Source: Natrinema sp. DC36 (lineage in GTDB: Archaea > Halobacteriota > Halobacteria > Halobacteriales > Natrialbaceae). Taken from it: 57,942 bases of DNA. Location of the stretch: positions 1-57,942 of the forward strand of contig NZ_CP084477.1 in assembly GCF_020405225.1 (NCBI RefSeq). Direction: 5' to 3'. Under the pieces are notes generated by a model that was not told the origin of the DNA, ran no database searches, and saw only the letters and a list, made by a program, of their open reading frames with translations. The translations under genes were made by a program, and so were the position numbers. Position 1 is the first letter of the stretch. Every line of letters starts with the position of its first letter. This document shows, one piece after another, positions 1-57,942 of this stretch.

Positions 1-58
1 TTTCTTGGCCATCTTGTCTGACGTAGTTTCTTATCTTAGTAACGCATCGGAGACACTC

Positions 59-934
59 ATGCTCACGTACACGGTCTATTCCGAAGCCGGCGGCGTCGGG
101 AAATCGTCGCTGACGGCGTCGCTCGCAGCGGCGCACGCTCGAGGGGAGCTCAACGTGCTGGCCGTCCCGCTGGATCCACAGGACGGAGACCTCAGCCGAC
201 TGCTCGGCGTCGACGTCGATCGAGCCGAGAAAGACGCGGACAACCTCGTCCGGCACATGGTCAACGCGCCAAAAGGCCCGTTCGAGGACCTCATTCGAAC
301 TGCGGAAGGTGTCGATATCGTCCCAGAGCACAACATGCTCTCGGACCTCGCGAGCCATCTCGATCGCGAGCAGCAGAAAGCCGAGGACTTCGGCGATGCG
401 TACAACGTCCACGCCCAGCTGCAGCGCGTCCTCCAGGAGGCCGGCGTCGGCGATCACTACGACGTCGTGATCTGCGACCCGCCGGCGATGGAGAGTCCCC
501 ACCTCTACAACGCGATCTACGCGACGCGCAACCTCGTCATCCCAGTCGAGCCCTCTGCAAAGGGTGACGCATCAGTCACCGGCCTCGAGGAGCTCGCATC
601 GAACTTCGCCGACAAGATGAATATTGAGGTCGGTGTCCTCGCTGCGGTGCCGAACGGATTCAAGGGAACGAACGATCAGAAGGAGTTGATCGACGAGATC
701 TCGTTCCCGACGCCCGAGATCATCGGTGACCGAACGTCACTCATGGAGGGCTGTTGGAAACAGCAGTGCTCGGCGTTCACCTACGAGCGCGAGCATCGGG
801 ACTACCCGCGGGATCACGAGCTCGAGACACTCGCCCAGTTCGATCGTCTCGCCCGGTACCTCGAGGAGCAGCGAGGGATCGAAGCGCCGAACCCACCTGA
901 GCCTGGTACGCTCGATCACGAGGTGGACGCATGA
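59..934 (+). CDS. parA: ParA/MinD-family partition ATPase
   Basis: This 291-residue protein should be a cytoplasmic ATPase that segregates the viral genome or episome during lysogeny. The deviant Walker A motif GGVGKSS lies at residues 11-17 and is followed by the ParA-type sequence DPQDGD; a later VVICDPPA fits the Walker B strand. The ATG at 59 is chosen, with GGAG just upstream, because it puts the P-loop near the N-terminus as in the family; an in-frame TTG at 5 would add 18 unrelated residues. The stop overlaps the start of the next gene by 4 bases, implying co-translation with a partner. Family assignment is firm; a role in partition rather than another MinD-type positioning task is inferred. 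Confidence 0.9.
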   Translation: MLTYTVYSEAGGVGKSSLTASLAAAHARGELNVLAVPLDPQDGDLSRLLGVDVDRAEKDADNLVRHMVNAPKGPFEDLIRTAEGVDIVPEHNMLSDLASHLDREQQKAEDFGDAYNVHAQLQRVLQEAGVGDHYDVVICDPPAMESPHLYNAIYATRNLVIPVEPSAKGDASVTGLEELASNFADKMNIEVGVLAAVPNGFKGTNDQKELIDEISFPTPEIIGDRTSLMEGCWKQQCSAFTYEREHRDYPRDHELETLAQFDRLARYLEEQRGIEAPNPPEPGTLDHEVDA

Positions 935-1365
935 CGGGATTCAAGAGCGGGGCGAGCGGGGACGATCCGTTCAGTAGTGACGGTGACGATGACGAGGGGG
1001 ACGCTGAGCCCGTCGAGAGCGAGTCGTCGACGTCGACCGATGCGGCATCACGGCCTGATCCGAGCGACGATCGCGACCGGCGTCGCGACGATCGTGACGA
1101 GACGTCGTCGACGGCCCCGTCGAGCAGCGGACTCCCCTGGATCTACGAGCGCAATAGCATCACCGATGGCCGGGCCCAGACGGTCCAACTCCACCTTCAG
1201 CAGTCGACGCTCGACCAGCAACGCGAGGGGAAGACGGACGTCGAGGCCGTCCTCGGCGAGTCGATCAAGAAGGCCGATCTTCGAGAGGCCGCGCTGCTGG
1301 TCGGCCTCGAGCACGTCGACGAGGTCGCCGACCAGCTCCGTGAGTGGGGCTACGACTTCGAATGA
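931..1365 (+). CDS. ParA partner protein, possible ParB-like adaptor
   Basis: This 144-residue protein has an acidic, serine-rich disordered N-terminal half (residues 1-65) and a compact C-terminal domain starting at LPWIYERNS and ending in WGYDFE. That C-terminal domain clearly resembles the last 80 residues of the gene at 57112-57885: PWIYxR, QLHxQ, ExxLGExI, ADLREAxLL, VxDQLxxWGY. Its ATGA overlap with parA argues that it works with that ATPase, for example as DNA-binding adaptor or ATPase activator. No standard ParB HTH or CTPase motif is visible, so the partition role is inferred from context. Confidence 0.75.
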   Translation: MTGFKSGASGDDPFSSDGDDDEGDAEPVESESSTSTDAASRPDPSDDRDRRRDDRDETSSTAPSSSGLPWIYERNSITDGRAQTVQLHLQQSTLDQQREGKTDVEAVLGESIKKADLREAALLVGLEHVDEVADQLREWGYDFE

Positions 1366-1919
1366 TGACAGGCTCTATCCAGAGGCGGTCCCTGATCGCA
1401 TGCGGCGTGAGTGCGCTGTTCGCAGGTTGTCTCTCTGGTAGATCGAACAACAGGGAATCGGACCAGAAGTTCGAGACCACAGAGGAGATCGTCGACGAGG
1501 AACAACTGCTCGAAATTTCAATCATCGGTCAGTGGGAATCGTTCGATGACTTGCGATATCTGACCGAGGATGACGAGCTACGGACGCTCGAGCCATCGCG
1601 GGAAAGATGGATCCAGCCGTACGTCCTCATCGATCACATTGGAGAACTAACTCTCGAACAGTTGGAGAAACCAGCAACTGACGACGCCGAACTGGTCTCT
1701 ATCGAGTCCGGTGACCGGTTCGAGCCGACCGAGTGGCCCCATAATGGCGTTGAGTTCGCCGCGCTTCGAGAAGATCACCTTCAGCGACTACGCGGTCGGG
1801 GTGACTGGTACACCGGTGGTAAGACATCCATCGGACCGGTCTTCGATGCTCCTGAAGGTGATGTCGCGCTTGATGTCAGCGAGATCGTCGAGCAGGACGA
1901 TGTTCCGCTCCTCAAGTAG
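1362..1919 (+). CDS. Putative Tat-exported lipoprotein
   Basis: This 185-residue protein starts at an ATG that overlaps the preceding stop. Its N-terminus has a basic QRRS segment, a hydrophobic stretch and the lipobox-like LFAGC followed by SGR, which is the haloarchaeal pattern of a twin-arginine-type signal with a lipid-attached cysteine. The mature part is acidic and unlike any family I recognise. It is the last gene of the partition operon and is followed by a strong palindrome. A surface lipoprotein made during lysogeny could alter host recognition, but that is inference. Confidence 0.7.
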   Translation: MMTGSIQRRSLIACGVSALFAGCLSGRSNNRESDQKFETTEEIVDEEQLLEISIIGQWESFDDLRYLTEDDELRTLEPSRERWIQPYVLIDHIGELTLEQLEKPATDDAELVSIESGDRFEPTEWPHNGVEFAALREDHLQRLRGRGDWYTGGKTSIGPVFDAPEGDVALDVSEIVEQDDVPLLK

Positions 1920-1959
1920 ACGGGGGCCCAAGTTGATAGAGCGACATACGATATATACA

Positions 1960-1994
1960 CGGTGTAGAACACCCTTCTCGCGGGTGTAACACCG
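1960..1994. terminator. Bidirectional terminator-like palindrome
   Basis: Two 6-bp stems stack into one hairpin: CGGTGT at 1960-1965 pairs with ACACCG at 1989-1994, and ACACCC at 1969-1974 pairs with GGGTGT at 1982-1987, around a 7-base loop. It lies between the convergent ends of the lipoprotein gene (1919) and the HNH gene (2115). I see no gene in the remaining 120 bases to 2114. Confidence 0.5.
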
Positions 1995-2114
1995 CATTCT
2001 CGAGCCGAAACCCTGGGTTCGAGGCGTCGAAACCGGGCTCCTCGAGGCACCCAGACACAGCGCAGCGCCTATTCGGCGGATCTGGGCCTACAGTTCGGGA
2101 TCTGAATGATTGAG

Positions 2115-2783
2115 TTACTCTTCTTTGATCGCCGACGCGGCACTGTTATACCCCGCAGCTTCGAGAGCTATCGCCAGTTTCTCATCATCAGCTGCTTCGA
2201 TACGGAATCTTAGGGGCATTTCGTTCCAATGTTCATTTATATGGTCTCGCGGGGACTTAACTTCCAAATTCGAGAGTCTATTATCCCATGGAATGCCGTT
2301 CTTGTGATGGACGTGCGCCCCATCTAAAGCGTCATAGCCGTATTTGACAACGGCAAGTAATCGGTGCACACAGACAGTATAGTCCCTGACGCCCCAATTC
2401 TCGTATCCATCTTTTCGGGTGTAGAACCAGGCCGGCCTACTATCCGAATCATGGTGATCTCTAACAGCTTGCTTTTGCGTCTTTCGAATGTCGTAGTGGG
2501 CGAGATGACGTTGAACTTTTGAACGGTATGTGTCCAGTTTGTCACAGACCTCTTTGATTGTCAAACCATCCTCGAGGTATAGGCTTCGAAGCTCTGTTTC
2601 AGACCATTCTACTTGGCCAGGGCGCAGAATCCCCCACTTCCTCAGATCTGATTTGACCTTAGCCTCGTCGGTTTCAAACCGGTCTGCAATCTTATACCTG
2701 CTTAGACCACGATCAACGTACAGTTTCTTGAGCTGTTCTTTCGACAAACCGGATTTATAGTCCTGTAGCGTGTGATTCTCCAT
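2115..2783 (-). CDS. HNH endonuclease with tandem HTH modules
   Basis: This 222-residue free-standing endonuclease has two N-terminal helix-turn-helix units of the form LxxLYxxxGLSxxxIAxxF (about residues 15-45 and 65-95) and a C-terminal HNH nuclease: CVHRLLAVVKYGY, then HVHHKNG, WDNRLSNLEV and PRDH. HNH proteins with this layout behave as mobile homing-type nucleases. The ATG at 2783 lies directly after a structured leader (2784-2874). It is a paralogue of the HNH gene at 35620-36132, sharing the HTH unit and the VHRLLAV...NLEV core. It is convergent with the partition operon and isolated from the other minus-strand genes, consistent with independent insertion. Confidence 0.9.
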   Translation of the reverse strand: MENHTLQDYKSGLSKEQLKKLYVDRGLSRYKIADRFETDEAKVKSDLRKWGILRPGQVEWSETELRSLYLEDGLTIKEVCDKLDTYRSKVQRHLAHYDIRKTQKQAVRDHHDSDSRPAWFYTRKDGYENWGVRDYTVCVHRLLAVVKYGYDALDGAHVHHKNGIPWDNRLSNLEVKSPRDHINEHWNEMPLRFRIEAADDEKLAIALEAAGYNSAASAIKEE

Positions 2784-2874
2784 GCTGGTAACTCAGCACG
2801 AGTGCGTCGGGGCCCTACACCCCGGCGCGCTTTGGTTCTGACGCGCATACTCGTGCTGTGGATAGTAACGGTTG
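2784..2874 (-). promoter_or_regulatory. Structured RNA leader, copy 1
   Basis: In RNA order on the minus strand there is a CAACCG-N3-CTATC box, then a 10-bp closing stem (CAGCACGAGT at 2858-2849 with ACTCGTGCTG at 2803-2794). The stem encloses two adjoining hairpins: GCGCG/CGCGC (2846-2842 with 2829-2825) and CGGGG/CCCCG (2824-2820 with 2812-2808; loop contains GTAGG). The end of the closing stem, TGCTG, can instead pair with CAGCA, which overlaps the start codon at 2783. A TATA-like TTTGATATAAC at about 2934-2924 would start transcription just upstream of the element. Confidence 0.7.
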
Positions 2875-2981
2875 AGACGAACTTCAAGCTACCGAGGCGG
2901 TACTGCCATCTGAGAATACCATAGTTATATCAAATCGTGTGACCATGTTCTGCGGCCACTTGTGATTACACTTTAGATAGA

Positions 2982-3089
2982 ATGATCGCTGAATCATTTC
3001 AAGTTATTAGCATAGCTATTCAAATACTCCGATGGCGCGAGGAGCGCAAGCGTCGAAAAGAAGCAGAGAAACGGCATCCGCGGACCTGA
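2982..3089 (+). CDS. Possible 35-residue membrane microprotein
   Basis: This short frame starts at ATG and encodes an amphipathic or membrane segment (residues 6-17, VISIAIQILRW) followed by a strongly basic tail, KRRKEAEKR. It lies in the otherwise gene-poor stretch 2875-3424, downstream of the AT-rich TTATATCAAATC at 2924-2936, which could serve as a TATA box. No homologue is recognised. The composition resembles a single-span microprotein, but length and isolation keep confidence low. Confidence 0.35.
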   Translation: MIAESFQVISIAIQILRWREERKRRKEAEKRHPRT

Positions 3090-3122
3090 TCTTTATCACG
3101 GAAGTCGCGGCCAACGGCAGTG

Positions 3123-3218
3123 ATGCCTCTGGACGATCGTCGCGAAGACCTCCTGATCGCCGTCGCACTGAACTCGGTCAGTGCCCACTACGTAGTTGCT
3201 GATCTTGAGGGCAAGTAG
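3123..3218 (+). CDS. Possible 31-residue microprotein
   Basis: A short acidic frame (MPLDDRREDLLIAVALNS...) begins 33 bases after the preceding small frame and has haloarchaea-like codon use. There is no clear ribosome-binding site and no recognised family. From 3219 to 3424 I see only a TATA-like ATATAAAC near 3320 and no convincing gene. Confidence 0.25.
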   Translation: MPLDDRREDLLIAVALNSVSAHYVVADLEGK

Positions 3219-3424
3219 TTCTCTGGAAACGGTGGAGGGTCGCGGGTGTTAATCCACGCCCTTGGCAACCAACGTCTCTGCGTCCCGATTGGACGCAATC
3301 GTTAGTGGCTCGCTCCAACATATAAACCTCCGGACCCACTGCCATTCGCACCCCGTCCTAACTCGCTTGCCGGCCGAGGCCGTCGGCGCACTCGAGATCG
3401 GGGAATAGGACAAATCCTTCGACG

Positions 3425-6217
3425 TTAGACCCGGTCGCTCGTCGCGGCCAGCTGAGACTGGATCCGCCGGACGGTCTCGCTGACCTGCTGGCGGTTTCCG
3501 AGCCGTAGCTGCTGACCCTCCGGCGTAACGTCGTTCTCGTAGACCGCGAGCGCGTCGCCGGGAACAGCCTCGAGGTCGAGCGCCTCGAGCAACCCGTCGA
3601 TAGCGTCGCCCGGCGGGATCGAGACGTCGGCCTCCCAGCGCGGCACCGAGAGCTCGTCGACGAGCACCTTTGCCGCTCGCGTGCAGGCCCGCGGCGTCGT
3701 CGCGTTCGGGATCGTCTCCTCGAGATGGGTTCGGGTGTCGCCGTCGTAGTCGGAGTGCTCCCACTCGCCGATCACGTTGTGCTCGTAGTCGACCAACAGC
3801 GCCTCGCCATCGGCGATCGCGCCGGCCTCACGGATGTCCAACTCGCCAGCGCCCGGCCGGAGCTCGTAGTCGAGTCCCGTTCGATATCGCTCGCCAGTCT
3901 CGGCGCTGCGGACGCGCTCGGAGCCAGCGATCACGCGCCCCTCCTCGAGGGCGACCGGCGAGCCGTAGCTGGCCGTGACCGCCTCGTCGCTGACGGTCGA
4001 CCGGCCGCCCTCGACGGTCGCCTTGAGGTAGCGTCGGTTGTGCTTCGTCACGGAGTAGTCGACGACATCGGCGTCCCGATCGCTCGAGCGGGTGCCCGCT
4101 TGGGCCCACTCGAACGTCGTCTGGTCGCCGTCCTGGCGGGCCTCCCAGAGCGCGTCGACATTGTCGGCGATCTGCGTCGTCAGCACCTCCGAGAGGTCGC
4201 CCTTGAGGTTACGGCCGATCACCAGCGGCGTGTCGTTGAGCCACGCCGTCAGCGTGAGACTGTTGATCTGCGTCGGTTCGGTGCCGTATCGGGGGACTGC
4301 CCCCTCACCGTCGTCTCCATGCCGGGAGAAGCCGAGTCTGACCATAATCGAACCGCCGAGATCGGCGAACTCACCGGAGACGGTCGAACTGTTATCGGCG
4401 CGGAGCCAGTCGATGCCGTCGTTCGAGATCTCGATGAACTGCTCGCCGCCCGTGTCGTTGGCGTCAATCGCGAGCTCGCCACCGTAAACCGAGAGGACGG
4501 CCTGGTACTGATCGAGTCGCGTCTCGACGAGGTGTGGGTACGGCGCGGGGCCATCGATCCCGCCGCTGGCGTCAACGCTGTCGCCGAAGTCGTACTGGTA
4601 GCGGTCGTCGTGTACCGAGAGCAGGTCGACCCGCAGTTCGCCCTGGTCGCCGTATGTCGTCCCGGCCTCGAGGCGGAGTTCGTAGTTGCCGGCGGGGAGA
4701 TCGCCGGCGTCCCACTCACTTGCCGAACTGGAGGCGAAGATCGTCGCCCCGTCCTCGAAACTCTCGTGGGAGTACCACTGTAGGGAGAGGCTCGAGGAGT
4801 TGCTCCAGAGACTGACGCTGCCCACCGTCTGATCGGCATCGGTGTCCGTGATCGTTGCCGTCAGTGGCGGGACGTCGGAGTCCGATTCGGCCCGCAATGC
4901 AAATCGGAGGTTCTCCTCGGCGATCGTCGACTCGAGCGAGAACGTCCACCGGACGTAGTCGCCTTGGTCCTGGAGGCCGATCCCTGTCCCACTGGCGAAC
5001 GCCGAGTCATCGAAGACCGACGTTCCCGTGCCGCCGATCCCAGCCCACTGCTGGCCGCCAGTCCGCAGGAGGATGTTCGATCGCTGTGTGACAGGCGCGT
5101 CGGCGCTGTTGTCGATCCCCACGGGGATCTCAGAGAGGTCCGAGTGCTCGGTCACGTCTGTCCACTCCGACGCTGTCGCAGGGTCCTGGGCGACGGCCTC
5201 GCTCTCTTCGACGGGCGGCGCGTCGACGTTGACGACGTAGCCGGTCTCGTCCCCGACCAGATCCGCCGCGACCTCGTGGGCCGGCTCAGCGACGACGTCG
5301 CGGTCGACGGTCTGCTCGAGTTCCGTGCCGCCGGTGCCGACCAGTACCGTCCGGTCGGCCTGGATGTCGACGTCCTCGATCTCGTCGATCGGCTGGCGCT
5401 CGCCGTCCTTCCAGACTCGCATCGGGGCGTCCTCGAGGGCCTCGGAAAGCCATGTCTCGCTGCGCGGGACCGGGATCTGGGCCCGTGGAAGTGCCTTGAG
5501 CCGGGGCTCGAGTTGGGCATCGTCCAAGACCTGCGGCGTGAATGTCGTCCCTGACGGGTGATCGACCTCGACGTACCACCCTCGAGCGGGGACGGGGCTC
5601 CGCCCGATCTCGAGCGCCTCGGTGACGACCGGGTCGGAGACACTACTATCTGCATATTGCCACTGGGTGAGAGTCCTGACGCGATACTCGTACTCGCGGT
5701 CTGGGCCAACCGTGTCGTCGACGAAGTCGCTGTCGTCGGACGCAACAGTGCCGATCAGTTCGGCATCATCTGAAAAGTTCGTGCTGACACCGTAGTCCGT
5801 CCGCCGTCGGTAAACCTGATGGGAGCCGCGGAAGTCATTGTTGATTGTCCAGCCGGCAGTGAGCGAGACCTGGCCGACGTCCGTGAACTCGATGGCATCC
5901 GACGCGAGGAGTTTCGTCAGCTCCTCAGCGGCCATCCACTCTCCTGTCACGAATTGGGTCTGTGCCCGAACCCGAACCGAATACTGCTCACCCCCGAGGA
6001 TGTTCTGGGTGACATGCTCGAGTGTACCATCAAACGGTACCGTCGTCTCGAGTTCGTATGGTGGATGATCGCCACTCGGATCGTCGTCGCGGAGTTCGAG
6101 GCGGTACTCTCCGTTGTTCAGATCAGCGTTCCACGCTGCCGTAATCTCCTCTGCAACGCTTGCGTCCAGCGAAAGCGAGTCGATGTCCGGAACGTCGGTT
6201 GTGAACGTGGTTGGCAT
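3425..6217 (-). CDS. Tail fibre/tip protein with fibronectin type III domains
   Basis: This 930-residue protein is probably the most distal tail component. The first 200 residues hold two fibronectin-type-III-like repeats with typical endings (EYRLELRDDD, YEYRVRTLTQW). The centre (about 370-540) resembles a jelly-roll or carbohydrate-binding sandwich (WTFSLES, NYELRLEAGTTYG). The C-terminus is beta-rich, with RTGLDYELRPGAGELDI. It is the last gene of the late module, and its start overlaps the stop of the upstream fibronectin-type gene. Structural role is inferred from domains and position; receptor specificity cannot be read from the sequence. Confidence 0.75.
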   Translation of the reverse strand: MPTTFTTDVPDIDSLSLDASVAEEITAAWNADLNNGEYRLELRDDDPSGDHPPYELETTVPFDGTLEHVTQNILGGEQYSVRVRAQTQFVTGEWMAAEELTKLLASDAIEFTDVGQVSLTAGWTINNDFRGSHQVYRRRTDYGVSTNFSDDAELIGTVASDDSDFVDDTVGPDREYEYRVRTLTQWQYADSSVSDPVVTEALEIGRSPVPARGWYVEVDHPSGTTFTPQVLDDAQLEPRLKALPRAQIPVPRSETWLSEALEDAPMRVWKDGERQPIDEIEDVDIQADRTVLVGTGGTELEQTVDRDVVAEPAHEVAADLVGDETGYVVNVDAPPVEESEAVAQDPATASEWTDVTEHSDLSEIPVGIDNSADAPVTQRSNILLRTGGQQWAGIGGTGTSVFDDSAFASGTGIGLQDQGDYVRWTFSLESTIAEENLRFALRAESDSDVPPLTATITDTDADQTVGSVSLWSNSSSLSLQWYSHESFEDGATIFASSSASEWDAGDLPAGNYELRLEAGTTYGDQGELRVDLLSVHDDRYQYDFGDSVDASGGIDGPAPYPHLVETRLDQYQAVLSVYGGELAIDANDTGGEQFIEISNDGIDWLRADNSSTVSGEFADLGGSIMVRLGFSRHGDDGEGAVPRYGTEPTQINSLTLTAWLNDTPLVIGRNLKGDLSEVLTTQIADNVDALWEARQDGDQTTFEWAQAGTRSSDRDADVVDYSVTKHNRRYLKATVEGGRSTVSDEAVTASYGSPVALEEGRVIAGSERVRSAETGERYRTGLDYELRPGAGELDIREAGAIADGEALLVDYEHNVIGEWEHSDYDGDTRTHLEETIPNATTPRACTRAAKVLVDELSVPRWEADVSIPPGDAIDGLLEALDLEAVPGDALAVYENDVTPEGQQLRLGNRQQVSETVRRIQSQLAATSDRV

Positions 6218-7341
6218 TAGTTATCCAACACCCCCGTATTCGCCGTATAGCCAGCCACTACGGAGTGATATCGTTCTCCGTTGAGGAGACTGGAGACGGT
6301 CGCTGTTGTGCTATTCGCTGCGACTGTCGAGGGCGATGTGGTGTACTGGGTCACGGCGTCGAGGTAGTGCTCAGCGCTGTTCGAGTGTCGCATTACCCGG
6401 CTATCGCCGGCGGTGAAGGATGCCCGGTCAATGAACGCTTCTCCGCTGATCGGTTGATGGAGACCAGCCGAATCGACGATCATGATGCTGAACCACTGGT
6501 TCGCGATGTCGATGTAAGCACCAACGCGGATCCACTCACCGAGCGGGAACGAATACCCCGTTGAGTTCCACGAGCCATCGTAGTACATTAGCTCACCGTT
6601 CCGCTGTGAGACGTGTGGGCCACCCCAGCCGTTCCCCGGATCGTAGTATGAAACGATGTGCTGGTTAACGCTGGTATCCATACTCCCGGACAGGTAGACG
6701 TACTCGTTGACGGCCATCTGACCGGATGGGATTGTAATGGAGGGTGAGTTGAGCGGTGTCCCGCCTGAACCGTCAGCGTAAGCTGCCTCGGCTCCCTCGA
6801 ATGCTTGGGTTGTCGAGCGCACCCACGCTCCACTTGTCCAGTTGCCGAAACCCCCCTCAAACGACTGTTGCGATCGCGAGAGGAAAGCGCGGTAGCCGTC
6901 CTCGTTGTTGGCGTTGTCGGTCCACGAGAGGTCGACTGAATCGGTGGTGACAGCGTCGACAGTGATACCTGTCGGGGCTGGGAGTGGCAACCGGCCCGAA
7001 CTGACACTCGCTGAAGGGTCAGACGATCCGATCGAATTGTTTGCGATCACTCGGTAATCGTACCGCTCATCATCGAGTTTCGACTGTTCGTCGTCGGTGA
7101 ACGTCGAAGTCGGGTAGCTGACCGTCCCTACCTCACTCCAGTTGCCGTCTCCGGATGGGGAGCGTTCGACGATCGCGGAGTCGGCGTTGCTCGTAAACTC
7201 CCACTCAACGGTGATCGTCCGAATGCCGTCAACGGTCACCGAGACGTTTGTCGGAGCAGTTGGTTGCGATGCCCCCCACGTTGCAGACTGTGAGCCTCCC
7301 CATGTTGCGGGCTGTGAACCGCCCCAGGTGAAACTGCTCAT
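6217..7341 (-). CDS. Fibronectin type III tail adhesin
   Basis: This 374-residue protein opens with a threefold (T/S)WGGSQ-type repeat (residues 5-25). It continues with two fibronectin type III domains (APTNVSVTVDG...YDYRVIANNS and APTGITVDAV...GYRAFLSRS) and a sandwich domain rich in aromatic residues (YYDPGNGWGGPH). It overlaps both neighbours by a few bases, so it is co-translated with the two other adhesins. It probably forms part of the tail tip or side fibre. The WGGSQ repeat could be a trimerisation or capping element, but that is a guess. Confidence 0.7.
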   Translation of the reverse strand: MSSFTWGGSQPATWGGSQSATWGASQPTAPTNVSVTVDGIRTITVEWEFTSNADSAIVERSPSGDGNWSEVGTVSYPTSTFTDDEQSKLDDERYDYRVIANNSIGSSDPSASVSSGRLPLPAPTGITVDAVTTDSVDLSWTDNANNEDGYRAFLSRSQQSFEGGFGNWTSGAWVRSTTQAFEGAEAAYADGSGGTPLNSPSITIPSGQMAVNEYVYLSGSMDTSVNQHIVSYYDPGNGWGGPHVSQRNGELMYYDGSWNSTGYSFPLGEWIRVGAYIDIANQWFSIMIVDSAGLHQPISGEAFIDRASFTAGDSRVMRHSNSAEHYLDAVTQYTTSPSTVAANSTTATVSSLLNGERYHSVVAGYTANTGVLDN

Positions 7342-8789
7342 TGTCCGTCTGTTCCGATCAGAATGATTCTTCCATCGATCCCTGCTTGGCCTGCCTGCCC
7401 GTCTTTGCCGGGTTCAGTATCTGATTCCCCGCTCCCGGCTGTCCCCGCCCCACCGGTCCCGGGTTGTCCACCGGAAACAGACACTGAACCATTTATTACA
7501 AATTCGCGGGCCAGTATGATGATACAGCCGCCAGCCCCGCCACCACCGCCACCGCCGCCACCGTGTCCCGAATAACCGGATCCGTCTGGCGGAACACCAT
7601 TCCCCCCATCTTGTCCGTCGGTTCCTTCGGCTAAGACGGAGCCGTCAATTTCAACGTAAGGGGCTTTGAGAAAGACAACTCCACCACCATCGCCTGCGTC
7701 TCCGCCATGCCCACTACGACCTTGGGAACCACTGGTACTTCCACTTGTTCCGCCGGGCGAACCGCTCGCTCCTCCCCCTCCTCCTGCACCGGCGATGAGA
7801 GCAAGATTCATCAGCGAGTCGAAGATGCTGCCTCGATTAAGTCCAAAATCCTCCCACTCTGGACTGTTGTCCGCATATTCTTGTCCTCCGAGATCAGCAC
7901 CCGGAACTGACGCACCCCCGTCGTTTGTTATATAGTCACCTCCGGCACCACCGTCGCCCCCGGACTTAAACTGTGAATCGCCGACAAGATCGCCAAGGGA
8001 TCCGTCCGTCCCAGGTTCGCCGTCGTCCCCATCCGAACTAGAAGATCTCGAGTGACCATCACCACCCGTCCCTCCGGATGCCCCATCACCTGAGACATCT
8101 ATGGACCCGTCTATAACGATCTCGTCAGTTGCGTGGACCGCGATGACCCCTTCAGACGATTGTACCGTTGCACCTTGCTCAACGACGTATCTCTCGGCGA
8201 AAAAGCGCGTACTCTCGGTCGTATTCGAGCTTCTGATGATCTCCCCGTCGACTCCGAGGCCATAAATCGGAGGATCGAACGCTCCTATTCCTTGTCCTCG
8301 GATGTAATCAGCATTAATTCCGGACCCCTCTCCCTGTGAGAAGGGGATTCGCCGACTCGAGATGTCGCTGCTCGAGATATCGCTCACCCCCGCCCCGATC
8401 CAGACCTCTGCGAGCGGGATGAACGCCCCGCTAGGGATAGGGACCGTCGGGACTCCCGTCCGCGTCCCCTGCTCGTTCGACGGATCGGCCGCTGCTGGCT
8501 CACCGCCGAGCGTCTGAATCGTGCCAGCGTCGTCCAGATAGACCAGCGCCTTCCGCGGGTTGTCTGGGTCGGAACTGGGAAGGGAGACCCCCGAGGCATT
8601 GCTCACGGCCTCCGCTGGCCCACCGAGACGAGCCTGTGTTGAGAACGTCACGTCGACCGTGAGGTTACTACTGCCGGGATCGACACTCGCGCCATCGGGA
8701 TCGAGCAGATGGTAGCCGTTGAGTGCCATCTGGTACTGAACGATGTCGAGCAACTGTGCGCCGTCTGCGATGCTGGGATTGAATGTCAT
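7338..8789 (-). CDS. Glycine-rich tail fibre/adhesin
   Basis: This 483-residue protein has a globular N-terminus (about 1-190, with a beta-helix-like VQSSEGVIAVHATDEIVIDGSI section) and then long glycine-rich blocks: GGTGGDGHS, AGAGGGGGASGS, GHGGGGGGGGGAGG. It ends in collagen-like G-x-x triplets and the cap GIDGRIILIGTDGQ. Glycine-rich segments alternating with beta strands are typical of phage adhesins that fold as polyglycine sandwiches. It overlaps the downstream fibronectin gene by 4 bases. Likely product: a receptor-binding tip whose glycine blocks present variable loops. Confidence 0.7.
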   Translation of the reverse strand: MTFNPSIADGAQLLDIVQYQMALNGYHLLDPDGASVDPGSSNLTVDVTFSTQARLGGPAEAVSNASGVSLPSSDPDNPRKALVYLDDAGTIQTLGGEPAAADPSNEQGTRTGVPTVPIPSGAFIPLAEVWIGAGVSDISSSDISSRRIPFSQGEGSGINADYIRGQGIGAFDPPIYGLGVDGEIIRSSNTTESTRFFAERYVVEQGATVQSSEGVIAVHATDEIVIDGSIDVSGDGASGGTGGDGHSRSSSSDGDDGEPGTDGSLGDLVGDSQFKSGGDGGAGGDYITNDGGASVPGADLGGQEYADNSPEWEDFGLNRGSIFDSLMNLALIAGAGGGGGASGSPGGTSGSTSGSQGRSGHGGDAGDGGGVVFLKAPYVEIDGSVLAEGTDGQDGGNGVPPDGSGYSGHGGGGGGGGGAGGCIIILAREFVINGSVSVSGGQPGTGGAGTAGSGESDTEPGKDGQAGQAGIDGRIILIGTDGQ

Positions 8790-8832
8790 TGGAGTATCGT
8801 ACCGAAAACTGAGGTGTCGGTTCTACAGTGGT

Positions 8833-9969
8833 TCACCGGCGGACGTTGTTGCGAGCAACGAGCCCCTTCGACGCATTCGGATCGATCAGTGACTCCGACG
8901 CGATCGGGGAGAGCCAGTCCGCCAATTCCGTCGGGATCGGCCCTGCCTCGTCCTCGGGCTTCGAGAACTGCACCGCGTCGTAGCCGCGATTGAGGATCGC
9001 GTTCAACGCGAACAGCGAGCCGTCGACGTCGAACGTGAGCTGGGCGCGATCGCGGACCATCGCGACGTCCATGAGGTCGACGTCGAACAGGTCGATCGTG
9101 GCGGGTTGATCGGCCTCGAGGCCGACCGTCGTCCAGCCGTCGGTCGCGGAGTCCCACTCCTCGGCCTCGAGCGTACCGTTGGCCTCGTCGAGACGGAGCC
9201 GCAGGAGGGCGTTTGAAAGGACTACTTGGTTGGCGATATCGTGCTCCGTCGAGTGGATAGTCTGCCACTGGCGGATACCCTCATCTGTGAACTTCGCATC
9301 GTAGCCACGGGTGTCGTAGACCCGAACGCCGCACGGGACTTCGTTCGCGTAGTCGACCGCGTAGATCAGCGTCGGAGCATCACCCTCTACTGACGCGTTG
9401 TCGAGATCATAGATGTCGACGTCCGCCGCCGCGGTCGATCGTGTCTCGACCGGGGTTGCTGACGCTCGAGCGCCGGCATCGCCGAGCCACTGAACCTTTT
9501 CAGCAGTACTGGGGACGCCGACCAGCCGCTCGAGGGTGTTCCCAAACTGGTGTTCAAGTTCCCGCGGGTTTGACTCGAGGGCTCGGTAGTAGCTCCCCTT
9601 CTTACCGACGAACGTCAGCGAGAGTGTGTACGCCCAGACGCTCCGATCGTTCGCATGAAGCGGCTCGACGTCTGCGCTCGCGATCTCGTAGTAGCCAGCG
9701 TTCGAGTAGCTACCACTGCGCCGATACAGCGGCAGCGTCGGCAGGCTCGAGTCCGACAGTTCATCGAGCTCGTTCGCGAGCATCGTCGAGATCTCCTCGC
9801 CCCAGCGGTACTGTCCACTGAGCGAGAGGTCCGCCGCCTCCGAGGAGAGTGACTCGACGATCGCGCCGTCCTCCTGGAGGATGCCTGCCTCGGCGAGTTT
9901 CTGGCCGAGACTGTCACTCTCGGCCGTCTGAGCGGCCTCCGGGATCGGGCTGTTGTAGATGTATTTCAT
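8833..9969 (-). CDS. Tail protein, probable distal tail/baseplate component
   Basis: This 378-residue protein has no catalytic motif that I recognise. It is rich in beta-strand segments (WAYTLSLTFVGKKGSYYRAL, TIDLFDVDLMDVAMVRDRAQLTFDV). Its place directly after the tape measure and a second tail protein, and before the adhesins, is that of a distal tail or baseplate-hub protein in siphoviruses. It abuts the upstream gene with one base between the start at 9969 and the stop at 9970. The structural role rests on position only. Confidence 0.6.
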   Translation of the reverse strand: MKYIYNSPIPEAAQTAESDSLGQKLAEAGILQEDGAIVESLSSEAADLSLSGQYRWGEEISTMLANELDELSDSSLPTLPLYRRSGSYSNAGYYEIASADVEPLHANDRSVWAYTLSLTFVGKKGSYYRALESNPRELEHQFGNTLERLVGVPSTAEKVQWLGDAGARASATPVETRSTAAADVDIYDLDNASVEGDAPTLIYAVDYANEVPCGVRVYDTRGYDAKFTDEGIRQWQTIHSTEHDIANQVVLSNALLRLRLDEANGTLEAEEWDSATDGWTTVGLEADQPATIDLFDVDLMDVAMVRDRAQLTFDVDGSLFALNAILNRGYDAVQFSKPEDEAGPIPTELADWLSPIASESLIDPNASKGLVARNNVRR

Positions 9970-10632
9970 TTAAAAGTCCTGTACGAAGTCGGCGATGTCG
10001 TTTAGCCCACTGTCGAACGACCCCTGCAGATCGACGTTGGGGAACATCGATGTCCAGGTCAGCGTAATTGATCCCTCGATCGCTGCCGGCTTGTCCGGGT
10101 CGTACGTGATGCTGCTCTCGTTGATCGCAACGGGCATCGGCTGTCCGAACGCGCCGGCCTCGCCGGTCCCCGAGTACGTTCCGTCATTCCACTCGCCGAT
10201 GTGGAGTCGGGTACCGCCGGAGCTGTCGCTCTTACTCTGGGTGACGAACCACTCGAAGACCTGTTTCATCGCGATCAGGTCCGATCCGGTTGCGTCGGTC
10301 TTGTTGATGTCGTCAGGGTCATCGGGATTGGTCGACCCATCGCCCCATTCGTCGCCCGGACTGGCAGCGAACGAGAGCGTCTCCTGGTAGTGGCCGGAGC
10401 CACCGTCGACGTGGTACCCTTTGCGATTCTCGAGGTCCGCATCGGCGACGTCGTCCGGGAGGAGATCCGTGCCGATGTCGAAGGCCTCCCTGAACCGCTG
10501 TCCGCGGTTGCTGAGGAGGTAGTTCTTCGTCACGTCACCGGTATCTGAGAGATCCTCTCGAAGCTCGAAGACGCCGGTAGTGTCGCCACCGTTGATGTCG
10601 ATCTCGAGATACGCTGTGCTTCTCAGTGTCAT
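9970..10632 (-). CDS. Tail structural protein
   Basis: This 220-residue protein lies between tape measure and distal tail genes. The sequence is beta-rich, with a late AAIEGSITLTWTSMFPN segment reminiscent of tube-type folds. It may be a second tube-like or distal-tail protein. The opposite-strand rhomboid gene at 10680 separates it from the tape measure, so it may rely on its own promoter or on read-through. Confidence 0.55.
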   Translation of the reverse strand: MTLRSTAYLEIDINGGDTTGVFELREDLSDTGDVTKNYLLSNRGQRFREAFDIGTDLLPDDVADADLENRKGYHVDGGSGHYQETLSFAASPGDEWGDGSTNPDDPDDINKTDATGSDLIAMKQVFEWFVTQSKSDSSGGTRLHIGEWNDGTYSGTGEAGAFGQPMPVAINESSITYDPDKPAAIEGSITLTWTSMFPNVDLQGSFDSGLNDIADFVQDF

Positions 10633-10679
10633 GGTGTTATAGGGGAATCATTTTTGACTATTCGACGGAATATCAGGAT

Positions 10680-11345
10680 ATGAAACAGGCCGCCGAGACG
10701 CCGCAGCAGGTCGGCCCCAACGCTGGTGAAAAGCCGATGGGCGGTCTCTCGGTCGCGATGAATCCAGCGCTTCAGACGCTAATGCTAATGTCTATCGTCT
10801 CGCTGGCAACTTGGACAGGTGTACAAGCAAACGACGTCGACCCCTTCATGCTGCAAGCACCGCTTACAGAGGAGTGGTGGCAACTCCCGTTGAGCGTTTA
10901 TGCCCACAGTTCTCCAGACCACCTCACAGGGAACGCAACCGTCATCCTCATCGCAGGCGGAATTATCTCGCTTTCTACGAGTTGGTTCCGCTTTCACCTC
11001 TTTTTCCTGTCTTCCGGGATACTCGCCGGAGTGAGCCACGTCGCCGTGACAGATGCGATGGGGACTGCAGCCCCAGTTCTCGGGGCAAGTGGGGCAGCGT
11101 TCGCTCTCGTCGGGTATCTCCTAACGAGCAACACCGTTTCGTCCGCCGTTCTTGAGGGCGCGTCGATCCGAGTTGTGCTATCAGTCGCGGCTGGCGTCGC
11201 GCTTTTTCTGACGATCCAGTCGGCGGGAATGGAGATCGCGAACCTCGCGCATTTCACCGGCGCGGCGATCGGCCTGCTCTCTGGCCATTTCAATCTGCTC
11301 CGACCGCAGCAGTGGGGGCTGCTCGACCGTGTTTCACGTAGTTGA
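10680..11345 (+). CDS. Rhomboid-family intramembrane serine protease
   Basis: This 221-residue polytopic membrane protein carries the rhomboid catalytic signature: GASG with nucleophile Ser137, and a second catalytic histidine at His191 in ANLAHFTGAAIGLLSG. It also has the oxyanion-side HxxxxHLxxN pattern (His76, His81, Asn85). About six membrane spans are visible. The length is right for a minimal rhomboid. It is the only plus-strand gene inside the late module, as expected of an independently acquired cargo gene. Substrate unknown: it could trim a viral tail or membrane protein or a host surface protein. The ATG at 10680 is chosen because upstream in-frame codons give no plausible start context. 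Confidence 0.85.
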   Translation: MKQAAETPQQVGPNAGEKPMGGLSVAMNPALQTLMLMSIVSLATWTGVQANDVDPFMLQAPLTEEWWQLPLSVYAHSSPDHLTGNATVILIAGGIISLSTSWFRFHLFFLSSGILAGVSHVAVTDAMGTAAPVLGASGAAFALVGYLLTSNTVSSAVLEGASIRVVLSVAAGVALFLTIQSAGMEIANLAHFTGAAIGLLSGHFNLLRPQQWGLLDRVSRS

Positions 11346-11368
11346 CAGAGTCGCCTTTACCACCGTCT

Positions 11369-12634
11369 TCACCGCCCCCCTGATACCTGACTCTCGAGAT
11401 CATCGATCTGGGCTTCGATATCATCTCGGACCTCCTCGATGCGTTCCTCGACCGCGTCGACAACCCGGTCGGCCATCTTGTCAAGGTCGCGGACGTTGAC
11501 GTCGACCGGACCCACACTGGCGTCGATATCCGCCGGCCGGGGGTCAACCGATGTTTCGACCGTCGTTGTTGTGGTTGTAGTTTGGCTGGTGCTCCCTCCG
11601 TTATTGCCAGAGCTACCCGAAGAACCGCCAGATGACGAGGTGTCAGACTGCGAATCCCCACCAAAAAAGCGGTCCTGAAGGCCTTCGAGTTGCTCTTCTG
11701 TCCATCGATCCGCATCTGCAAATGGCTTCCCGATTACCGGAATGTCCTCTGTCCGTTCCCGAGTCTGTTCCCGGTATTTACGGGTAGCTTCAAACACCGA
11801 ATCAGGTTCTGATTCTTCATCACCTGTCTTGATATACGGCTCCTCACCTACCTGCGGCTGCTTCACTTCTTCAGTTGCCGTGGTCACATCGACCGAGATC
11901 TCGATCGGGGGCACCTCTTCGACCTCGAGGGGATCGACTTCTTCGACCTCGAGCGGCGATGGGTCGTCAACCGCGAACGGGTCAGGGTTCTCGACCCCCA
12001 GCGGGCTCGGGTCTTCAACACCGAGCGGTGATGGATCCTCCACTGCATAGGGCTCCTCTGGGTGGTCGACATCGTACGGATCCTCCGGATGGTCCAGCTC
12101 GTACGGATCCTCTGGATGGTCGACATCGTACGGCTCTTCAGGCCCGTCGACCTCGATCGGCGTCCAGTCTGGTTTCTCAACCTCGACACTCGAGCCGCCG
12201 ATCGCCGATCCGACAGCGGATCCCACTGCAGCACCGATACCCGTGGCAACACCGCTACCGATACCGCCGGCAGCGCCGCCGGCTCCGCCGAGGAGCCCGC
12301 CGATCGCGCCGCCGCCGAGCAGCTCACTGAGCATTCCGCCGCCGTCGCCGCCACCGACCTTGTCTTCGATGTCCTCGAGGTAGACTACTGCCTCCTCGAG
12401 GTAATCGGTCCGCTCGCGGGCCCAGCGGTACTCGCGACGCGCACGCCGGCGTTCGCGACCGCCACCAGACCCGTCTGTTGCGACCTGTGCAGACATCGCG
12501 CCGCCATCTGCGACGCCAACCTCGGTCGTCCCGAGCTCGGACTCCAGTTGCTGCTTGACGTTGTTGACCGACCGACTGTCTAACTCGACCTCGAGCGTGG
12601 AGGTCGTGCCGAAGCCGTCATCTGATGCGGGCAT
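11369..12634 (-). CDS. Tail tape measure protein
   Basis: This 421-residue protein begins 6 bases after the end of the frameshifted chaperone product, the usual tape-measure position. It has a helical N-terminus, a glycine/alanine-rich hydrophobic stretch typical of tape measures (GGAIGGLLGGAGG... to SAIGGSS, about residues 105-150), and a run of short acidic repeats of the form DHPEDPYxV, then EDPSPLGV (about 165-235). The C-terminal 80 residues are helical (MADRVVDAVEERIEEVRDDI). Its modest length would correspond to a tail of roughly 60 nm by the usual 1.5 angstroms per residue; that is an estimate. Confidence 0.75.
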   Translation of the reverse strand: MPASDDGFGTTSTLEVELDSRSVNNVKQQLESELGTTEVGVADGGAMSAQVATDGSGGGRERRRARREYRWARERTDYLEEAVVYLEDIEDKVGGGDGGGMLSELLGGGAIGGLLGGAGGAAGGIGSGVATGIGAAVGSAVGSAIGGSSVEVEKPDWTPIEVDGPEEPYDVDHPEDPYELDHPEDPYDVDHPEEPYAVEDPSPLGVEDPSPLGVENPDPFAVDDPSPLEVEEVDPLEVEEVPPIEISVDVTTATEEVKQPQVGEEPYIKTGDEESEPDSVFEATRKYREQTRERTEDIPVIGKPFADADRWTEEQLEGLQDRFFGGDSQSDTSSSGGSSGSSGNNGGSTSQTTTTTTTVETSVDPRPADIDASVGPVDVNVRDLDKMADRVVDAVEERIEEVRDDIEAQIDDLESQVSGGR

Positions 12635-12640
12635 AATCGG

Positions 12641-13266
12641 TTACAGGAGTGGTCGTGACGCCGCGTAGGCGTCGAGCAGTTTCAGGTAGTCGAGCGGTAC
12701 CTCGAGGACGTCGTCGTAGCTCATGCCGTGGGCGAGTCCGACGACGATGTAGTAGTCGAGCTCGGCTCGTCCGTCGAGGTCTCCGAGGCTTCGGTCGTGG
12801 TCTCCGTCGAAGACGTCGAGGATCCGTTTCCCTCAGCCACGCTGAGAGAGTTGGTCTTCGCCTCAAGCCAGTCGGTGAACGCCGGATGGCAGCCGGAAAG
12901 TGCCGAGAACGTCTCTTTGAGGTCGTCGTCGGAGCCGCCGTACGGCGCATCGGCCGTACTGGCAGCAGTGAACCAGAGGGTGCGCTCGTCTTCGCCGGCG
13001 ACCTCGGGGATCTCACGATACAGCATCGCTCTCTCGCCCGCGGTCATCGCACCGAGTTCGATCTCGGCGTCACCGCCCCACTCCTCTTCGTCACGCTGCC
13101 ACTCGAGGCCGTTTCGGAAGTATCGGAGCCGGTCGCGGCGGCTTTCGGTCGCCTTGTACTTGTCAGTCTCTTCCTCCAACTCCTCGAGGCTCTCCTCGAG
13201 ATCGTCGATCCGGTCTTTCAGTTTCTCGATCGCAGTGCCGAGTTCGTAGGTTTCGGTTGTGAGCAT
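12641..13266 (-). CDS. Tail assembly chaperone, -1 frameshift product (GT type)
   Basis: The unshifted frame ends at 12721 (181 residues, ending in a low-complexity Ser/Thr tail). The slippery heptamer G-GGA-AAC (12832-12826) is correctly phased for a -1 slip. After the slip, reading continues for 61 codons to a stop at 12641-12643, giving about 208 residues that end in YYIVVGLAHGMSYDDVLEVP and a helical tail. This mirrors the lambda G/GT strategy, in which the short form and the long T-fused form together load the tape measure. The gene lies between tail tube and tape measure, exactly where such a pair belongs. The N-terminal half is a predicted coiled coil (IEKLKDRIDDLEESLEELEE). Confidence 0.8.
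12721..13266 (-). CDS. Tail assembly chaperone, unshifted product (G type)
   Basis: This 181-residue protein starts with MLTTETYELGTAIEKLKDRI and a long acidic coiled coil, then a compact helical region (EIPEVAGEDERTLWF, FTDWLEAKTNS). It ends in a disordered Ser/Thr-rich tail produced only when no frameshift occurs. It follows the tail tube gene by 3 bases. By analogy with lambda G, this should be the abundant form that coats the tape measure during tail assembly. Confidence 0.75.
   Translation of the reverse strand: MLTTETYELGTAIEKLKDRIDDLEESLEELEEETDKYKATESRRDRLRYFRNGLEWQRDEEEWGGDAEIELGAMTAGERAMLYREIPEVAGEDERTLWFTAASTADAPYGGSDDDLKETFSALSGCHPAFTDWLEAKTNSLSVAEGNGSSTSSTETTTEASETSTDEPSSTTTSSSDSPTA
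12826..12832 (-). promoter_or_regulatory. Programmed -1 frameshift heptamer GGGAAAC
   Basis: On the minus strand the sequence reads GAG GGA AAC, so the heptamer GGGAAAC sits in the X-XXY-YYZ phase needed for tandem -1 slippage. The downstream -1 frame encodes a chaperone-like C-terminus, while the zero frame encodes only low-complexity Ser/Thr residues before its stop. Confidence 0.8.
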
Positions 13267-13269
13267 GAG

Positions 13270-14172
13270 TTAGGCAGTGGCCGTTGTCGCGGAGACGTCC
13301 GCAACGTGGTAGTCGATCGGCTCGCCGAGATCGGCGTCCGGTGCGACGAGGTCCGACCAGCTGTAACTGGTCGGCTGGCAGCCTTCGAGCGTGTACTCGA
13401 TTGTGTCGCCCTGGCCGTTCTCGAGCGCGAACGTCGCCGGGACCTTGCCGACCAGCCCCTCTCGAGAGTCGTCAACCGCCAGCGCGAGTTGGTCTCGCTC
13501 GGTGAACGTCGCGTCCGTCGAGAACGACGGCTCGATCGCGTCGACGACGGCGTCATAGGGATGGCGACCCTGCCCGCGCCGGAACCGTGCCAGGCCCGAG
13601 AGCGAGAGCGTCGTCGACTGCATGAGCGGCTGGTTGAGACCGCCGACCTCGAACGTCGCTCCATGCCAGGTGTAGACATCTTCGTCAGAGGGCTGCTCAA
13701 TCGTGCCTGGTTCCGTGATGTCGCTGGGCTCGTCACCGTAGAGGATCGTGAGCTCGACGGAGATGTCGCTGCCCTGTTCGTAGCTGATCGACGCATCTTG
13801 GACGATCGCGCCGGTCGGCGTCCGCGACTCGGTCGTCCCGTCGGGCATCTCGATCGCGTAGTACCACGTCGACGACGGAGCACGCATCGGTGAGTTCGGA
13901 AGTGCCGTCCCACCGTCAGCGAAAACGAGGTCGTGGAAGTTGTCGTCGGTCAGGCTGAACGACACCGACATGGCACCCTCCCAGTTGCCCGGACGGGAGC
14001 CCGACGGTGTGGGATCGTCTGGCTGGCGCGACCGCTCGAGTGCCTGCTCGACCGTGAGATCGCCGACCGTGACGTCTATCCCGGGCTGGTACCACGTTGG
14101 TTCAGTGGCCGGCCCATCGCCGTAGCTGTCTTCGACGGTGTACGCGACCGTTGCCGATCCCGCCCCCGTCAT
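13270..14172 (-). CDS. Major tail tube protein
   Basis: This 300-residue, beta-rich protein fits the tail tube position between the tail terminator and the chaperone. Segments such as GAMSVSFSLTDDNFHDLVFADG, GAIVQDASISYEQGSDISVE and ATFALENGQGDTIEYTLEGC are typical of tube or major tail proteins, which form hexameric rings. No sheath gene accompanies it, arguing for a non-contractile tail. The assignment rests on order and fold-like composition. Confidence 0.7.
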   Translation of the reverse strand: MTGAGSATVAYTVEDSYGDGPATEPTWYQPGIDVTVGDLTVEQALERSRQPDDPTPSGSRPGNWEGAMSVSFSLTDDNFHDLVFADGGTALPNSPMRAPSSTWYYAIEMPDGTTESRTPTGAIVQDASISYEQGSDISVELTILYGDEPSDITEPGTIEQPSDEDVYTWHGATFEVGGLNQPLMQSTTLSLSGLARFRRGQGRHPYDAVVDAIEPSFSTDATFTERDQLALAVDDSREGLVGKVPATFALENGQGDTIEYTLEGCQPTSYSWSDLVAPDADLGEPIDYHVADVSATTATA

Positions 14173-14203
14173 GCTGTACCTCTGTTCGTGTACGTGTCGT
14201 ATG

Positions 14204-14728
14204 TCATTGTCCTATGGTTTCGTAGCCGACGAGATCGACCGTCCAGGTCCAGAAGTACTCGTCCTGCCACTCTTGGCTGCGGTCGGCCGGATCGCCAACG
14301 GTCACCGTGTGGTAGGCCACGCGGCCGATGTCCTCCGCCTCGGGGTCGACCGACGGGTAGGAGAGCTCCTGCTGGATCGCGTGCTGTGCGTAGAGGGCGA
14401 TCTGCTTAGCGTGGATGCTCGAGTCGATGTGTCCATGCTCTCCCCCTTGCGAGGTCAACCCCTTCAGACGACAGTCAACGGTCGTCGTGACGCGCCGGCG
14501 GTTGTCCGGGCCGGCGACCTCGGGGATACGAGAGCCCAGCGACGCCCCGAGCGCCGACGCCCGGGTGAATTCAACTGACTTTTCCCGCCGGCCTGTCTCG
14601 AGGACCTCCGGCTCGTCGCGGTTGACCCGGTAAAGGCGCTCAGTTCCATCGTCGTCGGCCGGCCAGTCGTCGGGCCAGTTGCTGCGGATCGTCTCGAGCA
14701 CCCACGCGACCTCGTCCTGAACAGCCAT
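14204..14728 (-). CDS. Probable tail terminator
   Basis: This 174-residue protein is directly upstream of the tail tube gene and downstream of the gp10-like protein, the order of tail completion factors in HK97-like phages. Its sequence (EVAWVLETIRSNWPDDWPADD, then a beta-rich section VTTTVDCRLKGL) is compatible with a gpU-like terminator that caps the tube. The start abuts the previous stop. Confidence 0.6.
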   Translation of the reverse strand: MAVQDEVAWVLETIRSNWPDDWPADDDGTERLYRVNRDEPEVLETGRREKSVEFTRASALGASLGSRIPEVAGPDNRRRVTTTVDCRLKGLTSQGGEHGHIDSSIHAKQIALYAQHAIQQELSYPSVDPEAEDIGRVAYHTVTVGDPADRSQEWQDEYFWTWTVDLVGYETIGQ

Positions 14729-15160
14729 CTACAGCTCACCCTCCAGCTGGTCGAGCGTGTCTCGGATCGCCCGCGACTCAGGGATGCCGCCTGTCTCCGA
14801 GCCCCAGTTGACCTCGTCGGTCGTGATCCAGCTGTCCTTCGCCTCCCAGTAGAAGTGCAGCAGCGGATTGCCCTCGATCGTGTGCGGATCGACGCCCCAT
14901 TCGAAGAGGGCCGTGAGGCCAGGCCACTCGATCCGAACCGAGACGCTGTCACCGTCCCGCTCGACGATCGGGCCCTCGACGTCCTCCCAGATGTGGTCGA
15001 TATCGTAGTCGTGTCTCGAGGCGTAGGCCTGCCAGTTTTCCCGGGCGATGTCGATCAGTCGCGGGCCGATATCGTCACGGGCCTTCTTCTCGACGTCGTC
15101 CAGCACGGCCTCGCGGAGGTCGTCTTCGAAGCTCGAATCGAGCTCCATCAGCGCCCCCAC
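14729..15160 (-). CDS. HK97 gp10-like head-tail completion protein
   Basis: This 143-residue protein has the gp10 family pattern: an N-terminal helix (FEDDLREAVLDDVEKKARDDI), an IAREN...A helix, then a beta hairpin with VRIEWPGLTALFEWGVDPH, which matches the typical I...A.Y.E.GT.PH core. It acts at the head-tail joint. Its start overlaps the small membrane gene upstream. Confidence 0.75.
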   Translation of the reverse strand: MGALMELDSSFEDDLREAVLDDVEKKARDDIGPRLIDIARENWQAYASRHDYDIDHIWEDVEGPIVERDGDSVSVRIEWPGLTALFEWGVDPHTIEGNPLLHFYWEAKDSWITTDEVNWGSETGGIPESRAIRDTLDQLEGEL

Positions 15161-15333
15161 CTCGTTTCGTGAAGGCCGAACTCCTCGAGATCCGAACCAC
15201 CACGTGGGTCTTCATCAGGCGTCTCCGCGACCTGCGCCGACCGGTCGCTGCCCTCGGATGTCGCCAAGAGCGCCAGGAACGCCGCGAAGACGAACGTCGC
15301 CGAGAGGGCGAAGAGCAGCGTGCAGAAAGCCAT
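15148..15333 (-). CDS. Small single-span membrane protein
   Basis: This 61-residue protein has one clear membrane segment (MAFCTLLFALSATFVFAAFLA) and an acidic soluble tail ending in LEEFGLHETRWGR. Its ATG overlaps the stop of a tiny frame at 15392 and its end overlaps the gp10-like gene. Function unknown. A membrane protein between head and tail completion genes is unusual, and it could instead belong to the mobile cassette next door. Confidence 0.55.
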   Translation of the reverse strand: MAFCTLLFALSATFVFAAFLALLATSEGSDRSAQVAETPDEDPRGGSDLEEFGLHETRWGR

Positions 15334-15392
15334 CACGGCACCTCCGCATCAGGCTCGAGGTGTTCGTCGACTATTCTGGTTGCGTAGCTCAT
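15333..15392 (-). CDS. Possible 19-residue leader peptide
   Basis: A tiny frame (MSYATRIVDEHLEPDAEVP) ends in TGATG, where the next gene begins, a translational-coupling arrangement. It lies downstream of the HNH cassette. The stretch 15393-15461 holds a GCTGGG/CCCAGC hairpin and no other gene. Confidence 0.3.
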   Translation of the reverse strand: MSYATRIVDEHLEPDAEVP

Positions 15393-15461
15393 CGGTTGTT
15401 TGTTGTTACAGAATTTAGCTGGGTCTGGACCTCGGCCCCAGCGAGCGTCATCGACAATTGG

Positions 15462-16250
15462 TTAGTCGCTCAGTTCAGGCCGCAGCGGGATGCCTTCCCA
15501 CTTCGCATGGCACCCTCGGCAGAGGGTGACGAGATTGTCCACCGAGTCGGCTTCATGAGGGTCGTCGAACTCCATTCGTGGGAAGATATGGTGAACCGAT
15601 AGTCCGGCGCCATGCTCGGAGCGGTGTTCTTCTTCGGACACTCCGCAACCCTGGCACTGGTATCCGTCTGCGGCGAGCGCTCTCTGACGGATCTCGGGCC
15701 AGTTCTTGTTTTGGGTGTAGCCACCCTTCCAGTTGTGGTGGTCGGGACCGCGCATCTGATCACCCTTCCAATCGGTGTAGCAATCTCGATTACAGAACAC
15801 GTTCTCCCCGTTTACATCGGCGGGTGCTCGCGTCACCTCACCGCCACAATTAGAGCACGTGTAGGTCTGTTTCCCACCCTTCCATTGTGAGTGGTTTTCC
15901 CCAGAGAATTGTTTACGCCACTCTGGCTCACAGCCTTTGTCCGTACAGAAGTGGTGGTCGCATTTCCGATAATTCCCAGGAGGAACCCGGATTTCGTCAC
16001 CACACCAAGAACACTCGGTCTTGACACCGGCAATGCTCTCTCCGTGAGCCTTCTTGTGGTGAGTTTTCATCCCTCGCTCGCTCTGAAAGTCCTCACGCCC
16101 GCAGGTAGGGCATTCAATATCGGATGTTTCGACCAGGCTCTCTCCATGCGTTCTGGAGTGGTGGATCTTCATCGCTCGACCAGTCTCGAAGTTGTCACCG
16201 CAGGTCGGGCACTCGGTACTGTTTTCCGTGCTGTTATCTGATTTAGACAT
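15462..16250 (-). CDS. HNH endonuclease with two C2H2 fingers
   Basis: This 262-residue endonuclease has two N-terminal C2H2-type fingers (ECPTCGDNFE...HHSRTH and ECPTCGREDFQ...HHKKAH), further zinc pairs, two ENHSQWKGG/DHHNWKGG boxes and a C-terminal HNH nuclease (CQGCG, SVHHIFPR, DNLVTLCRGCH). I place the start at the ATG at 16250, because it follows a structured leader exactly as in the HNH gene at 2115; an upstream ATG at 16343 would translate through the leader. The gene interrupts the conserved head-connector to tail-completion order, so it is very probably an insertion. Confidence 0.85.
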   Translation of the reverse strand: MSKSDNSTENSTECPTCGDNFETGRAMKIHHSRTHGESLVETSDIECPTCGREDFQSERGMKTHHKKAHGESIAGVKTECSWCGDEIRVPPGNYRKCDHHFCTDKGCEPEWRKQFSGENHSQWKGGKQTYTCSNCGGEVTRAPADVNGENVFCNRDCYTDWKGDQMRGPDHHNWKGGYTQNKNWPEIRQRALAADGYQCQGCGVSEEEHRSEHGAGLSVHHIFPRMEFDDPHEADSVDNLVTLCRGCHAKWEGIPLRPELSD

Positions 16251-16339
16251 GCTTCGTGCACCACACGAAGCGCGGTCGGACGTCCTACCGTCCGGCCTTT
16301 TCAGGCTACGCGCTTCGTTATCAGATAGTGGTGCGGTTG
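16251..16339 (-). promoter_or_regulatory. Structured RNA leader, copy 2
   Basis: This element has the same box CAACCG-N5-CTATC as copy 1. Outer stem GCACCAC/GTGGTGC (16334-16328 with 16264-16258) leads into a 10-bp stem ACGAAGCGCG/CGCGCTTCGT (16318-16309 with 16274-16265). That encloses hairpin GCC/GGC (306-304 with 297-295 in the 16,000s) and hairpin CGGACG/CGTCCG (16294-16289 with 16282-16277, loop GTAGGA). Alternative pairing GCTTCGTG with CACGAAGC (16271-16264 with 16258-16251) ends at the base before the ATG. Confidence 0.75.
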
Positions 16340-16360
16340 ACATGTAAATCCCTCGGTCAG

Positions 16361-17233
16361 TCAGGGTAGCTTGGAATCCGGCTCCAGTAGCTTTTCGGCC
16401 CTCTCACGCATTTCTTCAGCCTTTGATTCCACATTATAGAGTTTTGCATTATCGGGTATTTGGACTGAGATTTCCTCCGTGAATTCAGCCCCCGAAAGCA
16501 ATGCAACTGCACGCCTGACATTGCTCGGAATGTTTTCAGCACCGTAATCCCAGTCCAAATATATCGCATTCGACAGACTGGCGATCTCGTCATCCATCGC
16601 GTGGACGTTGAGATACAGCTCGCTGATCCCGTCGTTGTTCACACGGCCCCAGTAGTCCTCGCCACGGTGGGTCAGCCCGGCGCCGCCATCGTAGGCGTCT
16701 TCTGCGACCCAGTCGTCGTAGCCGCCCTCGGCGTTGATGACGTGCAACTCGTTGATGGCGTCGACGTCCTTCCGGTCGAGGCGGATCCGCGTGTACGCTG
16801 GGACGGTCTCGTCGACGGGCGGCTCGAGCGCTTCAGGCTCGCCGATCGCGATGCGGATCTCCCGCTTCGGATCGCGTCGGTCCTTCCGCCAGTGCTCGTA
16901 CCGCGGCCCCGACTCGAGCAGCGCGTCGCTGTTCTTCCGGAAACGATGCCGGTCGCGCTCGCTTGCGCCGTGGACCATCCCTCCATGACTGGAGATATCG
17001 TGTTCGTCATCCCGCGTTCGCGGCGCCGTGGGGATGTCGATCTCCGTCGCCTCGCTGAGGATGTCGGCCCCATCGGGGGCGTACCAGTGGCGCTTGTAGG
17101 CTCGCTCGAGCCACCGACTCTGCGACGCGATCGCGTCGACGGCGAGCTGCTTGTCCTGACCGAGGTCGCCCGGCAGTGCTGACTTCTGCAGGGCTCGCCG
17201 GAGATCCTCGAGGGTGCAGTATCCTGTTGCCAT
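16361..17233 (-). CDS. Head-tail connector/adaptor protein
   Basis: This 290-residue protein starts with the adaptor-like helical signature YCTLEDLRRALQ...LAVDAIASQSRWLERAYKRHWY, as in gp6/gp15-type connector proteins that bind the portal ring. The remainder is a long insert ending in a helical tail (AEEMRERAEKLLE). It lies between capsid accessory genes and tail completion genes. The adaptor call rests on the N-terminal helices and position. Confidence 0.65.
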   Translation of the reverse strand: MATGYCTLEDLRRALQKSALPGDLGQDKQLAVDAIASQSRWLERAYKRHWYAPDGADILSEATEIDIPTAPRTRDDEHDISSHGGMVHGASERDRHRFRKNSDALLESGPRYEHWRKDRRDPKREIRIAIGEPEALEPPVDETVPAYTRIRLDRKDVDAINELHVINAEGGYDDWVAEDAYDGGAGLTHRGEDYWGRVNNDGISELYLNVHAMDDEIASLSNAIYLDWDYGAENIPSNVRRAVALLSGAEFTEEISVQIPDNAKLYNVESKAEEMRERAEKLLEPDSKLP

Positions 17234-17236
17234 AAC

Positions 17237-17800
17237 TCATACCTCCTTGTACGTGCCGTCGATTTCGAAGATGATCAAGTTGATCGCGAGCGTTCCCGAC
17301 CAGTCTGTCGCCGTGATCTCGATGAGTTTGTCGTCACCCTCGTCGACAGTCCACGCAACCGCGTCGATAACCTGCGAGGCGATGGCGGACCCTTGACTTC
17401 CGCCAGGGACGTGGTCCTCGATGAACGTCGTCCCGTGACTGGGGGCAGTCCCGGTCGACCCTGGGTTAAACTCCGAGACCGTGCCGGAGAACGCGCGCTC
17501 AGTACCGCTTTTGAGGTTGTTCGCCGTAACGGCTGTGGCGTCGTTGGCGTCGCCGCCGAACGATATGTCGATGTCCATATCCCCTGACGACCGCGGGAGA
17601 AAGACGACGTCGTAGTCGTAGCCGCTGCCATCAGGGTTGTCTGTGTGGACGTAGATCGAATCGTCAGTGCCGACATTCGAGAACCGGCTGGAGACCGTCC
17701 ACGCTCGTCCCTTGTTGATGAGGAAGGACTGGACGTCGATGACCGGCTGTTGCCGAAGGCCTTTGACGAGGTGTTTGAAGACCTCGAGTGAGACAACCAT
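17237..17800 (-). CDS. Capsid-associated protein, unknown
   Basis: This 187-residue beta-rich protein (YDYDVVFLPRSSGDMDIDISF, KLIEITATDWSGTLAINLIIFE) is encoded 3 bases upstream of the connector gene. The composition suits a capsid spike or neck protein. No family is recognised. Confidence 0.55.
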   Translation of the reverse strand: MVVSLEVFKHLVKGLRQQPVIDVQSFLINKGRAWTVSSRFSNVGTDDSIYVHTDNPDGSGYDYDVVFLPRSSGDMDIDISFGGDANDATAVTANNLKSGTERAFSGTVSEFNPGSTGTAPSHGTTFIEDHVPGGSQGSAIASQVIDAVAWTVDEGDDKLIEITATDWSGTLAINLIIFEIDGTYKEV

Positions 17801-17806
17801 AGCGGG

Positions 17807-18118
17807 CTATCCGCCGCCCGCCGAGAGTGTGATTGTTGCCTCGTCGCCCACGCCACCGCTCCCGCTGGAGCAGCGGATCCGGACGGTTGCCATCCCGGTC
17901 CTCATCGTGTCGTCGTAGTCCGCCGAGCCAGTGTGCTCCGAGCCGACGTTCTCGATCCACTCGCCGCCCCGTCGGCGGACATCCCACTGATACTCCGCAG
18001 CGGCGTCACCGCGGATGTGCATCGACACGATCGTCGCACCGAGCATCCGAACCGAAGCCGATCCGCCGGCGGTCTCGATGTCGATCGTCTCCTCAGCAAC
18101 CTGTGGTGATTCCGCCAC
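17807..18118 (-). CDS. Small immunoglobulin-like virion protein
   Basis: This 103-residue protein looks like a single beta-sandwich domain (ASVRMLGATIVSMHIRG, QWDVRRRGGEWIENV, MATVRIRCSSG, ATITLSAGG). It lies in the head cluster and may decorate the capsid. The assignment comes from strand pattern and neighbours. Confidence 0.5.
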   Translation of the reverse strand: MAESPQVAEETIDIETAGGSASVRMLGATIVSMHIRGDAAAEYQWDVRRRGGEWIENVGSEHTGSADYDDTMRTGMATVRIRCSSGSGGVGDEATITLSAGGG

Positions 18119-18121
18119 GGG

Positions 18122-18658
18122 TTACTCCTCCAGTTCGTCGGCGTGCGTCTTGCACGGGCCGTCGTCGACGTCGCGGCCCCAGCCAGCGCCCCGGCTGCAG
18201 GGGTTGTCCATCTCGTCGGAATCGAAGTAGCCACACTTCTCGTCAGCGACCGCCTCGGGGTCGCGATGCGGGCCCTCGAGCACGCCGCTGTCCTCGTCGT
18301 CGGCGTCCGACCTATCGGACTCGTCGCCGGTGGAATCCGCTGACGTGTCGTTCTCGTCGTCTACGTCGATGTCGAGTTGGGCTTCGATCGCGTCCATCGA
18401 GTCCAGCTCCCCGTCGTCATCATCCGACTCGTCGTCAGGGGCGTCTGCATCGTCGGCGGTCTCGTCCTCGTCAACTGTGAGGTCTTCCGGTTCAGGGAGA
18501 GGCTCGACGCCGTCGCCAACGCGTTCGAAGTCACCGCGCTGCTCGCAGAGGTGTGCCGCCAGCTCGTCGCTGACGTCGGCCTGATCGCCAACCTCGAATC
18601 GCTTGTCGAGCGGACGGATGTACACCCGCCCGCCGGCGATCTTCTCAACGGTCGGCAT
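18122..18658 (-). CDS. Acidic head protein with C-terminal zinc knuckle
   Basis: This 178-residue protein has an N-terminal strand-rich module (VEKIAGGRVYIRPLDKRFEVGD), as in small head-completion proteins. A very acidic linker follows, then a C-terminal motif CGYFDSDEMDNPCSRGAGWG...GPCKTH. The closing AGWG-x5-GPC-x2-H pattern is shared with the small terminase at 25958-26557. Role unknown; it may be a capsid-bound protein touching DNA or terminase. Confidence 0.55.
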   Translation of the reverse strand: MPTVEKIAGGRVYIRPLDKRFEVGDQADVSDELAAHLCEQRGDFERVGDGVEPLPEPEDLTVDEDETADDADAPDDESDDDDGELDSMDAIEAQLDIDVDDENDTSADSTGDESDRSDADDEDSGVLEGPHRDPEAVADEKCGYFDSDEMDNPCSRGAGWGRDVDDGPCKTHADELEE

Positions 18659-18660
18659 GG

Positions 18661-19032
18661 TCAGGCGCTCCCGGTGGCGACGACGACCCAGCCCGAAGCC
18701 GTGCCGTCGATGTTTCGGACGGTCGCTGTTGCGCCCGCTGCGGTCATGTTCGATGGCCCGGTACCGACGAAGTCGGCGTCGGTGAACGACACCGTCGGCG
18801 TCGACGCTCCGCCGTTGTGAACGACGGTGACCTCGCGCCCCTCCTCTGCGGCGCTCGAGAGGTCGACCGTGTTCGTCCCGTCAGCGGTGACGACGTGGGT
18901 GTCCGCATCTTCGCTGACAACCGTATCCGCCCCGTTGGCTGGTGCGTCGGTCGCGACGTTGCCGCGGGCGCCGTCGTTGAGGTACTTGCCGTCCTCGAAA
19001 CGGGATCGGACCCGTTCGTTAGTAGTGGTCAT
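18661..19032 (-). CDS. Probable capsid decoration protein
   Basis: This 123-residue, Ala/Thr/Gly-rich, beta-type protein is encoded 12 bases downstream of the major capsid gene in transcription order, where lambda gpD-like cement proteins are usually found. The sequence (DGTNTVDLSSAAEEGREVTVVHN...GWVVVATGSA) fits a small beta-tulip or sandwich. Position is the main evidence. Confidence 0.55.
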   Translation of the reverse strand: MTTTNERVRSRFEDGKYLNDGARGNVATDAPANGADTVVSEDADTHVVTADGTNTVDLSSAAEEGREVTVVHNGGASTPTVSFTDADFVGTGPSNMTAAGATATVRNIDGTASGWVVVATGSA

Positions 19033-19044
19033 CTATGGCCCCCT

Positions 19045-20088
19045 CTACGCCACCGGGTCCTGGATGTTCGTCGACAGAGCCCCCGCCTGGAGCTCCTTGA
19101 TCTGGTAGTCGAACTGCCCCTCGAGCCAGTTGCGCGAGTGCAGAACGTTCTCGTTGACCTTGTCGGAGTTGGTCGTCTGGTCGACCTCCATCTCGCGGAA
19201 GAGGCCGAACGCCAGGTTCTCCGGGTTCGTCAGCATCGCGTAGCTGTTCGGCCAGCCGTTGACGCCGATGATGTCGTACTCGAACGGCGTGACGTCACCG
19301 TCGCCCATGAGGACGGCCGCGCCGCCGACGTCCTCGCGCTGGGTCAGGTCGTAGTGGTACTGCTGGACCTGGTCCGGACTGCAGAGGAAGGCGATCTTCT
19401 CCGGATCGCGGTAGCGCTGGGGCACGGTCTGGACCATGTCGTTGAACATCTTCGTGTCGATCGGGGCCGATCCCATGTCGACCTCGGGCATGGTGTCGAC
19501 CTCGCCCGCTGCGGTATCCTCGAGGCCGATGCGGTCCGAGGCGGTGTCCTCGCCCTCGGCGATCGCGATCCATCCGTTCCACGTTTCGTCGAGGGAGGCG
19601 TCGCCCCCGATGGACGCGAGGTTGCCGGTGTCTGCGTTCGCGCGGATACCGATCAGGCCGACGTCGTTCGCCCAGCGCTGGATGAACTCGTCGATGATGT
19701 ACTGCCCGAACTGGTCGTTCGCGTAGTGGGTGTTCTTGAGTGCGTCACGCTTGGGCTCGACGAGGATGTAGTACTGCTTGTCCGTCGTGTTGAACTTCAC
19801 CTCGCCGGATTCCGCGCCGGAGTTCTGGGTGCGGTTGCCCTCCTCGTCACGCGTGCCACCCGAGAGCATCGGGACGCCCAGCTTCGGGACGTCTGCCTCG
19901 AGGCGGTCCAGCGGCATCGTGTCGGCCATGTCGAGGATACGGACCTCTTCCTGCGTCCGGGTGAGGAACTCCTCGACCGTTTCGGGGGCGAGCTGGAAGC
20001 CGTTGAGTTCGGCCAGGCCGATGTCTTTCTGCGATCCGTGCAGTGCGTCGCGGTTCTGCTGTCGCGCCGGCGTCATGTTAGTGCTCAT
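19045..20088 (-). CDS. Major capsid protein, HK97 fold
   Basis: This 347-residue protein follows the protease/scaffold gene and has features of HK97-fold capsid proteins: an N-terminal helical arm (GFQLAPETVEEFLTRTQEEVRILDMADTM), a spine-helix region (YANDQFGQYIIDEFIQRWANDVGL) and A-domain segments (PEKIAFLCSPDQVQQYHYDL, TPFEYDIIGVNGWP). Mature shells form from hexamers and pentamers of this protein. Confidence 0.85.
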   Translation of the reverse strand: MSTNMTPARQQNRDALHGSQKDIGLAELNGFQLAPETVEEFLTRTQEEVRILDMADTMPLDRLEADVPKLGVPMLSGGTRDEEGNRTQNSGAESGEVKFNTTDKQYYILVEPKRDALKNTHYANDQFGQYIIDEFIQRWANDVGLIGIRANADTGNLASIGGDASLDETWNGWIAIAEGEDTASDRIGLEDTAAGEVDTMPEVDMGSAPIDTKMFNDMVQTVPQRYRDPEKIAFLCSPDQVQQYHYDLTQREDVGGAAVLMGDGDVTPFEYDIIGVNGWPNSYAMLTNPENLAFGLFREMEVDQTTNSDKVNENVLHSRNWLEGQFDYQIKELQAGALSTNIQDPVA

Positions 20089-20100
20089 TTGTATACCTCG

Positions 20101-20511
20101 TTAGGAGAGGGCCTTCCCCAGGTCCCCCAGTCCGCCGTCATCGTTCTCTTCGCCCTCGTCGGCCGCGGCCTCGAGCTGCTGGCTCTCGCCGCCGGCACCG
20201 GTCTGCTGGACGATCGTGTCGAGACGGTTCTCGACCTCGTCGACGCGGCCAGCCTTCTCGTTGAGTCGCTCGATCGCGTCGGCGACGCCGATGTCCGATT
20301 CTTCGTCGACACCGAGGGCAGCCTTCGCCGCGTCCTCGCGGACCTCGTAGGTCTCGCCGTCGATCTCGATCTCCGCGGTCTTCGCCTCCGGCCCGGTCAG
20401 ACTCTCGGTGAGGTTCTCGACCGCCTGCGTCAGGTCGTTGATCTGTTCTGCGTTCTGCTTGGCGAGGGACTTATCGCCGCCCTCGCCGTCGTTGGTGGAT
20501 TCGTCAGTCAT
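20101..20511 (-). CDS. Possible nested scaffold protein (internal start)
   Basis: An in-frame ATG at 20511 (MTDESTNDGEGG) begins just where the helical scaffold domain starts and would give a separate 136-residue scaffold, as lambda Nu3 does inside the protease gene. There is no strong ribosome-binding site, so this is a hypothesis from domain boundaries. Confidence 0.35.
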   Translation of the reverse strand: MTDESTNDGEGGDKSLAKQNAEQINDLTQAVENLTESLTGPEAKTAEIEIDGETYEVREDAAKAALGVDEESDIGVADAIERLNEKAGRVDEVENRLDTIVQQTGAGGESQQLEAAADEGEENDDGGLGDLGKALS

Positions 20512-21783
20512 GTCTGTCTCTGTGGATTTGGTGTCGGTGTCAGCAGCGGCCTCCGTGCCACTCTCGTCCGACGTGTCGCCGCCGGCATCGTTACTTTCCG
20601 TACTGTTCGTGTCGCTCCACTCGAGGCCGTGGGCGTCAGTGATGATCTCTACGGTGGCCTCCTCGGCAGCAACGAACTCGCCGGACTCCGAGTGCTGGTA
20701 GCCTTCGGTGCCGTCCTCGACTGCCAGCTCCCAGTTGCCGTCGCCCTCGCCGTCACTGCCATCCTCGTCTTCGTCCTCGTCCTCGTCATTCGACCACTCG
20801 CGAGCGGTGTGCTCCGAGAGATCGAAGTCCCACCCGCCCCGGTCAGTGAACCGTTGGATACCGTGATCGATGCCGGCGTCCTCGAGGACGTCCGCGGCCG
20901 CGTCGATCGTCGCGAACAGGCTGTCGCGGTTCTCCGTCGAGAGGGTCCGGCCCTCCTTGCCGACATCTGTATCGACGTCCTTGCCGAACGTCGGGTCCGA
21001 AGTACGGCCGGGTTCGTCACGGGTGAAGAACGCTTTCGCACGAGTGATCCACCCCTTCTCGCCGGGCTCGGTCGATCCCTCGACCTGGGCCGCCTCGTTG
21101 AGGACATCCCACATCTCCTGGGCGTCCGATTCGGAGTGGCCGCGCTCAAGCGCCTCCTCAACGAACCCGTTAGGGTCGCCGAGGTAGTCCCCGAGACGCT
21201 TCTCTGCATCGGCCTTCGTCTCGAGGATCTGTGCATCGGGGACCGCCGGGATGTCGACGGCCGACACCTCGCGGATGAGTCCATCGATGAGCTCCCAGAC
21301 GAGGGCATCCTCGCCGAGATCGTCAGGCACCGCGACGTCGTCGACGACGTCGTCGTCCTGCTCGTACGGGCCATCCCAGCCAACCTGGATCGCGCCGATC
21401 GAGTAGCCCTCGAGGATACCGTCGGCGATGAGTTCCCAGAGCGAGTTCTCGTTGATGGCCCACTCCTGAACCCACGCGCCGGCGTCGACGGTCGACCCGC
21501 CGATCTCTTCGGCCTCGTCGAGGACCTCGTTGCGCTCGAGTTCCATCCAGCCGTCGGGGAAGACGGCGTGCATGATGCCGCCGCCCGCCTCGCCGGCGTC
21601 GACGAACGCCTCGAACTGATCGGCGAAGCCGCGGATGGTCTCCTCGCGGGCGAAGTCGTTCTGGAGGTCCACCTTGTCGGGGACCATCACGATGCCAGCG
21701 GCGACCTGCTCGTCGTCGTCCTTCGTGACGAACTCGACGTCCTTGCGGAACTGGTCGCCACCTGCCTTCGTTACCGGTGGCAT
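20101..21783 (-). CDS. Prohead protease fused to scaffold domain
   Basis: This 560-residue protein starts with an XkdF/U35-like prohead serine protease. Candidate catalytic residues are His72 (GGIMHAVFPDGW) and Ser128 (LEGYSIGAIQVG), matching the family's H...GxSIG layout. A long acidic linker follows, with a Glu/Asp/Ser-rich region. The last 140 residues are helical and scaffold-like (NAEQINDLTQAVENLTESL, ADAIERLNEKAGRVDEVENRL). It should cleave itself and the scaffold during capsid maturation. It lies between portal and capsid genes. Confidence 0.8.
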   Translation of the reverse strand: MPPVTKAGGDQFRKDVEFVTKDDDEQVAAGIVMVPDKVDLQNDFAREETIRGFADQFEAFVDAGEAGGGIMHAVFPDGWMELERNEVLDEAEEIGGSTVDAGAWVQEWAINENSLWELIADGILEGYSIGAIQVGWDGPYEQDDDVVDDVAVPDDLGEDALVWELIDGLIREVSAVDIPAVPDAQILETKADAEKRLGDYLGDPNGFVEEALERGHSESDAQEMWDVLNEAAQVEGSTEPGEKGWITRAKAFFTRDEPGRTSDPTFGKDVDTDVGKEGRTLSTENRDSLFATIDAAADVLEDAGIDHGIQRFTDRGGWDFDLSEHTAREWSNDEDEDEDEDGSDGEGDGNWELAVEDGTEGYQHSESGEFVAAEEATVEIITDAHGLEWSDTNSTESNDAGGDTSDESGTEAAADTDTKSTETDMTDESTNDGEGGDKSLAKQNAEQINDLTQAVENLTESLTGPEAKTAEIEIDGETYEVREDAAKAALGVDEESDIGVADAIERLNEKAGRVDEVENRLDTIVQQTGAGGESQQLEAAADEGEENDDGGLGDLGKALS

Positions 21784-21786
21784 GTG

Positions 21787-22038
21787 TCAGTCCTCCTCGT
21801 CGTCCCACTGGATCATCGCGACGTGCTCGTCGCTTACCAGCGCCGTGTTGCCTTCGCCGACGAACGGGACCTGACCGATGCCAGTCGGGTCGTACTCCTC
21901 AGCCGCCTCGAGGCGGATGTAGCCCTCTGGGATACCCTGCTTCGGAAACTCGATGCTTCCAGAATCAGGGATCTCGACACTCTCACACTCGAGTTCGAGA
22001 AGTTCGTCGCCGAAACGGAGCGTTACGTGCGTAGCCAT
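21787..22038 (-). CDS. Small conserved-looking head-cluster protein
   Basis: This 83-residue acidic beta-type protein (VTLRFGDELLELECESVEIP, ending AMIQWDDEED) lies between portal and protease genes with 3-base spacing. Function unknown; possibly a portal- or scaffold-associated factor. Confidence 0.6.
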   Translation of the reverse strand: MATHVTLRFGDELLELECESVEIPDSGSIEFPKQGIPEGYIRLEAAEEYDPTGIGQVPFVGEGNTALVSDEHVAMIQWDDEED

Positions 22039-22041
22039 GCG

Positions 22042-22170
22042 TCACCCCTCGTCTTCGTCATCGGCGGCGTCCGCGTCGGCGTCCTTCGTCTTCCCGAGCT
22101 TCCTGGCTCGGTCAGTCGAAAGGACGCCACGCTTTGCGCCGCGCTCTGCGTTCTTTTGAGAATCAGTCAT
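22042..22170 (-). CDS. 42-residue basic/acidic small protein
   Basis: This small gene starts at ATG 22170 (MTDSQKNAERGAKRGVLSTD) and ends 3 bases before the next gene. The first half is basic and the last 15 residues are nearly all Asp/Glu/Ala. Tight packing supports it being real; function unknown. Confidence 0.6.
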   Translation of the reverse strand: MTDSQKNAERGAKRGVLSTDRARKLGKTKDADADAADDEDEG

Positions 22171-22262
22171 AGTCTGTGCCGGGACGCCCCCGGCGAAGGC
22201 CTCTGGCGCGGAGTCGAACCGCGCGCCGTCCAGGCAGAGGCGAGCCGCCTGCAGCCGCAGCG
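22171..22262 (-). other. Structured intergenic segment after portal gene
   Basis: This 92-base gap in an otherwise gapless operon folds on paper into GCCTCTG/CAGAGGC enclosing a GCGCGG-TTCGACT-CCGCGC arm that mimics a tRNA T-arm. A second hairpin, GCCGGG-GGCGT-CCCGGC, follows. No complete tRNA fits: no anticodon arm or matching 5' acceptor strand is present. It could be an RNA processing or attenuation site between portal and downstream genes. Confidence 0.4.
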
Positions 22263-24242
22263 TCAGATCGACGGGACGTCGTCCGGCATCTCGTCGCCGT
22301 CCGGCATCGGGCCTTCTGGCAGACGATCGTGGAAGTTCGTGATCTCGATGTACGGATACTCGAGGCGGATGTTGTCGTAGTGGTAGCTGCCGTGACTCCC
22401 CGCGTTCACGAGCGACGACCACTCCGAGGCAGGGACGTCCACGTAGGCGTACAGCGAGTTCGATCCCTCCTCACGTTTGAAGGATAGGTACAGCTCGTTC
22501 TCGGAGTAATCAAACAGACCCTCGTCCAAATTCGAGCTGTTGAACTGAGTCTGCTCGAGCGGATCCTTGTTGACGAGGGCGGCCTGTACCTCGGCCCACT
22601 CTTTCTCCCCGATCTTGTTTTCCGGCGGTGGCTCGGCTGCGTTCGAGGGGAGGGAGGCTTCTTCCTCGCCACCCTCACCGCCCCCACCAGTGAACTGCGA
22701 CTCGAACTGCGCGAGCGGCATATCGCCGTACTCGTCGTCCCGGGTTGGGAGGCCGAGCTCCTCGAGGACCTGGTTGACCGTCGCGACGCCGGCCAGTCGC
22801 ATCGACCGGACCCGCTGCTCGGTCATCTGGGCCTCCTCCTTCGGTTGATCTGCCCCCCGGAGCTCGAACTCGATCGTCCAGTCCCGGATCCCGAACGCCT
22901 TCTGGTGGAGGATCTGGTAGAGCCGTTCGGCGAACTTGTACTGTTCTGGCTGGATCACCTCGAGGGCGAAGTCCCTGTCCTGTTGGTCGGAGTTCGACCG
23001 GTTCGAGGTACCCGTGTTCCCGATCTTGATCGGCGGGATCTCCAGCACCTTCGCGATCTCGTGTTCGTTCTTCTTCCGGAACTTCCGGAAGTCCATCTCC
23101 TCGGAGATCCCCTGCCCCAGCGGCTTGATCTCGATCTCGACATCGTTGCCATTCTCGGTTTTGAGGGCGTTGTCGTCGATGAACTTCTCGACCTCGAGGA
23201 TCACCGCCCGATGGGACTCCTCCCGGAGCCCGTTGAGCATCTGCCGGAGGTCCTTCCTGGACTCCTCGGAGAGCTCCCCGCCGGTCACCTTGATGACCAT
23301 CCGAGGGATGGTGTCGTTGTCGAAGAAGTCCCGGTTGTAGTCCTTCGCGGCCTCGTCCGCAGTGATCGTCCGGATGGCGCTCACCCAGTCCGGGACCCCG
23401 TAGTCATCGCCACCAGGGGACGGGTTAGTGACGAAGATCAGTTCGTTCGCCGGCCCGTTCTCGAGCTTCTGTGCAGACTCGGTGACGACGTCGCCGGTCT
23501 CCCGGTCGACGAAGATCGGCTCCTCGCTATCCTCGACGTTCTGATAGCGAACCTTTGGCGAGCCACCATCTCCCTCGGTGATCTGGATATCCAGCCCTCG
23601 ATAGCGGTCGCCGGCCTCACCGAAGTAGCGACGTCGACCGTCCCGGACCTGGACGTAGCCCCGACTGGCGAACTCGCCGACCTCGCCGTCGACGTAGCGC
23701 CCCTCCTCTGGGTGGCGGGGTTGATCGAACCGGCTCTGGGGTTTCCGGACGCGGACGGTCTTCGCGGGGACGTGTGCGAGGCCGACCGGTTTGCCCTCGA
23801 GGTCGGTCAGGATCTCGAGGCAACACCAGCCGATCAGGTGGTAGTCCTGGCGTGCGAGCTCGAGGACCTCCGACGGCGTCGTCGGTTCGGCCTTCTGCCG
23901 AGCCTTCGTCTGCCAGCGTGAGTCGAGTCCTCGCCAGAAGTCGCGGATCACTTCCTTCTCGAGATCGTCCGCCTCGTCTTCGTCGACGTCGGTGTGGGTG
24001 GCGATGCTGAACCCGTAGCCGACCTCGTAGCGAGCCTTCTTGCGGATCCCAGTCGAGAGCGTCTCGTTGAGCTCGTGGAAACTCGCCAGCCGGTACGGGT
24101 TGTACGGCGGCTTGATCCCGGCGCCGTGGGTCCGGATTCGCCGGTCGGAGAGTTGGGTACTGTTCTCCGCCTTCGAGAGCGGTGCCCCACCGCCGACGCC
24201 CGAGACTTTAACCGAAACCTCGCCCTCGTCTGCGCTACTCAT
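22263..24242 (-). CDS. Portal protein with C-terminal KTSC domain
   Basis: This 659-residue protein contains a portal core (HELNETLSTGIRKKARYEVGYGFSI, stem region NPSPGGDDYGVPDWVSAIRT, RNSDQQDRDFALEVIQPEQ) typical of dodecameric portals of the HK97/PBSX type. The last 90 residues form an extra domain (FNSSNLDEGLFDY...LYLSFKR...VPASEWSSLVNAGSHGSYHY) with the pattern of the small KTSC domain. The core forms the DNA channel and motor dock; the appended domain may face the capsid interior or terminase. The start overlaps the 50-residue gene upstream. Confidence 0.85.
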   Translation of the reverse strand: MSSADEGEVSVKVSGVGGGAPLSKAENSTQLSDRRIRTHGAGIKPPYNPYRLASFHELNETLSTGIRKKARYEVGYGFSIATHTDVDEDEADDLEKEVIRDFWRGLDSRWQTKARQKAEPTTPSEVLELARQDYHLIGWCCLEILTDLEGKPVGLAHVPAKTVRVRKPQSRFDQPRHPEEGRYVDGEVGEFASRGYVQVRDGRRRYFGEAGDRYRGLDIQITEGDGGSPKVRYQNVEDSEEPIFVDRETGDVVTESAQKLENGPANELIFVTNPSPGGDDYGVPDWVSAIRTITADEAAKDYNRDFFDNDTIPRMVIKVTGGELSEESRKDLRQMLNGLREESHRAVILEVEKFIDDNALKTENGNDVEIEIKPLGQGISEEMDFRKFRKKNEHEIAKVLEIPPIKIGNTGTSNRSNSDQQDRDFALEVIQPEQYKFAERLYQILHQKAFGIRDWTIEFELRGADQPKEEAQMTEQRVRSMRLAGVATVNQVLEELGLPTRDDEYGDMPLAQFESQFTGGGGEGGEEEASLPSNAAEPPPENKIGEKEWAEVQAALVNKDPLEQTQFNSSNLDEGLFDYSENELYLSFKREEGSNSLYAYVDVPASEWSSLVNAGSHGSYHYDNIRLEYPYIEITNFHDRLPEGPMPDGDEMPDDVPSI

Positions 24243-24387
24243 GCTGCGCAGTCACCTCGGTAGGGTCGCGACGGCGAGGGCCGTCATCGGTCATCTCGAC
24301 GAAAGACGTCCCGAAGACGAGTTCGTCGACGATACACCGGAGTCGGTCCTCCGTCGGAAGGTCGTCAGGATACGTGTTTGAAGTCAT
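24235..24387 (-). CDS. 50-residue protein between terminase and portal
   Basis: This small gene (MTSNTYPDDLPTEDRLRCIVDE...) starts within the terminase stop (ATGA) and overlaps the portal start by 8 bases, which strongly suggests translation. It is acidic, with a single helix-like centre. Function unknown; it may adjust portal-terminase contact. Confidence 0.65.
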   Translation of the reverse strand: MTSNTYPDDLPTEDRLRCIVDELVFGTSFVEMTDDGPRRRDPTEVTAQHE

Positions 24388-25961
24388 AGGTATGAAACAC
24401 CGGTCGACTCAGAACTCGAGTGTTGGGTCGACGCCGTCTGCCGGGTGATCGCCCCCGCTGCGTGGCAGGCCAGGCCGATCGACCAGAACGACTCACCGTG
24501 GCCCTCGCCCGTCTCGACGGCGTCGAGATCGTTCGTGACGATCTTCAGCTGGCGGTTCTGCCGACCATCGGGAAGCAGTTTGATGCGACCGGTCGACGCG
24601 TGGACGTCGAACGAGCTCGCTACCTCCTGGTTGGTCGGCCGGTTGAGGCTGATCGGCACCATCTCCGGTGGGAGCATCCCCATCTCGTCGAGGCCTTCGT
24701 ACTCGCCTCGAGTGTTGTCGTAGGGCAGCGAGCGGATGTTGAAGTAGTCGACCGCCCGCTGGCAGTACTCGACCTGCCGCCGGTAGTCCCAGCCGTCCAT
24801 CCACTTCGAGTGGACCTGGAAGAGGTGGCCCGCTGGCGACCGGACGATCTGGTCGTCGCCCACCCGGATCTCTCGATCGGTGATCGCGAACACTGCCAGG
24901 TGCGCCGGGTGGCGCTTCTTCCCGATGTCCAGCCCGGCGACGCAGCCGTTGATCGACCATTCATCGGACTGGGCGACCCAGCGATCGTCCAGGCCACGCT
25001 CGCCGTAGTCCTCGAGGCCGGCCGACGTCATCGCGGCGATGTCCTCATCTCGGAAGTAGCCGATCTCGCTCGAGCGCGGCGACACCTGGTACTCCTGATT
25101 GAACGACTTGTCGCCGAGCTTGTGCTTCAGCCCGATCAGGTCGTCGAACGTCTTCCACTCCGGCCAGAGTACGTTCTCGCGATCGTAGTCTTGGATCGCC
25201 GGCTCCTCGAGGCGATCGAAGTCCGCGAGCAGCGCATCGTCGAACGTGAAGTCCTCCTCCGTCTGGGGAGTCGTACTGACGTGAAGCTCGGCGACCTCGC
25301 CCGACGGGATCGACATGATCGCGTCCTTGAAGATGCGGTTGATCTTCAGCACGCGGCCGGGGTCGAGCCCGGCGTCCTGCTTGTTGTCGTCCTGGAACGG
25401 GTCGTCGACGATGACGATGTCCGAGTGCTTCCCGCGGACCATCTGCTGGACGCTCGCCGGCGAGATCGAGACGACGTGGTCGCCGCCCCAGGTGTATGCG
25501 CCACGGCTTTCGGCCTGTGGTTTCTTGTCGATTACCGGCTCGAACCACGGGTTCCGGTCGATCAGGGGTTTGATCCCGTCCGTGTTCTCGGCGCCGATGT
25601 GATACCGCGCCATCGGCTGGTTGAACGAGAAGTAGAGGATCTCGAGGTCCGCCGGACCGGTCGCCCACTCGCAGTCTGGGTCCGCGTCGAAGCGGTTGCG
25701 CCAGACCCACCAGGTGACGTAGGCGTAGTTGCCCGTGCTCTTAAAGTGGTCTCGAGGGCCGACCACCACAGTCCGATCGTTCTCTTGGAAGGTGCGACAG
25801 CGTCGTGCCGGCCACTCACCCCGGACGAACTCCTCGAACGACTCCGAGAAGATGAGGTCGACGTACGCCGGGAACGATTCGTACGTGGCGCGATAGATGC
25901 CGGCGCGCTGTTCCGGATCGATCGCAGCCATCGACTGGTCGGACGTCTCTGCAGAGCTCAC
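24384..25961 (-). CDS. terL: Terminase large subunit (packaging ATPase/nuclease)
   Basis: This 525-residue motor pumps DNA into proheads and cuts it. The Walker A variant GPRDHFKST is at residues 68-76; the Walker B strand DIVIVDD ends at about 187. The C-terminal RNase-H-like nuclease starts at CVAGLDIGKK, with further acidic residues near YDNTRGEYEGL. Length and domain order match TerL. The start overlaps the small terminase stop by 4 bases. Confidence 0.92.
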   Translation of the reverse strand: MSSAETSDQSMAAIDPEQRAGIYRATYESFPAYVDLIFSESFEEFVRGEWPARRCRTFQENDRTVVVGPRDHFKSTGNYAYVTWWVWRNRFDADPDCEWATGPADLEILYFSFNQPMARYHIGAENTDGIKPLIDRNPWFEPVIDKKPQAESRGAYTWGGDHVVSISPASVQQMVRGKHSDIVIVDDPFQDDNKQDAGLDPGRVLKINRIFKDAIMSIPSGEVAELHVSTTPQTEEDFTFDDALLADFDRLEEPAIQDYDRENVLWPEWKTFDDLIGLKHKLGDKSFNQEYQVSPRSSEIGYFRDEDIAAMTSAGLEDYGERGLDDRWVAQSDEWSINGCVAGLDIGKKRHPAHLAVFAITDREIRVGDDQIVRSPAGHLFQVHSKWMDGWDYRRQVEYCQRAVDYFNIRSLPYDNTRGEYEGLDEMGMLPPEMVPISLNRPTNQEVASSFDVHASTGRIKLLPDGRQNRQLKIVTNDLDAVETGEGHGESFWSIGLACHAAGAITRQTASTQHSSSESTGVSYL

Positions 25962-26557
25962 GACTCGCCACCTCCCTCGAGGTTCGACTCGGCTGCGGTG
26001 GCGATCGCGTCGGCGACGTGGTCAGGGACTGTGAGTTCGGCCTCGACCTCGCCGCTGTGGTTCATGTTGATTTCGTCCGGGTTCTCGACGATGTTGAACT
26101 TCGAGAGCGTCTCGAGGCCGGCCTTGTACAGCGCGGCGTCGCTCGAGTGTTCACCGAGCATCATCAGCCGCGTCGCGAAGTGCGTCAGGATCGTGTCCGC
26201 ATCCTCGTCATCGTCGAGCGCCGTCACGACCTCGTCGTAGACGTCTCGCTGGCGAGGCGAGAGCTTGCTCTTGAAGTACTCCGACGTCTGCCCCGCTTTG
26301 AAGTTCGGATTGGATTCACCCCACTGCTCTCCCGTGACTGGGTGCTTTTGGCACGGACCGACTGATCGGTCCTCACCCCAGCCGGCTGCGAGGAGGCAGT
26401 AGTCGTACTCGTCGCGTTCGCGGCCGTGACTCGTCGGTGTCGTTCGATCCGACTTTGTCGCCCCGCAGATCCGGTGCTCCTTTTCGGGATGGACCGGGTG
26501 GCCATCCTCATCTCGAGGTGGCTCGTCGGAAATTTCGTAGTTCTCGTCGTCTGTCAT
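25958..26557 (-). CDS. terS: Terminase small subunit
   Basis: This 199-residue protein lies immediately upstream of terL. The first half holds a zinc-knuckle-like sequence (CGATKSDRT...CLLAAGWGEDRSVGPCQKH), followed by a helical oligomerisation region (SPRQRDVYDEVVTALDDDED...THFATRLMML) and a C-terminal helix. It should recognise viral DNA and recruit TerL. The AGWG...GPCxxH motif recurs in the head protein at 18122-18658. Confidence 0.8.
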   Translation of the reverse strand: MTDDENYEISDEPPRDEDGHPVHPEKEHRICGATKSDRTTPTSHGRERDEYDYCLLAAGWGEDRSVGPCQKHPVTGEQWGESNPNFKAGQTSEYFKSKLSPRQRDVYDEVVTALDDDEDADTILTHFATRLMMLGEHSSDAALYKAGLETLSKFNIVENPDEINMNHSGEVEAELTVPDHVADAIATAAESNLEGGGES

Positions 26558-26593
26558 TGGTGGTCTCGAAAAACGGTGACTGTCACCGGTGGT

Positions 26594-26875
26594 TTAGCGC
26601 GGCGGGCCCGTCCGGCTAGGGCCTCGAGGCCCGCGCCGTTTGAGGCCGTTCGGTGTCTTCGGCGTGTCGACGTCGTCGCGACGATCGTGCTCGCTCCCGA
26701 GGTGGCACTTCCGACAGCGCTTCCGGAGGTTCGCCGGGTGGCCGTTCCTATCGTTCTCGTCGCGATGGTGGACGTCGACGCGGTCGGCGGTGTCAAACGA
26801 GCGGCCACAGCCAGGACAGCGTCGGCCACCACGTTCTCGATGCGTTCGTTCCCGGTGTCGGTCTCGAGAAGTCAT
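26594..26875 (-). CDS. Small HNH nuclease of the packaging region
   Basis: This 93-residue HNH protein (CPGCGRSF, DVHHRDEN, NLRKRCRKCH) resembles the compact HNH proteins next to terminases in many tailed phages, where they assist DNA cleavage at packaging. The ATG at 26875 overlaps the previous stop by 4 bases. The basic C-terminus suggests nucleic acid contact. This is distinct from the homing-type HNH genes elsewhere. Confidence 0.8.
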   Translation of the reverse strand: MTSRDRHRERTHRERGGRRCPGCGRSFDTADRVDVHHRDENDRNGHPANLRKRCRKCHLGSEHDRRDDVDTPKTPNGLKRRGPRGPSRTGPPR

Positions 26876-27075
26876 GGCCGTTCGGTCAGGAGCGTTCGCG
26901 TGCACTCCGGGCAGAGCGTGATCAGGTCGCCGCGCTCGTACTCGTGTTGCCGGAGGAGGTCGCCGTACTGGGACTGGCCGTACCAGTGTTCGTTGAACTC
27001 CGCGGTAAGCGCTGGGCGACCGCTATAGATCGTCTCGGGGTTACAGAACCCGTCACAGTTGTACTGGTAGGTCAT
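26872..27075 (-). CDS. Zinc-ribbon-like small protein
   Basis: This 67-residue protein has CDGFC near the start and CPEC near the end, a plausible split zinc site, with a central helix (LTAEFNEHWYGQSQYGDLLRQ). It overlaps both neighbours by 4 bases. Function unknown. Confidence 0.65.
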   Translation of the reverse strand: MTYQYNCDGFCNPETIYSGRPALTAEFNEHWYGQSQYGDLLRQHEYERGDLITLCPECTRTLLTERP

Positions 27076-27458
27076 GGGATCCCCCTGAGTGGCGGGAGGT
27101 CCTCGAGGTCCTCGAGATCACGCTCGACCCGGATCGGTACCGGCGCGGCGCCGAAGAGCCAGGCCGACTCGGTCCCGCAGTACTCGCAGCGGTAGCCGTA
27201 GACGTCTACCTGGCGGTCACAACAGATCGTTCCCTGGCTGAAGAGTTCTGCGGGGCAGCCGGGACAGCAGAGCCCGGTCGACTGCTCGTGTGGGATCAGG
27301 GTCTCCCCGCAGCGATCGCAGCCGTTCGCCTGGGCATCCTCGAGGAAGCGATCGGGGACGAGGGTATCACGTTTGCAGCCGAAACAGCGGAAACGGTGGT
27401 ATGTCTCGGTGCTGCAGAACGCGACGAGTCGGTTCAGAAGTGTTCGTTCGAATTGCAT
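27072..27458 (-). CDS. Multi-zinc-ribbon protein
   Basis: This 128-residue protein contains four cysteine-pair sites (CFGCK, CDRCG, CCPGC, CEYCG), suggesting two or more zinc ribbons, and a short acidic linker near the end. It is co-translated with the preceding gene. It probably mediates protein or nucleic acid contacts; no family is recognised. Confidence 0.65.
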   Translation of the reverse strand: MQFERTLLNRLVAFCSTETYHRFRCFGCKRDTLVPDRFLEDAQANGCDRCGETLIPHEQSTGLCCPGCPAELFSQGTICCDRQVDVYGYRCEYCGTESAWLFGAAPVPIRVERDLEDLEDLPPLRGIP

Positions 27459-27471
27459 GGAAAAGTCACGG

Positions 27472-27606
27472 TCACCGCCAGTACTTGAGTTCCAACGCGT
27501 TCCGCATCCGGAGCCAGCTGCCCTCGAGGCCGTCCCAGTAGATGAGACAGCCGCCCTCCTCGATCACTTTGATGTCTTCTCCGCGCTCGAGAGCGTCGTC
27601 GGGCAT
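27472..27606 (-). CDS. 44-residue small protein
   Basis: A short gene (MPDDALERGEDIKVIEEGGC...) that ends in LELKYWR. It overlaps the end of the next upstream gene (27610) closely and has haloarchaeal codon use. Function unknown. Confidence 0.55.
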   Translation of the reverse strand: MPDDALERGEDIKVIEEGGCLIYWDGLEGSWLRMRNALELKYWR

Positions 27607-27609
27607 GGC

Positions 27610-27816
27610 TCAGTCACTCTCGCCACCGTCAGCTTCGGAGGGATCGACGTCGTCGCCGTCCTGGACGGACTCGGCGTATGCCGGACTGATGCCGGCCTTC
27701 CGATAGATGATTGCAAGAGCGAGTTTCGCGAGGTCTGCTCCGGGGAGCAGCGCTAACGCGATCGCTGCGCCCGTGATGGTTGCGAGTTCAGCGAGCGTGA
27801 GTGTCAGTTGAGGCAT
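27610..27816 (-). CDS. Small membrane protein, possible holin-like
   Basis: This 68-residue protein has one hydrophobic segment (LAELATITGAAIALALLPGADLAKLALAII) and an acidic tail. It is one of several membrane microproteins near the packaging genes; a lysis or membrane role is possible but not demonstrated. Confidence 0.55.
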   Translation of the reverse strand: MPQLTLTLAELATITGAAIALALLPGADLAKLALAIIYRKAGISPAYAESVQDGDDVDPSEADGGESD

Positions 27817-27822
27817 TCGAGA

Positions 27823-27963
27823 TCACTCCTTGGGATAGTGTCGGTAGCCCTCGAGGCGACCGACTGCCTCGAGCTGGCCAGCCACGTAGACGATCAGCGC
27901 GCAGCGACGGCACCACTGGATCTCACCGTCTTCGTGGTCGTCGCATTTCGGACAGTAGGCCAT
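27823..27963 (-). CDS. 46-residue zinc-ribbon protein
   Basis: The real start is taken as ATG 27963 (MAYCPKCDDHEDGEIQWCRRC), which overlaps the upstream stop (TGATG). Two CxxC pairs 14 residues apart form a classic zinc ribbon. Function unknown. Confidence 0.7.
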   Translation of the reverse strand: MAYCPKCDDHEDGEIQWCRRCALIVYVAGQLEAVGRLEGYRHYPKE

Positions 27964-28109
27964 CAGTCTGTCACTCCGTACGGGGTATGGCGGCGTTCGA
28001 GGATACGGTTGCAGGGACCGCACACCGGGTTCCCGTTGGAATCCCGGAACGGATCCCACGGTTGTTCCCCCTTGCAGTCCTCTGCGATCCGTCTCGAACA
28101 CTCGAACAT
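27963..28109 (-). CDS. 48-residue cysteine-rich protein
   Basis: A small gene (MFECSRRIAEDCKGEQPWDP...) with four cysteines (C4, C12, then CGPC) that could hold one zinc ion, and a RILERRHTPYG tail as in HNH-like minimal folds. It ends inside the next start codon. Function unknown. Confidence 0.6.
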   Translation of the reverse strand: MFECSRRIAEDCKGEQPWDPFRDSNGNPVCGPCNRILERRHTPYGVTD

Positions 28110-28111
28110 GG

Positions 28112-28405
28112 TCAGGCAGGGACCTCGCAGGTCGGTGTGTTGCGACCGAGGCCGTACCAGATGGCGATCCCCAGGGCGGCGAAGAGTCCGTTTCCGATCA
28201 ACCCCAGGAAGACGACTGTTGCTGACTGACCGGCGAGTACCAGGGCGGACGACGCCATCATCAGCGCGACGCCGATCAGGAACAGGCTCGAGACCAGTGC
28301 TGGATGGACGTGATCACGCCGCCAGAACTGGAAGTAGATTGCGGCAGACATCCAGATGACGCCGGCGAACGCCCCCAGCGTGTCGACGAGTTGAGTGTCA
28401 ATCAT
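28112..28405 (-). CDS. Three-span membrane protein
   Basis: This 97-residue protein has about three membrane segments (GAFAGVIWMSAAIYFQFW, LVSSLFLIGVALMMASSALVLAG, VVFLGLIGNGLFAALGIAIWYG). The ATG at 28405 overlaps the upstream stop. With the adjacent two-span protein it may form a lysis or transport pair; holin function is a hypothesis. Confidence 0.65.
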   Translation of the reverse strand: MIDTQLVDTLGAFAGVIWMSAAIYFQFWRRDHVHPALVSSLFLIGVALMMASSALVLAGQSATVVFLGLIGNGLFAALGIAIWYGLGRNTPTCEVPA

Positions 28406-28697
28406 CCCCATCTCCCTCATTAGGCCCCTCGCTGTGGTGCTGGTCGTCGGTTCCGGGGTTGGGACGGTCGGCCCAGGATAGCTTGAGTGGGATCTGGTCC
28501 CACGAGATCGGAAACGACGAGAGCTGATCCCTTGCGATATCGACGCCGAGCAGCGCCGAGATCATGCTGATCAAGAGAGCTTTGTCCTCGAGGGTGAACG
28601 TTACTCCCGGGTGGATCGTGTCGACCACAATCAGGGCAAGCAGCGTGAGGACTGTTGCGAAGCCTGCCAGTGGTCGGATGCGTCTTTTGAGCGTCAT
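28398..28697 (-). CDS. Two-span membrane protein
   Basis: This 99-residue protein has two hydrophobic segments (AGFATVLTLLALIVVD and KALLISMISALLGVDIA) and a charged, disordered C-terminus, the general topology of small phage holins. It abuts the 192-residue gene upstream. Confidence 0.6.
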   Translation of the reverse strand: MTLKRRIRPLAGFATVLTLLALIVVDTIHPGVTFTLEDKALLISMISALLGVDIARDQLSSFPISWDQIPLKLSWADRPNPGTDDQHHSEGPNEGDGDD

Positions 28698-29276
28698 TCA
28701 TGGCTCTGGTGGGGACTCGAGGGTGATGCCCAGCTTTGCGGCGATGTGTTCGCGTCCCGTCTGAATGTCCAGCGTCTCACCGCGGTAGTGGCGTTCGGCG
28801 AGATCTGGACGCCAGGAGTTGAACTCGTTGTGTCCGGTGACGATCGTGCCGCCGCCCGGCGCCGGGAACAGCGTCGCGTGATCCTGGCGCTCGCGGAGCC
28901 ATTCCGGTGCCCCGGGGAACAGCCTTGGGCCTCGGTGGAGTGCGTAGGAGCCAACCTCCGTGTTGCCGTTCCAGTCTGTCTTGAGGCCAGCGAGTGGTTC
29001 AACGACGAATCCAGCGGCCTCGAGATTTTCGATAACTGCCTCTGGTTCCGCCTCGAGTGTCGCGATGTGCTCCTTTTCGGAGACCTCGTACGTCGCGTAG
29101 AAGTCCTCTCCAAGGGAGCGTTTTGCTATCGTGTGGGCCAACGGGATGAACACGCGCCGGAGCGGCTGCCACGGGACCTCTCGGAACTGCGGCCCGTAGT
29201 AGTACCGTGCGATGCCGATCGCCACGATCGCGGCGCCGGCGATCTCGTAGATGTGGTTTGTGAGTGGGTCGAGCAT
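28698..29276 (-). CDS. Membrane-anchored protein, unknown
   Basis: This 192-residue protein has one N-terminal membrane anchor (IYEIAGAAIVAIGIARYYYG) and a soluble domain with VSEKEHIATLEAEPEAVIENL and a C-terminal TGREHIAAKLGITLE. No enzyme motif is visible. It is first in a three-gene membrane protein group, preceded by a CGCCCC/GGGGCG hairpin (near 29330). Confidence 0.6.
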   Translation of the reverse strand: MLDPLTNHIYEIAGAAIVAIGIARYYYGPQFREVPWQPLRRVFIPLAHTIAKRSLGEDFYATYEVSEKEHIATLEAEPEAVIENLEAAGFVVEPLAGLKTDWNGNTEVGSYALHRGPRLFPGAPEWLRERQDHATLFPAPGGGTIVTGHNEFNSWRPDLAERHYRGETLDIQTGREHIAAKLGITLESPPEP

Positions 29277-29985
29277 GGGTCTGGTCTGAAAATCTGCAGG
29301 TCTACTGCGTACTGAAATATGGACGCCGCCCCGGGAAGGGGCGACTCGAAATGGAACGGGCTGGCTGAGGATCTCGTTTCGCGGCCGCAGGTCGCTCGAG
29401 AGGTGTCCTCGCTTTCGCGTGGAGTCTCAAGCGAGCCGACGGATCCCGAGTTGTCCCCGGGGCACCGCCGGCCTACCCTCACCGCGGGCTCGTCGCGCTC
29501 CTGGCGCACCACGTGTCGCGTGGACGTCATCCAATCGCGGGAGACAGGTTTTGGTAACCGACTTACCGAGAGATGCTGAGTTCGATCTACGGAACGTTTG
29601 AAGCGTTCTCCTGTGCCGTTCGCAATCACAGTCTGTAGCCAGCCCTTGAGCGACGACGAGAGACTATCTGACTGCCTCTACATGAGTAGGACAGCCTCAC
29701 TGAACCTCAGTCGCGGGGCTCGAGCGCCACTCGAGACCAGCTGCAACACGCAGCTGCCGGCAGTTCGTAACGCTGCCGGACGACGACGTCATCGGATGGC
29801 CCTCGAGGGAGTCGAACCCTGACCACGCGATCGTGGCCCACCAGAGCGTCGGGTTGGTACTGAAAGGGTAGGGGTGGGAAGAGACGCAGGACTCTAGATG
29901 GTGTCTGTGGCGAGCGAGTCGATAAGATCCCTCGAGCATACCTCTCGAAGAGGGTGCACGCCCAGAATGGGAGAGGCAGCGGCCG
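29277..29985. other. Gene-free region with tandem hairpins and a tRNA-like 3' segment
   Basis: No supportable gene lies in these 709 bases. Perfect hairpins CAGCTGC/GCAGCTG (29738-29756) and CCGGCAG/CTGCCGG (29757-29779) are back to back. At 29797-29845, minus strand, a segment resembles the 3' half of a tRNA: AGGG-TTCGACT-CCCT arm, then GAGGGCCA, with a CCACG-ATCG-CGTGG stem before it. The 5' half is absent. This is what an attP for a tRNA-targeting integrase looks like, but no host sequence is available to test it. Confidence 0.45.
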
Positions 29986-30345
29986 TCATCGGGGATCGGT
30001 CGCGATGAACTCGCGGATGTCCGCGATCTGGGTCGTCGACCAGCGGCCTGAGCGCTGGGCCGCATCGGTGTTGATCGAGATCGGGTAGCCCGTGATCACT
30101 TCACGGTCGTCGATATCGATGACCAAGCGATAGGTGACGCCACCGAACGTCTCCCGAAACCAGGCGATCCCAGGATCTGCTTCGTAGACGTCCCCTGCCT
30201 CGATGCAGCCCCGAACGATCTCGTCGTCCAGGTGCCGTGGTGGGCGGTCGTCTTCGTACCGGTCGTGGAAGCGCTCGGGGAAATGTATCGACGGCCGGTA
30301 CGCCGACGGCTCCCGAGGCGGTGCGGACTGGGCATCGGTAGACAT
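29986..30345 (-). CDS. DUF4258/toxin-like small protein
   Basis: This 119-residue protein has the layout of RelE/BrnT-like or DUF4258 domains: FPERFHDRYEDDRP, then a helix, then strands (GDVYEADPGIAWFRETFGGVTYRLVIDI) and the motif REVITGYPI. The assignment is by pattern only. It lies 8 bases downstream of a zinc protein gene rather than an obvious antitoxin, so a toxin role is uncertain. Confidence 0.5.
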   Translation of the reverse strand: MSTDAQSAPPREPSAYRPSIHFPERFHDRYEDDRPPRHLDDEIVRGCIEAGDVYEADPGIAWFRETFGGVTYRLVIDIDDREVITGYPISINTDAAQRSGRWSTTQIADIREFIATDPR

Positions 30346-30353
30346 GGTCGAAG

Positions 30354-30923
30354 TTAGACTATCTGGAGCTCGTCAATCCGCTCGCCGGGCTCGTCTGCAA
30401 ACGTCTCGTTGTATCGTTCTCGAACCAACTCCCGGATCTCGGCGTCGACGTCGCCGTGATCTGCGCTCGAGGCGCAGTAGGCGATCGGGTCGACTCCCAT
30501 CTTCCACTTGACTACGGAGAGGCAGTGCGGGCACCGGGGCTGGAAGTGATCGAGCATCCAGACAACCCAGTACCCCTCCCGGCAGAGATACTCCGCCAAG
30601 ATGAGCCACGCATGGGCGTCGTAGATCCCGTCGTAATTGGCTTTAATCCGCTTGATTGCGAGGGCTGCAGATCGGTCGATAGCTGTATTCGGGTCGTCTC
30701 TGGCCTTCCGATGGATTCGTTTGAAGTAGCCCAGCAGTCCTTGACCGGAGCTCTCGAGTTCGCCGTTCGTGAGTGCCGAATCGCGGTTTGCGATCCAGGC
30801 CGAGTCCGAATGGCGAACAGGTGAGCGGACACCCGACCGACCGCCGGATTGGTACGGTGGGTACTCCTTGTCGTCAGTTAGCGGCGCACCTGTGGCCGGG
30901 TCGAATCGAATTTGTCCGAGCAT
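30354..30923 (-). CDS. Zinc-containing hypothetical protein
   Basis: This 189-residue protein starts at ATG 30923 (MLGQIRFDPATGAPLTDDKE). It has a helical middle (GLLGYFKRIHRKARDDPN..., AHAWLILAEYLCREGYWVVWMLDHF) and a CPHC...C zinc site, then RELVRERYNETF. It is the first gene of the leftward transcript from about 31000. Function unknown. Confidence 0.65.
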   Translation of the reverse strand: MLGQIRFDPATGAPLTDDKEYPPYQSGGRSGVRSPVRHSDSAWIANRDSALTNGELESSGQGLLGYFKRIHRKARDDPNTAIDRSAALAIKRIKANYDGIYDAHAWLILAEYLCREGYWVVWMLDHFQPRCPHCLSVVKWKMGVDPIAYCASSADHGDVDAEIRELVRERYNETFADEPGERIDELQIV

Positions 30924-31009
30924 AGGGTGAGAAACGCGGGGCTGTTGAACCACCCGATCACTCGCCGAATCAGGGCCGGCGTCACGAGCGGTGAGGCTAT
31001 TCGTCTGTT

Positions 31010-31045
31010 ACCTACCACATATCGTTTATTAGTAAATAAAGAGAA
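31010..31045 (-). promoter_or_regulatory. Leftward TATA-type promoter
   Basis: The AT-rich segment reads CTTTATTTACTAATAAACG on the minus strand, a good archaeal TATA region with transcription expected to start near 31000, upstream of the gene at 30923. It may drive the 30923-26594 transcript and possibly the late genes. Confidence 0.5.
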
Positions 31046-31063
31046 GGATAGCGATGAATACCA

Positions 31064-31294
31064 TCACTTGACAAGATAGTATACTTTCTTTCGAGCATCA
31101 GGGAGTCGGCCTTGCTGGCCCTCGATCACGCCCGCATCCTCGAGGTGGGCGACTGCGTCTCGGACCGTCGACGGTGACAGCAGCGTTTCGTCCGCGATCT
31201 CGCTCTGGGTGAGGTCGCCCTCGTACTCGAGGACTTTGTACACGAGTTTCGCACTCGGCGGGAGGTCCTCCACGAGGGTGGCCGTCTCAGTCAT
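31064..31294 (-). CDS. Winged-helix transcription regulator
   Basis: This 76-residue protein is a minimal winged helix: KLVYKVLEYEGDLTQSEIADE...LSPSTVRDAVAHLEDAGVIEGQ, then a wing ending KKVYYLVK. The start is taken at ATG 31294 (MTETATLV). It is transcribed divergently from the zinc protein at 31399 and just upstream of the late-side promoter, so it may regulate either. Confidence 0.8.
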   Translation of the reverse strand: MTETATLVEDLPPSAKLVYKVLEYEGDLTQSEIADETLLSPSTVRDAVAHLEDAGVIEGQQGRLPDARKKVYYLVK

Positions 31295-31398
31295 CGTCGA
31301 CACCCCTCTGTCGATCTGTATCCGTCCCAAGTGACCGCTCGCCTTCGTTTTCCGAGAGTGCTAGACCTAAGTGGTTTGGTGTTTCTATTAAATAGTGT
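31295..31398. promoter_or_regulatory. Divergent promoter region
   Basis: This 104-bp gap separates opposite-strand genes and contains CTATTAAATAG (31383-31393), a near-palindromic TATA element usable in either direction. For the minus gene it would give a leader of about 65 bases; for the plus gene it sits too close to ATG 31399 unless a downstream start such as ATG 31438 is used. Confidence 0.4.
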
Positions 31399-31590
31399 AT
31401 GGTGGGGGATGGCAGGGAAGAAGATAGATTGCTTGCTATGTGCGATGATTGTGGAGCAGTATATGCCTCCACAAGAGACAGCAACGAGCAAATCGCACCA
31501 ATCGGTTCTCGAGAGGGTTGTCGATGTGGCAGCAGCTCATTTTCTCCGATTGAAGGAAAAGACGTTGACGAGTCGGGCAAAGACGGCTGA
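31399..31590 (+). CDS. 63-residue zinc-ribbon protein
   Basis: This protein has a clear zinc ribbon, CDDCGAVYAS...CRCGSSSF, of a type common in haloarchaeal viruses. Strand and position make it an isolated plus-strand gene convergent with the small zinc gene at 31601. The N-terminal 13 residues may not be translated if the downstream ATG (31438) is used. Confidence 0.65.
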   Translation: MVGDGREEDRLLAMCDDCGAVYASTRDSNEQIAPIGSREGCRCGSSSFSPIEGKDVDESGKDG

Positions 31591-31600
31591 ACAGTATCGG

Positions 31601-31729
31601 TCATCCGTTGTTCACCCAATCTCGCGATCCGCACTCCGGGCAGACCATTTTATCCGGGTCCACATCTTCAAGCGCGAAGACGCTTCCACACTCGTTACAC
31701 TCTCCGCGTTCAGTATCGCCCCCCGACAT
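31601..31729 (-). CDS. 42-residue zinc-ribbon protein
   Basis: A short gene (MSGGDTERGECNECGSVFAL...CPECGSRDWV) with two CxxC pairs. Its ATG overlaps the preceding stop as TGATG. It is the last gene of the long leftward early transcript. Confidence 0.7.
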   Translation of the reverse strand: MSGGDTERGECNECGSVFALEDVDPDKMVCPECGSRDWVNNG

Positions 31730-32103
31730 CACGAATCGCCTCCGTCATCGCGAAGCTCCTGTCGGCGGGCGTTGATCGCACCCACGAGGCCATCGTCCGG
31801 ATCGTCCGACGCCTCGAGATACGTCCGTAGCTCGTCTAACAGCATCTCGGTGGAGTACTCCGGGTCGACCAGATAGAGGCGATCGGCAGCCCGGACCTGC
31901 GCAACGACGCCAGCGCGATGCGCAACTGTGATCGCTCGGTTAGCCTCCCCGAGAGATCTGCCGGCGTGAATTTGTGCCCCGACAATCGACGACCGAGGGA
32001 CGACTGGGAGTGGACGCTTCTCGAGACGGCTGTTGAACTCGCGGACAACGGGTTCGGTGAGTTCCGTTTGGTCGCTCGAGGGCTCTCGAACGGTCTTACT
32101 CAT
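31729..32103 (-). CDS. Hypothetical helical protein
   Basis: This 124-residue protein, starting MSKTVREPSSDQ, carries SSIVGAQIHAGRSLGEANRAITVAHRAG and VDPEYSTEMLLDELRTYLE. It may contain a helix-turn-helix, but no clear family is recognised. It overlaps the upstream gene. Confidence 0.6.
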   Translation of the reverse strand: MSKTVREPSSDQTELTEPVVREFNSRLEKRPLPVVPRSSIVGAQIHAGRSLGEANRAITVAHRAGVVAQVRAADRLYLVDPEYSTEMLLDELRTYLEASDDPDDGLVGAINARRQELRDDGGDS

Positions 32104-32278
32104 CATGCCCAGCCCCCGAAAGCTGTGACCGATCATTCGTTTCCCCCCAACAACGGGCGCACTCAGCAGCGAACACACGGCTCTGCCGCCATTCGTGACC
32201 TTTCACGAGACAGATTAGGTTGCTGAACGGCCCCAGTGGGCGCTCTGTGACACTCGGGCCCTTATCCTCATTCGCCAT
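32096..32278 (-). CDS. 60-residue zinc protein
   Basis: This protein starts at ATG 32278 (MANEDKGPSVTERP) and contains LICLVKGHEWRQS and CARCWGE. The pattern resembles short Cys-rich viral proteins (CLVKGHEW...CxxCG). It overlaps both neighbours. Confidence 0.6.
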   Translation of the reverse strand: MANEDKGPSVTERPLGPFSNLICLVKGHEWRQSRVFAAECARCWGETNDRSQLSGAGHDE

Positions 32279-32561
32279 CGGTATCACCTCGATCGAGCAC
32301 CTGGACGAGCTCCCATTGTTGCGTCGGGAGGTCAGTCACGAGGTCGTCGTTCTCGATCGTCACCGTCGGCCGAACTGGATCTGGGATCAACTCGTGATCG
32401 ATGTACTTGACCTTCGTACCGATGTGTCGACCGACAATCGTGCCGATCTTCCCCTCCGCATCGATTCCGCGATCGTCGACGTTGCGAACCTCGATCCGGA
32501 GGCCCTCGACGTCGGACCACGGGTGTTCGTGGACGTCGTCCAGGTTCTCGAGGTCGGTCAT
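32268..32561 (-). CDS. Hypothetical acidic beta protein
   Basis: This 97-residue protein is probably a single SH3-like or KOW-like barrel: LRIEVRNVDDRG, GKIGTIVGRHIGTKVKYIDHE, PTVTIENDDLV, WELVQVLDRG. Function unknown. It overlaps the large gene upstream by 4 bases. Confidence 0.55.
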   Translation of the reverse strand: MTDLENLDDVHEHPWSDVEGLRIEVRNVDDRGIDAEGKIGTIVGRHIGTKVKYIDHELIPDPVRPTVTIENDDLVTDLPTQQWELVQVLDRGDTDGE

Positions 32562-35500
32562 GCTCCCACCTCACTCGAGTCATCAGGCGTCGGAAGTGGC
32601 TGCTGGGCGAGCGTCGTCGGCCCCATCGTCACGGTCGTCGGTTCGACCAGTTCTGCGTCGACGTCGTCAAGGGCCGCAGCCGCCGTGATCCACGGGCCGA
32701 CGTCGTCCATTACAAGTAGTTGTAATGGATCCGGTGGCCAGAACAGTACACCTCCGGCCGGATCGTCCGGATCGCCGTATCGATCCGGTGGGAGGAGGTC
32801 CTCGAGGACGGCGTCGGCTGCCTCGACGATCAGGATCTCGTCGGTCGCGACGATCTCGGGGTAGACTTCGGACTGTCGCTCTTCCGGCGTCCGGAACGAC
32901 AGTGCGAGTCGGTAGCCGTCGTCAGTGATCTCGAGCAGGCCAAGGCCCTGGAGCCGATTGCGGTGGTTCCGAACCGTCCGGGCACGGACACCGGCTCGAT
33001 CGGCGAGTTCCTTCTGGGTGATCGGTTCGTCGACGTCGAGCAGCGCGGCGATGATCTTGCCAGCATCCCCGCAGTCCGGGAGAATAGCATCGGGGCTGAG
33101 TTGCTGCAGGACGAATCGGACGTCGTCCGCTCGGAGGTCTCGAGTTTCGTCTTCTCGAGGGAGGGAGAGCAGCGCCTCGGCGAGATCGTACGGCGTCGCG
33201 ACCAGACTGTGGAACATCGAGATCGCCGCCGGCGTCGACCGAAGCCGTTTCCGGTAGAGGAGACGGGGCGCGACCTCCTGGTAGGCGTCGCGGTCGGGTT
33301 CCGTGACCGGTATCTTGACCTGGAACTGTGCCGGGTTGTCGAGTAGTTCTCGAGGGTGTTCGAGGTAGTATTCGAGATCGTCGCGAAGCCGGTGAGCATC
33401 TGGACCACGAATCACGAACGAGCCGATGAGCTCGCCGACCGGATCCGATGCATCGGCGATCGGCCCACCGAGTGGTGGAGTGCTGTTCGGGACGTCGAAC
33501 AGCTGGCGGTAGGCGGCGTACCGGCCGTACTGCGACGAGATCGACGCCGAGATAGCGAGCGATCGTGCCAGGTCGTCGAGTTTGTCGTCCTCGAGGTCGG
33601 GAGTGACCCGCACTTCGCGGATGATCTCGATGCCAGCAGCATCGAGAAGGTGCACGATCGAGCCTTCGAGACCCTTTGCAGAGGTGAGGATCGCCGAGCA
33701 AAGGTCGTCGCGATCCTCGAAGTCCCCCGATTTGAGCCGGTCGATCATCCCGAGGATCGCCTCACCCCACTCAACGAGGTCGGACCGGAGCTCCTCGGGA
33801 TCGTCCAGGGAATCGCTGGTCACGGGACCGATCTGACGAGCCGCGTTGAGAACGTGAGTCGGTTCGTCGATCTCGGCGATCCGCTCTGCTGGGAGCGCTT
33901 TATCGAGGAACAGCTTCTCGTCGGCTAACGCCAGTGCGGTCGTCACCGTATACTCCATCGGAGTCGAGGCCTTCGGGGCGACGATCGCCTCGTCGCGTTC
34001 CTCGAGGTAGCTCACTGGCCGTTCGCGGTAGTCTGCAGTGGCGTCAGCGTCCGGTAGGCTGCCCGTGACGAACGTCACGGTCCCTGACTCGGCGGCTGCA
34101 GCGGCGGCAGCGTGTTCCTCGTGGCCCAGGTAGGTGGTGATGTACGGCCGGCCCGTCCTCCCACCCCCTCGTGTACGCGGTGTTCTACGCCACTGTTGGG
34201 ATGAGTTTCCGGTCCCACTAACACTGCCTTCCAGCGTTTGTTGCTGCCCGTCTTCGGACGCGAGAGTGTCCAACACTTCGCATCCCGGTTCGAGCAGTTC
34301 GACTTGCTGTGAACCACGGGATCCGAACACCTCGATCAACTGCAGCTGCTCGAGGGAGTCGTCGACGGCCTGGCTGGTCAGGATCTGCGCCCGGCGGGTA
34401 CGTCCGATATCGTCATGGAGCGCCTCGAGATCGGCACGGTCCATGATCCCGCCGGGTTCCCGAGCGAGTTGCCCGAGCATTTCGACGTGGCGGCCGTCGG
34501 GATCGAGTACGTCCACTGCATGGCTGACGACGTCGTCGACCCAGCTGGTATCCCGGTGACGATTCCGGATCTCACTAACGCCCGGCAGGTCGCCGCGGTA
34601 CTTGTCCGCCAGCAGCGAGAGTTCACGACCGGTGCCGACGATTCGAACATCCAGACCTGCAGCGAGGATGGCCAGCAGGTCACAGATCGGTTCGGCGTCG
34701 CGACGATCGCGCTCGAGGAAGATCTCGGCGAACGAGACACTGACCGCAACCGTTGTCTCGAACGTCGCGGCCAGTGCAGCCGTAGCGAGGAGATGCTCAG
34801 TCTTCGTCAGCGGCGTCTCGGGGAGCCGGGTCAGTGTGTCGGCAAACTCCTCTGCGGCCTCGTGATCATCTCGTGCGATCGCAACGATATCTGACCGAAT
34901 CCAGAACGGAATCGAACGCTCTTCGAGGACATCGTAGACGTCCACGACATCCATCTCCCCAAAGGCTGCTTCGAGACCATCGGCATACGCTTTCTTGACG
35001 CGGTCGATCTCGAACACTCGAGACCAGACATCGCTGACTGGCTCGTCGCCGATCTCGACCGTCTCACTAATCTGGGCCTGGTTCGTCGGCGTCACTTCAC
35101 CGCGCGGGAGCGCGTCGACGTCGATCTCTCCGACCCACTCCTCGAGGTCGTCCGTGATGAGTTCCCGACCGATGTCGCCCTGGGTATCATCCGAAACCTC
35201 GCCGGAGAAGGCGTCGGCGTAGAATGGGCGATCATCGACGAGGTCACCGAACCGGTCGGCGTCGATCGGATGGTCGTCGACAAACGCTTCGAACTTCTCA
35301 GACCCGATCGGCTTCAGATCCATCAGATCTGCGTCGACCGGGAACTGCTGCATCTGGCGCTCGACTTCCTCGAGCTGCTTACCGTACTGGCCGCGATCCT
35401 CAGTGAATCGCTGGTAAACGTCGAGTGCGCCGGCTTCGTTGGCGATGTACTGCGCCCGCGCTTCGGCAGCTGCCTCTTTCGTCTCCTGCCGGGTGACGAC

Positions 35501-35623
35501 TTTCGGGGACGTCACTTCGTTCGGGCAGTTCGGGCAGGAGATCGAGTCTTGTACCCGGCGGTCGTGTTCATCGACGATCCACGGGTTCTCGCACTGCCCG
35601 CAGAGGACGACCTCGAACATCAT
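32558..35623 (-). CDS. Large early-region protein, N-terminal zinc ribbon and C-terminal HTH
   Basis: This 1021-residue protein has an N-terminal zinc ribbon (VVLCGQCENPWIVDE...SCPNCPNEV) of the kind found at the start of large haloarchaeal plasmid and provirus proteins (DUF5817-like). A long helical body follows. Near residue 890 there is a winged helix (ITQKELADRAGVRARTVRNHRNRLQGLGLLE) and then an FWPPDPLQLLV segment. No polymerase, helicase or nuclease motif is evident. As the largest early gene it is a candidate replication or genome-maintenance factor, but this is unproven. Confidence 0.65.
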   Translation of the reverse strand: MMFEVVLCGQCENPWIVDEHDRRVQDSISCPNCPNEVTSPKVVTRQETKEAAAEARAQYIANEAGALDVYQRFTEDRGQYGKQLEEVERQMQQFPVDADLMDLKPIGSEKFEAFVDDHPIDADRFGDLVDDRPFYADAFSGEVSDDTQGDIGRELITDDLEEWVGEIDVDALPRGEVTPTNQAQISETVEIGDEPVSDVWSRVFEIDRVKKAYADGLEAAFGEMDVVDVYDVLEERSIPFWIRSDIVAIARDDHEAAEEFADTLTRLPETPLTKTEHLLATAALAATFETTVAVSVSFAEIFLERDRRDAEPICDLLAILAAGLDVRIVGTGRELSLLADKYRGDLPGVSEIRNRHRDTSWVDDVVSHAVDVLDPDGRHVEMLGQLAREPGGIMDRADLEALHDDIGRTRRAQILTSQAVDDSLEQLQLIEVFGSRGSQQVELLEPGCEVLDTLASEDGQQQTLEGSVSGTGNSSQQWRRTPRTRGGGRTGRPYITTYLGHEEHAAAAAAAESGTVTFVTGSLPDADATADYRERPVSYLEERDEAIVAPKASTPMEYTVTTALALADEKLFLDKALPAERIAEIDEPTHVLNAARQIGPVTSDSLDDPEELRSDLVEWGEAILGMIDRLKSGDFEDRDDLCSAILTSAKGLEGSIVHLLDAAGIEIIREVRVTPDLEDDKLDDLARSLAISASISSQYGRYAAYRQLFDVPNSTPPLGGPIADASDPVGELIGSFVIRGPDAHRLRDDLEYYLEHPRELLDNPAQFQVKIPVTEPDRDAYQEVAPRLLYRKRLRSTPAAISMFHSLVATPYDLAEALLSLPREDETRDLRADDVRFVLQQLSPDAILPDCGDAGKIIAALLDVDEPITQKELADRAGVRARTVRNHRNRLQGLGLLEITDDGYRLALSFRTPEERQSEVYPEIVATDEILIVEAADAVLEDLLPPDRYGDPDDPAGGVLFWPPDPLQLLVMDDVGPWITAAAALDDVDAELVEPTTVTMGPTTLAQQPLPTPDDSSEVGA

Positions 35624-36132
35624 GCCGACTCACCCCCGTGGTGGAGCCGCCGGTGGTCTGCTGGCGTCAGAACCTCGAGGTTTTCCGGCCGATTATCCCA
35701 CTGAACCCCGTTCCGGTGGTGGATTTCTTTCGAGACGACCTCTTCGAAGCCATACTCGGCGACTGCGAGCAAGCGGTGGACATATACTTTATCCTGGTCG
35801 AACTTACCGTTGGAAGCAATCCAACACGGGTACCTCTCGGCGTCCCGAATTGGGTGCTTGAAATTAGCTGTGCGTGACCGTTTCCCCCGAAGGGACTCAC
35901 TGACAGACCGCCGCTCGATGCCGAAGTGCCCGAGCCACTCCCTGATGAGTGGTGGCGTACAGCCGAGATCGTCGGCGATCTCGTACGAGGAAAGACCTTC
36001 CTCGATGTAGAGTTGTCGAAGCGTCTCCTCGTCATGCCACGGCTCGTTATGCCCATTCGCTTTATGGACTCCGAGACCACGGTTTGAGCCGAACTCGCGC
36101 CCACAGATTGGACACGTGAACGACTCGCTCAT
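35620..36132 (-). CDS. HNH endonuclease with zinc finger and HTH
   Basis: This 170-residue protein has a C2H2-like finger (CPICGREFGSNRGLGVHKANGH), one HTH unit (ETLRQLYIEEGLSSYEIADDLGC) and an HNH core (VYVHRLLAVAEYGFEE, EIHHRNGVQWDNRPENLEV, PADH). It is a paralogue of the HNH gene at 2115. It is co-translated with the 1021-residue gene (4-base overlap) and preceded by a long structured leader (36133-36370). Confidence 0.88.
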   Translation of the reverse strand: MSESFTCPICGREFGSNRGLGVHKANGHNEPWHDEETLRQLYIEEGLSSYEIADDLGCTPPLIREWLGHFGIERRSVSESLRGKRSRTANFKHPIRDAERYPCWIASNGKFDQDKVYVHRLLAVAEYGFEEVVSKEIHHRNGVQWDNRPENLEVLTPADHRRLHHGGESA

Positions 36133-36388
36133 CGTCCCACCTGCCGACGGCCGAAACGGATGCGTAGACCTGTCTCTCCTATATTCACGGCGTTCTTGTC
36201 CGGACGCGGATCACAGCGCCGCTGCTCTTCGTCCGGTAAGCTTATGTGGAGAAACGTGCAAGAGCAAGATATCTCACCTTCCTGCTCTAACGTTCTCCAG
36301 CGGCGCGTATGTTTGTCGTTTGCTCTTGCTTGCTGTCTCTCCTGTTGTCGTTTCCCATACTTAAAATGCATAGTCACGTCTGACGGAG
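36133..36388 (-). promoter_or_regulatory. Promoter and long structured 5' leader
   Basis: On the minus strand a TATA-like TTTTAAGTATG (about 36366-36356) is followed by a gene-free leader of roughly 200 bases. Within it GCGCCGCTG/CAGCGGCGC (36306-36298 with 36224-36216) encloses GGAGAACGT/ACGTTTCTCC and AGAGCA/TGCTCT. A competing CCGGACG/CGTCCG stem overlaps the right arm. AGGAGAGACAG occurs twice, near 36341 and 36181. The layout suggests an attenuator or other RNA control ahead of the HNH and 1021-residue genes. Confidence 0.5.
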
Positions 36389-36490
36389 TCACTGCTGGTC
36401 ACCTCCCTGTTCCACGCCGCAGAACGGGCAGTAGCTGCCCGCAGCGGTGAACGCCTTCTCGCAGTTGTCGCAGTCCTGGCTGTAGCTCAC
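36389..36490 (-). CDS. 33-residue zinc-ribbon microprotein
   Basis: This microprotein starts with GTG (SYSQDCDNCEKAFTAAGSYCPFCG) and is almost entirely one zinc ribbon (two CxxC pairs 15 residues apart). The GTGA junction with the upstream microprotein supports expression. It is the last gene before the structured leader. Confidence 0.65.
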   Translation of the reverse strand: MSYSQDCDNCEKAFTAAGSYCPFCGVEQGGDQQ

Positions 36491-36570
36491 TGTGGCCACC
36501 CGTAGGCGATGATCGCGAGCAGCGCGATCGAGACCGCGAGTGTGAGCAGGCCGCGCCTCGTTGGGGTCAC
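36487..36570 (-). CDS. 27-residue single-span membrane microprotein
   Basis: This GTG-started frame (TPTRRGLLTLAVSIALLAIIAYGWPQ) has a basic N-terminus and one hydrophobic span, a classic membrane microprotein. It is joined by GTGA overlaps to both neighbours, giving strong positional support despite its size. Confidence 0.6.
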   Translation of the reverse strand: MTPTRRGLLTLAVSIALLAIIAYGWPQ

Positions 36571-36758
36571 CGCAGACCACCTCGAGCAGCACGTGCCCGT
36601 CGCGACGCTTCGACATCGTTGGCACAGCTGCGGTGGGCGGGCTCGCCGTCGAGCTCCACCGCATCCACCTTCGGCAGCGGCTGCTGGCAGTCGTCACACA
36701 GCGGGTTGGAGTCACCCTCCCAGCGGCCGTGGGCGTCCTCGCCGATTTCGCGGATCAT
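36567..36758 (-). CDS. 63-residue zinc-ribbon protein
   Basis: This protein starts at ATG 36758 (MIREIGEDAHGRWEGDSNPL). It has CDDCQQPL...HRSC, a probable zinc site, and a basic arginine-rich C-terminus. It overlaps both neighbours. Confidence 0.65.
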   Translation of the reverse strand: MIREIGEDAHGRWEGDSNPLCDDCQQPLPKVDAVELDGEPAHRSCANDVEASRRARAARGGLR

Positions 36759-37165
36759 CGGTCGATCTCCTCCCGGTCGAAGACCCCCTCGCAGATCTTG
36801 CACTGGATGCCGTCGGTGCCCTCCAGGTTTCGGATCGCGTCGCTGGGGCAGTCACACGGCAACAGCGTGTCCGATACCTCGGCGTTCTCCCGGTGTTCCT
36901 CGATAATCTCGTAGGCTGCCGGATTCGTTGCCCAGGTCGTCAGCAAACTGCCGTTGACCTTCGACTGGCCGAGAGAGATGATCGCGTTGTGCGAACTCAA
37001 CCCTCGAACCTCGTCGGAGATCGCGTCTGGAACATCGTGGCGCGTCCACTCCGCAGCTGGATCCGGTAAGTCGTAGAGCTCTCTCGCCCGAGACTTGACC
37101 CACTGCACGTTTCCCGACTGCAGCGTCTTCGATCGGTCGGGTGTCCGGTCCATACCGTCCATCAT
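36755..37165 (-). CDS. Hypothetical protein with zinc site
   Basis: This 136-residue protein has an N-terminal helical region (GNVQWVKSRARELYDLPDPA) with a possible HTH and a C-terminal CDC...CKIC pair. It is co-translated with the integrase (ATGA overlap) and might be an accessory recombination or excision factor; that role is inferred from neighbourhood only. Confidence 0.6.
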   Translation of the reverse strand: MMDGMDRTPDRSKTLQSGNVQWVKSRARELYDLPDPAAEWTRHDVPDAISDEVRGLSSHNAIISLGQSKVNGSLLTTWATNPAAYEIIEEHRENAEVSDTLLPCDCPSDAIRNLEGTDGIQCKICEGVFDREEIDR

Positions 37166-37836
37166 CCGTGCACCTCTCCGAGCGCTCGAGCAGTCATCTC
37201 ACCGTCGACGGCGATGTAGTTGCGTGCGGTCGCGAGATCCTCCCAGCCAAACATCGACTGGAGCGGGCCTGCATCGAGTCCACGACCGGCGTGGTATGAC
37301 GCGGCCGTTCCACGGAGACCGTGGAGGCTCGTGTCGTCCTTTTCGAGACCGTCGGCCAATTCCAGAGCAGTATCGAGCCGTCGCTGGAGTGTCGAAAACG
37401 AATTTGGGTAACCGCCGTGCGTGTCGATCAGCCAGTCGATCGCGACCGAGATGCGCTGGTTCCAGCCGTAGGGCACATCACGGACTGCGGCGTCGGTTTT
37501 TGGATTCCAGTAGGACTCGAGGACATCCTCGAACACTTTGCTGTCATCGTGTTTGAGTTGCTGAGTCACAGCCTGTTTGCAGTAGCCGCAGGGACCGCCG
37601 TCGCGGCCCTTGGTGCAGGGATCGTGAGGTGGGATCGACAGCATCTCCCGGCGGTGGTTGACCCACGACTCGCCGATGTGCGTGATCTCTCCGGGCCGAA
37701 GTCCAAGACGACCGCCGATGAGCAGGATTGCTCGTGTTTCCATGCTCTCTTCAGGGTCGTCGATCCGCATCGCACCGATGAGGAGGCGTTCGAACTCGCG
37801 TTCGGTCAGCGCCTTCTCGCGAGTCAGTTGCCTCAT
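37162..37836 (-). CDS. int: Tyrosine recombinase (integrase)
   Basis: This 224-residue protein holds the catalytic domain of a tyrosine recombinase: Arg47 (GRLGLRPGEI), a Lys in NPKTDAAVRDVP, the HxxR box His172-Arg175 (LHGLRGTAAS), Trp198 and nucleophile Tyr207 (ATARNYI). A CTKGRDGGPCGYC cysteine insert is typical of haloarchaeal family members. It lacks the usual N-terminal core-binding domain (most relatives exceed 300 residues), so the DNA-binding part may be supplied by a neighbouring small protein. It indicates a temperate lifestyle. Confidence 0.88.
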   Translation of the reverse strand: MRQLTREKALTEREFERLLIGAMRIDDPEESMETRAILLIGGRLGLRPGEITHIGESWVNHRREMLSIPPHDPCTKGRDGGPCGYCKQAVTQQLKHDDSKVFEDVLESYWNPKTDAAVRDVPYGWNQRISVAIDWLIDTHGGYPNSFSTLQRRLDTALELADGLEKDDTSLHGLRGTAASYHAGRGLDAGPLQSMFGWEDLATARNYIAVDGEMTARALGEVHG

Positions 37837-38081
37837 TCTGAATCAGCCTCCGCGGCTGCTTTCAGAGCGTTGTAGTGCGAGTGGTCCTGTGCACCTGTCC
37901 GATCAACCTTCTCACCACAGACATTACAGACTGGTTTGTCCTCTGGGAAAACGGACCTGTCCTTCTCGAAGACACTGTTTGCGAGCCCTAATATCGGGCA
38001 ATCCCTGTCGATGTGGATCGCTCGCTCAGGGCCACCGCCGGCTTGCCGACCGACGACGTAGACGGTTGAACGGTCGGTCAC
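37833..38081 (-). CDS. Zinc/HNH-like small protein
   Basis: This 82-residue protein starts at GTG 38081 (TDRSTVYVVGRQAGG). It has the pattern VVGRQAGGGPERAIHIDRDCPIL...PVCNVCGEKV, seen in small viral proteins that bind one zinc ion. It overlaps integrase by 4 bases. Confidence 0.6.
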   Translation of the reverse strand: MTDRSTVYVVGRQAGGGPERAIHIDRDCPILGLANSVFEKDRSVFPEDKPVCNVCGEKVDRTGAQDHSHYNALKAAAEADSE

Positions 38082-38443
38082 TCCGACCACCCTCCGTCGA
38101 GATCCTCGACTCGGCAGCGGGTGCAAAGATGTTTGCCGCCCAACTCTCGAACTCGCATTTTGGTCGGGCCACAGTTGTCGCACACGCGGTCAGCGCCACT
38201 TTCTGCACCACAGAACGGACATTCGCTCCCTCGCGCTTCGGCCACTGTGTCTGCTGCCGACTCGGGACAACGATGGACCCATCGGGCAGGGTCGATCTTC
38301 AACTTCTGATCGCAGCCCGGGCACGTAGCGATTCCTAGCGTGCCTCGAGCGATTGCTACCCTGAATCCGCAGTTTCCGGGACACTCAACGGCCACCAATT
38401 CTGCTGCGCGCTCAGTTCCGCTCGAGGAGTGTCCGTCACTCAT
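38078..38443 (-). CDS. Triple zinc-ribbon protein
   Basis: This 121-residue protein starts at ATG 38443 (MSDGHSSSGTERAAEL). It carries CPGNC...CPGC, then CPFCG...CDNCG and LCTRC, so two or three zinc ribbons. A nucleic-acid-binding or adaptor role is plausible; no family is recognised. Confidence 0.65.
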   Translation of the reverse strand: MSDGHSSSGTERAAELVAVECPGNCGFRVAIARGTLGIATCPGCDQKLKIDPARWVHRCPESAADTVAEARGSECPFCGAESGADRVCDNCGPTKMRVRELGGKHLCTRCRVEDLDGGWSE

Positions 38444-38675
38444 CGCTCGAGCTACCTCCGTTACTGTCGATGACGTGGCGGACCTCGCCGGCGTCGAAGT
38501 TGACGATCGTGTTCGTGACCTGGAGGCCGTGCCGCTCGACGAGGTCGTGGACGTCCTCGGTCTCGATCTCGTTGACGCCGTCGTGGTCACGGCAGCTGAC
38601 GACGATCGCGGCGCCGTCGCGACCAACCGAGACATCGTCGAGGCTCATCGCCTCGAGGACGAACTGGTCGCTCAC
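38436..38675 (-). CDS. Hypothetical acidic protein
   Basis: This 79-residue protein (LEAMSLDDVSVGRDGAAIVV, VTNTIVNFDAGEVRHVIDS) looks like one small alpha/beta domain. It overlaps both neighbours. Function unknown. Confidence 0.6.
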   Translation of the reverse strand: MSDQFVLEAMSLDDVSVGRDGAAIVVSCRDHDGVNEIETEDVHDLVERHGLQVTNTIVNFDAGEVRHVIDSNGGSSSDE

Positions 38676-39202
38676 GCCGACTCACCTCCGTTTCCAAAGC
38701 CAGCCTCTGCAAGGACGTCCGCCGGCGTACGCCCGTACTTGCTCGTATCGCCGTCGTTGCGTTCAAGGCCGAGCCACTTCTGGACGCAGTTTCCGCATAG
38801 CCGGTCCTCGACGAGCTCGTCGTCGAAGTGCTCGTGTTCGAACGCACGTGGAGTAGTATCGTTTCGCTCGTCGGCCCAACACAGCGTCACCGGCTCGTCG
38901 TACGAACTGGCGTCGCCAGCGAGGTGGATCTGTTGGGACCGGCGGCTCGTCAGACGGACCAGGTGATCGATCTCTGCCCGAACTTCCTCAAGGTCGATAT
39001 CGTAGCCGCCATCGGTTGCGACCTCGCGATCGCCGTTGTCGCTCCCCTCGAGGAAGCAGTCCATACAGGGAAGCGCGTCGACGTCGGCGTCTGGGCCCGG
39101 ACATCCGTGCGTCCCGTTGCGACAGTCATCGGTCTGGCCGCCTACACCACCCTCGCTGCGGACGGCGTCGACGGATCCGTAGTGCCAACCGGCGCGGCTC
39201 AT
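38672..39202 (-). CDS. Zinc-binding hypothetical protein
   Basis: This 176-residue protein has cysteine sites at CRNGTHGCPG...CMDC and CGNC near the C-terminus, a helix (DLEEVRAEIDHLVRLTSRR) and a VATDGGYDID sequence matching the inter-module motif of the neighbouring 736-residue protein. Function unknown. Confidence 0.6.
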   Translation of the reverse strand: MSRAGWHYGSVDAVRSEGGVGGQTDDCRNGTHGCPGPDADVDALPCMDCFLEGSDNGDREVATDGGYDIDLEEVRAEIDHLVRLTSRRSQQIHLAGDASSYDEPVTLCWADERNDTTPRAFEHEHFDDELVEDRLCGNCVQKWLGLERNDGDTSKYGRTPADVLAEAGFGNGGESA

Positions 39203-41409
39203 GCCGATTCACCTCCGTCTTCGTCCTCGGCTAGCCGATCAATCGCGACATCCTCGCACTCGGCACAGAGGTCGTACTCGTGGTCAATGTCCTGCAGTTC
39301 GACGTGCTCGAGGCGCTTGAGGTCGGATCCGCATAGCGGTTCGTCGTCTTCCTCGAGGCAGTAGGTCCCGTTGAACTCGAGGACCTCGATCTCACTATCG
39401 TAGAACGCGCGCTGGTAGACGTGAAACTCCGAACTCCAGACGAGGCAACCAGGAACGCCGGCGACGCGCTCGAAGTTGCTACAGAAGCCGCCCTGGACCT
39501 CGTTGTGCCGGCCGCACAGCGACATCCCGCAGCAGCCACACCGGCCGTGGACAGTCTCCGTACAACCGTCTTCGGTACAGAGGTCTTCTAGGCTGGGCTC
39601 TGGTTCAGGCTGATCGTCGTAAAGGACGTGGTGATCACCGGAGTGGAAACCACCATCGGTCACTATCTCGTAGCCAGCTTCCTCGAGTTTCTCTTCGGCC
39701 ACGTCGAGATCGTCTAGCGTCAGCTTCCCGTTGTCACCGCGGATGACCTCCTTAACCGCCTGCTGGACCAACTCGTCGACCTCGGTCGGCGTCTCGGCGC
39801 CGTACCGATCGGTGAGGTACCGCGGATCGAGATCGCCCGCTTTAACCCGGGCCTCGACGAGCGCTTCGTGCCACGCAACGGAGAGCCAGCGCTCGGAATC
39901 GACTTCGGTCCGCCGGAGGCGGTCGGGCCGCGGCTCGTAGACATGGCCTCGGTCGTGGAGCCACCCGATCGCGTCGTGGACGTCTGCCCGGACCAACTCG
40001 GTCCGGCTGACGATCCAGTCGACGACGTCACCTGTGGGGATGCCGTCCTTCGCCTCCTGGTCGTCGTGTTCGCCAAGGGCCATCCCGACGAGATCGTGGG
40101 TCGAGAGCCCCTCGAGGTCGGCGCTGCCGCCGTCGGTTGCGATGTCGTCGTCTGGCTGCAGGTGCGGCGGCAGGTTCTCGAGATCGTCACTATCGACACC
40201 AGTCATCACGACCCGGTTCTCGTTCTCGAAGCCGCAGTGACGGCAATCGAACTCAACGATGAGGTGGTAGTCATCGTCTGCGACGTCCACCGTCTGATCG
40301 TAGTCGGCGTTCGGGTTCTCGCAGTCACAGGACCGACACGTCAGCAGGCCTTCGGCGGCTTGCAGTCCAGCGTCGGGAGCGTCGGGTTCGATTTTGTCGA
40401 ACGTCTCCCGCTGCGGGCAGCTGTCTCGCTCGTGGAGCCGGAGGCGGGTGAGGGTCCGGAACGTCTCGCCGCAGGCGTCGCAGACGTGTCCAGAGCCGTC
40501 GGTCGCGACCAGCACGCCCGGTCGGTCGACACCATCCGTCCACTCAACGCTGTAATCGTTGTGTTGGATGTTGTGCACGAGCCAGAGGGCGGACATCGTC
40601 CCGGCCGTTCCGGGTCGCATACCCGCGCGACGGCTTGCTTCCCGTGGGTCAGTAAACGGCCCACCAATCACTCGGGCAGGGTCCTGGTGTGCATCGGCGA
40701 GAATGTACCAGGTGTGGGCGAGGTCATCACCACCGGCATGTCCTCCGTCAGTTGCGACCGTTGGAGTGGTCGGCGGGATGATCGTCTGCGTACGGACGTG
40801 ATCGCACCGGCGCCCCGATTGATACCGTTGGGCGATGACCTTCGCAGCGTTACTGTCGGCGTAGTTTGTTGTCTCCCAGCATGTTGGGTTGGTACACCGA
40901 AACGTCTCGTTCAGCTTACGCTCGCCAATGGCGCCACAGACGTGGCACTCTTGTGAGGTGTACTCTTCAGGGACCGTTTCGACTTCGATCCTGTACTCAC
41001 CCGCAACTGTCCGCAGCCGGTAGTTGGCGGTTGAAAGCAGCCACGACGTCCCGCGGTGGGCATCTGGATCGGTTAGCCATGCCCACAGATCTGGGTCATA
41101 GTGAGAGTCCTCGAGGACGATCACGGGATCGTCGTAGGCACTGGCGTACTCGCAGACCTCGTGTGCGGCGGCGTCGATGAGATCGACGATCGCGTCGTGG
41201 CGCTGTTGAACGTAGCCGGCGATCGCCTCACGGGAGTAGTCGTCCCCGGCGAGTAACGCGACCGTCTGGTTACGAAGATCGTCTAGCTGCTGGCAGATCT
41301 CTTCACCCCGAACCATCAAGGCACCCTTCCAGTCGGGCATCCCTGCCGGGCATGCGACGTACAGATACCGCTCACCGAGATCGATACCAATCGGCATCTG
41401 GGACATCAC
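39199..41409 (-). CDS. TnpB-like RuvC nuclease fused to zinc-finger and HTH modules
   Basis: Residues 1-200 form a TnpB/Cas12-type RuvC core: Asp10 (GIDLGERY), Glu100 (VIVLEDSHYD), zinc ribbon C155xxC158...C172x4C177 and Asp185 (YADSNAAKVIA). The 90- and 85-residue spacings match TnpB. The usual N-terminal RNA/DNA-recognition half is absent, since RuvC-I begins at residue 7. Downstream come a small domain (230-295), a C2H2-like finger (310-331), a zinc pair region (358-392), an MCM-like winged helix (455-500), a helical region and a C-terminal cysteine cluster. The GTG start overlaps the upstream RHH-HTH gene. Nuclease competence is inferred; the role could be recombination, defence or DNA processing. 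Confidence 0.75.
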   Translation of the reverse strand: MMSQMPIGIDLGERYLYVACPAGMPDWKGALMVRGEEICQQLDDLRNQTVALLAGDDYSREAIAGYVQQRHDAIVDLIDAAAHEVCEYASAYDDPVIVLEDSHYDPDLWAWLTDPDAHRGTSWLLSTANYRLRTVAGEYRIEVETVPEEYTSQECHVCGAIGERKLNETFRCTNPTCWETTNYADSNAAKVIAQRYQSGRRCDHVRTQTIIPPTTPTVATDGGHAGGDDLAHTWYILADAHQDPARVIGGPFTDPREASRRAGMRPGTAGTMSALWLVHNIQHNDYSVEWTDGVDRPGVLVATDGSGHVCDACGETFRTLTRLRLHERDSCPQRETFDKIEPDAPDAGLQAAEGLLTCRSCDCENPNADYDQTVDVADDDYHLIVEFDCRHCGFENENRVVMTGVDSDDLENLPPHLQPDDDIATDGGSADLEGLSTHDLVGMALGEHDDQEAKDGIPTGDVVDWIVSRTELVRADVHDAIGWLHDRGHVYEPRPDRLRRTEVDSERWLSVAWHEALVEARVKAGDLDPRYLTDRYGAETPTEVDELVQQAVKEVIRGDNGKLTLDDLDVAEEKLEEAGYEIVTDGGFHSGDHHVLYDDQPEPEPSLEDLCTEDGCTETVHGRCGCCGMSLCGRHNEVQGGFCSNFERVAGVPGCLVWSSEFHVYQRAFYDSEIEVLEFNGTYCLEEDDEPLCGSDLKRLEHVELQDIDHEYDLCAECEDVAIDRLAEDEDGGESA

Positions 41410-42350
41410 ATCCCACCTCCTGCAGTACTGCGGCCGCCATCGTGATCCCGGAATCTGACACTCATCAAACGGCGGTATGCAGCGAGCAGTTCATGGCTTT
41501 CAGCGGGATCAGTGCATGCGGCGATCGCGCCCTCGAGCCCGCGTTCTGCTCGGGTGATCTCGGTCTGGAACTGTTGTGTCGTCGGGATACTCCCGGATCC
41601 GTCGGTTGCAATCGTCTCTTTGCGTGTGGGGTTCGTCTCGGACTCGCTCGAACCATCTAGGTCGCCGGCTTCGGCGGCACTCCTAGACCCGATATCATCA
41701 GGTGATGATATCTCGAGTAGTTGGTGCGCCGTGCTCTTCCGCTGATCCTCTGGCCCAATGATGTCGAAGTCGTTGAGCCGTGTCCGGATGGTTTCACGAC
41801 TGACCGACCCATCGAACACATCCTGAGCAATCTCGGAACAAGTGAGATCTTCCTCATGATAGAGGCGTTCGAGCGCCTCTGGGTCGTCCCACTCTCCTTC
41901 TTTTCGAGTGCCTATCGAACCGTCCTCGTAATCGTTCGGGCTTCGGCGCTCGATCTCGTGATGGTCCATCCACCGTGAAACCGTGGAGTTGGCACAGCCG
42001 AGTTCGTCTGCGACGTCGCTGATCGTCAGCCTCTCGTCGTGGTAGAGTTCCCGAAGCGTCGCTTCGTTACGCCATGGTGGCTGGTAGGTGTCGACGAAGT
42101 CCCGGATCGCTTCGCGGATTCCATCGCTCCGACTCTCAAACTGATTCTGATAGTCAATTGTAACATCCAGTTCTTCGAGTAGCGAATCCGGGACGCGGAT
42201 GCCCAAGTTTGACGTTGGTTCTCCGCCGTCAGGACGGAGGCTCTGCGCACCGCTCGCATCTCCATCACCGTGGAACGGCTTTCCGCAGCGGTGGCACTTG
42301 TACGACAGATCGCTCTCTGCATCACAGACACGACAGTAGCGACCACTCAT
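41406..42350 (-). CDS. RHH-HTH-HTH DNA-binding protein
   Basis: This 314-residue protein has an N-terminal zinc ribbon (CRVCDAESDLSYKCHRCG), a ribbon-helix-helix segment (LGIRVPDSLLEELDVTIDYQN...RSDGIREAIRDFV) and two HTH units (LRELYHDERLTISDVADELGC and LERLYHEEDLTCSEIAQDVF). A charged C-terminal region follows. The HTH units match those in the HNH endonucleases. Co-translation with the RuvC fusion gene suggests it supplies DNA recognition for that nuclease or represses the operon. Confidence 0.75.
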   Translation of the reverse strand: MSGRYCRVCDAESDLSYKCHRCGKPFHGDGDASGAQSLRPDGGEPTSNLGIRVPDSLLEELDVTIDYQNQFESRSDGIREAIRDFVDTYQPPWRNEATLRELYHDERLTISDVADELGCANSTVSRWMDHHEIERRSPNDYEDGSIGTRKEGEWDDPEALERLYHEEDLTCSEIAQDVFDGSVSRETIRTRLNDFDIIGPEDQRKSTAHQLLEISSPDDIGSRSAAEAGDLDGSSESETNPTRKETIATDGSGSIPTTQQFQTEITRAERGLEGAIAACTDPAESHELLAAYRRLMSVRFRDHDGGRSTAGGGM

Positions 42351-42514
42351 CGCTGATCACGCTCCTCGTGGATCGCGGCAACTCCAGGCGAGGGCCCGCG
42401 GACACTGACCGACCCCGATGCGGGCTCGTCGCCGAACAGTTCGGCGCAGCACCGGAGCGCAGCGCCGAGCGAATCGTGCTCCACTCCACAGAGGTCACAG
42501 CGCTCGGCGCTCAT
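42347..42514 (-). CDS. 55-residue cysteine-containing small protein
   Basis: A small gene (MSAERCDLCGVEHDSLGAAL) with CDLCG and a CC pair, joined to both neighbours by ATGA overlaps. Function unknown. Confidence 0.6.
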   Translation of the reverse strand: MSAERCDLCGVEHDSLGAALRCCAELFGDEPASGSVSVRGPSPGVAAIHEERDQR

Positions 42515-42873
42515 GCTGAATCACCTTCCACCATCTCGAGGCGGCGCATGTCCTCGCGGTACTGGTTGAAACACTCGCCGGAGTGCAGCGGGTGACCGTT
42601 CGAAGTCACAGGGTAATCGCCAGCGTGGACTTCTTCCTGACAGTTCCAGCACATCGGTGCGTGGCGTGACTCGAACGCCTCGTCGAGACGGGCCGGGTCG
42701 CGCATCCGGATCGGCATCCCGACACAGCCGTGCGGGCAGGCCAGCCCGATTGCGTGAGCTGGAACATCCGCCCGGAACTCGACACGAAGATCGGCCTCAC
42801 ACTCTGGGCACTGGTAGATCGAGACCACGTCGCCGAGATCGTCGTAGTCGCCAGCGTCGTCGGGGTCGATCAT
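42511..42873 (-). CDS. Double zinc-ribbon protein
   Basis: This 120-residue protein has CPECEADLRVEF...CPHGC and CWNCQEEV...HSGEC, so two zinc sites. It is part of the gapless early operon. Function unknown. Confidence 0.65.
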   Translation of the reverse strand: MIDPDDAGDYDDLGDVVSIYQCPECEADLRVEFRADVPAHAIGLACPHGCVGMPIRMRDPARLDEAFESRHAPMCWNCQEEVHAGDYPVTSNGHPLHSGECFNQYREDMRRLEMVEGDSA

Positions 42874-43610
42874 GCCTCCGCCCCGCTATCCTCGAGCGTC
42901 TTCTGCTCGGCCTCTTGCTTCTCTTCGACTTCGGCTTCATCGTCGAACGTCGCGATCGGGACGATCTCCTCGTGGATGAATCGGCCGAGCAGCTCGGGCT
43001 TCATCTCGGCGGGTTCCCAGATGGCCAGATATCCGCTCGAGTAGATGACCAGGCGGACGAACTGGTCGCGCCAGTGGGTCGTCAGGGCGACACCGACGTC
43101 GGCGTTGACCGCCTTGGACTTGAGCGCCCCGTGGCCCCACTCGATCGAGACATCGTCGATGTTGGACTCGTGGGTAGCCATCTCGACGGTCCACGTCCGA
43201 TCAGCGTCACGCTGGTTTCGAACGAACTCCCACGGTTTGAGCCGCACCGGCGCGATCTCCGGCCCGGCGAACCGCGAGAAGTCGTTGAACGGCCAGTCGG
43301 GCTCGTGGTCGAGGTCGCTCGTGTGCGTCCGCTCGGCGAGGATCCAGCCCTCGCCATCGACGTCGGCGACCCACTCGCTCGCGACCTTCCGGGTGACCTT
43401 GCGCGTCTCGGTCTCGATCTCGTGGCCGTCGAGCAGGACGCGTTCTTCCTCCTGGGGGACTTCGCCGGCGACCAGTCCGGACTGGATGACGAGGTCGTCC
43501 AGGTATGTCTGGGTCTCCTCAACCTCGAGGGCGCGACCGGTCTGGTCGTGGTGGTTCTCGAGGGGGTCGGCGGCGGATTCGGCGAGCAGCGCGAACTGGC
43601 CGGCGATCAT
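42870..43610 (-). CDS. Conserved-type early protein, unknown
   Basis: This 246-residue protein is alpha/beta, with segments WVADVDGEGWILAERTHTS and VRLVIYSSGYLAIWEPAEMK and an acidic coiled C-terminus. No motif is recognised. Position between zinc protein and regulatory genes does not indicate a role. Confidence 0.6.
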   Translation of the reverse strand: MIAGQFALLAESAADPLENHHDQTGRALEVEETQTYLDDLVIQSGLVAGEVPQEEERVLLDGHEIETETRKVTRKVASEWVADVDGEGWILAERTHTSDLDHEPDWPFNDFSRFAGPEIAPVRLKPWEFVRNQRDADRTWTVEMATHESNIDDVSIEWGHGALKSKAVNADVGVALTTHWRDQFVRLVIYSSGYLAIWEPAEMKPELLGRFIHEEIVPIATFDDEAEVEEKQEAEQKTLEDSGAEA

Positions 43611-44104
43611 GCCGCCCCACCCCCTGTGTTCTCGGAACCGTCACCGCGATCTCCCATCGCCTGCTCGTACGCGTCACTGATGTGGCCGCTGTACTCGGTC
43701 GGGATCAGCAGTCGAGCGGCATGCTCGAACGACCGGGGCCGTCCCTCGCCGGGATCGTCGTCGACGGCGAGCGCCCGCCCCATCATCGTCTCGATCAGGC
43801 TGTGGGCGATCGCCTCGGTGTCGGCGTCGGACTTGCCGTCGACTGGGGCCAGGTGGCCCTCGTAGCCGAAGTGCTCGAGCGAATCCGCGACCGCCGGAAC
43901 ATCTGCAGCTTCCGGATCGTCCCACAGACCGAGGCTGACGGTTGCGTCCTCGCCGACGAAGACACTCTCGCCGCTCCCGGTCTGCCGCTCGATCAGCTCC
44001 TCACCAGTGTCGTTGTCCTCGAGCTTGAGGCGGACAACGCGGCCGCCGGCGAGGATCAGACGCAGCCCGTCGGAGACCGGGATGACCGACTTCGTCCCCG
44101 TCAC
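43607..44104 (-). CDS. Hypothetical protein
   Basis: This 165-residue protein opens with a beta hairpin (GLRLILAGGRVVRLKLEDN) and continues as helices (AVADSLEHFGYEG, AIAHSLIETMMGRAL). No family is recognised. It overlaps both neighbours by 4 bases. Confidence 0.6.
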   Translation of the reverse strand: MTGTKSVIPVSDGLRLILAGGRVVRLKLEDNDTGEELIERQTGSGESVFVGEDATVSLGLWDDPEAADVPAVADSLEHFGYEGHLAPVDGKSDADTEAIAHSLIETMMGRALAVDDDPGEGRPRSFEHAARLLIPTEYSGHISDAYEQAMGDRGDGSENTGGGAA

Positions 44105-44349
44105 TGGCCGTCACCTCCGTTGAACCCGACCGCGACCGTGTACCCACTTGCGATCCACTCGTCCTCGCCATCGCCCGTCACGAGGTAGCGGTGAGCGCCG
44201 AGCATCGGGCCACCGTTCAGCGGCTCGAGTGTGTCCGCGCGAGCCTCGGCGTCATCGAACTCCTGGGCGACCTCGAGACGGCGGACGAGTGCAGCGGTCT
44301 CGTCGACGTCGTCGTCCTTGAGGCGGGAGTCGTTGGCGTCGGTGCTCAC
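44101..44349 (-). CDS. Hypothetical small protein
   Basis: This 82-residue acidic protein ends in a strand-rich segment (GAHRYLVTGDGEDEWIASGYTVAVG). Function unknown; it is in the gapless early operon. Confidence 0.6.
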   Translation of the reverse strand: MSTDANDSRLKDDDVDETAALVRRLEVAQEFDDAEARADTLEPLNGGPMLGAHRYLVTGDGEDEWIASGYTVAVGFNGGDGQ

Positions 44350-44774
44350 GCCGTCTCACCTCCGATCGTCATGGCTGCGTCGTTTTCGTCGAATTCAAGC
44401 TCCGTTTCCGAATCGCCCTCAGTGTCAAACCGTTGGTCGAGATCCTCGAGCAGGTCGACGAACGCGTCGAAGTGCGGGCCGGGTTCGACGTGGTGGCCTC
44501 GAGGCCCCAGATCGATCACGTCGCGTCTGTCGAGTTTCGGCAGGTGATCCTGGTAGAGCGCGATATACGTTGACTTGCGCTTGGATTCGGTGACTGACGC
44601 GATCGCGTCCGCAAGCGCGCCGACTTCCATCGGACCGAGCGTATCGACGTAGTCGATTACGAGCCGACGACGCTCGTTGCTCACTAGGTGCAGCGTCGTG
44701 TCCATCGGGAGTTCGATGGGTTCAGGTCCAGGATCACGACCGAGCAACGAGGACAGTAGCTCGAGCGGTTGCAT
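44346..44774 (-). CDS. Haloarchaeal winged-helix regulator (DUF7344-like)
   Basis: This 142-residue protein has the pattern of haloarchaeal winged-helix repressors: LHLVSNERRRLVIDYVDTLG, ALADAIASV, KSTYIALYQDHLPKLDRRDVIDLG, then a wing with RGHHVEPG. It follows the PadR gene by no bases, so the two regulators are likely expressed together and control the early operon. Confidence 0.75.
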   Translation of the reverse strand: MQPLELLSSLLGRDPGPEPIELPMDTTLHLVSNERRRLVIDYVDTLGPMEVGALADAIASVTESKRKSTYIALYQDHLPKLDRRDVIDLGPRGHHVEPGPHFDAFVDLLEDLDQRFDTEGDSETELEFDENDAAMTIGGETA

Positions 44775-45143
44775 CTACTTCTCACCCCCGTTGAGATGCG
44801 CCTCGAGCCACTCGAACTCGTGCCTAAGAGCGGTATGGCCTTTCTCCGTCAGTGCGTAATTGTTCGTCCGCTTGTCGAGTTCGGACTTGTCGACGAATTC
44901 CTGATCGACCAGCTTGTCAAGATTCGGATACAATCGGCCGTGATTTATCTCTTCTCCGTAGTATTCTGAAAGCTCTTCTTTGACCGCCAGACCGTACCGA
45001 TCGTCAGCTGCGAGGATCGCGAGGATCCGAACCTGGAACTTCGTCAGGTCGGCCGCAGTCTCTTGAATTTCCGTTTCAGTTTCACTCGATTCGATACCGC
45101 TATCCGTTCCGGGGTTGTTCTCCCCGGTAACTCCATGCGTCAT
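44775..45143 (-). CDS. PadR-family transcription regulator
   Basis: This 122-residue protein has an acidic N-terminus and then a PadR winged helix: LTKFQVRILAILAADDRYGLAVKEEL...INHGRLYPNLDKLVDQEFV, ending in NYALTEKGHTALRHEFEW. PadR proteins usually repress their own operons in response to a ligand or stress. Confidence 0.85.
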   Translation of the reverse strand: MTHGVTGENNPGTDSGIESSETETEIQETAADLTKFQVRILAILAADDRYGLAVKEELSEYYGEEINHGRLYPNLDKLVDQEFVDKSELDKRTNNYALTEKGHTALRHEFEWLEAHLNGGEK

Positions 45144-45171
45144 TGTTGATTGTGGCGTGTGGGGTGGCCCC

Positions 45172-45216
45172 CTGCGCGTCCGGCCTCGGGTACCAAGCGA
45201 TTCCGGTCGCGCAGGA
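45172..45216 (-). terminator. Near-palindromic stem between two regulator genes
   Basis: CCTGCGCG (45216-45209) pairs with CGCGCAGG (45179-45172), enclosing CCGG/CCGG and CTTGG/CCGAG stems. It lies in the 78-base gap between the AbrB-type gene (ends 45222) and the PadR gene (starts 45143). It may terminate, process or attenuate the transcript, or be an operator for PadR. Confidence 0.45.
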
Positions 45217-45221
45217 CAGGG

Positions 45222-45434
45222 CTAATTCTCGTTCTGTTCGTCTGTGTCGGGCCGTCGTAGCACGATCTCGTCGCCGCCGATGTCGGCCTCGAGTTCGATC
45301 TCGTCCTCTTCACCGAACTCGGTGAATTCGAAGATAATCGGCGGGATGGTGATGACGCTCGTTCCGCCACCACCACTCCGGATCGGGCGTTCTCGACAGA
45401 TCTTGTCTGCTGCTTCATTTGTCCCTCTACTCAT
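45222..45434 (-). CDS. AbrB/MazE-like regulator, leftward copy
   Basis: This 70-residue protein carries a SpoVT-AbrB swapped-hairpin domain: GGTSVITIPPIIFEF...EEDEIELEADIGGDEIVLRRP. The start at ATG 45434 (MSRGTNEAAD) is chosen over an upstream in-frame codon. Its closest relative in the window is the divergent copy at 45567. Confidence 0.8.
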   Translation of the reverse strand: MSRGTNEAADKICRERPIRSGGGGTSVITIPPIIFEFTEFGEEDEIELEADIGGDEIVLRRPDTDEQNEN

Positions 45435-45566
45435 CAACATTCACTTTATTTTGGTTCATAATAGTCTCTTTGGTAGCACTGAGTCTAAATCTTATTTCTC
45501 TCTGACCTTGCCACGGTGCCTAACACTTATCATTCTGCGTTGTGATATACGAACTGAGGAAGATAC
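45435..45566. promoter_or_regulatory. Divergent promoter between two AbrB genes
   Basis: This 132-bp AT-rich gap has TATA-like AATAAGATTTAG for the leftward gene (about 45495-45484) and CTTATCATTC (about 45525-45534) for the rightward gene. Proteins from both sides have the same DNA-binding fold and could compete for these promoters. Confidence 0.5.
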
Positions 45567-45815
45567 ATGAGTAAGAGTCAGCAAGTACCCCCCATGGGAC
45601 GGAAAGTGGAGATTGATCGAGAGAACCAGACCATTCACGCGACTCGGGATCTTCGAGCATCTGGTGGAAGTACTGTGGTATCGATTCCAGATGAGATCCT
45701 ACAGTCCGTGGGGTTCGAAGAGGGCGACGAACTCGAGATCGTGGCCGATATGTTCGGCGATGAGATCCGCTTGCGAAAATCGCCGCACGATGGACCCTCT
45801 CCCACGGGCGAGTAG
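45567..45815 (+). CDS. AbrB/MazE-like regulator, rightward copy
   Basis: This 82-residue protein has the same fold as the leftward copy: DLRASGGSTVVSIPDEILQSVGFEEGDELEIVADMFGDEIRLRK. The N-terminal 30 residues differ. It is transcribed alone toward the convergent zinc gene at 45852. Confidence 0.8.
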   Translation: MSKSQQVPPMGRKVEIDRENQTIHATRDLRASGGSTVVSIPDEILQSVGFEEGDELEIVADMFGDEIRLRKSPHDGPSPTGE

Positions 45816-45851
45816 CGCCTTTTTGCACAGACAGTCTGTTTTGAAGCGTAA

Positions 45852-46094
45852 TCATCGTCCTCCTACCGTCGGCTTCCCGAACTGGCCCTTTGAATCGGCG
45901 TCTGGGCCGACGAATTCGATCTCGTCTCGAGCGACCCGATCGCCGGTCTCGTTGTTAACCAGCTCATCGTACGTGCAGCCACACGATCGACATTCGAATT
46001 TGCCGTCGGTGACTCGCCAGTTAGCGTGACGCTTCGGGCTCGGACAAACCCAGCGCCACTTCTGTTGAGGATCACTGGTATCAACTCTGAACAT
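45852..46094 (-). CDS. Zinc-site hypothetical protein
   Basis: This 80-residue protein starts at ATG 46094 (MFRVDTSDPQQKWRWVC). It contains CPSPKRH...CRSCGCTYDEL, a probable zinc site, and a C-terminal basic stretch. The TATA box CCTTAAATACGG at about 46128-46117 predicts a leaderless transcript starting at the ATG. Confidence 0.65.
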   Translation of the reverse strand: MFRVDTSDPQQKWRWVCPSPKRHANWRVTDGKFECRSCGCTYDELVNNETGDRVARDEIEFVGPDADSKGQFGKPTVGGR

Positions 46095-46264
46095 ATACAG
46101 GTGGTCGATATATACCGTATTTAAGGCTCGTGGATGCCGGAGTGAAAGTGAAAGTGACTGTCCAACCTTCCTGACTTTGTATCCCGTCAATCGAATCCAT
46201 TGGGCATCGCCAGTAGGTGCAAACTACAGTCATAAAAGTGATATTGCCGAGTGTTGACAGAGTT

Positions 46265-46319
46265 ATACGTACGTACGCTGTGAAGTACGTACAGCATTCT
46301 AATGGTGCATATGTACGTT
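46265..46319. promoter_or_regulatory. Operator array with TACGTA repeats
   Basis: Three related sites, ATACGTACGTACG (46265-46277), AGTACGTACAG (46284-46294) and CATATGTACGTT (46308-46319), are spaced about two helical turns apart in the divergent gap before the repressor-like gene at 46342. GCTGT and ACAGC flank the second site. This is the expected form of an autoregulatory lysogeny operator. Confidence 0.6.
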
Positions 46320-46341
46320 CAATGAGCCAATCAGCAATATT

Positions 46342-46677
46342 ATGGCTAACTCGGCCAACGGGTCGGACGAGCCCGAAATGCATCGGCAGGTAAGTTGGAT
46401 GGTGGCAGCCGATGCGCTTATCCTCGAGTTTCTCTACTCAGCTCGCGATCGGCGTGGGCGCCCATCGATTCAGACGCCACGAACGATCAACCTCAACACG
46501 GGTTACTCTCGACAACACGCCAGTGGCCGCTGTAAGGTCCTCGTCGAGTACGGTCTGGTCGAGCAGACCGGCGAAGGGGAGTATCGGCTAACCGAGTTCG
46601 GCGAGCGAGTCATGAACGACGACGTCCCGCTCGAGGAGCTGGACGAGCTCGAGCCGAAAGTCGACGATGAAGAATGA
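46342..46677 (+). CDS. PhiH1-repressor-like winged-helix protein
   Basis: This 111-residue protein has the sequence pattern of haloarchaeal PhiH1-repressor-type regulators: WMVAADALILEFLYSA, then NTGYSRQHASGRCKVLVEYGLVEQTGEGEYRLTEFG. It is a good candidate for the main lysogeny repressor. Its upstream region has an operator array, and the downstream gene on the other strand is an exported membrane protein. A related winged helix is encoded at 49587. Confidence 0.8.
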   Translation: MANSANGSDEPEMHRQVSWMVAADALILEFLYSARDRRGRPSIQTPRTINLNTGYSRQHASGRCKVLVEYGLVEQTGEGEYRLTEFGERVMNDDVPLEELDELEPKVDDEE

Positions 46678-47409
46678 CTATGTCCCCATCTCGATCGGCA
46701 TCGACCCGTCGTGCTCGAAGGAGACCGACACGGTCTCGTCGTAGTATGCTTCATTGTTTGCACGTAGTGTGCCCTGGGTAGCATCCTCTGGGAGCGAGAA
46801 AACGACCCAGCTTTGGTACGTAGAACCGGATTGAAGCGAGACGCCACTAAGCCCATTACTACTCCCGAACAGGCCCTGGTAGTCGTAGACGACACCGTCA
46901 GACTCGAACTGGAAGAGTCGTGGCGTCAGTTCGGTCTCACCATCTCCACGATTCTCGATCTCCATTCGGACGACAAGGAACTTCTGCCCATCGTCGCTCG
47001 AGTAGTGCGACATCGAGTCCGGATCTGGATTCACTGCAGACTGAGCGCGCGTATTGTACGTCACACCAAGCTGGTGTGTGGGCTGATCGGCATCGGTATT
47101 GAGGCCCTGGTGTTCGACCGAGACGTTCGAAACCTCTCCACCGGGTGCACTAGTCGTCCCAGCAGTGGCCATCGCGAGCGCGACAATCCCGATTAGGATT
47201 AGGATTGTCGGGATCCCCGCTGCTGCCCCTGTCGAAAATTCGATTCCCGTCTTGCTTTGCAACACCCGCCGTGTCTTCGGGACTGCGATGACGCCGGCAA
47301 CGATCAGCACGACCCCACCGATCACGCTTGTGACCAGCGCGAGCACTCCGAACAGCAAGATCGGAATGCCGAGCAAGTACCCCAGTATCGATTTGAATGT
47401 TAGTTTCAC
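46678..47409 (-). CDS. Membrane protein with extracellular DUF4352-like domain
   Basis: This 243-residue protein (start GTG 47409) has two hydrophobic segments in the N-terminal third (YLLGIPILLFGVLALVTSVIGGVVLIVAG and GIPTILILIGIVALAMATAG). The C-terminal beta-sandwich resembles DUF4352/telokin-like domains (QKFLVVRMEIENRGDGETELTPRLFQFESDGVVYDY). Next to the repressor, it may be a lysogenic-conversion or superinfection-exclusion protein; this is inferred. Confidence 0.65.
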   Translation of the reverse strand: MKLTFKSILGYLLGIPILLFGVLALVTSVIGGVVLIVAGVIAVPKTRRVLQSKTGIEFSTGAAAGIPTILILIGIVALAMATAGTTSAPGGEVSNVSVEHQGLNTDADQPTHQLGVTYNTRAQSAVNPDPDSMSHYSSDDGQKFLVVRMEIENRGDGETELTPRLFQFESDGVVYDYQGLFGSSNGLSGVSLQSGSTYQSWVVFSLPEDATQGTLRANNEAYYDETVSVSFEHDGSMPIEMGT

Positions 47410-47466
47410 GAGCAGGTATTTGCACTGCAACTGGTAAATGTTCTGGATAGTCCAAGACAGTTACAA

Positions 47467-47511
47467 TCTTAACCAACACGATCCGCGATTATTCTCGAGC
47501 GTTGGTTAAGA
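47467..47511. promoter_or_regulatory. Inverted-repeat operator upstream of membrane gene
   Basis: TCTTAACCAAC (47467-47477) and GTTGGTTAAGA (47501-47511) are perfect 11-bp inverted arms 23 bases apart. The left arm overlaps a TATA-like TTAAGATTG on the minus strand, so a protein bound here would block the promoter of the membrane gene. The rest of 47410-47571 shows no gene. Confidence 0.5.
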
Positions 47512-47571
47512 CTGAACACACAGCTGTATCCGGTGTCCGCTGAAACACACCGCGAGAAAACAAACGTCCGA

Positions 47572-47811
47572 CTACGTCACGACGGCGATCAGGAACGCGC
47601 CCTGTTGCTGCACTGCTTCGATCCCGCAGTCCGATTCGGCTAGCGACCGCAGCACGCCTGGCGGGACACGGTCGACCTCCGGACCCAGCACGATCTCGAG
47701 GACGCGTCGACCGTCGTAGTCGCGCCGATCGACGAGGCGGGCATCGTGAACCGTCGGGTGCCTGGGCAAGGCTTCGGCGGCCGCCTCGAGGTTTGCAGTC
47801 TGGATGCTCAC
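47572..47811 (-). CDS. Hypothetical early protein
   Basis: This 79-residue protein starts with GTG 47811 (SIQTANLEAAAEALPRHPTV), overlapping the preceding stop. The alpha/beta pattern (VHDARLVDRRDYDGRRVLEIVLG, GIEAVQQQGAFLIAVVT) is reminiscent of small ferredoxin-like folds. Function unknown. Confidence 0.6.
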   Translation of the reverse strand: MSIQTANLEAAAEALPRHPTVHDARLVDRRDYDGRRVLEIVLGPEVDRVPPGVLRSLAESDCGIEAVQQQGAFLIAVVT

Positions 47812-48155
47812 GCCGACCACCTCGAGCGCTGGGCCTCGAGCTCCGAGCTCGCGTTGGCGTCGACCGGCGGTTCGATCCGACCGAGCGCCTGGAGGACACG
47901 GCTTGCGTGCTTGCACCGGGCGATCTGCCCACTGCCGGGTTCGCCGCGATAGCGCCAGTCGTCGCACGTGCATCGCCCTTCGCGAAGATCGACCAGGTAC
48001 TCTGAGTACTTCGGACCACTGCCAGAGCCGACGCCCCAGAGGTCCTCGGCGATCTGCCAGATTCCCATAGGCTGCTCGGCCGCGCGACGATCGCGGGTGA
48101 GCGTTGCCTCGTCGATCCCGGCTGCAGGATCGTGGGCGGACTCGGCGGCCGCCAT
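47808..48155 (-). CDS. SWIM zinc-finger protein
   Basis: This 115-residue protein has a SWIM motif: SEYLVDLREGRCTCDDWRYR...IARCKHASRVLQ, giving CxC...CxH ligands. SWIM domains bind DNA or protein partners. The ATG 48155 overlaps the upstream stop. It is in the first early transcript. Confidence 0.8.
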   Translation of the reverse strand: MAAAESAHDPAAGIDEATLTRDRRAAEQPMGIWQIAEDLWGVGSGSGPKYSEYLVDLREGRCTCDDWRYRGEPGSGQIARCKHASRVLQALGRIEPPVDANASSELEAQRSRWSA

Positions 48156-48571
48156 CACGCGGTCACCTCTTCCCAGACGCCGGCGCGCTTCGCGGCCTCG
48201 GAATGGCCCTGCAGCCAGTCGCGGGCCTCGCATTTCGCGTCCGCGATCTCGTCGTCGCTCCAAGCATCGTCCCAGTCGTCGACGACCTCGAGCAGATCTA
48301 CGAGTGCGGCGGCGATGACTTCGTCGACGACGTCATCGATGTGGTCGTTGATCTCCTCCGCAGCGCCGAAGATGTCCAGTCGGCGGTCATCAAGATCCTC
48401 GTCGGCCGAGAGTTCGTAGACCTCCTCCGTAACCGAGACGTACCGTTCAAGGCCGGCCCCGTGATCATGGTGGCCCTGGACTGCCTCGTAGACGTTGTTG
48501 TGGCAGATCGTTGCGTCGAACGCGTCCGCACGCTTGTGAGCGAGTTCGTTGAGTCGCTTCCGGGCCTGCAT
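48155..48571 (-). CDS. Helical hypothetical protein
   Basis: This 138-residue, almost wholly helical acidic protein (AEEINDHIDDVVDEVIAAALVDLLEVVDDW) has histidine-rich sequence GHHDHGAG in its first half. Function unknown; gapless junctions on both sides. Confidence 0.6.
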   Translation of the reverse strand: MQARKRLNELAHKRADAFDATICHNNVYEAVQGHHDHGAGLERYVSVTEEVYELSADEDLDDRRLDIFGAAEEINDHIDDVVDEVIAAALVDLLEVVDDWDDAWSDDEIADAKCEARDWLQGHSEAAKRAGVWEEVTA

Positions 48572-49065
48572 TACTCCTCACCTCCGTCGTCGCCGGCACC
48601 GTCGCGATCGTGGACGCGGTTCTCGACCTCGAGCCGACTCTTCGGGAACGCGCATCGTTTCTTCTCCTCGAGATTGAGATCAGTCCGTTGCGGGTAGACG
48701 ACTTCGACGACGTCGTCATTCGATGGGTACTCCGTATTGACGTCCGCGACGGTCAGGCCGTCCTCGAGCTCGTAGGCGTCGGCCTGGAGCGTGTCGAGGT
48801 TGACCACGAGCATCGTCGCGTCTGGATTCTGTTCGTCCTGGACGTGATCGCCGACGCCGATCGGCTGGGGACTGTCTCGTTTCTCACCCCCGTCAGCACG
48901 CAGGCCGTCGTCCGGTGCGACGATGATCTCCGAGCCGTCAGTGCCGTCGACGTGCTCTGCACCACATGTGGCTTTGGCCTCGGCCAGCTTCCGCATCTCC
49001 TTCGCGCCCTCGCGCTCGAGCGCCTCTGCGCGCTGCGCGACGTGATCGTAGTCGCGGACCATCAT
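48571..49065 (-). CDS. Hypothetical early protein
   Basis: This 164-residue acidic protein has a helical N-terminus (DHVAQRAEALEREGAKEMRKL) and a middle strand pattern (ATMLVVNLDTLQADAYELEDG). No family is recognised. Confidence 0.6.
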   Translation of the reverse strand: MMVRDYDHVAQRAEALEREGAKEMRKLAEAKATCGAEHVDGTDGSEIIVAPDDGLRADGGEKRDSPQPIGVGDHVQDEQNPDATMLVVNLDTLQADAYELEDGLTVADVNTEYPSNDDVVEVVYPQRTDLNLEEKKRCAFPKSRLEVENRVHDRDGAGDDGGEE

Positions 49066-49349
49066 TGGTCCACACCCCCATCGGTCGCAACTGCCTGCCC
49101 GCCGATCGGCCCGATGTAGCGTCGTCGCCGTGCCCCGCAGTCGGGGCAGGCACAGTCACCGTCGTGGTCGTACTCCGTTCCGCAGGCGGTACACTCGACG
49201 CGCTTCGTCTCGACGCCGTCCTCTTGATCGTCTTCGTCGTCTTCGAAGTGATCCGAGGGGACGCCGTGGCGGTTCTCGAGGGAGCAGTCGTGGCAGATCC
49301 GGCGGTTCGGGCCCGTAAGTTGCCCGCACTGTTTACATTTGCGCGTCAT
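49062..49349 (-). CDS. Zinc-ribbon protein
   Basis: This 95-residue protein starts at ATG 49349 (MTRKCKQCGQLTGPNRRIC). It has two ribbons: CKQCG...CHDC and CTACG...CPDCG. It ends in VATDGGVDQ, the motif seen between modules of the 736-residue protein. Confidence 0.7.
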   Translation of the reverse strand: MTRKCKQCGQLTGPNRRICHDCSLENRHGVPSDHFEDDEDDQEDGVETKRVECTACGTEYDHDGDCACPDCGARRRRYIGPIGGQAVATDGGVDQ

Positions 49350-49405
49350 TGGTCGGCCTCCTGTGCTTCCGAAACCGTTTCGAGGGTTCGCGTTTGATCG
49401 TTCAT
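49346..49405 (-). CDS. 19-residue leader peptide of early operon
   Basis: A tiny frame (MNDQTRTLETVSEAQEADQ) whose stop overlaps the next start as ATGA. It is the first coding frame after the structured leader, so it may couple leader folding to translation of the operon. Confidence 0.5.
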   Translation of the reverse strand: MNDQTRTLETVSEAQEADQ

Positions 49406-49472
49406 TGCTGGTTTCCAGCACGGGGTCGGTGTCTTCAGCACCGGCCTCAGATTCTCCGAGGCGTTCCGTGCT
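49406..49472 (-). promoter_or_regulatory. Structured RNA leader, copy 3
   Basis: In RNA order, AGCACGG (49472-49466) pairs with CCGTGCT (49423-49417), enclosing hairpins GCCTC/GAGGC (49462-49458 with 49448-49444) and CGGTG/CACCG (49443-49439 with 49431-49427), with no spacer between them. The alternative stem GCTGG/CCAGC (49419-49415 with 49411-49407) ends one base before the ATG at 49405. The topology is that of copies 1 and 2, though the CAACCG box is absent. Confidence 0.65.
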
Positions 49473-49489
49473 TACTCAACAGTACAGGC

Positions 49490-49555
49490 TCCATTACTAT
49501 AAATGTTTGCTTCGTCAAGTACACGCGTATTAGCTATACCAAACATTTAATCCGT
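49490..49555. promoter_or_regulatory. Symmetric divergent promoter of the early operons
   Basis: TAAATGTTTG (49500-49509) and CAAACATTTA (49540-49549) are perfect inverted arms, each containing the TATA element of one transcript: leftward early operon and rightward regulator. CGTCAAG repeats occur at 49513 and 49553. A dimeric regulator bound at the centre could control both directions. Confidence 0.65.
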
Positions 49556-49586
49556 CAAGGAGCATAGTCAAGTCGAGGGCAGAGAA

Positions 49587-49949
49587 ATGAACCTGAAAAT
49601 GGCCCACGAACCCAACGACGCCGACGGGTTAATCCTCAACACACTTACCGAAGGGCGAAATTCGCCGCAGAATCTCGCCGATAAGCTGGATTACTCTCGG
49701 CAATATGTACAGAACCGGCTCCAACTACTCAACGCGGCCGAGTTTGTCGAGAATATCGGCGGTGGCCTCTACGAACTCACAGATAAGGGGCGTGACGAGA
49801 TTGGTGCGCCCGAACGCGACCAACTCGAGACGGTTGCCGACGCTCTGGATGAGATCGAAGCAGCGTTCGAACGCGGCGATCCAGACGCGGCACGCGCAGC
49901 GCTCGAGCGAGCGCAAGAAGCGATCTCAGACAGTGATATCGATGATTGA
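49587..49949 (+). CDS. Winged-helix regulator of the divergent early promoters
   Basis: This 120-residue protein has a winged helix similar to PhiH1-repressor-type proteins (DGLILNTLTEGRNSPQNLADKLDYSRQYVQNRLQLL...GGGLYELTDKG) and a C-terminal helical dimerisation tail. Two starts are possible (49587 or 49599). It is divergent from the leftward early operon across a symmetric promoter, suggesting a Cro/repressor-type switch. Confidence 0.75.
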   Translation: MNLKMAHEPNDADGLILNTLTEGRNSPQNLADKLDYSRQYVQNRLQLLNAAEFVENIGGGLYELTDKGRDEIGAPERDQLETVADALDEIEAAFERGDPDAARAALERAQEAISDSDIDD

Positions 49950-50601
49950 GGTGGAGTCCGGCGGCGATATTCACGTACAGTCTGTTGAGGAAAAGCCATG
50001 GCGCGACAAGGACCTCCTCTGGTTACTCTACATCGAGCACGACCTGATGCAGAGGGAGGTTGCTGCACTCTTCGGATGCCACCGCCGGACTGTAATTGAG
50101 TGGTGCCGGAGATTCGACATTAAGAAGCCACGTCAAGCCGACACCGAGACACGATTTTGGAGTAAGGTCAATGACGGTGACCATGACGAGTGTTGGGAGT
50201 GGACTGCGGCACTCTCTTCAACTGGTTATGGCTCGATCTATTTCGAGGGTAGGTATCAGAACGCGCAACGGGTTGCATACACACTCGAGAACGGCGACCC
50301 GGGAGACCAGATGATCCTTCACCACTGCGATAATCGAAAGTGCGTCAATCCTGAGCACCTCTACGCTGGCGACGCATCCGACAATATGCAGGATATGTGG
50401 GATCGGGAGAGACACCCTGAACCAGACGCAGTTGGCGAAAAGAATCCGTCGGCGAAGTTGACCGACGATGAAGTTAGGGAGATCAAACAAAAGCTGGCCG
50501 ACGGGATCCACCCACGGCAGCTTGCTGGAGAGTATGGTGTTCACAAGACGAACATCGGCGAAATCGGACGAGAGAACATCTGGACACACGTCGAACCATG
50601 A
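49942..50601 (+). CDS. HNH homing endonuclease with HTH
   Basis: This 219-residue protein has an N-terminal HTH (LLWLLYIEHDLMQREVAALFGCHRRTVIEWC), then the phage-type HNH_3 core (RFWSKVNDGDHDECWEWTAAL...LHHCDNRKCVNPEHLYAGDASDNMQDM) and a C-terminal NUMOD-like HTH (AKLTDDEVREIKQKLADG...GVHKTNIGEIG). It overlaps both neighbours and has no structured leader, unlike the two minus-strand HNH cassettes. Confidence 0.88.
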   Translation: MIEVESGGDIHVQSVEEKPWRDKDLLWLLYIEHDLMQREVAALFGCHRRTVIEWCRRFDIKKPRQADTETRFWSKVNDGDHDECWEWTAALSSTGYGSIYFEGRYQNAQRVAYTLENGDPGDQMILHHCDNRKCVNPEHLYAGDASDNMQDMWDRERHPEPDAVGEKNPSAKLTDDEVREIKQKLADGIHPRQLAGEYGVHKTNIGEIGRENIWTHVEP

Positions 50602-51728
50602 TTGACGACAAACTATTCAGCCGAGAGAATCTCAGCCGCGATGAATGGGTACAGACGCCCCAGCCAGAACACATCATTCCGGATTCGGTGGAAAGGGACC
50701 AAACCCGGCAGGAGTTTCGGCGGAAACTGTCGGACACGCCATCTACAGTGGTTCTTAGCCATACGGACGCAGATGGTTATTCCAGCGCCGCCCTGGTCGT
50801 GGACTACTGCGGCCCTGATACGGTCGTCCTCCCCGTGAGCTATCACGGGGCCTACGGTCTCCGCGACGCCCTGGACGACCTCGCCGGCGACGTCACTTCG
50901 AACACGACGGTCTACATCGTGGACCTGGCAGCGAACGACCGCCACATTGAGGCACACCTGCTCCCGCTCGAGCAGGCCGGCGTTGACGTCATCTGGTACG
51001 ATCACCACCAGTGGAGCGACGACGCCCGCGACGCGGTCGAGCGCGCCGGCGTCACACTGGTCGTCGACGAAGACGAGTGCGCGGCCTCGCTGCTGGCCCG
51101 CGACCTCGGACAGCACTACGATGGCGGCGGTATCCCTGCGGACTTCGATCCGTATCTGCAGGAGCTCGCGGAGGTCACGAAGGATATCGACCTCTGGATC
51201 CGAGACGATCCGCGCTCGGAGCGGCTCAACGTCTTCGCGACGATCGCCGACGTCGACGAGTACATCGACACGGTCCTGAAACACGGCGTCGACTGGCCCG
51301 ACAGCGTTGACGACCGAATCGACGAGCGCCTCGAGCGCGATCGGGAGCTTGAGCAGGCCGCGATCGAGAATCGATCCTCGTACGGGGTCGGTGGCTACTC
51401 GGTCGGGATCACGTACATCCGAGGCGGTCGCTCGAGTCAGATCGGGAACGACCTCGTCGAAGAGATGGGTCACGACATCGCAGTGATCTGCAAGACCCAC
51501 GGCGGCTTGGGAATCTACAGCCACTCCGACCGCGAGACGTTCGCACGGTGCCACGAGATCGCCGACCAGCTGGGCGGCGGTGGACATCCGACAGCGGCCG
51601 GCTGCGAGATCCCAGCCGAGACGTTCCGGGAACTCGCGGACTACTGGGTGACTCGTGGGCAGTCGGTTCGGGAGGAGGTGCTCGAGGCGGTCATGGCGGT
51701 CGTCCACGAGGACGGTGATCCAGAGTGA
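50598..51728 (+). CDS. DHH-family phosphoesterase/exonuclease
   Basis: This 376-residue protein has the DHH catalytic motifs: SHTDADG (Asp57, Asp59), VDLAAND, Asp135-His136-His137 (WYDHH), and later a DHHA1-like GGGGHPTAAGCEI. Members are RecJ-type nucleases or (oligo)nucleotide phosphodiesterases using manganese. A viral copy could process replication ends or cleave small signalling nucleotides. The start overlaps the HNH stop. Confidence 0.85.
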   Translation: MIDDKLFSRENLSRDEWVQTPQPEHIIPDSVERDQTRQEFRRKLSDTPSTVVLSHTDADGYSSAALVVDYCGPDTVVLPVSYHGAYGLRDALDDLAGDVTSNTTVYIVDLAANDRHIEAHLLPLEQAGVDVIWYDHHQWSDDARDAVERAGVTLVVDEDECAASLLARDLGQHYDGGGIPADFDPYLQELAEVTKDIDLWIRDDPRSERLNVFATIADVDEYIDTVLKHGVDWPDSVDDRIDERLERDRELEQAAIENRSSYGVGGYSVGITYIRGGRSSQIGNDLVEEMGHDIAVICKTHGGLGIYSHSDRETFARCHEIADQLGGGGHPTAAGCEIPAETFRELADYWVTRGQSVREEVLEAVMAVVHEDGDPE

Positions 51729-51955
51729 CGACGATGATTATCCGGGCGAATGACGGCTGGGGGACACATTTCGAGGGCGTTCGCGGCATCACGCTCTGCG
51801 GGAAGGCGTTCGATCTCTCGCGGGACGACGTCCATCGCGAAGAGTACGATCTCCCGGACCGAGCAGGTCCTGACTGTGACCACCCGCACGTCATGCTCTG
51901 CTCGGACTGTCACAGCATCCGGAACCGAAACCGCGTAGAAGGTGTTGCGCTATGA
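51725..51955 (+). CDS. Small zinc-site protein
   Basis: This 76-residue protein starts with GTG at 51725, overlapping the DHH stop. It contains TLCGKAFDLSRDD and MLCSDCHSIRNR, which can bind zinc. The C-terminal CSDCHSIRNRNR resembles viral HNH-like remnants. Function unknown. Confidence 0.65.
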   Translation: MTTMIIRANDGWGTHFEGVRGITLCGKAFDLSRDDVHREEYDLPDRAGPDCDHPHVMLCSDCHSIRNRNRVEGVAL

Positions 51956-52014
51956 CCGAGAGCGATCAGTCCTTGAGCGTTATAGGTGGAATTAAGCAGA
52001 ACCGGTGTCGCGCC
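51952..52014 (+). pseudogene. Truncated 5' end of an operon gene
   Basis: ATG 51952 overlaps the preceding stop in the normal operon fashion (MTESDQSLSVIGGIKQNRC), but after about 20 codons the frame runs antisense over the inverted membrane gene. The likeliest reading is that the original gene was cut by insertion of the segment 52015-52400. Confidence 0.4.
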
Positions 52015-52317
52015 TCACTCGCTGCTCAATTTTGCCGTTGCAGTGACACCCAATTCAGCAGCGGCGCTGATGCTCTTTTGAATGACAATCGAATATTGCA
52101 TAGCAGAGAGCAGGGCGATAACAGCAACCTGAGCCAATACCCAGGTCAGGGGATCAAAAGCTTCTGCCAATCCCTCACCGGCCTCTATCAGTTCTTGTCC
52201 GAGATAGCTCCAGTACTCCTTTGGCAGGTCCAACCCCTTCGCGGCCCGGGCGAGCGGTTCAGCCCACGAGCCAGCTTCAACCACGATCGCATCATCTGTG
52301 AATGTAACTGCTTCCAT
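52015..52317 (-). CDS. Inserted single-span membrane protein
   Basis: This 100-residue protein is encoded against the direction of the operon. It has an amphipathic first half (LARAAKGLDLPKEYWSYLGQELIEAG) and one membrane span (PLTWVLAQVAVIALLSAMQYSIVIQ). No TATA box is obvious upstream. The orientation, the broken gene next to it and a less GC-rich, less acidic sequence point to recent acquisition. Confidence 0.6.
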   Translation of the reverse strand: MEAVTFTDDAIVVEAGSWAEPLARAAKGLDLPKEYWSYLGQELIEAGEGLAEAFDPLTWVLAQVAVIALLSAMQYSIVIQKSISAAAELGVTATAKLSSE

Positions 52318-52408
52318 ACTATGGCCAACTGCCCCCGAACCAAAAACCTGGCGTACAGGCCCTCAAACCCTCAGTATGCCGGTCGGCGCACAATCGGAGT
52401 GTATCAGC

Positions 52409-54187
52409 ATGAGCACAGCTGAAACCGACGGCGGCGACACCGCCACCGAAACGAAGGAAACGATCACGATCGGCGAGACCGTCGACGGCGCCGCGGTCGA
52501 GCTCCCGATCGTCGAACTACTCACCGGCCGCGCGTTCGTGACCGGGAAGTCGGGCTCTGGGAAGTCCAACTCGGCGAGCGTCGTCGCGGAGGAACTCCTC
52601 GAGGCGGGCTACCCGGTGCTGATCGTCGATACGGACGGCGAGTACTACGGCCTCAAGGAGCAGTACGAGATCCTGCACGCCGGCGCTGACGAGCAGGCGG
52701 ACATCCAGGTCGGGCCCGAACACGCCGGCCGGCTCGCCCAGCTCGCCCTCGAGGACGGTGTCCCGATCATCCTCGACGTCTCGGGCTACCTCGAGGAGGA
52801 CGTCGCGAACAACCTGATCCGGGAGACAGCTCGTGAACTCTTCACTCGGGAAAAGGAGCTGAAGACGCCGTTCCTGCTGGTCGTCGAGGAGATCCACGAG
52901 TACGTTCCCGAGGGCGGCGGGTTGGACGACGTCGGGCAGATGCTGATCAAGATCTCGAAGCGCGGTCGGAAGCATGGCCTCGGGATCGCCGGGATCAGCC
53001 AGCGCCCCGCCGACGTCAAGAAGGACTTCATCACGCAGGCGAACTGGCTGCTCTGGCATCGACTCACCTGGGACAACGACACGAAAGTTGTCCGGCGCGT
53101 CGTCGACGGCGACACCGCGGACGCAGTCGGCGACCTTGCGGACGGGGAGGGTTTCCTCCAGGCCGACTGGCGAGAGGCCGACGTCGAGCGCGTCCAGATG
53201 CGACGGAAGCGGACCTTCGATGCCGGCGCGACGCCCGGCCTCGAGTCCGTTGAGCGCCCCGAACTGAAGGGGCTCGACGAGGGCCTGCTCGGCGAGCTCG
53301 AGGAAATCTCCGACCGGGCCGACCAGCGCCGTGACGAGGTCGCCCGCCTCGAGGAGCGCCTCGACGAGAAGGACGAGCGGATCGCAGAGCTCGAAGCAGA
53401 ACTCGAGAACCAGCAGAACATCGCCGATGCAGCCCAGCAGATGGCCAACGCACTGCAACAGGGCGGCGACACGGAGGCGGTCCCCGAGGACTTCGACGCC
53501 CAGATCGAGGCGAAGAACGAGGAGATCCGCGACCTCGAGTCACGCCTCGAAGACGTCGTCGACGAGCGTGACCAGCTGCGCGATCGCGTCGACGAACTCG
53601 AGCGCGAGGTCGACCGGCTGCAGGTCGCCGAGGATCGCATCGAACGCGCTGAGCAGATCGAGACGCGACTCGAGGAGGCCCGTGACGTGTTGGGCGTGGA
53701 GGTCGAGACGACGGTACCGTCGCCCGCTGCGGGCGACCACGAGGCCGACAGCGCTGACGTCGACCGACTCCGCGAGCGGATCGACGACCTCGAGGCAGAG
53801 AACGAGCGCCTTCGGGCCCAGACCGACGCCGAGATCGACGAGCGTCTCGAGTCCTACGAGGACTTCTTGAACGTGGACGCGGTCCAGGCGTCGCTCGAGG
53901 CCGCGAAAGAGGAGTGTTCGGCGTCGCCGCGCTACGTCAAAGGAGTCCTCGCGGGGATCATCGCCGAGAACGGCCCCGTCTCCTACGAATCCGTCGCCGA
54001 ACGGCTGGGCGTATCGACGACGACCGACGTCTCGAAGGCCGCCTCAGAACTCGAGCGCCGAAAGATCGTCACGAAGGACCGGCGCGACGGCGAGATGATG
54101 GTCGACCTGAATACCGATGGAATTGAATCGGTTCGGAAGGCCGCAGCGGAGCGCGAGAAGACCGAGCAGCTGATGGAGGATCTGTGA
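52409..54187 (+). CDS. HerA-like ATPase with coiled coil and winged helix
   Basis: This 592-residue protein has a HerA/FtsK-type P-loop (Walker A GKSGSGKSN at 46-54) and a Walker B strand ending VVEEIHEYVP (Glu160-161). A KISKRGRKHGLGIAGISQRPADV segment follows that matches HerA sensor and arginine-finger regions. Residues about 300-510 are a long coiled coil, and residues 520-580 a winged helix (PVSYESVAERLGVSTTTDVSKAASEL). HerA hexamers translocate DNA, usually with a nuclease such as NurA; here DHH, HNH or the PD-(D/E)xK protein could be partners. Start MSTAETDGGD is preferred over an upstream ATG at 52377. Confidence 0.85.
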   Translation: MSTAETDGGDTATETKETITIGETVDGAAVELPIVELLTGRAFVTGKSGSGKSNSASVVAEELLEAGYPVLIVDTDGEYYGLKEQYEILHAGADEQADIQVGPEHAGRLAQLALEDGVPIILDVSGYLEEDVANNLIRETARELFTREKELKTPFLLVVEEIHEYVPEGGGLDDVGQMLIKISKRGRKHGLGIAGISQRPADVKKDFITQANWLLWHRLTWDNDTKVVRRVVDGDTADAVGDLADGEGFLQADWREADVERVQMRRKRTFDAGATPGLESVERPELKGLDEGLLGELEEISDRADQRRDEVARLEERLDEKDERIAELEAELENQQNIADAAQQMANALQQGGDTEAVPEDFDAQIEAKNEEIRDLESRLEDVVDERDQLRDRVDELEREVDRLQVAEDRIERAEQIETRLEEARDVLGVEVETTVPSPAAGDHEADSADVDRLRERIDDLEAENERLRAQTDAEIDERLESYEDFLNVDAVQASLEAAKEECSASPRYVKGVLAGIIAENGPVSYESVAERLGVSTTTDVSKAASELERRKIVTKDRRDGEMMVDLNTDGIESVRKAAAEREKTEQLMEDL

Positions 54188-54513
54188 TGGGCGTCGCTAC
54201 CCAGCCTTCGGCCGGCGATCTCCCCGACATCCGGTTCGTCGACCGTTTCGCGCACGACGGCGATGTCTTCTACGCGAGTCGGACTGAGAACCGCACTGAA
54301 CTCTACCGCGTGACCGGGACCGTCGACCTCGCTCGAGCACTGCTCCAGCAGGAGGCCGTGATCCACGACGAGACGATCTGCCGGTGTCACTACGAGGATC
54401 GGTACGGAACGGTCGATCTGCAACATCACATGGCCGGGCGCGTCGCCTCGATCCGCGTCGACGCGGTCCTCGACGAGCCGGCGATCGCCCTCGAGGAGGT
54501 TGATCGACTGTGA
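54184..54513 (+). CDS. Hypothetical protein with single cysteine-histidine site
   Basis: This 109-residue alpha/beta protein (DIRFVDRFAHDGDVFYASRTENRTELYRV, ICRCHYEDRYGTVDL) follows the HerA gene through GTGA overlap. No family is recognised. Confidence 0.6.
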   Translation: MMGVATQPSAGDLPDIRFVDRFAHDGDVFYASRTENRTELYRVTGTVDLARALLQQEAVIHDETICRCHYEDRYGTVDLQHHMAGRVASIRVDAVLDEPAIALEEVDRL

Positions 54514-54662
54514 CCGACGGTGAACTTCCGCGGGACGACGATGGAACGCTTCTGGTCCCGAAAGGCGTCCTCGAGGGAATCGATGACGCCGTCGAAGGTC
54601 GTACCGCGGATGGGGACGATCTCGACGCGGCCCTCAGCTGGATGGGTGATGGCGGTGACTGA
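54510..54662 (+). CDS. 50-residue acidic protein
   Basis: A GTG-started gene (TDGELPRDDDGTLLVPKGVL...) joined by GTGA overlap to its neighbour. The DGTLLVPKGVLEGIDDAVEG core looks like a small strand-helix unit. Function unknown. Confidence 0.6.
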   Translation: MTDGELPRDDDGTLLVPKGVLEGIDDAVEGRTADGDDLDAALSWMGDGGD

Positions 54663-55311
54663 CACCGAGGCCGTCCACGTCATCGTGATCGGCGAGGGTG
54701 CGACCGAGACGATCCTCCCGATCACGCAGGACCGACTCCCAGCCGACCGCGTCCGGATCGTTGAGACCGACCCCGAATCGACCGACGAGTACGATCGCTA
54801 TCTCGAGGACCTGCTGGGCGTCGTCACGAGTCGGACGGCTGCCGACTCGTTCGACGATCAGTACCTCGAGGTCGCCGACACGATCCGGGAGGAACTCGAC
54901 GCCGACAACCGCGTCTGGTGTAACGCGACCGAGTCCGGGTACGCGATCGCGACGGCGGCCTCGACCATCGCGGCCGAACGGCCAGCTGCACGATCGCGGA
55001 TCCACGCGTACCAGGCGACCACCGGCGGCTACGATCAACTCCCGCTCGTCGCGGATCCACAGCTGTCGGACACGGCAGTTGAGGTCCTCGAGGCGCTCGC
55101 GGAGAACCAGGGCGTCGGGTCGATCAGCCAACTCGCCCATCGAATGGTCGACGGAGATCTCGGAGACTCGTTCCGGAGCAAAGTTCAGTACAACGCCGAG
55201 AAACTCGAGGATGCAGGGTATATCGAACGCGTCCAGCGAGGGAATCGGATGCAGCCGTGCCTCTCACCGATGGGGCGACTGTGGGTCACGGAGCGTGGTC
55301 GCGATGACTGA
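54649..55311 (+). CDS. CARF-like domain fused to winged helix
   Basis: This 220-residue protein has a Rossmann-like first domain (VHVIVIGEGATETILPITQDRLPADRVRIVE) with a characteristic N-A-T-x-x-G motif (Asn92-Thr94, CNATESGYAIATAAST) of CARF domains, which bind cyclic oligoadenylates. A winged helix follows (VEVLEALAENQGVGSISQLAHRMVD...VQYNAEKLEDAGYIERVQRG). The layout is that of Csa3/HFX_2341-type regulators. It may let the virus sense host CRISPR or stress signalling, or be recruited for viral gene control. A start at GTG 54655 is equally possible. Confidence 0.75.
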   Translation: MAVTDTEAVHVIVIGEGATETILPITQDRLPADRVRIVETDPESTDEYDRYLEDLLGVVTSRTAADSFDDQYLEVADTIREELDADNRVWCNATESGYAIATAASTIAAERPAARSRIHAYQATTGGYDQLPLVADPQLSDTAVEVLEALAENQGVGSISQLAHRMVDGDLGDSFRSKVQYNAEKLEDAGYIERVQRGNRMQPCLSPMGRLWVTERGRDD

Positions 55312-55630
55312 CGATCGCCACGCTCTCGCGTTCCTCGCTGCCCACGCTGCTGGCGACTTCCCCTTACAATCGGACTGGATGGCAGCCGAGAAGTTCGACT
55401 CACGACTCGCTCGAGCAGCCCACGTCACGGTCTACACGGCCGCGTTTCTACCGCCGGTCATCGGGGCCGGCTGGTCGCGACGACGCACAGCGGCGTTCCT
55501 CGCGATCCTGTGGGCGTCACACTTTGTGGTCGACTCCCGACGGTGGAACGACGCCGTCCCGATCTGGTACGACCAGGCGTTGCATTTAATCGCTCTCGCC
55601 GTTGCTCTCGAGGTAGTAGACCATGAATGA
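55304..55630 (+). CDS. DUF3307-like membrane protein
   Basis: This 108-residue protein has the DUF3307 pattern: AFLAAHAAGDFPLQSDWMAAEKF...ARAAHVTVYTAAFLPP, then HFVVDSRRW and ALHLIALAVALEVV, with about three membrane segments. Homologues occur in phages, but the role is unknown. Confidence 0.75.
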   Translation: MTDDRHALAFLAAHAAGDFPLQSDWMAAEKFDSRLARAAHVTVYTAAFLPPVIGAGWSRRRTAAFLAILWASHFVVDSRRWNDAVPIWYDQALHLIALAVALEVVDHE

Positions 55631-56015
55631 CGCCCTTCCGCCGGTACTCACCTGGCGATACGAGCGCATCGATACGGCATCGGTCGAGCCGTTGGCGTCC
55701 GGACGCGAGATCCGGGACGCGACGACACTCGACGTGCACGAGATCGAAGTCGAGCGCGACGAGGCGCGTCAGATTCTACAGGATATCCACGACACGATCG
55801 ACGAACGGTCGAAATACTACCTGATTGAGGAGGTCGTTCTCGGTGACGAGATCTACGTCAAGGCCGATATTTACTGCCGGTGTGCGTACGAGGCCTCACT
55901 CGAGAACACGCTCGGCATCGACGTAACGGTGGTCCCTGGCGACATGATCGAGCCGGTCGTGCCGACCAAGAAGCGTATCGAGGAATATCTCGAGGAACGA
56001 GGTCGCGATGACTGA
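55623..56015 (+). CDS. Hypothetical protein with cysteine pair
   Basis: This 130-residue protein has a helical centre (ERDEARQILQDIHDTIDERSKYYLIEEVVLGDEIYVKADIYCRC) and ends PTKKRIEEYLEERG. Function unknown; gapless plus operon. Confidence 0.6.
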   Translation: MNDALPPVLTWRYERIDTASVEPLASGREIRDATTLDVHEIEVERDEARQILQDIHDTIDERSKYYLIEEVVLGDEIYVKADIYCRCAYEASLENTLGIDVTVVPGDMIEPVVPTKKRIEEYLEERGRDD

Positions 56016-56232
56016 CACCGACTCGAGCGACCGCTGGTCCTGCCCCTCGCCGGACGACTGCTCGTTCACGACTGACGACATCGAGGAGCTCCGCGATCAC
56101 GTCAACAGCGAACACGCCGGCGAGTATCAACGGCGCGACTGGCCGGACACTGAGGCCGGTCGCGAGTCTCGAGAGGTCGTGCAGGTGGACGATGAGGACG
56201 ACGAGCAACAGGGGGGAGAGCCCGATGCCTGA
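56008..56232 (+). CDS. C2H2-finger small protein
   Basis: This 74-residue acidic protein has CPSPDDCSFTTDDIEELRDHVNSEH, one C2H2-type finger. It overlaps its neighbours by 8 bases on each side. It may bind DNA or a protein partner. Confidence 0.7.
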   Translation: MTDTDSSDRWSCPSPDDCSFTTDDIEELRDHVNSEHAGEYQRRDWPDTEAGRESREVVQVDDEDDEQQGGEPDA

Positions 56233-56536
56233 CGGTGACCACGAACTGGACGGCCGCGAGGAGACGCTCGAGCGCCTCGAGGCCGCTGCTCGCGAGCGCT
56301 GGGACGACGAGAAGTGGTCGATCCGGGCGACACACTTCAGCGATGGGACGACGCAGGCCTACGCGTTCCGTTCGCGTGGCGTCGTCGACGACGATCGCGA
56401 TGAGAAAACGCTCGAGCAGGAACGGCTCTATTCGGATGGCGACCGGACCGTGTTTCGACGCGTCCATCTCCACACAGAGGACGTCGTCGACGTGCTCGAG
56501 GAACGCGAGTTCGAAGCCGAAGCCGATCGCGACTGA
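56225..56536 (+). CDS. Hypothetical acidic protein
   Basis: This 103-residue protein starts at ATG 56225 (MPDGDHELDGREETLERL). It has a helix, a strand hairpin (WSIRATHFSDGTTQAYAFRSRG) and a final helix. It is the last gene of the plus operon. The 74 bases to 56610 hold only a T-rich stretch that could serve as terminator. Confidence 0.6.
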   Translation: MPDGDHELDGREETLERLEAAARERWDDEKWSIRATHFSDGTTQAYAFRSRGVVDDDRDEKTLEQERLYSDGDRTVFRRVHLHTEDVVDVLEEREFEAEADRD

Positions 56537-56610
56537 CTGCCTTTTCCTATCCGCGAGATCGCAGGTGCCGACGCCACACCCGAAGAAATATGGAGTGTTG
56601 ACGCCGACTT

Positions 56611-56763
56611 TTAGTTGCGCTCGAGGTCGGCGTGACAGTCGTCACAGATCAGGTTGTAGGTGTCAACGTCCGCACCCGCAGGCGCTTCCCAGTTACCAGC
56701 CCAGAAGCGCACGTCGCGGAACGGATCGTTTTCGAACCCACACCGATCGCATATTTCGTTCAT
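56611..56763 (-). CDS. 50-residue zinc-ribbon protein
   Basis: A minus-strand gene (MNEICDRCGFENDPFRDVRF...ICDDCHADLERN) with two CxxC pairs, an HNH-remnant-like zinc ribbon. It has a strong Shine-Dalgarno, GGAGGTGA, about 9 bases upstream of ATG 56763, unusual in this genome. A TATA-like element lies near 56835. Confidence 0.75.
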   Translation of the reverse strand: MNEICDRCGFENDPFRDVRFWAGNWEAPAGADVDTYNLICDDCHADLERN

Positions 56764-56845
56764 TTTCTTTCTCACCTCCGCAGGATTTCACGCGTCCGCG
56801 CTTCCTCCTACATTCAGTAGTATGCACTATACCCTCTTAATACTT

Positions 56846-56906
56846 GTTATATATTGCAACGTTGCAGCATACCAGCAACCTTTAGTGGTTGCAGATAATA
56901 GCAACC
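56846..56906 (+). promoter_or_regulatory. Promoter with GCAACC operator array
   Basis: A TATA box (GTTATATATT, 56846-56855) is followed by GCAAC-GTTGC (56856-56865), GCAACC (56875-56880), GGTTGC (56887-56892) and GCAACC (56901-56906), ending 3 bases before ATG 56910. Five half-sites in 51 bp form overlapping inverted repeats, as expected of an operator or centromere bound by a partition or regulatory protein. Confidence 0.65.
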
Positions 56907-56909
56907 TGT

Positions 56910-57119
56910 ATGGTACGAGCGCTACTGACAGAGACCGAACGGGCGAATATCGCGGGAGAGAACGGCGACCAGCGGAAGTATGAGAGTATCTCGAGGGTCC
57001 GCTCTCGGATCGATGGCCAGCTCCGGGAAGACGTCGAACATCTCGCTGAGCATCACGAAGATCTCCTCGAGGAGCTACAGGAGGTTGTTTGCAAGGTCGA
57101 TGGTGGTCAGGATGACTGA
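56910..57119 (+). CDS. Small helical regulator-like protein
   Basis: This 69-residue protein starts at ATG 56910 (MVRALLTETERANIAGENGD) and is helical (QRKYESISRVRSRIDGQLREDVEHLAEHHEDLLEELQEVV). The pattern recurs in haloarchaeal viruses and plasmids. Placement behind an operator array and before the nuclease-like gene suggests DNA binding at this promoter. Confidence 0.65.
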   Translation: MVRALLTETERANIAGENGDQRKYESISRVRSRIDGQLREDVEHLAEHHEDLLEELQEVVCKVDGGQDD

Positions 57120-57885
57120 AGTGGCAATTGACCACGACGTACTGAAGCGTGCCCTACTCGAGTCACTTCAGTCGTATTCTGAGAGATTCGAGGAGAGTGG
57201 GACCAACGTCGAGGTCCGTGAGGAAGCAGAGGTAACAGTTGACGGTCGGGAGCGCCGTGTTGACGTGATGCTAATCAAGAAGAACGACTACAGCGTTGAG
57301 ACGGCTGCAAAGTACGCCTTCGAGGTCAAAACCACCCTTGGAGACTCAGTCGGTTCCCCGTCGCAGCTGAGGGACTATGCTGCTGCAGACTGTCAACCTA
57401 TTCTCGTGGCAGCAGACTATCTTTTTGATGAGAACGACAGTTTACTGGAGGGTGCGTCTGCACATGGCCCTGTTATCGGTGTCGCTGCGCATGAGTCGGG
57501 CCAGTTCAGTTTCGATGTGATCAGCGGAAGCCTATCGAAAACTGGCCTTCACCACCTTTCTGAGCATTGGACTACTCTTATCGACTATGCAAACTCTGAG
57601 CCGGCCACGGAGATGGATCCAGAAAACGTGTCTATCCCATGGATCTATCGGCGGGGGTCGGCGGTTGAAGATCGGGATGTGACGAAACAACTCCATATGC
57701 AGAAAGAGACCGCCCGCCAACTGGTTGAGTTTCAGAACACGATTGAAGACCGATTAGGTGAAAATATCTATCGGGCGGATCTTCGCGAAGCTTGTTTATT
57801 AGCCGCTATGCGAGATCCAGGCTCCGTCGTTGATCAGTTAGTTCGATGGGGATACAATACATCCAACCCGGAGGCGAAAAATTAG
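57112..57885 (+). CDS. PD-(D/E)xK-like protein with ParA-partner C-terminal domain
   Basis: This 257-residue protein has a restriction-endonuclease-like N-terminal domain: RRVDVMLIKKN (Asp51), then FEVKTTLG (Glu71, Lys73) and QLRDYA (Gln85), the D...ExK...Q arrangement. The last 80 residues (IPWIYRRGS...LGENIYRADLREACLLAAM...DQLVRWGY) match the ParA partner at 931-1365. The ATG at 57112 overlaps the upstream stop by 8 bases. It joins nuclease-like and partition-like modules; whether the site cuts DNA or only binds it is open. Confidence 0.75.
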   Translation: MTEVAIDHDVLKRALLESLQSYSERFEESGTNVEVREEAEVTVDGRERRVDVMLIKKNDYSVETAAKYAFEVKTTLGDSVGSPSQLRDYAAADCQPILVAADYLFDENDSLLEGASAHGPVIGVAAHESGQFSFDVISGSLSKTGLHHLSEHWTTLIDYANSEPATEMDPENVSIPWIYRRGSAVEDRDVTKQLHMQKETARQLVEFQNTIEDRLGENIYRADLREACLLAAMRDPGSVVDQLVRWGYNTSNPEAKN

Positions 57886-57942
57886 ACTCGTAACTTAGAC
57901 GCCTAAGATATCTGAGTCAGTTATCCACATCACTTAGACATC
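57886..57942. repeat. Non-coding end with TTAGAC repeats
   Basis: TTAGAC occurs at 57882-57887, 57895-57900 and 57934-57939, and CTTAG-ACGC-CTAAG (57894-57907) is an inverted repeat. CTAAGATA (57903-57910) is the reverse complement of TATCTTAG at 32-39 at the other end of the window. If the molecule is circular these repeats lie directly upstream of parA and could be its partition site or promoter operators. Confidence 0.5.

What the first reader, a model, noticed from the sequence alone, without database searches (positions are those of the whole stretch)
39199..41409. RuvC core of TnpB/Cas12 type without an RNA-binding half, fused to new modules
D10, E100, D185 and the CxxC...CxxxxC ribbon match TnpB in sequence and spacing, but RuvC-I starts at residue 7, so the WED/REC-like part is gone. 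In its place there are C-terminal zinc, C2H2, winged-helix and cysteine modules, and an upstream co-translated RHH-HTH-HTH protein. This looks like a TnpB nuclease turned into a protein-guided viral enzyme, which I do not know to be described.
Basis: partly seen in the sequence, partly recalled or inferred. Interest (0 to 1): 0.9.

Follow-up and report, generated by a model that had tools for sequence, protein, structure and literature searches.

The report
Guide-free RuvC nuclease derived from TnpB
In salt-loving archaea the cutting half of the RNA-guided nuclease TnpB (an ancestor of CRISPR Cas12) has become a small free-standing protein that seems to have lost its RNA guide but kept its active site, and in one virus it sits in a cassette beside a DNA-binding protein built like the targeting half of homing endonucleases.

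Summary
The ORF is real. Residues 1-205 are the RuvC+TNB half of TnpB/Cas12f by sequence, predicted fold, D10/E100/D185 and Cys4 ribbon; WED/REC is absent. Three tests argue for lost RNA guidance: no TnpB N-half beside the copies, no TnpB-like conservation at the gene's 3' end, and loss or charge reversal of basic residues, invariant in TnpB, on the RuvC helices that bind the guide RNA. The C-terminal "new modules" are not part of the family: they are shuffled haloviral modules joined at TDGG linkers. The window copy sits in a 2.1-kb cassette flanked by GACGGCGG, inside a small zinc/wHTH gene that is uninterrupted in a syntenic relative. The coupled RHH-HTH-HTH protein resembles the DNA-binding half of haloarchaeal HTH-HNH endonucleases, minus HNH. 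Best mechanism: a TnpB-derived DNA endonuclease directed by protein modules. Family and loss of guide are well supported; activity and targeting are inferred. No published description found in the library searched.

The parts
39199..41409 (-). Fused ORF, 736 aa: solo RuvC plus shuffled haloviral modules
   Evidence: no stop in frame
40795..41409 (-). RuvC + TNB zinc ribbon (residues 1-205): D10, E100, D185, C155, C158, C172, C177
   Evidence: Pfam/NCBIfam; AF2 and VIA-align; family alignment 30/30 invariant
40741..40752 (-). TDGG seam (residues 220-223), where standalone relatives end (ADGG)
40504..40725 (-). Module of unknown function (residues about 229-302), 53% identical to a module in another provirus protein (L138)
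40120..40503 (-). C2H2-like finger + Cys4 ribbon module (residues about 303-430); a standalone 120-aa gene in L004
39895..40119 (-). wHTH-like module (residues about 431-505); in L028 fused directly to the Zn ribbon of the upstream gene
39649..39894 (-). Module (residues about 506-587) that begins a separate downstream gene in the related proviruses L138, L139, L140
39202..39648 (-). C-terminal Cys-rich tail (residues about 588-736), no family match
41406..42350 (-). Coupled 314-aa protein: Zn ribbon (1-43, PDGG seam), RHH, two HTH; HTH part related to HTH-HNH endonucleases, HNH absent
40126..42221 (-). 2,096-nt cassette (rest of the HTH protein + RuvC + modules to residue about 428) absent from the syntenic locus L028; GACGGCGG at both seams
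46342..46677 (+). Divergent wHTH regulator (phrog_2440), same family as the regulator next to standalone copies
44775..45143 (-). PadR-like regulator, first part of the early operon that carries the RuvC gene (phiH-like layout)

Best explanation
It is a member of a conserved haloarchaeal family of solo RuvC nucleases that arose once from TnpB by losing the WED/REC half and the omegaRNA. SHOWN by comparison: ancestry, fold, intact active site under purifying selection, loss of the basic omegaRNA-contact residues on RuvC helices 1-2, absence of a TnpB-like 3' RNA signature, and a recurrent position next to a phrog_2440 regulator. SHOWN for the window: the gene lies in a 2.1-kb cassette sitting at a DGG-coding seam within a small Zn-wHTH gene of a phiH/BJ1-like tailed virus or provirus, coupled to an RHH-HTH-HTH protein whose relatives are HTH-HNH endonucleases. 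INFERRED: the RuvC domain cuts DNA with metal ions; in this virus the RHH-HTH-HTH protein and the fused zinc/wHTH modules bring it to its site, so the pair works like a homing-type endonuclease in which RuvC replaces HNH; elsewhere other DNA-binding proteins or DNA structure set the target.
For: Standalone family at 52-62% identity to the window core, then a gap to 33-40% ordinary TnpB; 25/125 genomes, 35 loci; monophyletic 100/98 on a long branch. D/E/D and four ribbon Cys 30/30, median dN/dS 0.35. Structure matches only the RuvC+TNB half. No TnpB N-half at any copy apart from a ~60-residue remnant 5 kb away in L035. RuvC helix 1-2 segment: net charge +2.1 in 22 TnpB, -5.0 in 30 solo proteins; R22 to D30, R22 to S, K/R20 to A/G, R/K22 to Y, while R in the ribbon and near RuvC-III stays 30/30; these helices bind omegaRNA through conserved basic residues in ISDra2 TnpB (PMC10097598). 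TnpB controls keep their last 90 nt and the first 80 nt downstream (0.86 and 0.80 at body identity 0.85-0.90), then drop to 0.52; solo genes show 0.81, 0.67, 0.69 with no boundary. HTH relatives carry HNH in six loci. Syntenic locus without the cassette: L028.
Against: No assay. The RHH-HTH-HTH partner and C-terminal modules occur only in this copy, so protein guidance is not a family trait. No second virus with the same cassette was found, so active homing is not shown, and recombination at TDGG seams could equally have brought the genes in. TnpB's RuvC also contacts RNA, so some RNA binding could remain; three of the region's invariant arginines (cols 49, 63, 91) are kept.
Confidence: 0.5

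Rival explanations
1. Structure-specific nuclease: the solo RuvC acts without sequence targeting, as a resolvase, flap or single-strand nuclease in early viral or plasmid DNA replication and recombination. The fused modules only give general DNA binding.
For: Early-operon position beside PadR and a phiH-like imm region; VIA-align also matches true RuvC resolvases, Z about 10; most copies have no DNA-binding partner translated with them.
Against: Restricted to one archaeal family and absent from most relatives, so not needed for replication; eight loci lie next to gvpO-type genes, some on chromosomes; the Zn-ribbon/RuvC-III layout is TnpB-like, not resolvase-like.
Confidence: 0.27
2. Still RNA-guided, by a guide RNA made elsewhere (host omegaRNA in trans) or by an RNA of a new type bound by the RuvC surface alone.
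For: TnpB's RuvC domain makes part of the omegaRNA contacts; ordinary TnpB genes occur in many of the same genomes; an RNA without strong sequence conservation would escape these tests.
Against: Loss or reversal of basic residues on the RNA-contact helices; no TnpB-like 3' signature; no conserved noncoding block beside the gene; no Rfam match.
Confidence: 0.12
3. Regulator, not nuclease: a domesticated DNA-binding protein like TldR, working with the divergent phrog_2440 regulator, for instance at the gvpO locus or the viral early promoter.
For: A phrog_2440-type wHTH gene next to nearly all copies; TldR shows that TnpB can become a regulator (PMC13418256 abstract).
Against: TldR is a nuclease-dead but RNA-guided TnpB relative (my knowledge); here all catalytic residues are invariant and the DNA-recognition half (WED/REC) is gone.
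Confidence: 0.07
4. Decaying TnpB remnant or chance ORF, kept only by hitch-hiking.
For: A few chromosomal copies look truncated or disrupted (G353:C1, G252:C1, G279:C17).
Against: One clade with intact frames in about 30 loci, dN/dS 0.35, invariant active site, shared synteny across species.
Confidence: 0.04

Closest known systems
TnpB (IS200/IS605, IS1341 type; e.g. ISH12 TnpB of phiH) RNA-guided endonuclease
   Same: RuvC fold, D-E-D order and spacing, CCCC TNB ribbon in the same place; 33-36% identity over the C-terminal half
   Different: No WED/REC, no omegaRNA signature, RNA-contact basic residues lost, no TnpA or element ends seen, stable shared loci across species
Cas12f
   Same: Best structural match to residues 1-203 (VIA-align Z 13.7)
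   Different: Half the protein is missing; no guide RNA signal found
TldR (TnpB-derived RNA-guided repressor)
   Same: TnpB relative domesticated by viruses and hosts
   Different: TldR keeps the RNA-binding half and loses catalysis; this family shows the reverse
HTH-HNH homing-type endonucleases of haloarchaea and haloviruses (HCTV-5 gp111, PhiCh1 HNH)
   Same: The coupled 41406-42350 protein shares their HTH module; the cassette interrupts a gene that is uninterrupted in a relative
   Different: HNH is absent; the only nuclease in the cassette is a TnpB-type RuvC. RuvC is not among the six families listed in PMC6083498
ShiLan-type homing insertion in a phage methylase (PMC11855218)
   Same: A nuclease-bearing segment inserted without splicing inside a viral gene
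   Different: ShiLan is one out-of-frame HNH; here two genes plus modules, with the host gene split across two products
RuvC Holliday junction resolvase
   Same: RNase H-like RuvC fold
   Different: Has no TNB ribbon; sequence relationship is to TnpB

Membership tests
TnpB RNA-guided endonuclease | RuvC fold with D-E-D triad | tested here: met
   triad 30/30, fold matched
TnpB RNA-guided endonuclease | CCCC zinc ribbon (TNB) between RuvC-II and RuvC-III | tested here: met
   Pfam PF07282 E 6e-10; Cys 30/30
TnpB RNA-guided endonuclease | N-terminal WED/REC half | tested here: not met
   Family starts at RuvC-I; no N-half at any locus, only a remnant 5 kb away in L035
TnpB RNA-guided endonuclease | NCBIfam guided_TnpB at its curated cut-off (100 bits) | tested here: not met
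   44.7 bits (window) and 31.5 bits (L037); a real haloarchaeal TnpB scores 118.7
TnpB RNA-guided endonuclease | omegaRNA at the 3' end of the gene | tested here: not met
   No TnpB-like conserved 3' end and boundary; an RNA of another kind is not excluded
TnpB RNA-guided endonuclease | Basic omegaRNA-contact surface on RuvC helices 1-2 | tested here: not met
   Net charge +2.1 against -5.0; several invariant K/R replaced
TnpB RNA-guided endonuclease | RNA-guided DNA cleavage | not testable with these tools
   needs biochemistry
TldR | Inactivated RuvC triad | tested here: not met
   triad intact 30/30
Homing endonuclease (HTH-HNH type) | HNH nuclease domain | tested here: not met
   No HNH in 41406-42350; HNH present in six relatives
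Homing endonuclease (HTH-HNH type) | Site-recognition HTH module of this type | tested here: met
   phrog_8446 (HNH endonuclease) E 2e-19, residues 89-198; 33-52% identity to the HTH part of the relatives
Homing endonuclease (HTH-HNH type) | Insertion interrupts a gene that is uninterrupted in a syntenic relative | tested here: met
   L028; one clear case, not proof of homing
Homing endonuclease (HTH-HNH type) | Cuts the uninterrupted allele and is copied into it | not testable with these tools
   needs a cross or in vitro assay
RuvC Holliday junction resolvase | Junction-specific cleavage | not testable with these tools
   fold match only

The most novel reading that the evidence does not exclude
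A TnpB nuclease domain has gone from RNA-guided to protein-guided: a guide-free RuvC family that haloarchaeal elements pair with interchangeable DNA-binding modules, here forming a two-gene RuvC homing endonuclease carried as a cassette inserted at a TDGG-coding seam.
Probability: 0.3. Interest if true: 0.85.

Novelty: new variant of a known kind. Interest (0 to 1): 0.66.

Why it matters
TnpB/Cas12 evolution is usually told as ways of gaining or changing guides, or of losing catalysis (TldR). A conserved family that appears to have lost the guide and kept the active site is the opposite route, and makes a testable question of what a bare TnpB RuvC does. At 210-260 aa it would be a very small Cas12-type nuclease module, found in named, culturable haloarchaea (Natrialba magadii pNMAG01 NMAG_RS17800; Natronorubrum daqingense BB347_RS17805). 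The cassette also shows how haloviruses reshuffle protein modules at one linker motif.

Tried and rejected
Other viruses with the solo RuvC: no tblastn-confirmed relative in the IMG/VR scan; only TnpB of phiH/ChaoS9 in the phage records. A conserved partner in the downstream ~298-aa coiled-coil gene (c2): rejected, it occurs in 85/125 genomes and mostly without RuvC, with the RuvC slot simply absent. RHH-HTH-HTH as family partner: no homologue within 1.5 kb of the standalone copies. TnpB N-half in trans nearby: only a ~60-residue remnant 5 kb away in L035. Known RNA families: none. Standalone gene as an active transposon: the two copies in a genome belong to different clades with their own conserved flanks, so no recent jumping. 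TDGG as a purely DNA-level recombination site: the DNA pattern occurs 32 of 33 times in the sense frame that reads TDGG, so it is kept as a protein linker at least. TldR-like dead nuclease and pseudogene: rejected on the triad and dN/dS. Publications: no description of a RuvC-only TnpB family in eight library searches; subscription papers and bioRxiv preprints outside PubMed Central are not covered.

Full report
Observation. The 39199-41409(-) ORF is intact and strongly coding. Residues 7-195 match only the C-terminal half of TnpB models (guided_TnpB profile positions 198-389 of 389, E 1e-11; Pfam TNB E 6e-10). D10/E100/D185 spacing (90, 85) is that of ISDra2 TnpB (87, 83; PMC10097598). The AF2 model (mean pLDDT 75; residues 198-229 low confidence) aligns over residues 1-203 with the RuvC+TNB half of Cas12f, Z 13.7. 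Upstream, the frame stays open for only 27 more codons, so WED/REC is absent, not hidden.

A family, not a single oddity. In 392 genomes of the order, one set of loci stands at 52-62% identity to residues 4-229, all in the window's own archaeal family; ordinary TnpB follows at 33-40% with open frames of 400-500 codons. Searching 125 genomes of that family gives 35 loci in 25 genomes, at most two per genome. Named carriers include Natrialba, Natrinema, Halopiger, Natrarchaeobius, Natronolimnohabitans, Halostagnicola and Natronorubrum. The proteins start at RuvC-I and mostly stop just after an ADGG motif. The window copy is the most divergent of the intact copies and the only one fused to further modules. 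In a maximum-likelihood tree the 30 solo proteins form one clade (100/98) on a branch of 1.63 changes per site from haloarchaeal TnpB. The triad and four ribbon cysteines are invariant in 30/30; median pairwise dN/dS is 0.35 (counting method, so approximate).

Has the guide gone? Three tests. (a) TnpB N-halves searched against 20-kb neighbourhoods of the copies and the window find only one ~60-residue remnant, 5 kb away in L035. (b) In haloarchaeal TnpB controls the last 90 nt of the gene are about as conserved as the body, and the next 80 nt stay at 0.80, then identity falls to the random level 0.52: the footprint expected of an omegaRNA. The solo genes show a less conserved 3' end (0.81 against a body of 0.85-0.90) and no boundary downstream (0.67, 0.69); the family alignment shows no conserved noncoding block and Rfam finds nothing. 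(c) In ISDra2 TnpB, RuvC helices 1 and 2 bind the omegaRNA through conserved basic residues. In the aligned segment 22 haloarchaeal TnpBs average +2.1 net charge, 30 solo proteins -5.0, although the rest of the domain shifts the other way. Positions that are K/R in nearly all TnpBs become D (30/30), S, A/G or Y; arginines at the ribbon and near RuvC-III remain. An RNA of a quite different kind cannot be excluded.

Neighbourhood. Next to nearly every standalone copy lies a divergent ~80-aa wHTH regulator (32 of 33 loci; phrog_2440, E 1e-32 for one member). Downstream is either a ~298-aa coiled-coil gene (23 loci), which is widespread without RuvC, or gvpO-type gas vesicle genes (8 loci; GvpO confirmed by Pfam E 4e-28 and NCBIfam). 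The window itself keeps the same logic: a phrog_2440 regulator at 46342-46677(+) opposite an early operon that includes a PadR-like gene, as in the phiH imm/T1-T3 region. The window encodes portal and terminase genes (portal 70% identical to BJ1) and a RepH-like protein as in ChaoS9/phiH, so it is a mosaic tailed virus or provirus.

The C-terminal modules. Most pieces after residue about 220 occur elsewhere in other company: residues 305-418 are a whole 120-aa gene in viral contig L004, 300-427 part of a 445-aa mosaic in L003, about 233-317 and 512-587 part of a 555-aa mosaic in L138, 422-507 part of a 126-aa gene in L028. The joints are (A/V/I)TDGG; the motif is about ten times commoner than in shuffled proteins of the window (6 against 0.6) and its DNA pattern lies in that sense frame 32 of 33 times.

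An uninterrupted allele. L028 has the window's neighbours on both sides (homologues of 44346-44774 and 38436-38675), but its 126-aa protein reads ...LRPDGG-SDLEECSTHDLVG..., joining directly the first 43 residues of the window's HTH protein to residue about 428 of the RuvC ORF. In the window 2,096 nt (40126-42221) separate these halves, with GACGGCGG at each seam. The slot is empty in L028 and L140 and holds other modules in L139 and L143.

The coupled protein. The HTH part of 41406-42350 matches phrog HNH endonucleases (E 2e-19) and HCTV-5 and PhiCh1 HNH proteins. Of its closest relatives six were confirmed as HTH-HNH proteins; HNH itself is missing here. The model shows helices fitting RHH plus two HTH units (overall pTM only 0.37). 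So the cassette carries a homing-type DNA-binding protein next to a TnpB-type RuvC instead of HNH. That is the basis for the proposed mechanism; binding, cutting and homing are inference.

Verdict. The family and its loss of RNA guidance are well supported (about 0.85 for ancestry plus loss of canonical omegaRNA); a working nuclease is likely (about 0.75); protein guidance in this virus is a reasoned hypothesis (about 0.4); RuvC homing about 0.3. No description of the family was found in eight searches of the open library, which does not cover all literature.

Noticed in passing
window 39199-42350, 38672-39202; L003, L028, L138-L143: Haloviral mosaic proteins are joined at [AVI]TDGG linkers; the same early-operon slot holds different modules in related proviruses, as if cassettes were exchanged at this seam. 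T is ACC in 86% of 14 cases against 36% overall.
   Followed up: partly
L038, L039, L040, L042, L044, L051, L053, L066: Standalone solo RuvC + wHTH pair beside gas vesicle genes (GvpO, and an AAA protein resembling GvpN) in eight genomes of the window's genus; some chromosomal copies look truncated.
   Followed up: partly
window 2115-2783 and 35620-36132: Two further HNH genes (one with an HTH, one with a C2H2 finger) in the same virus, so homing-type endonucleases are common in it.
   Followed up: no
L034-L063, L097-L116: A ~298-aa coiled-coil protein with a basic C-terminal part (c2), up to 12 copies per genome in 85 of 125 genomes, with a conserved CTCGAG-containing inverted repeat upstream in RuvC-less elements; function unknown.
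   Followed up: partly
window 22263-24242, 32558-35623: Mosaic virus: portal 70% identical to BJ1, replication protein closest to ChaoS9/phiH RepH.
   Followed up: no
window 18817-22380 (+): A 1187-aa open frame antisense to structural-gene candidates at 19045-21783(-); probably a high-GC shadow frame, but it scores as coding in a simple codon model.
   Followed up: no
window 12033-12167: Four-copy 27-nt in-frame tandem repeat in the 11369-12634(-) gene.
   Followed up: no
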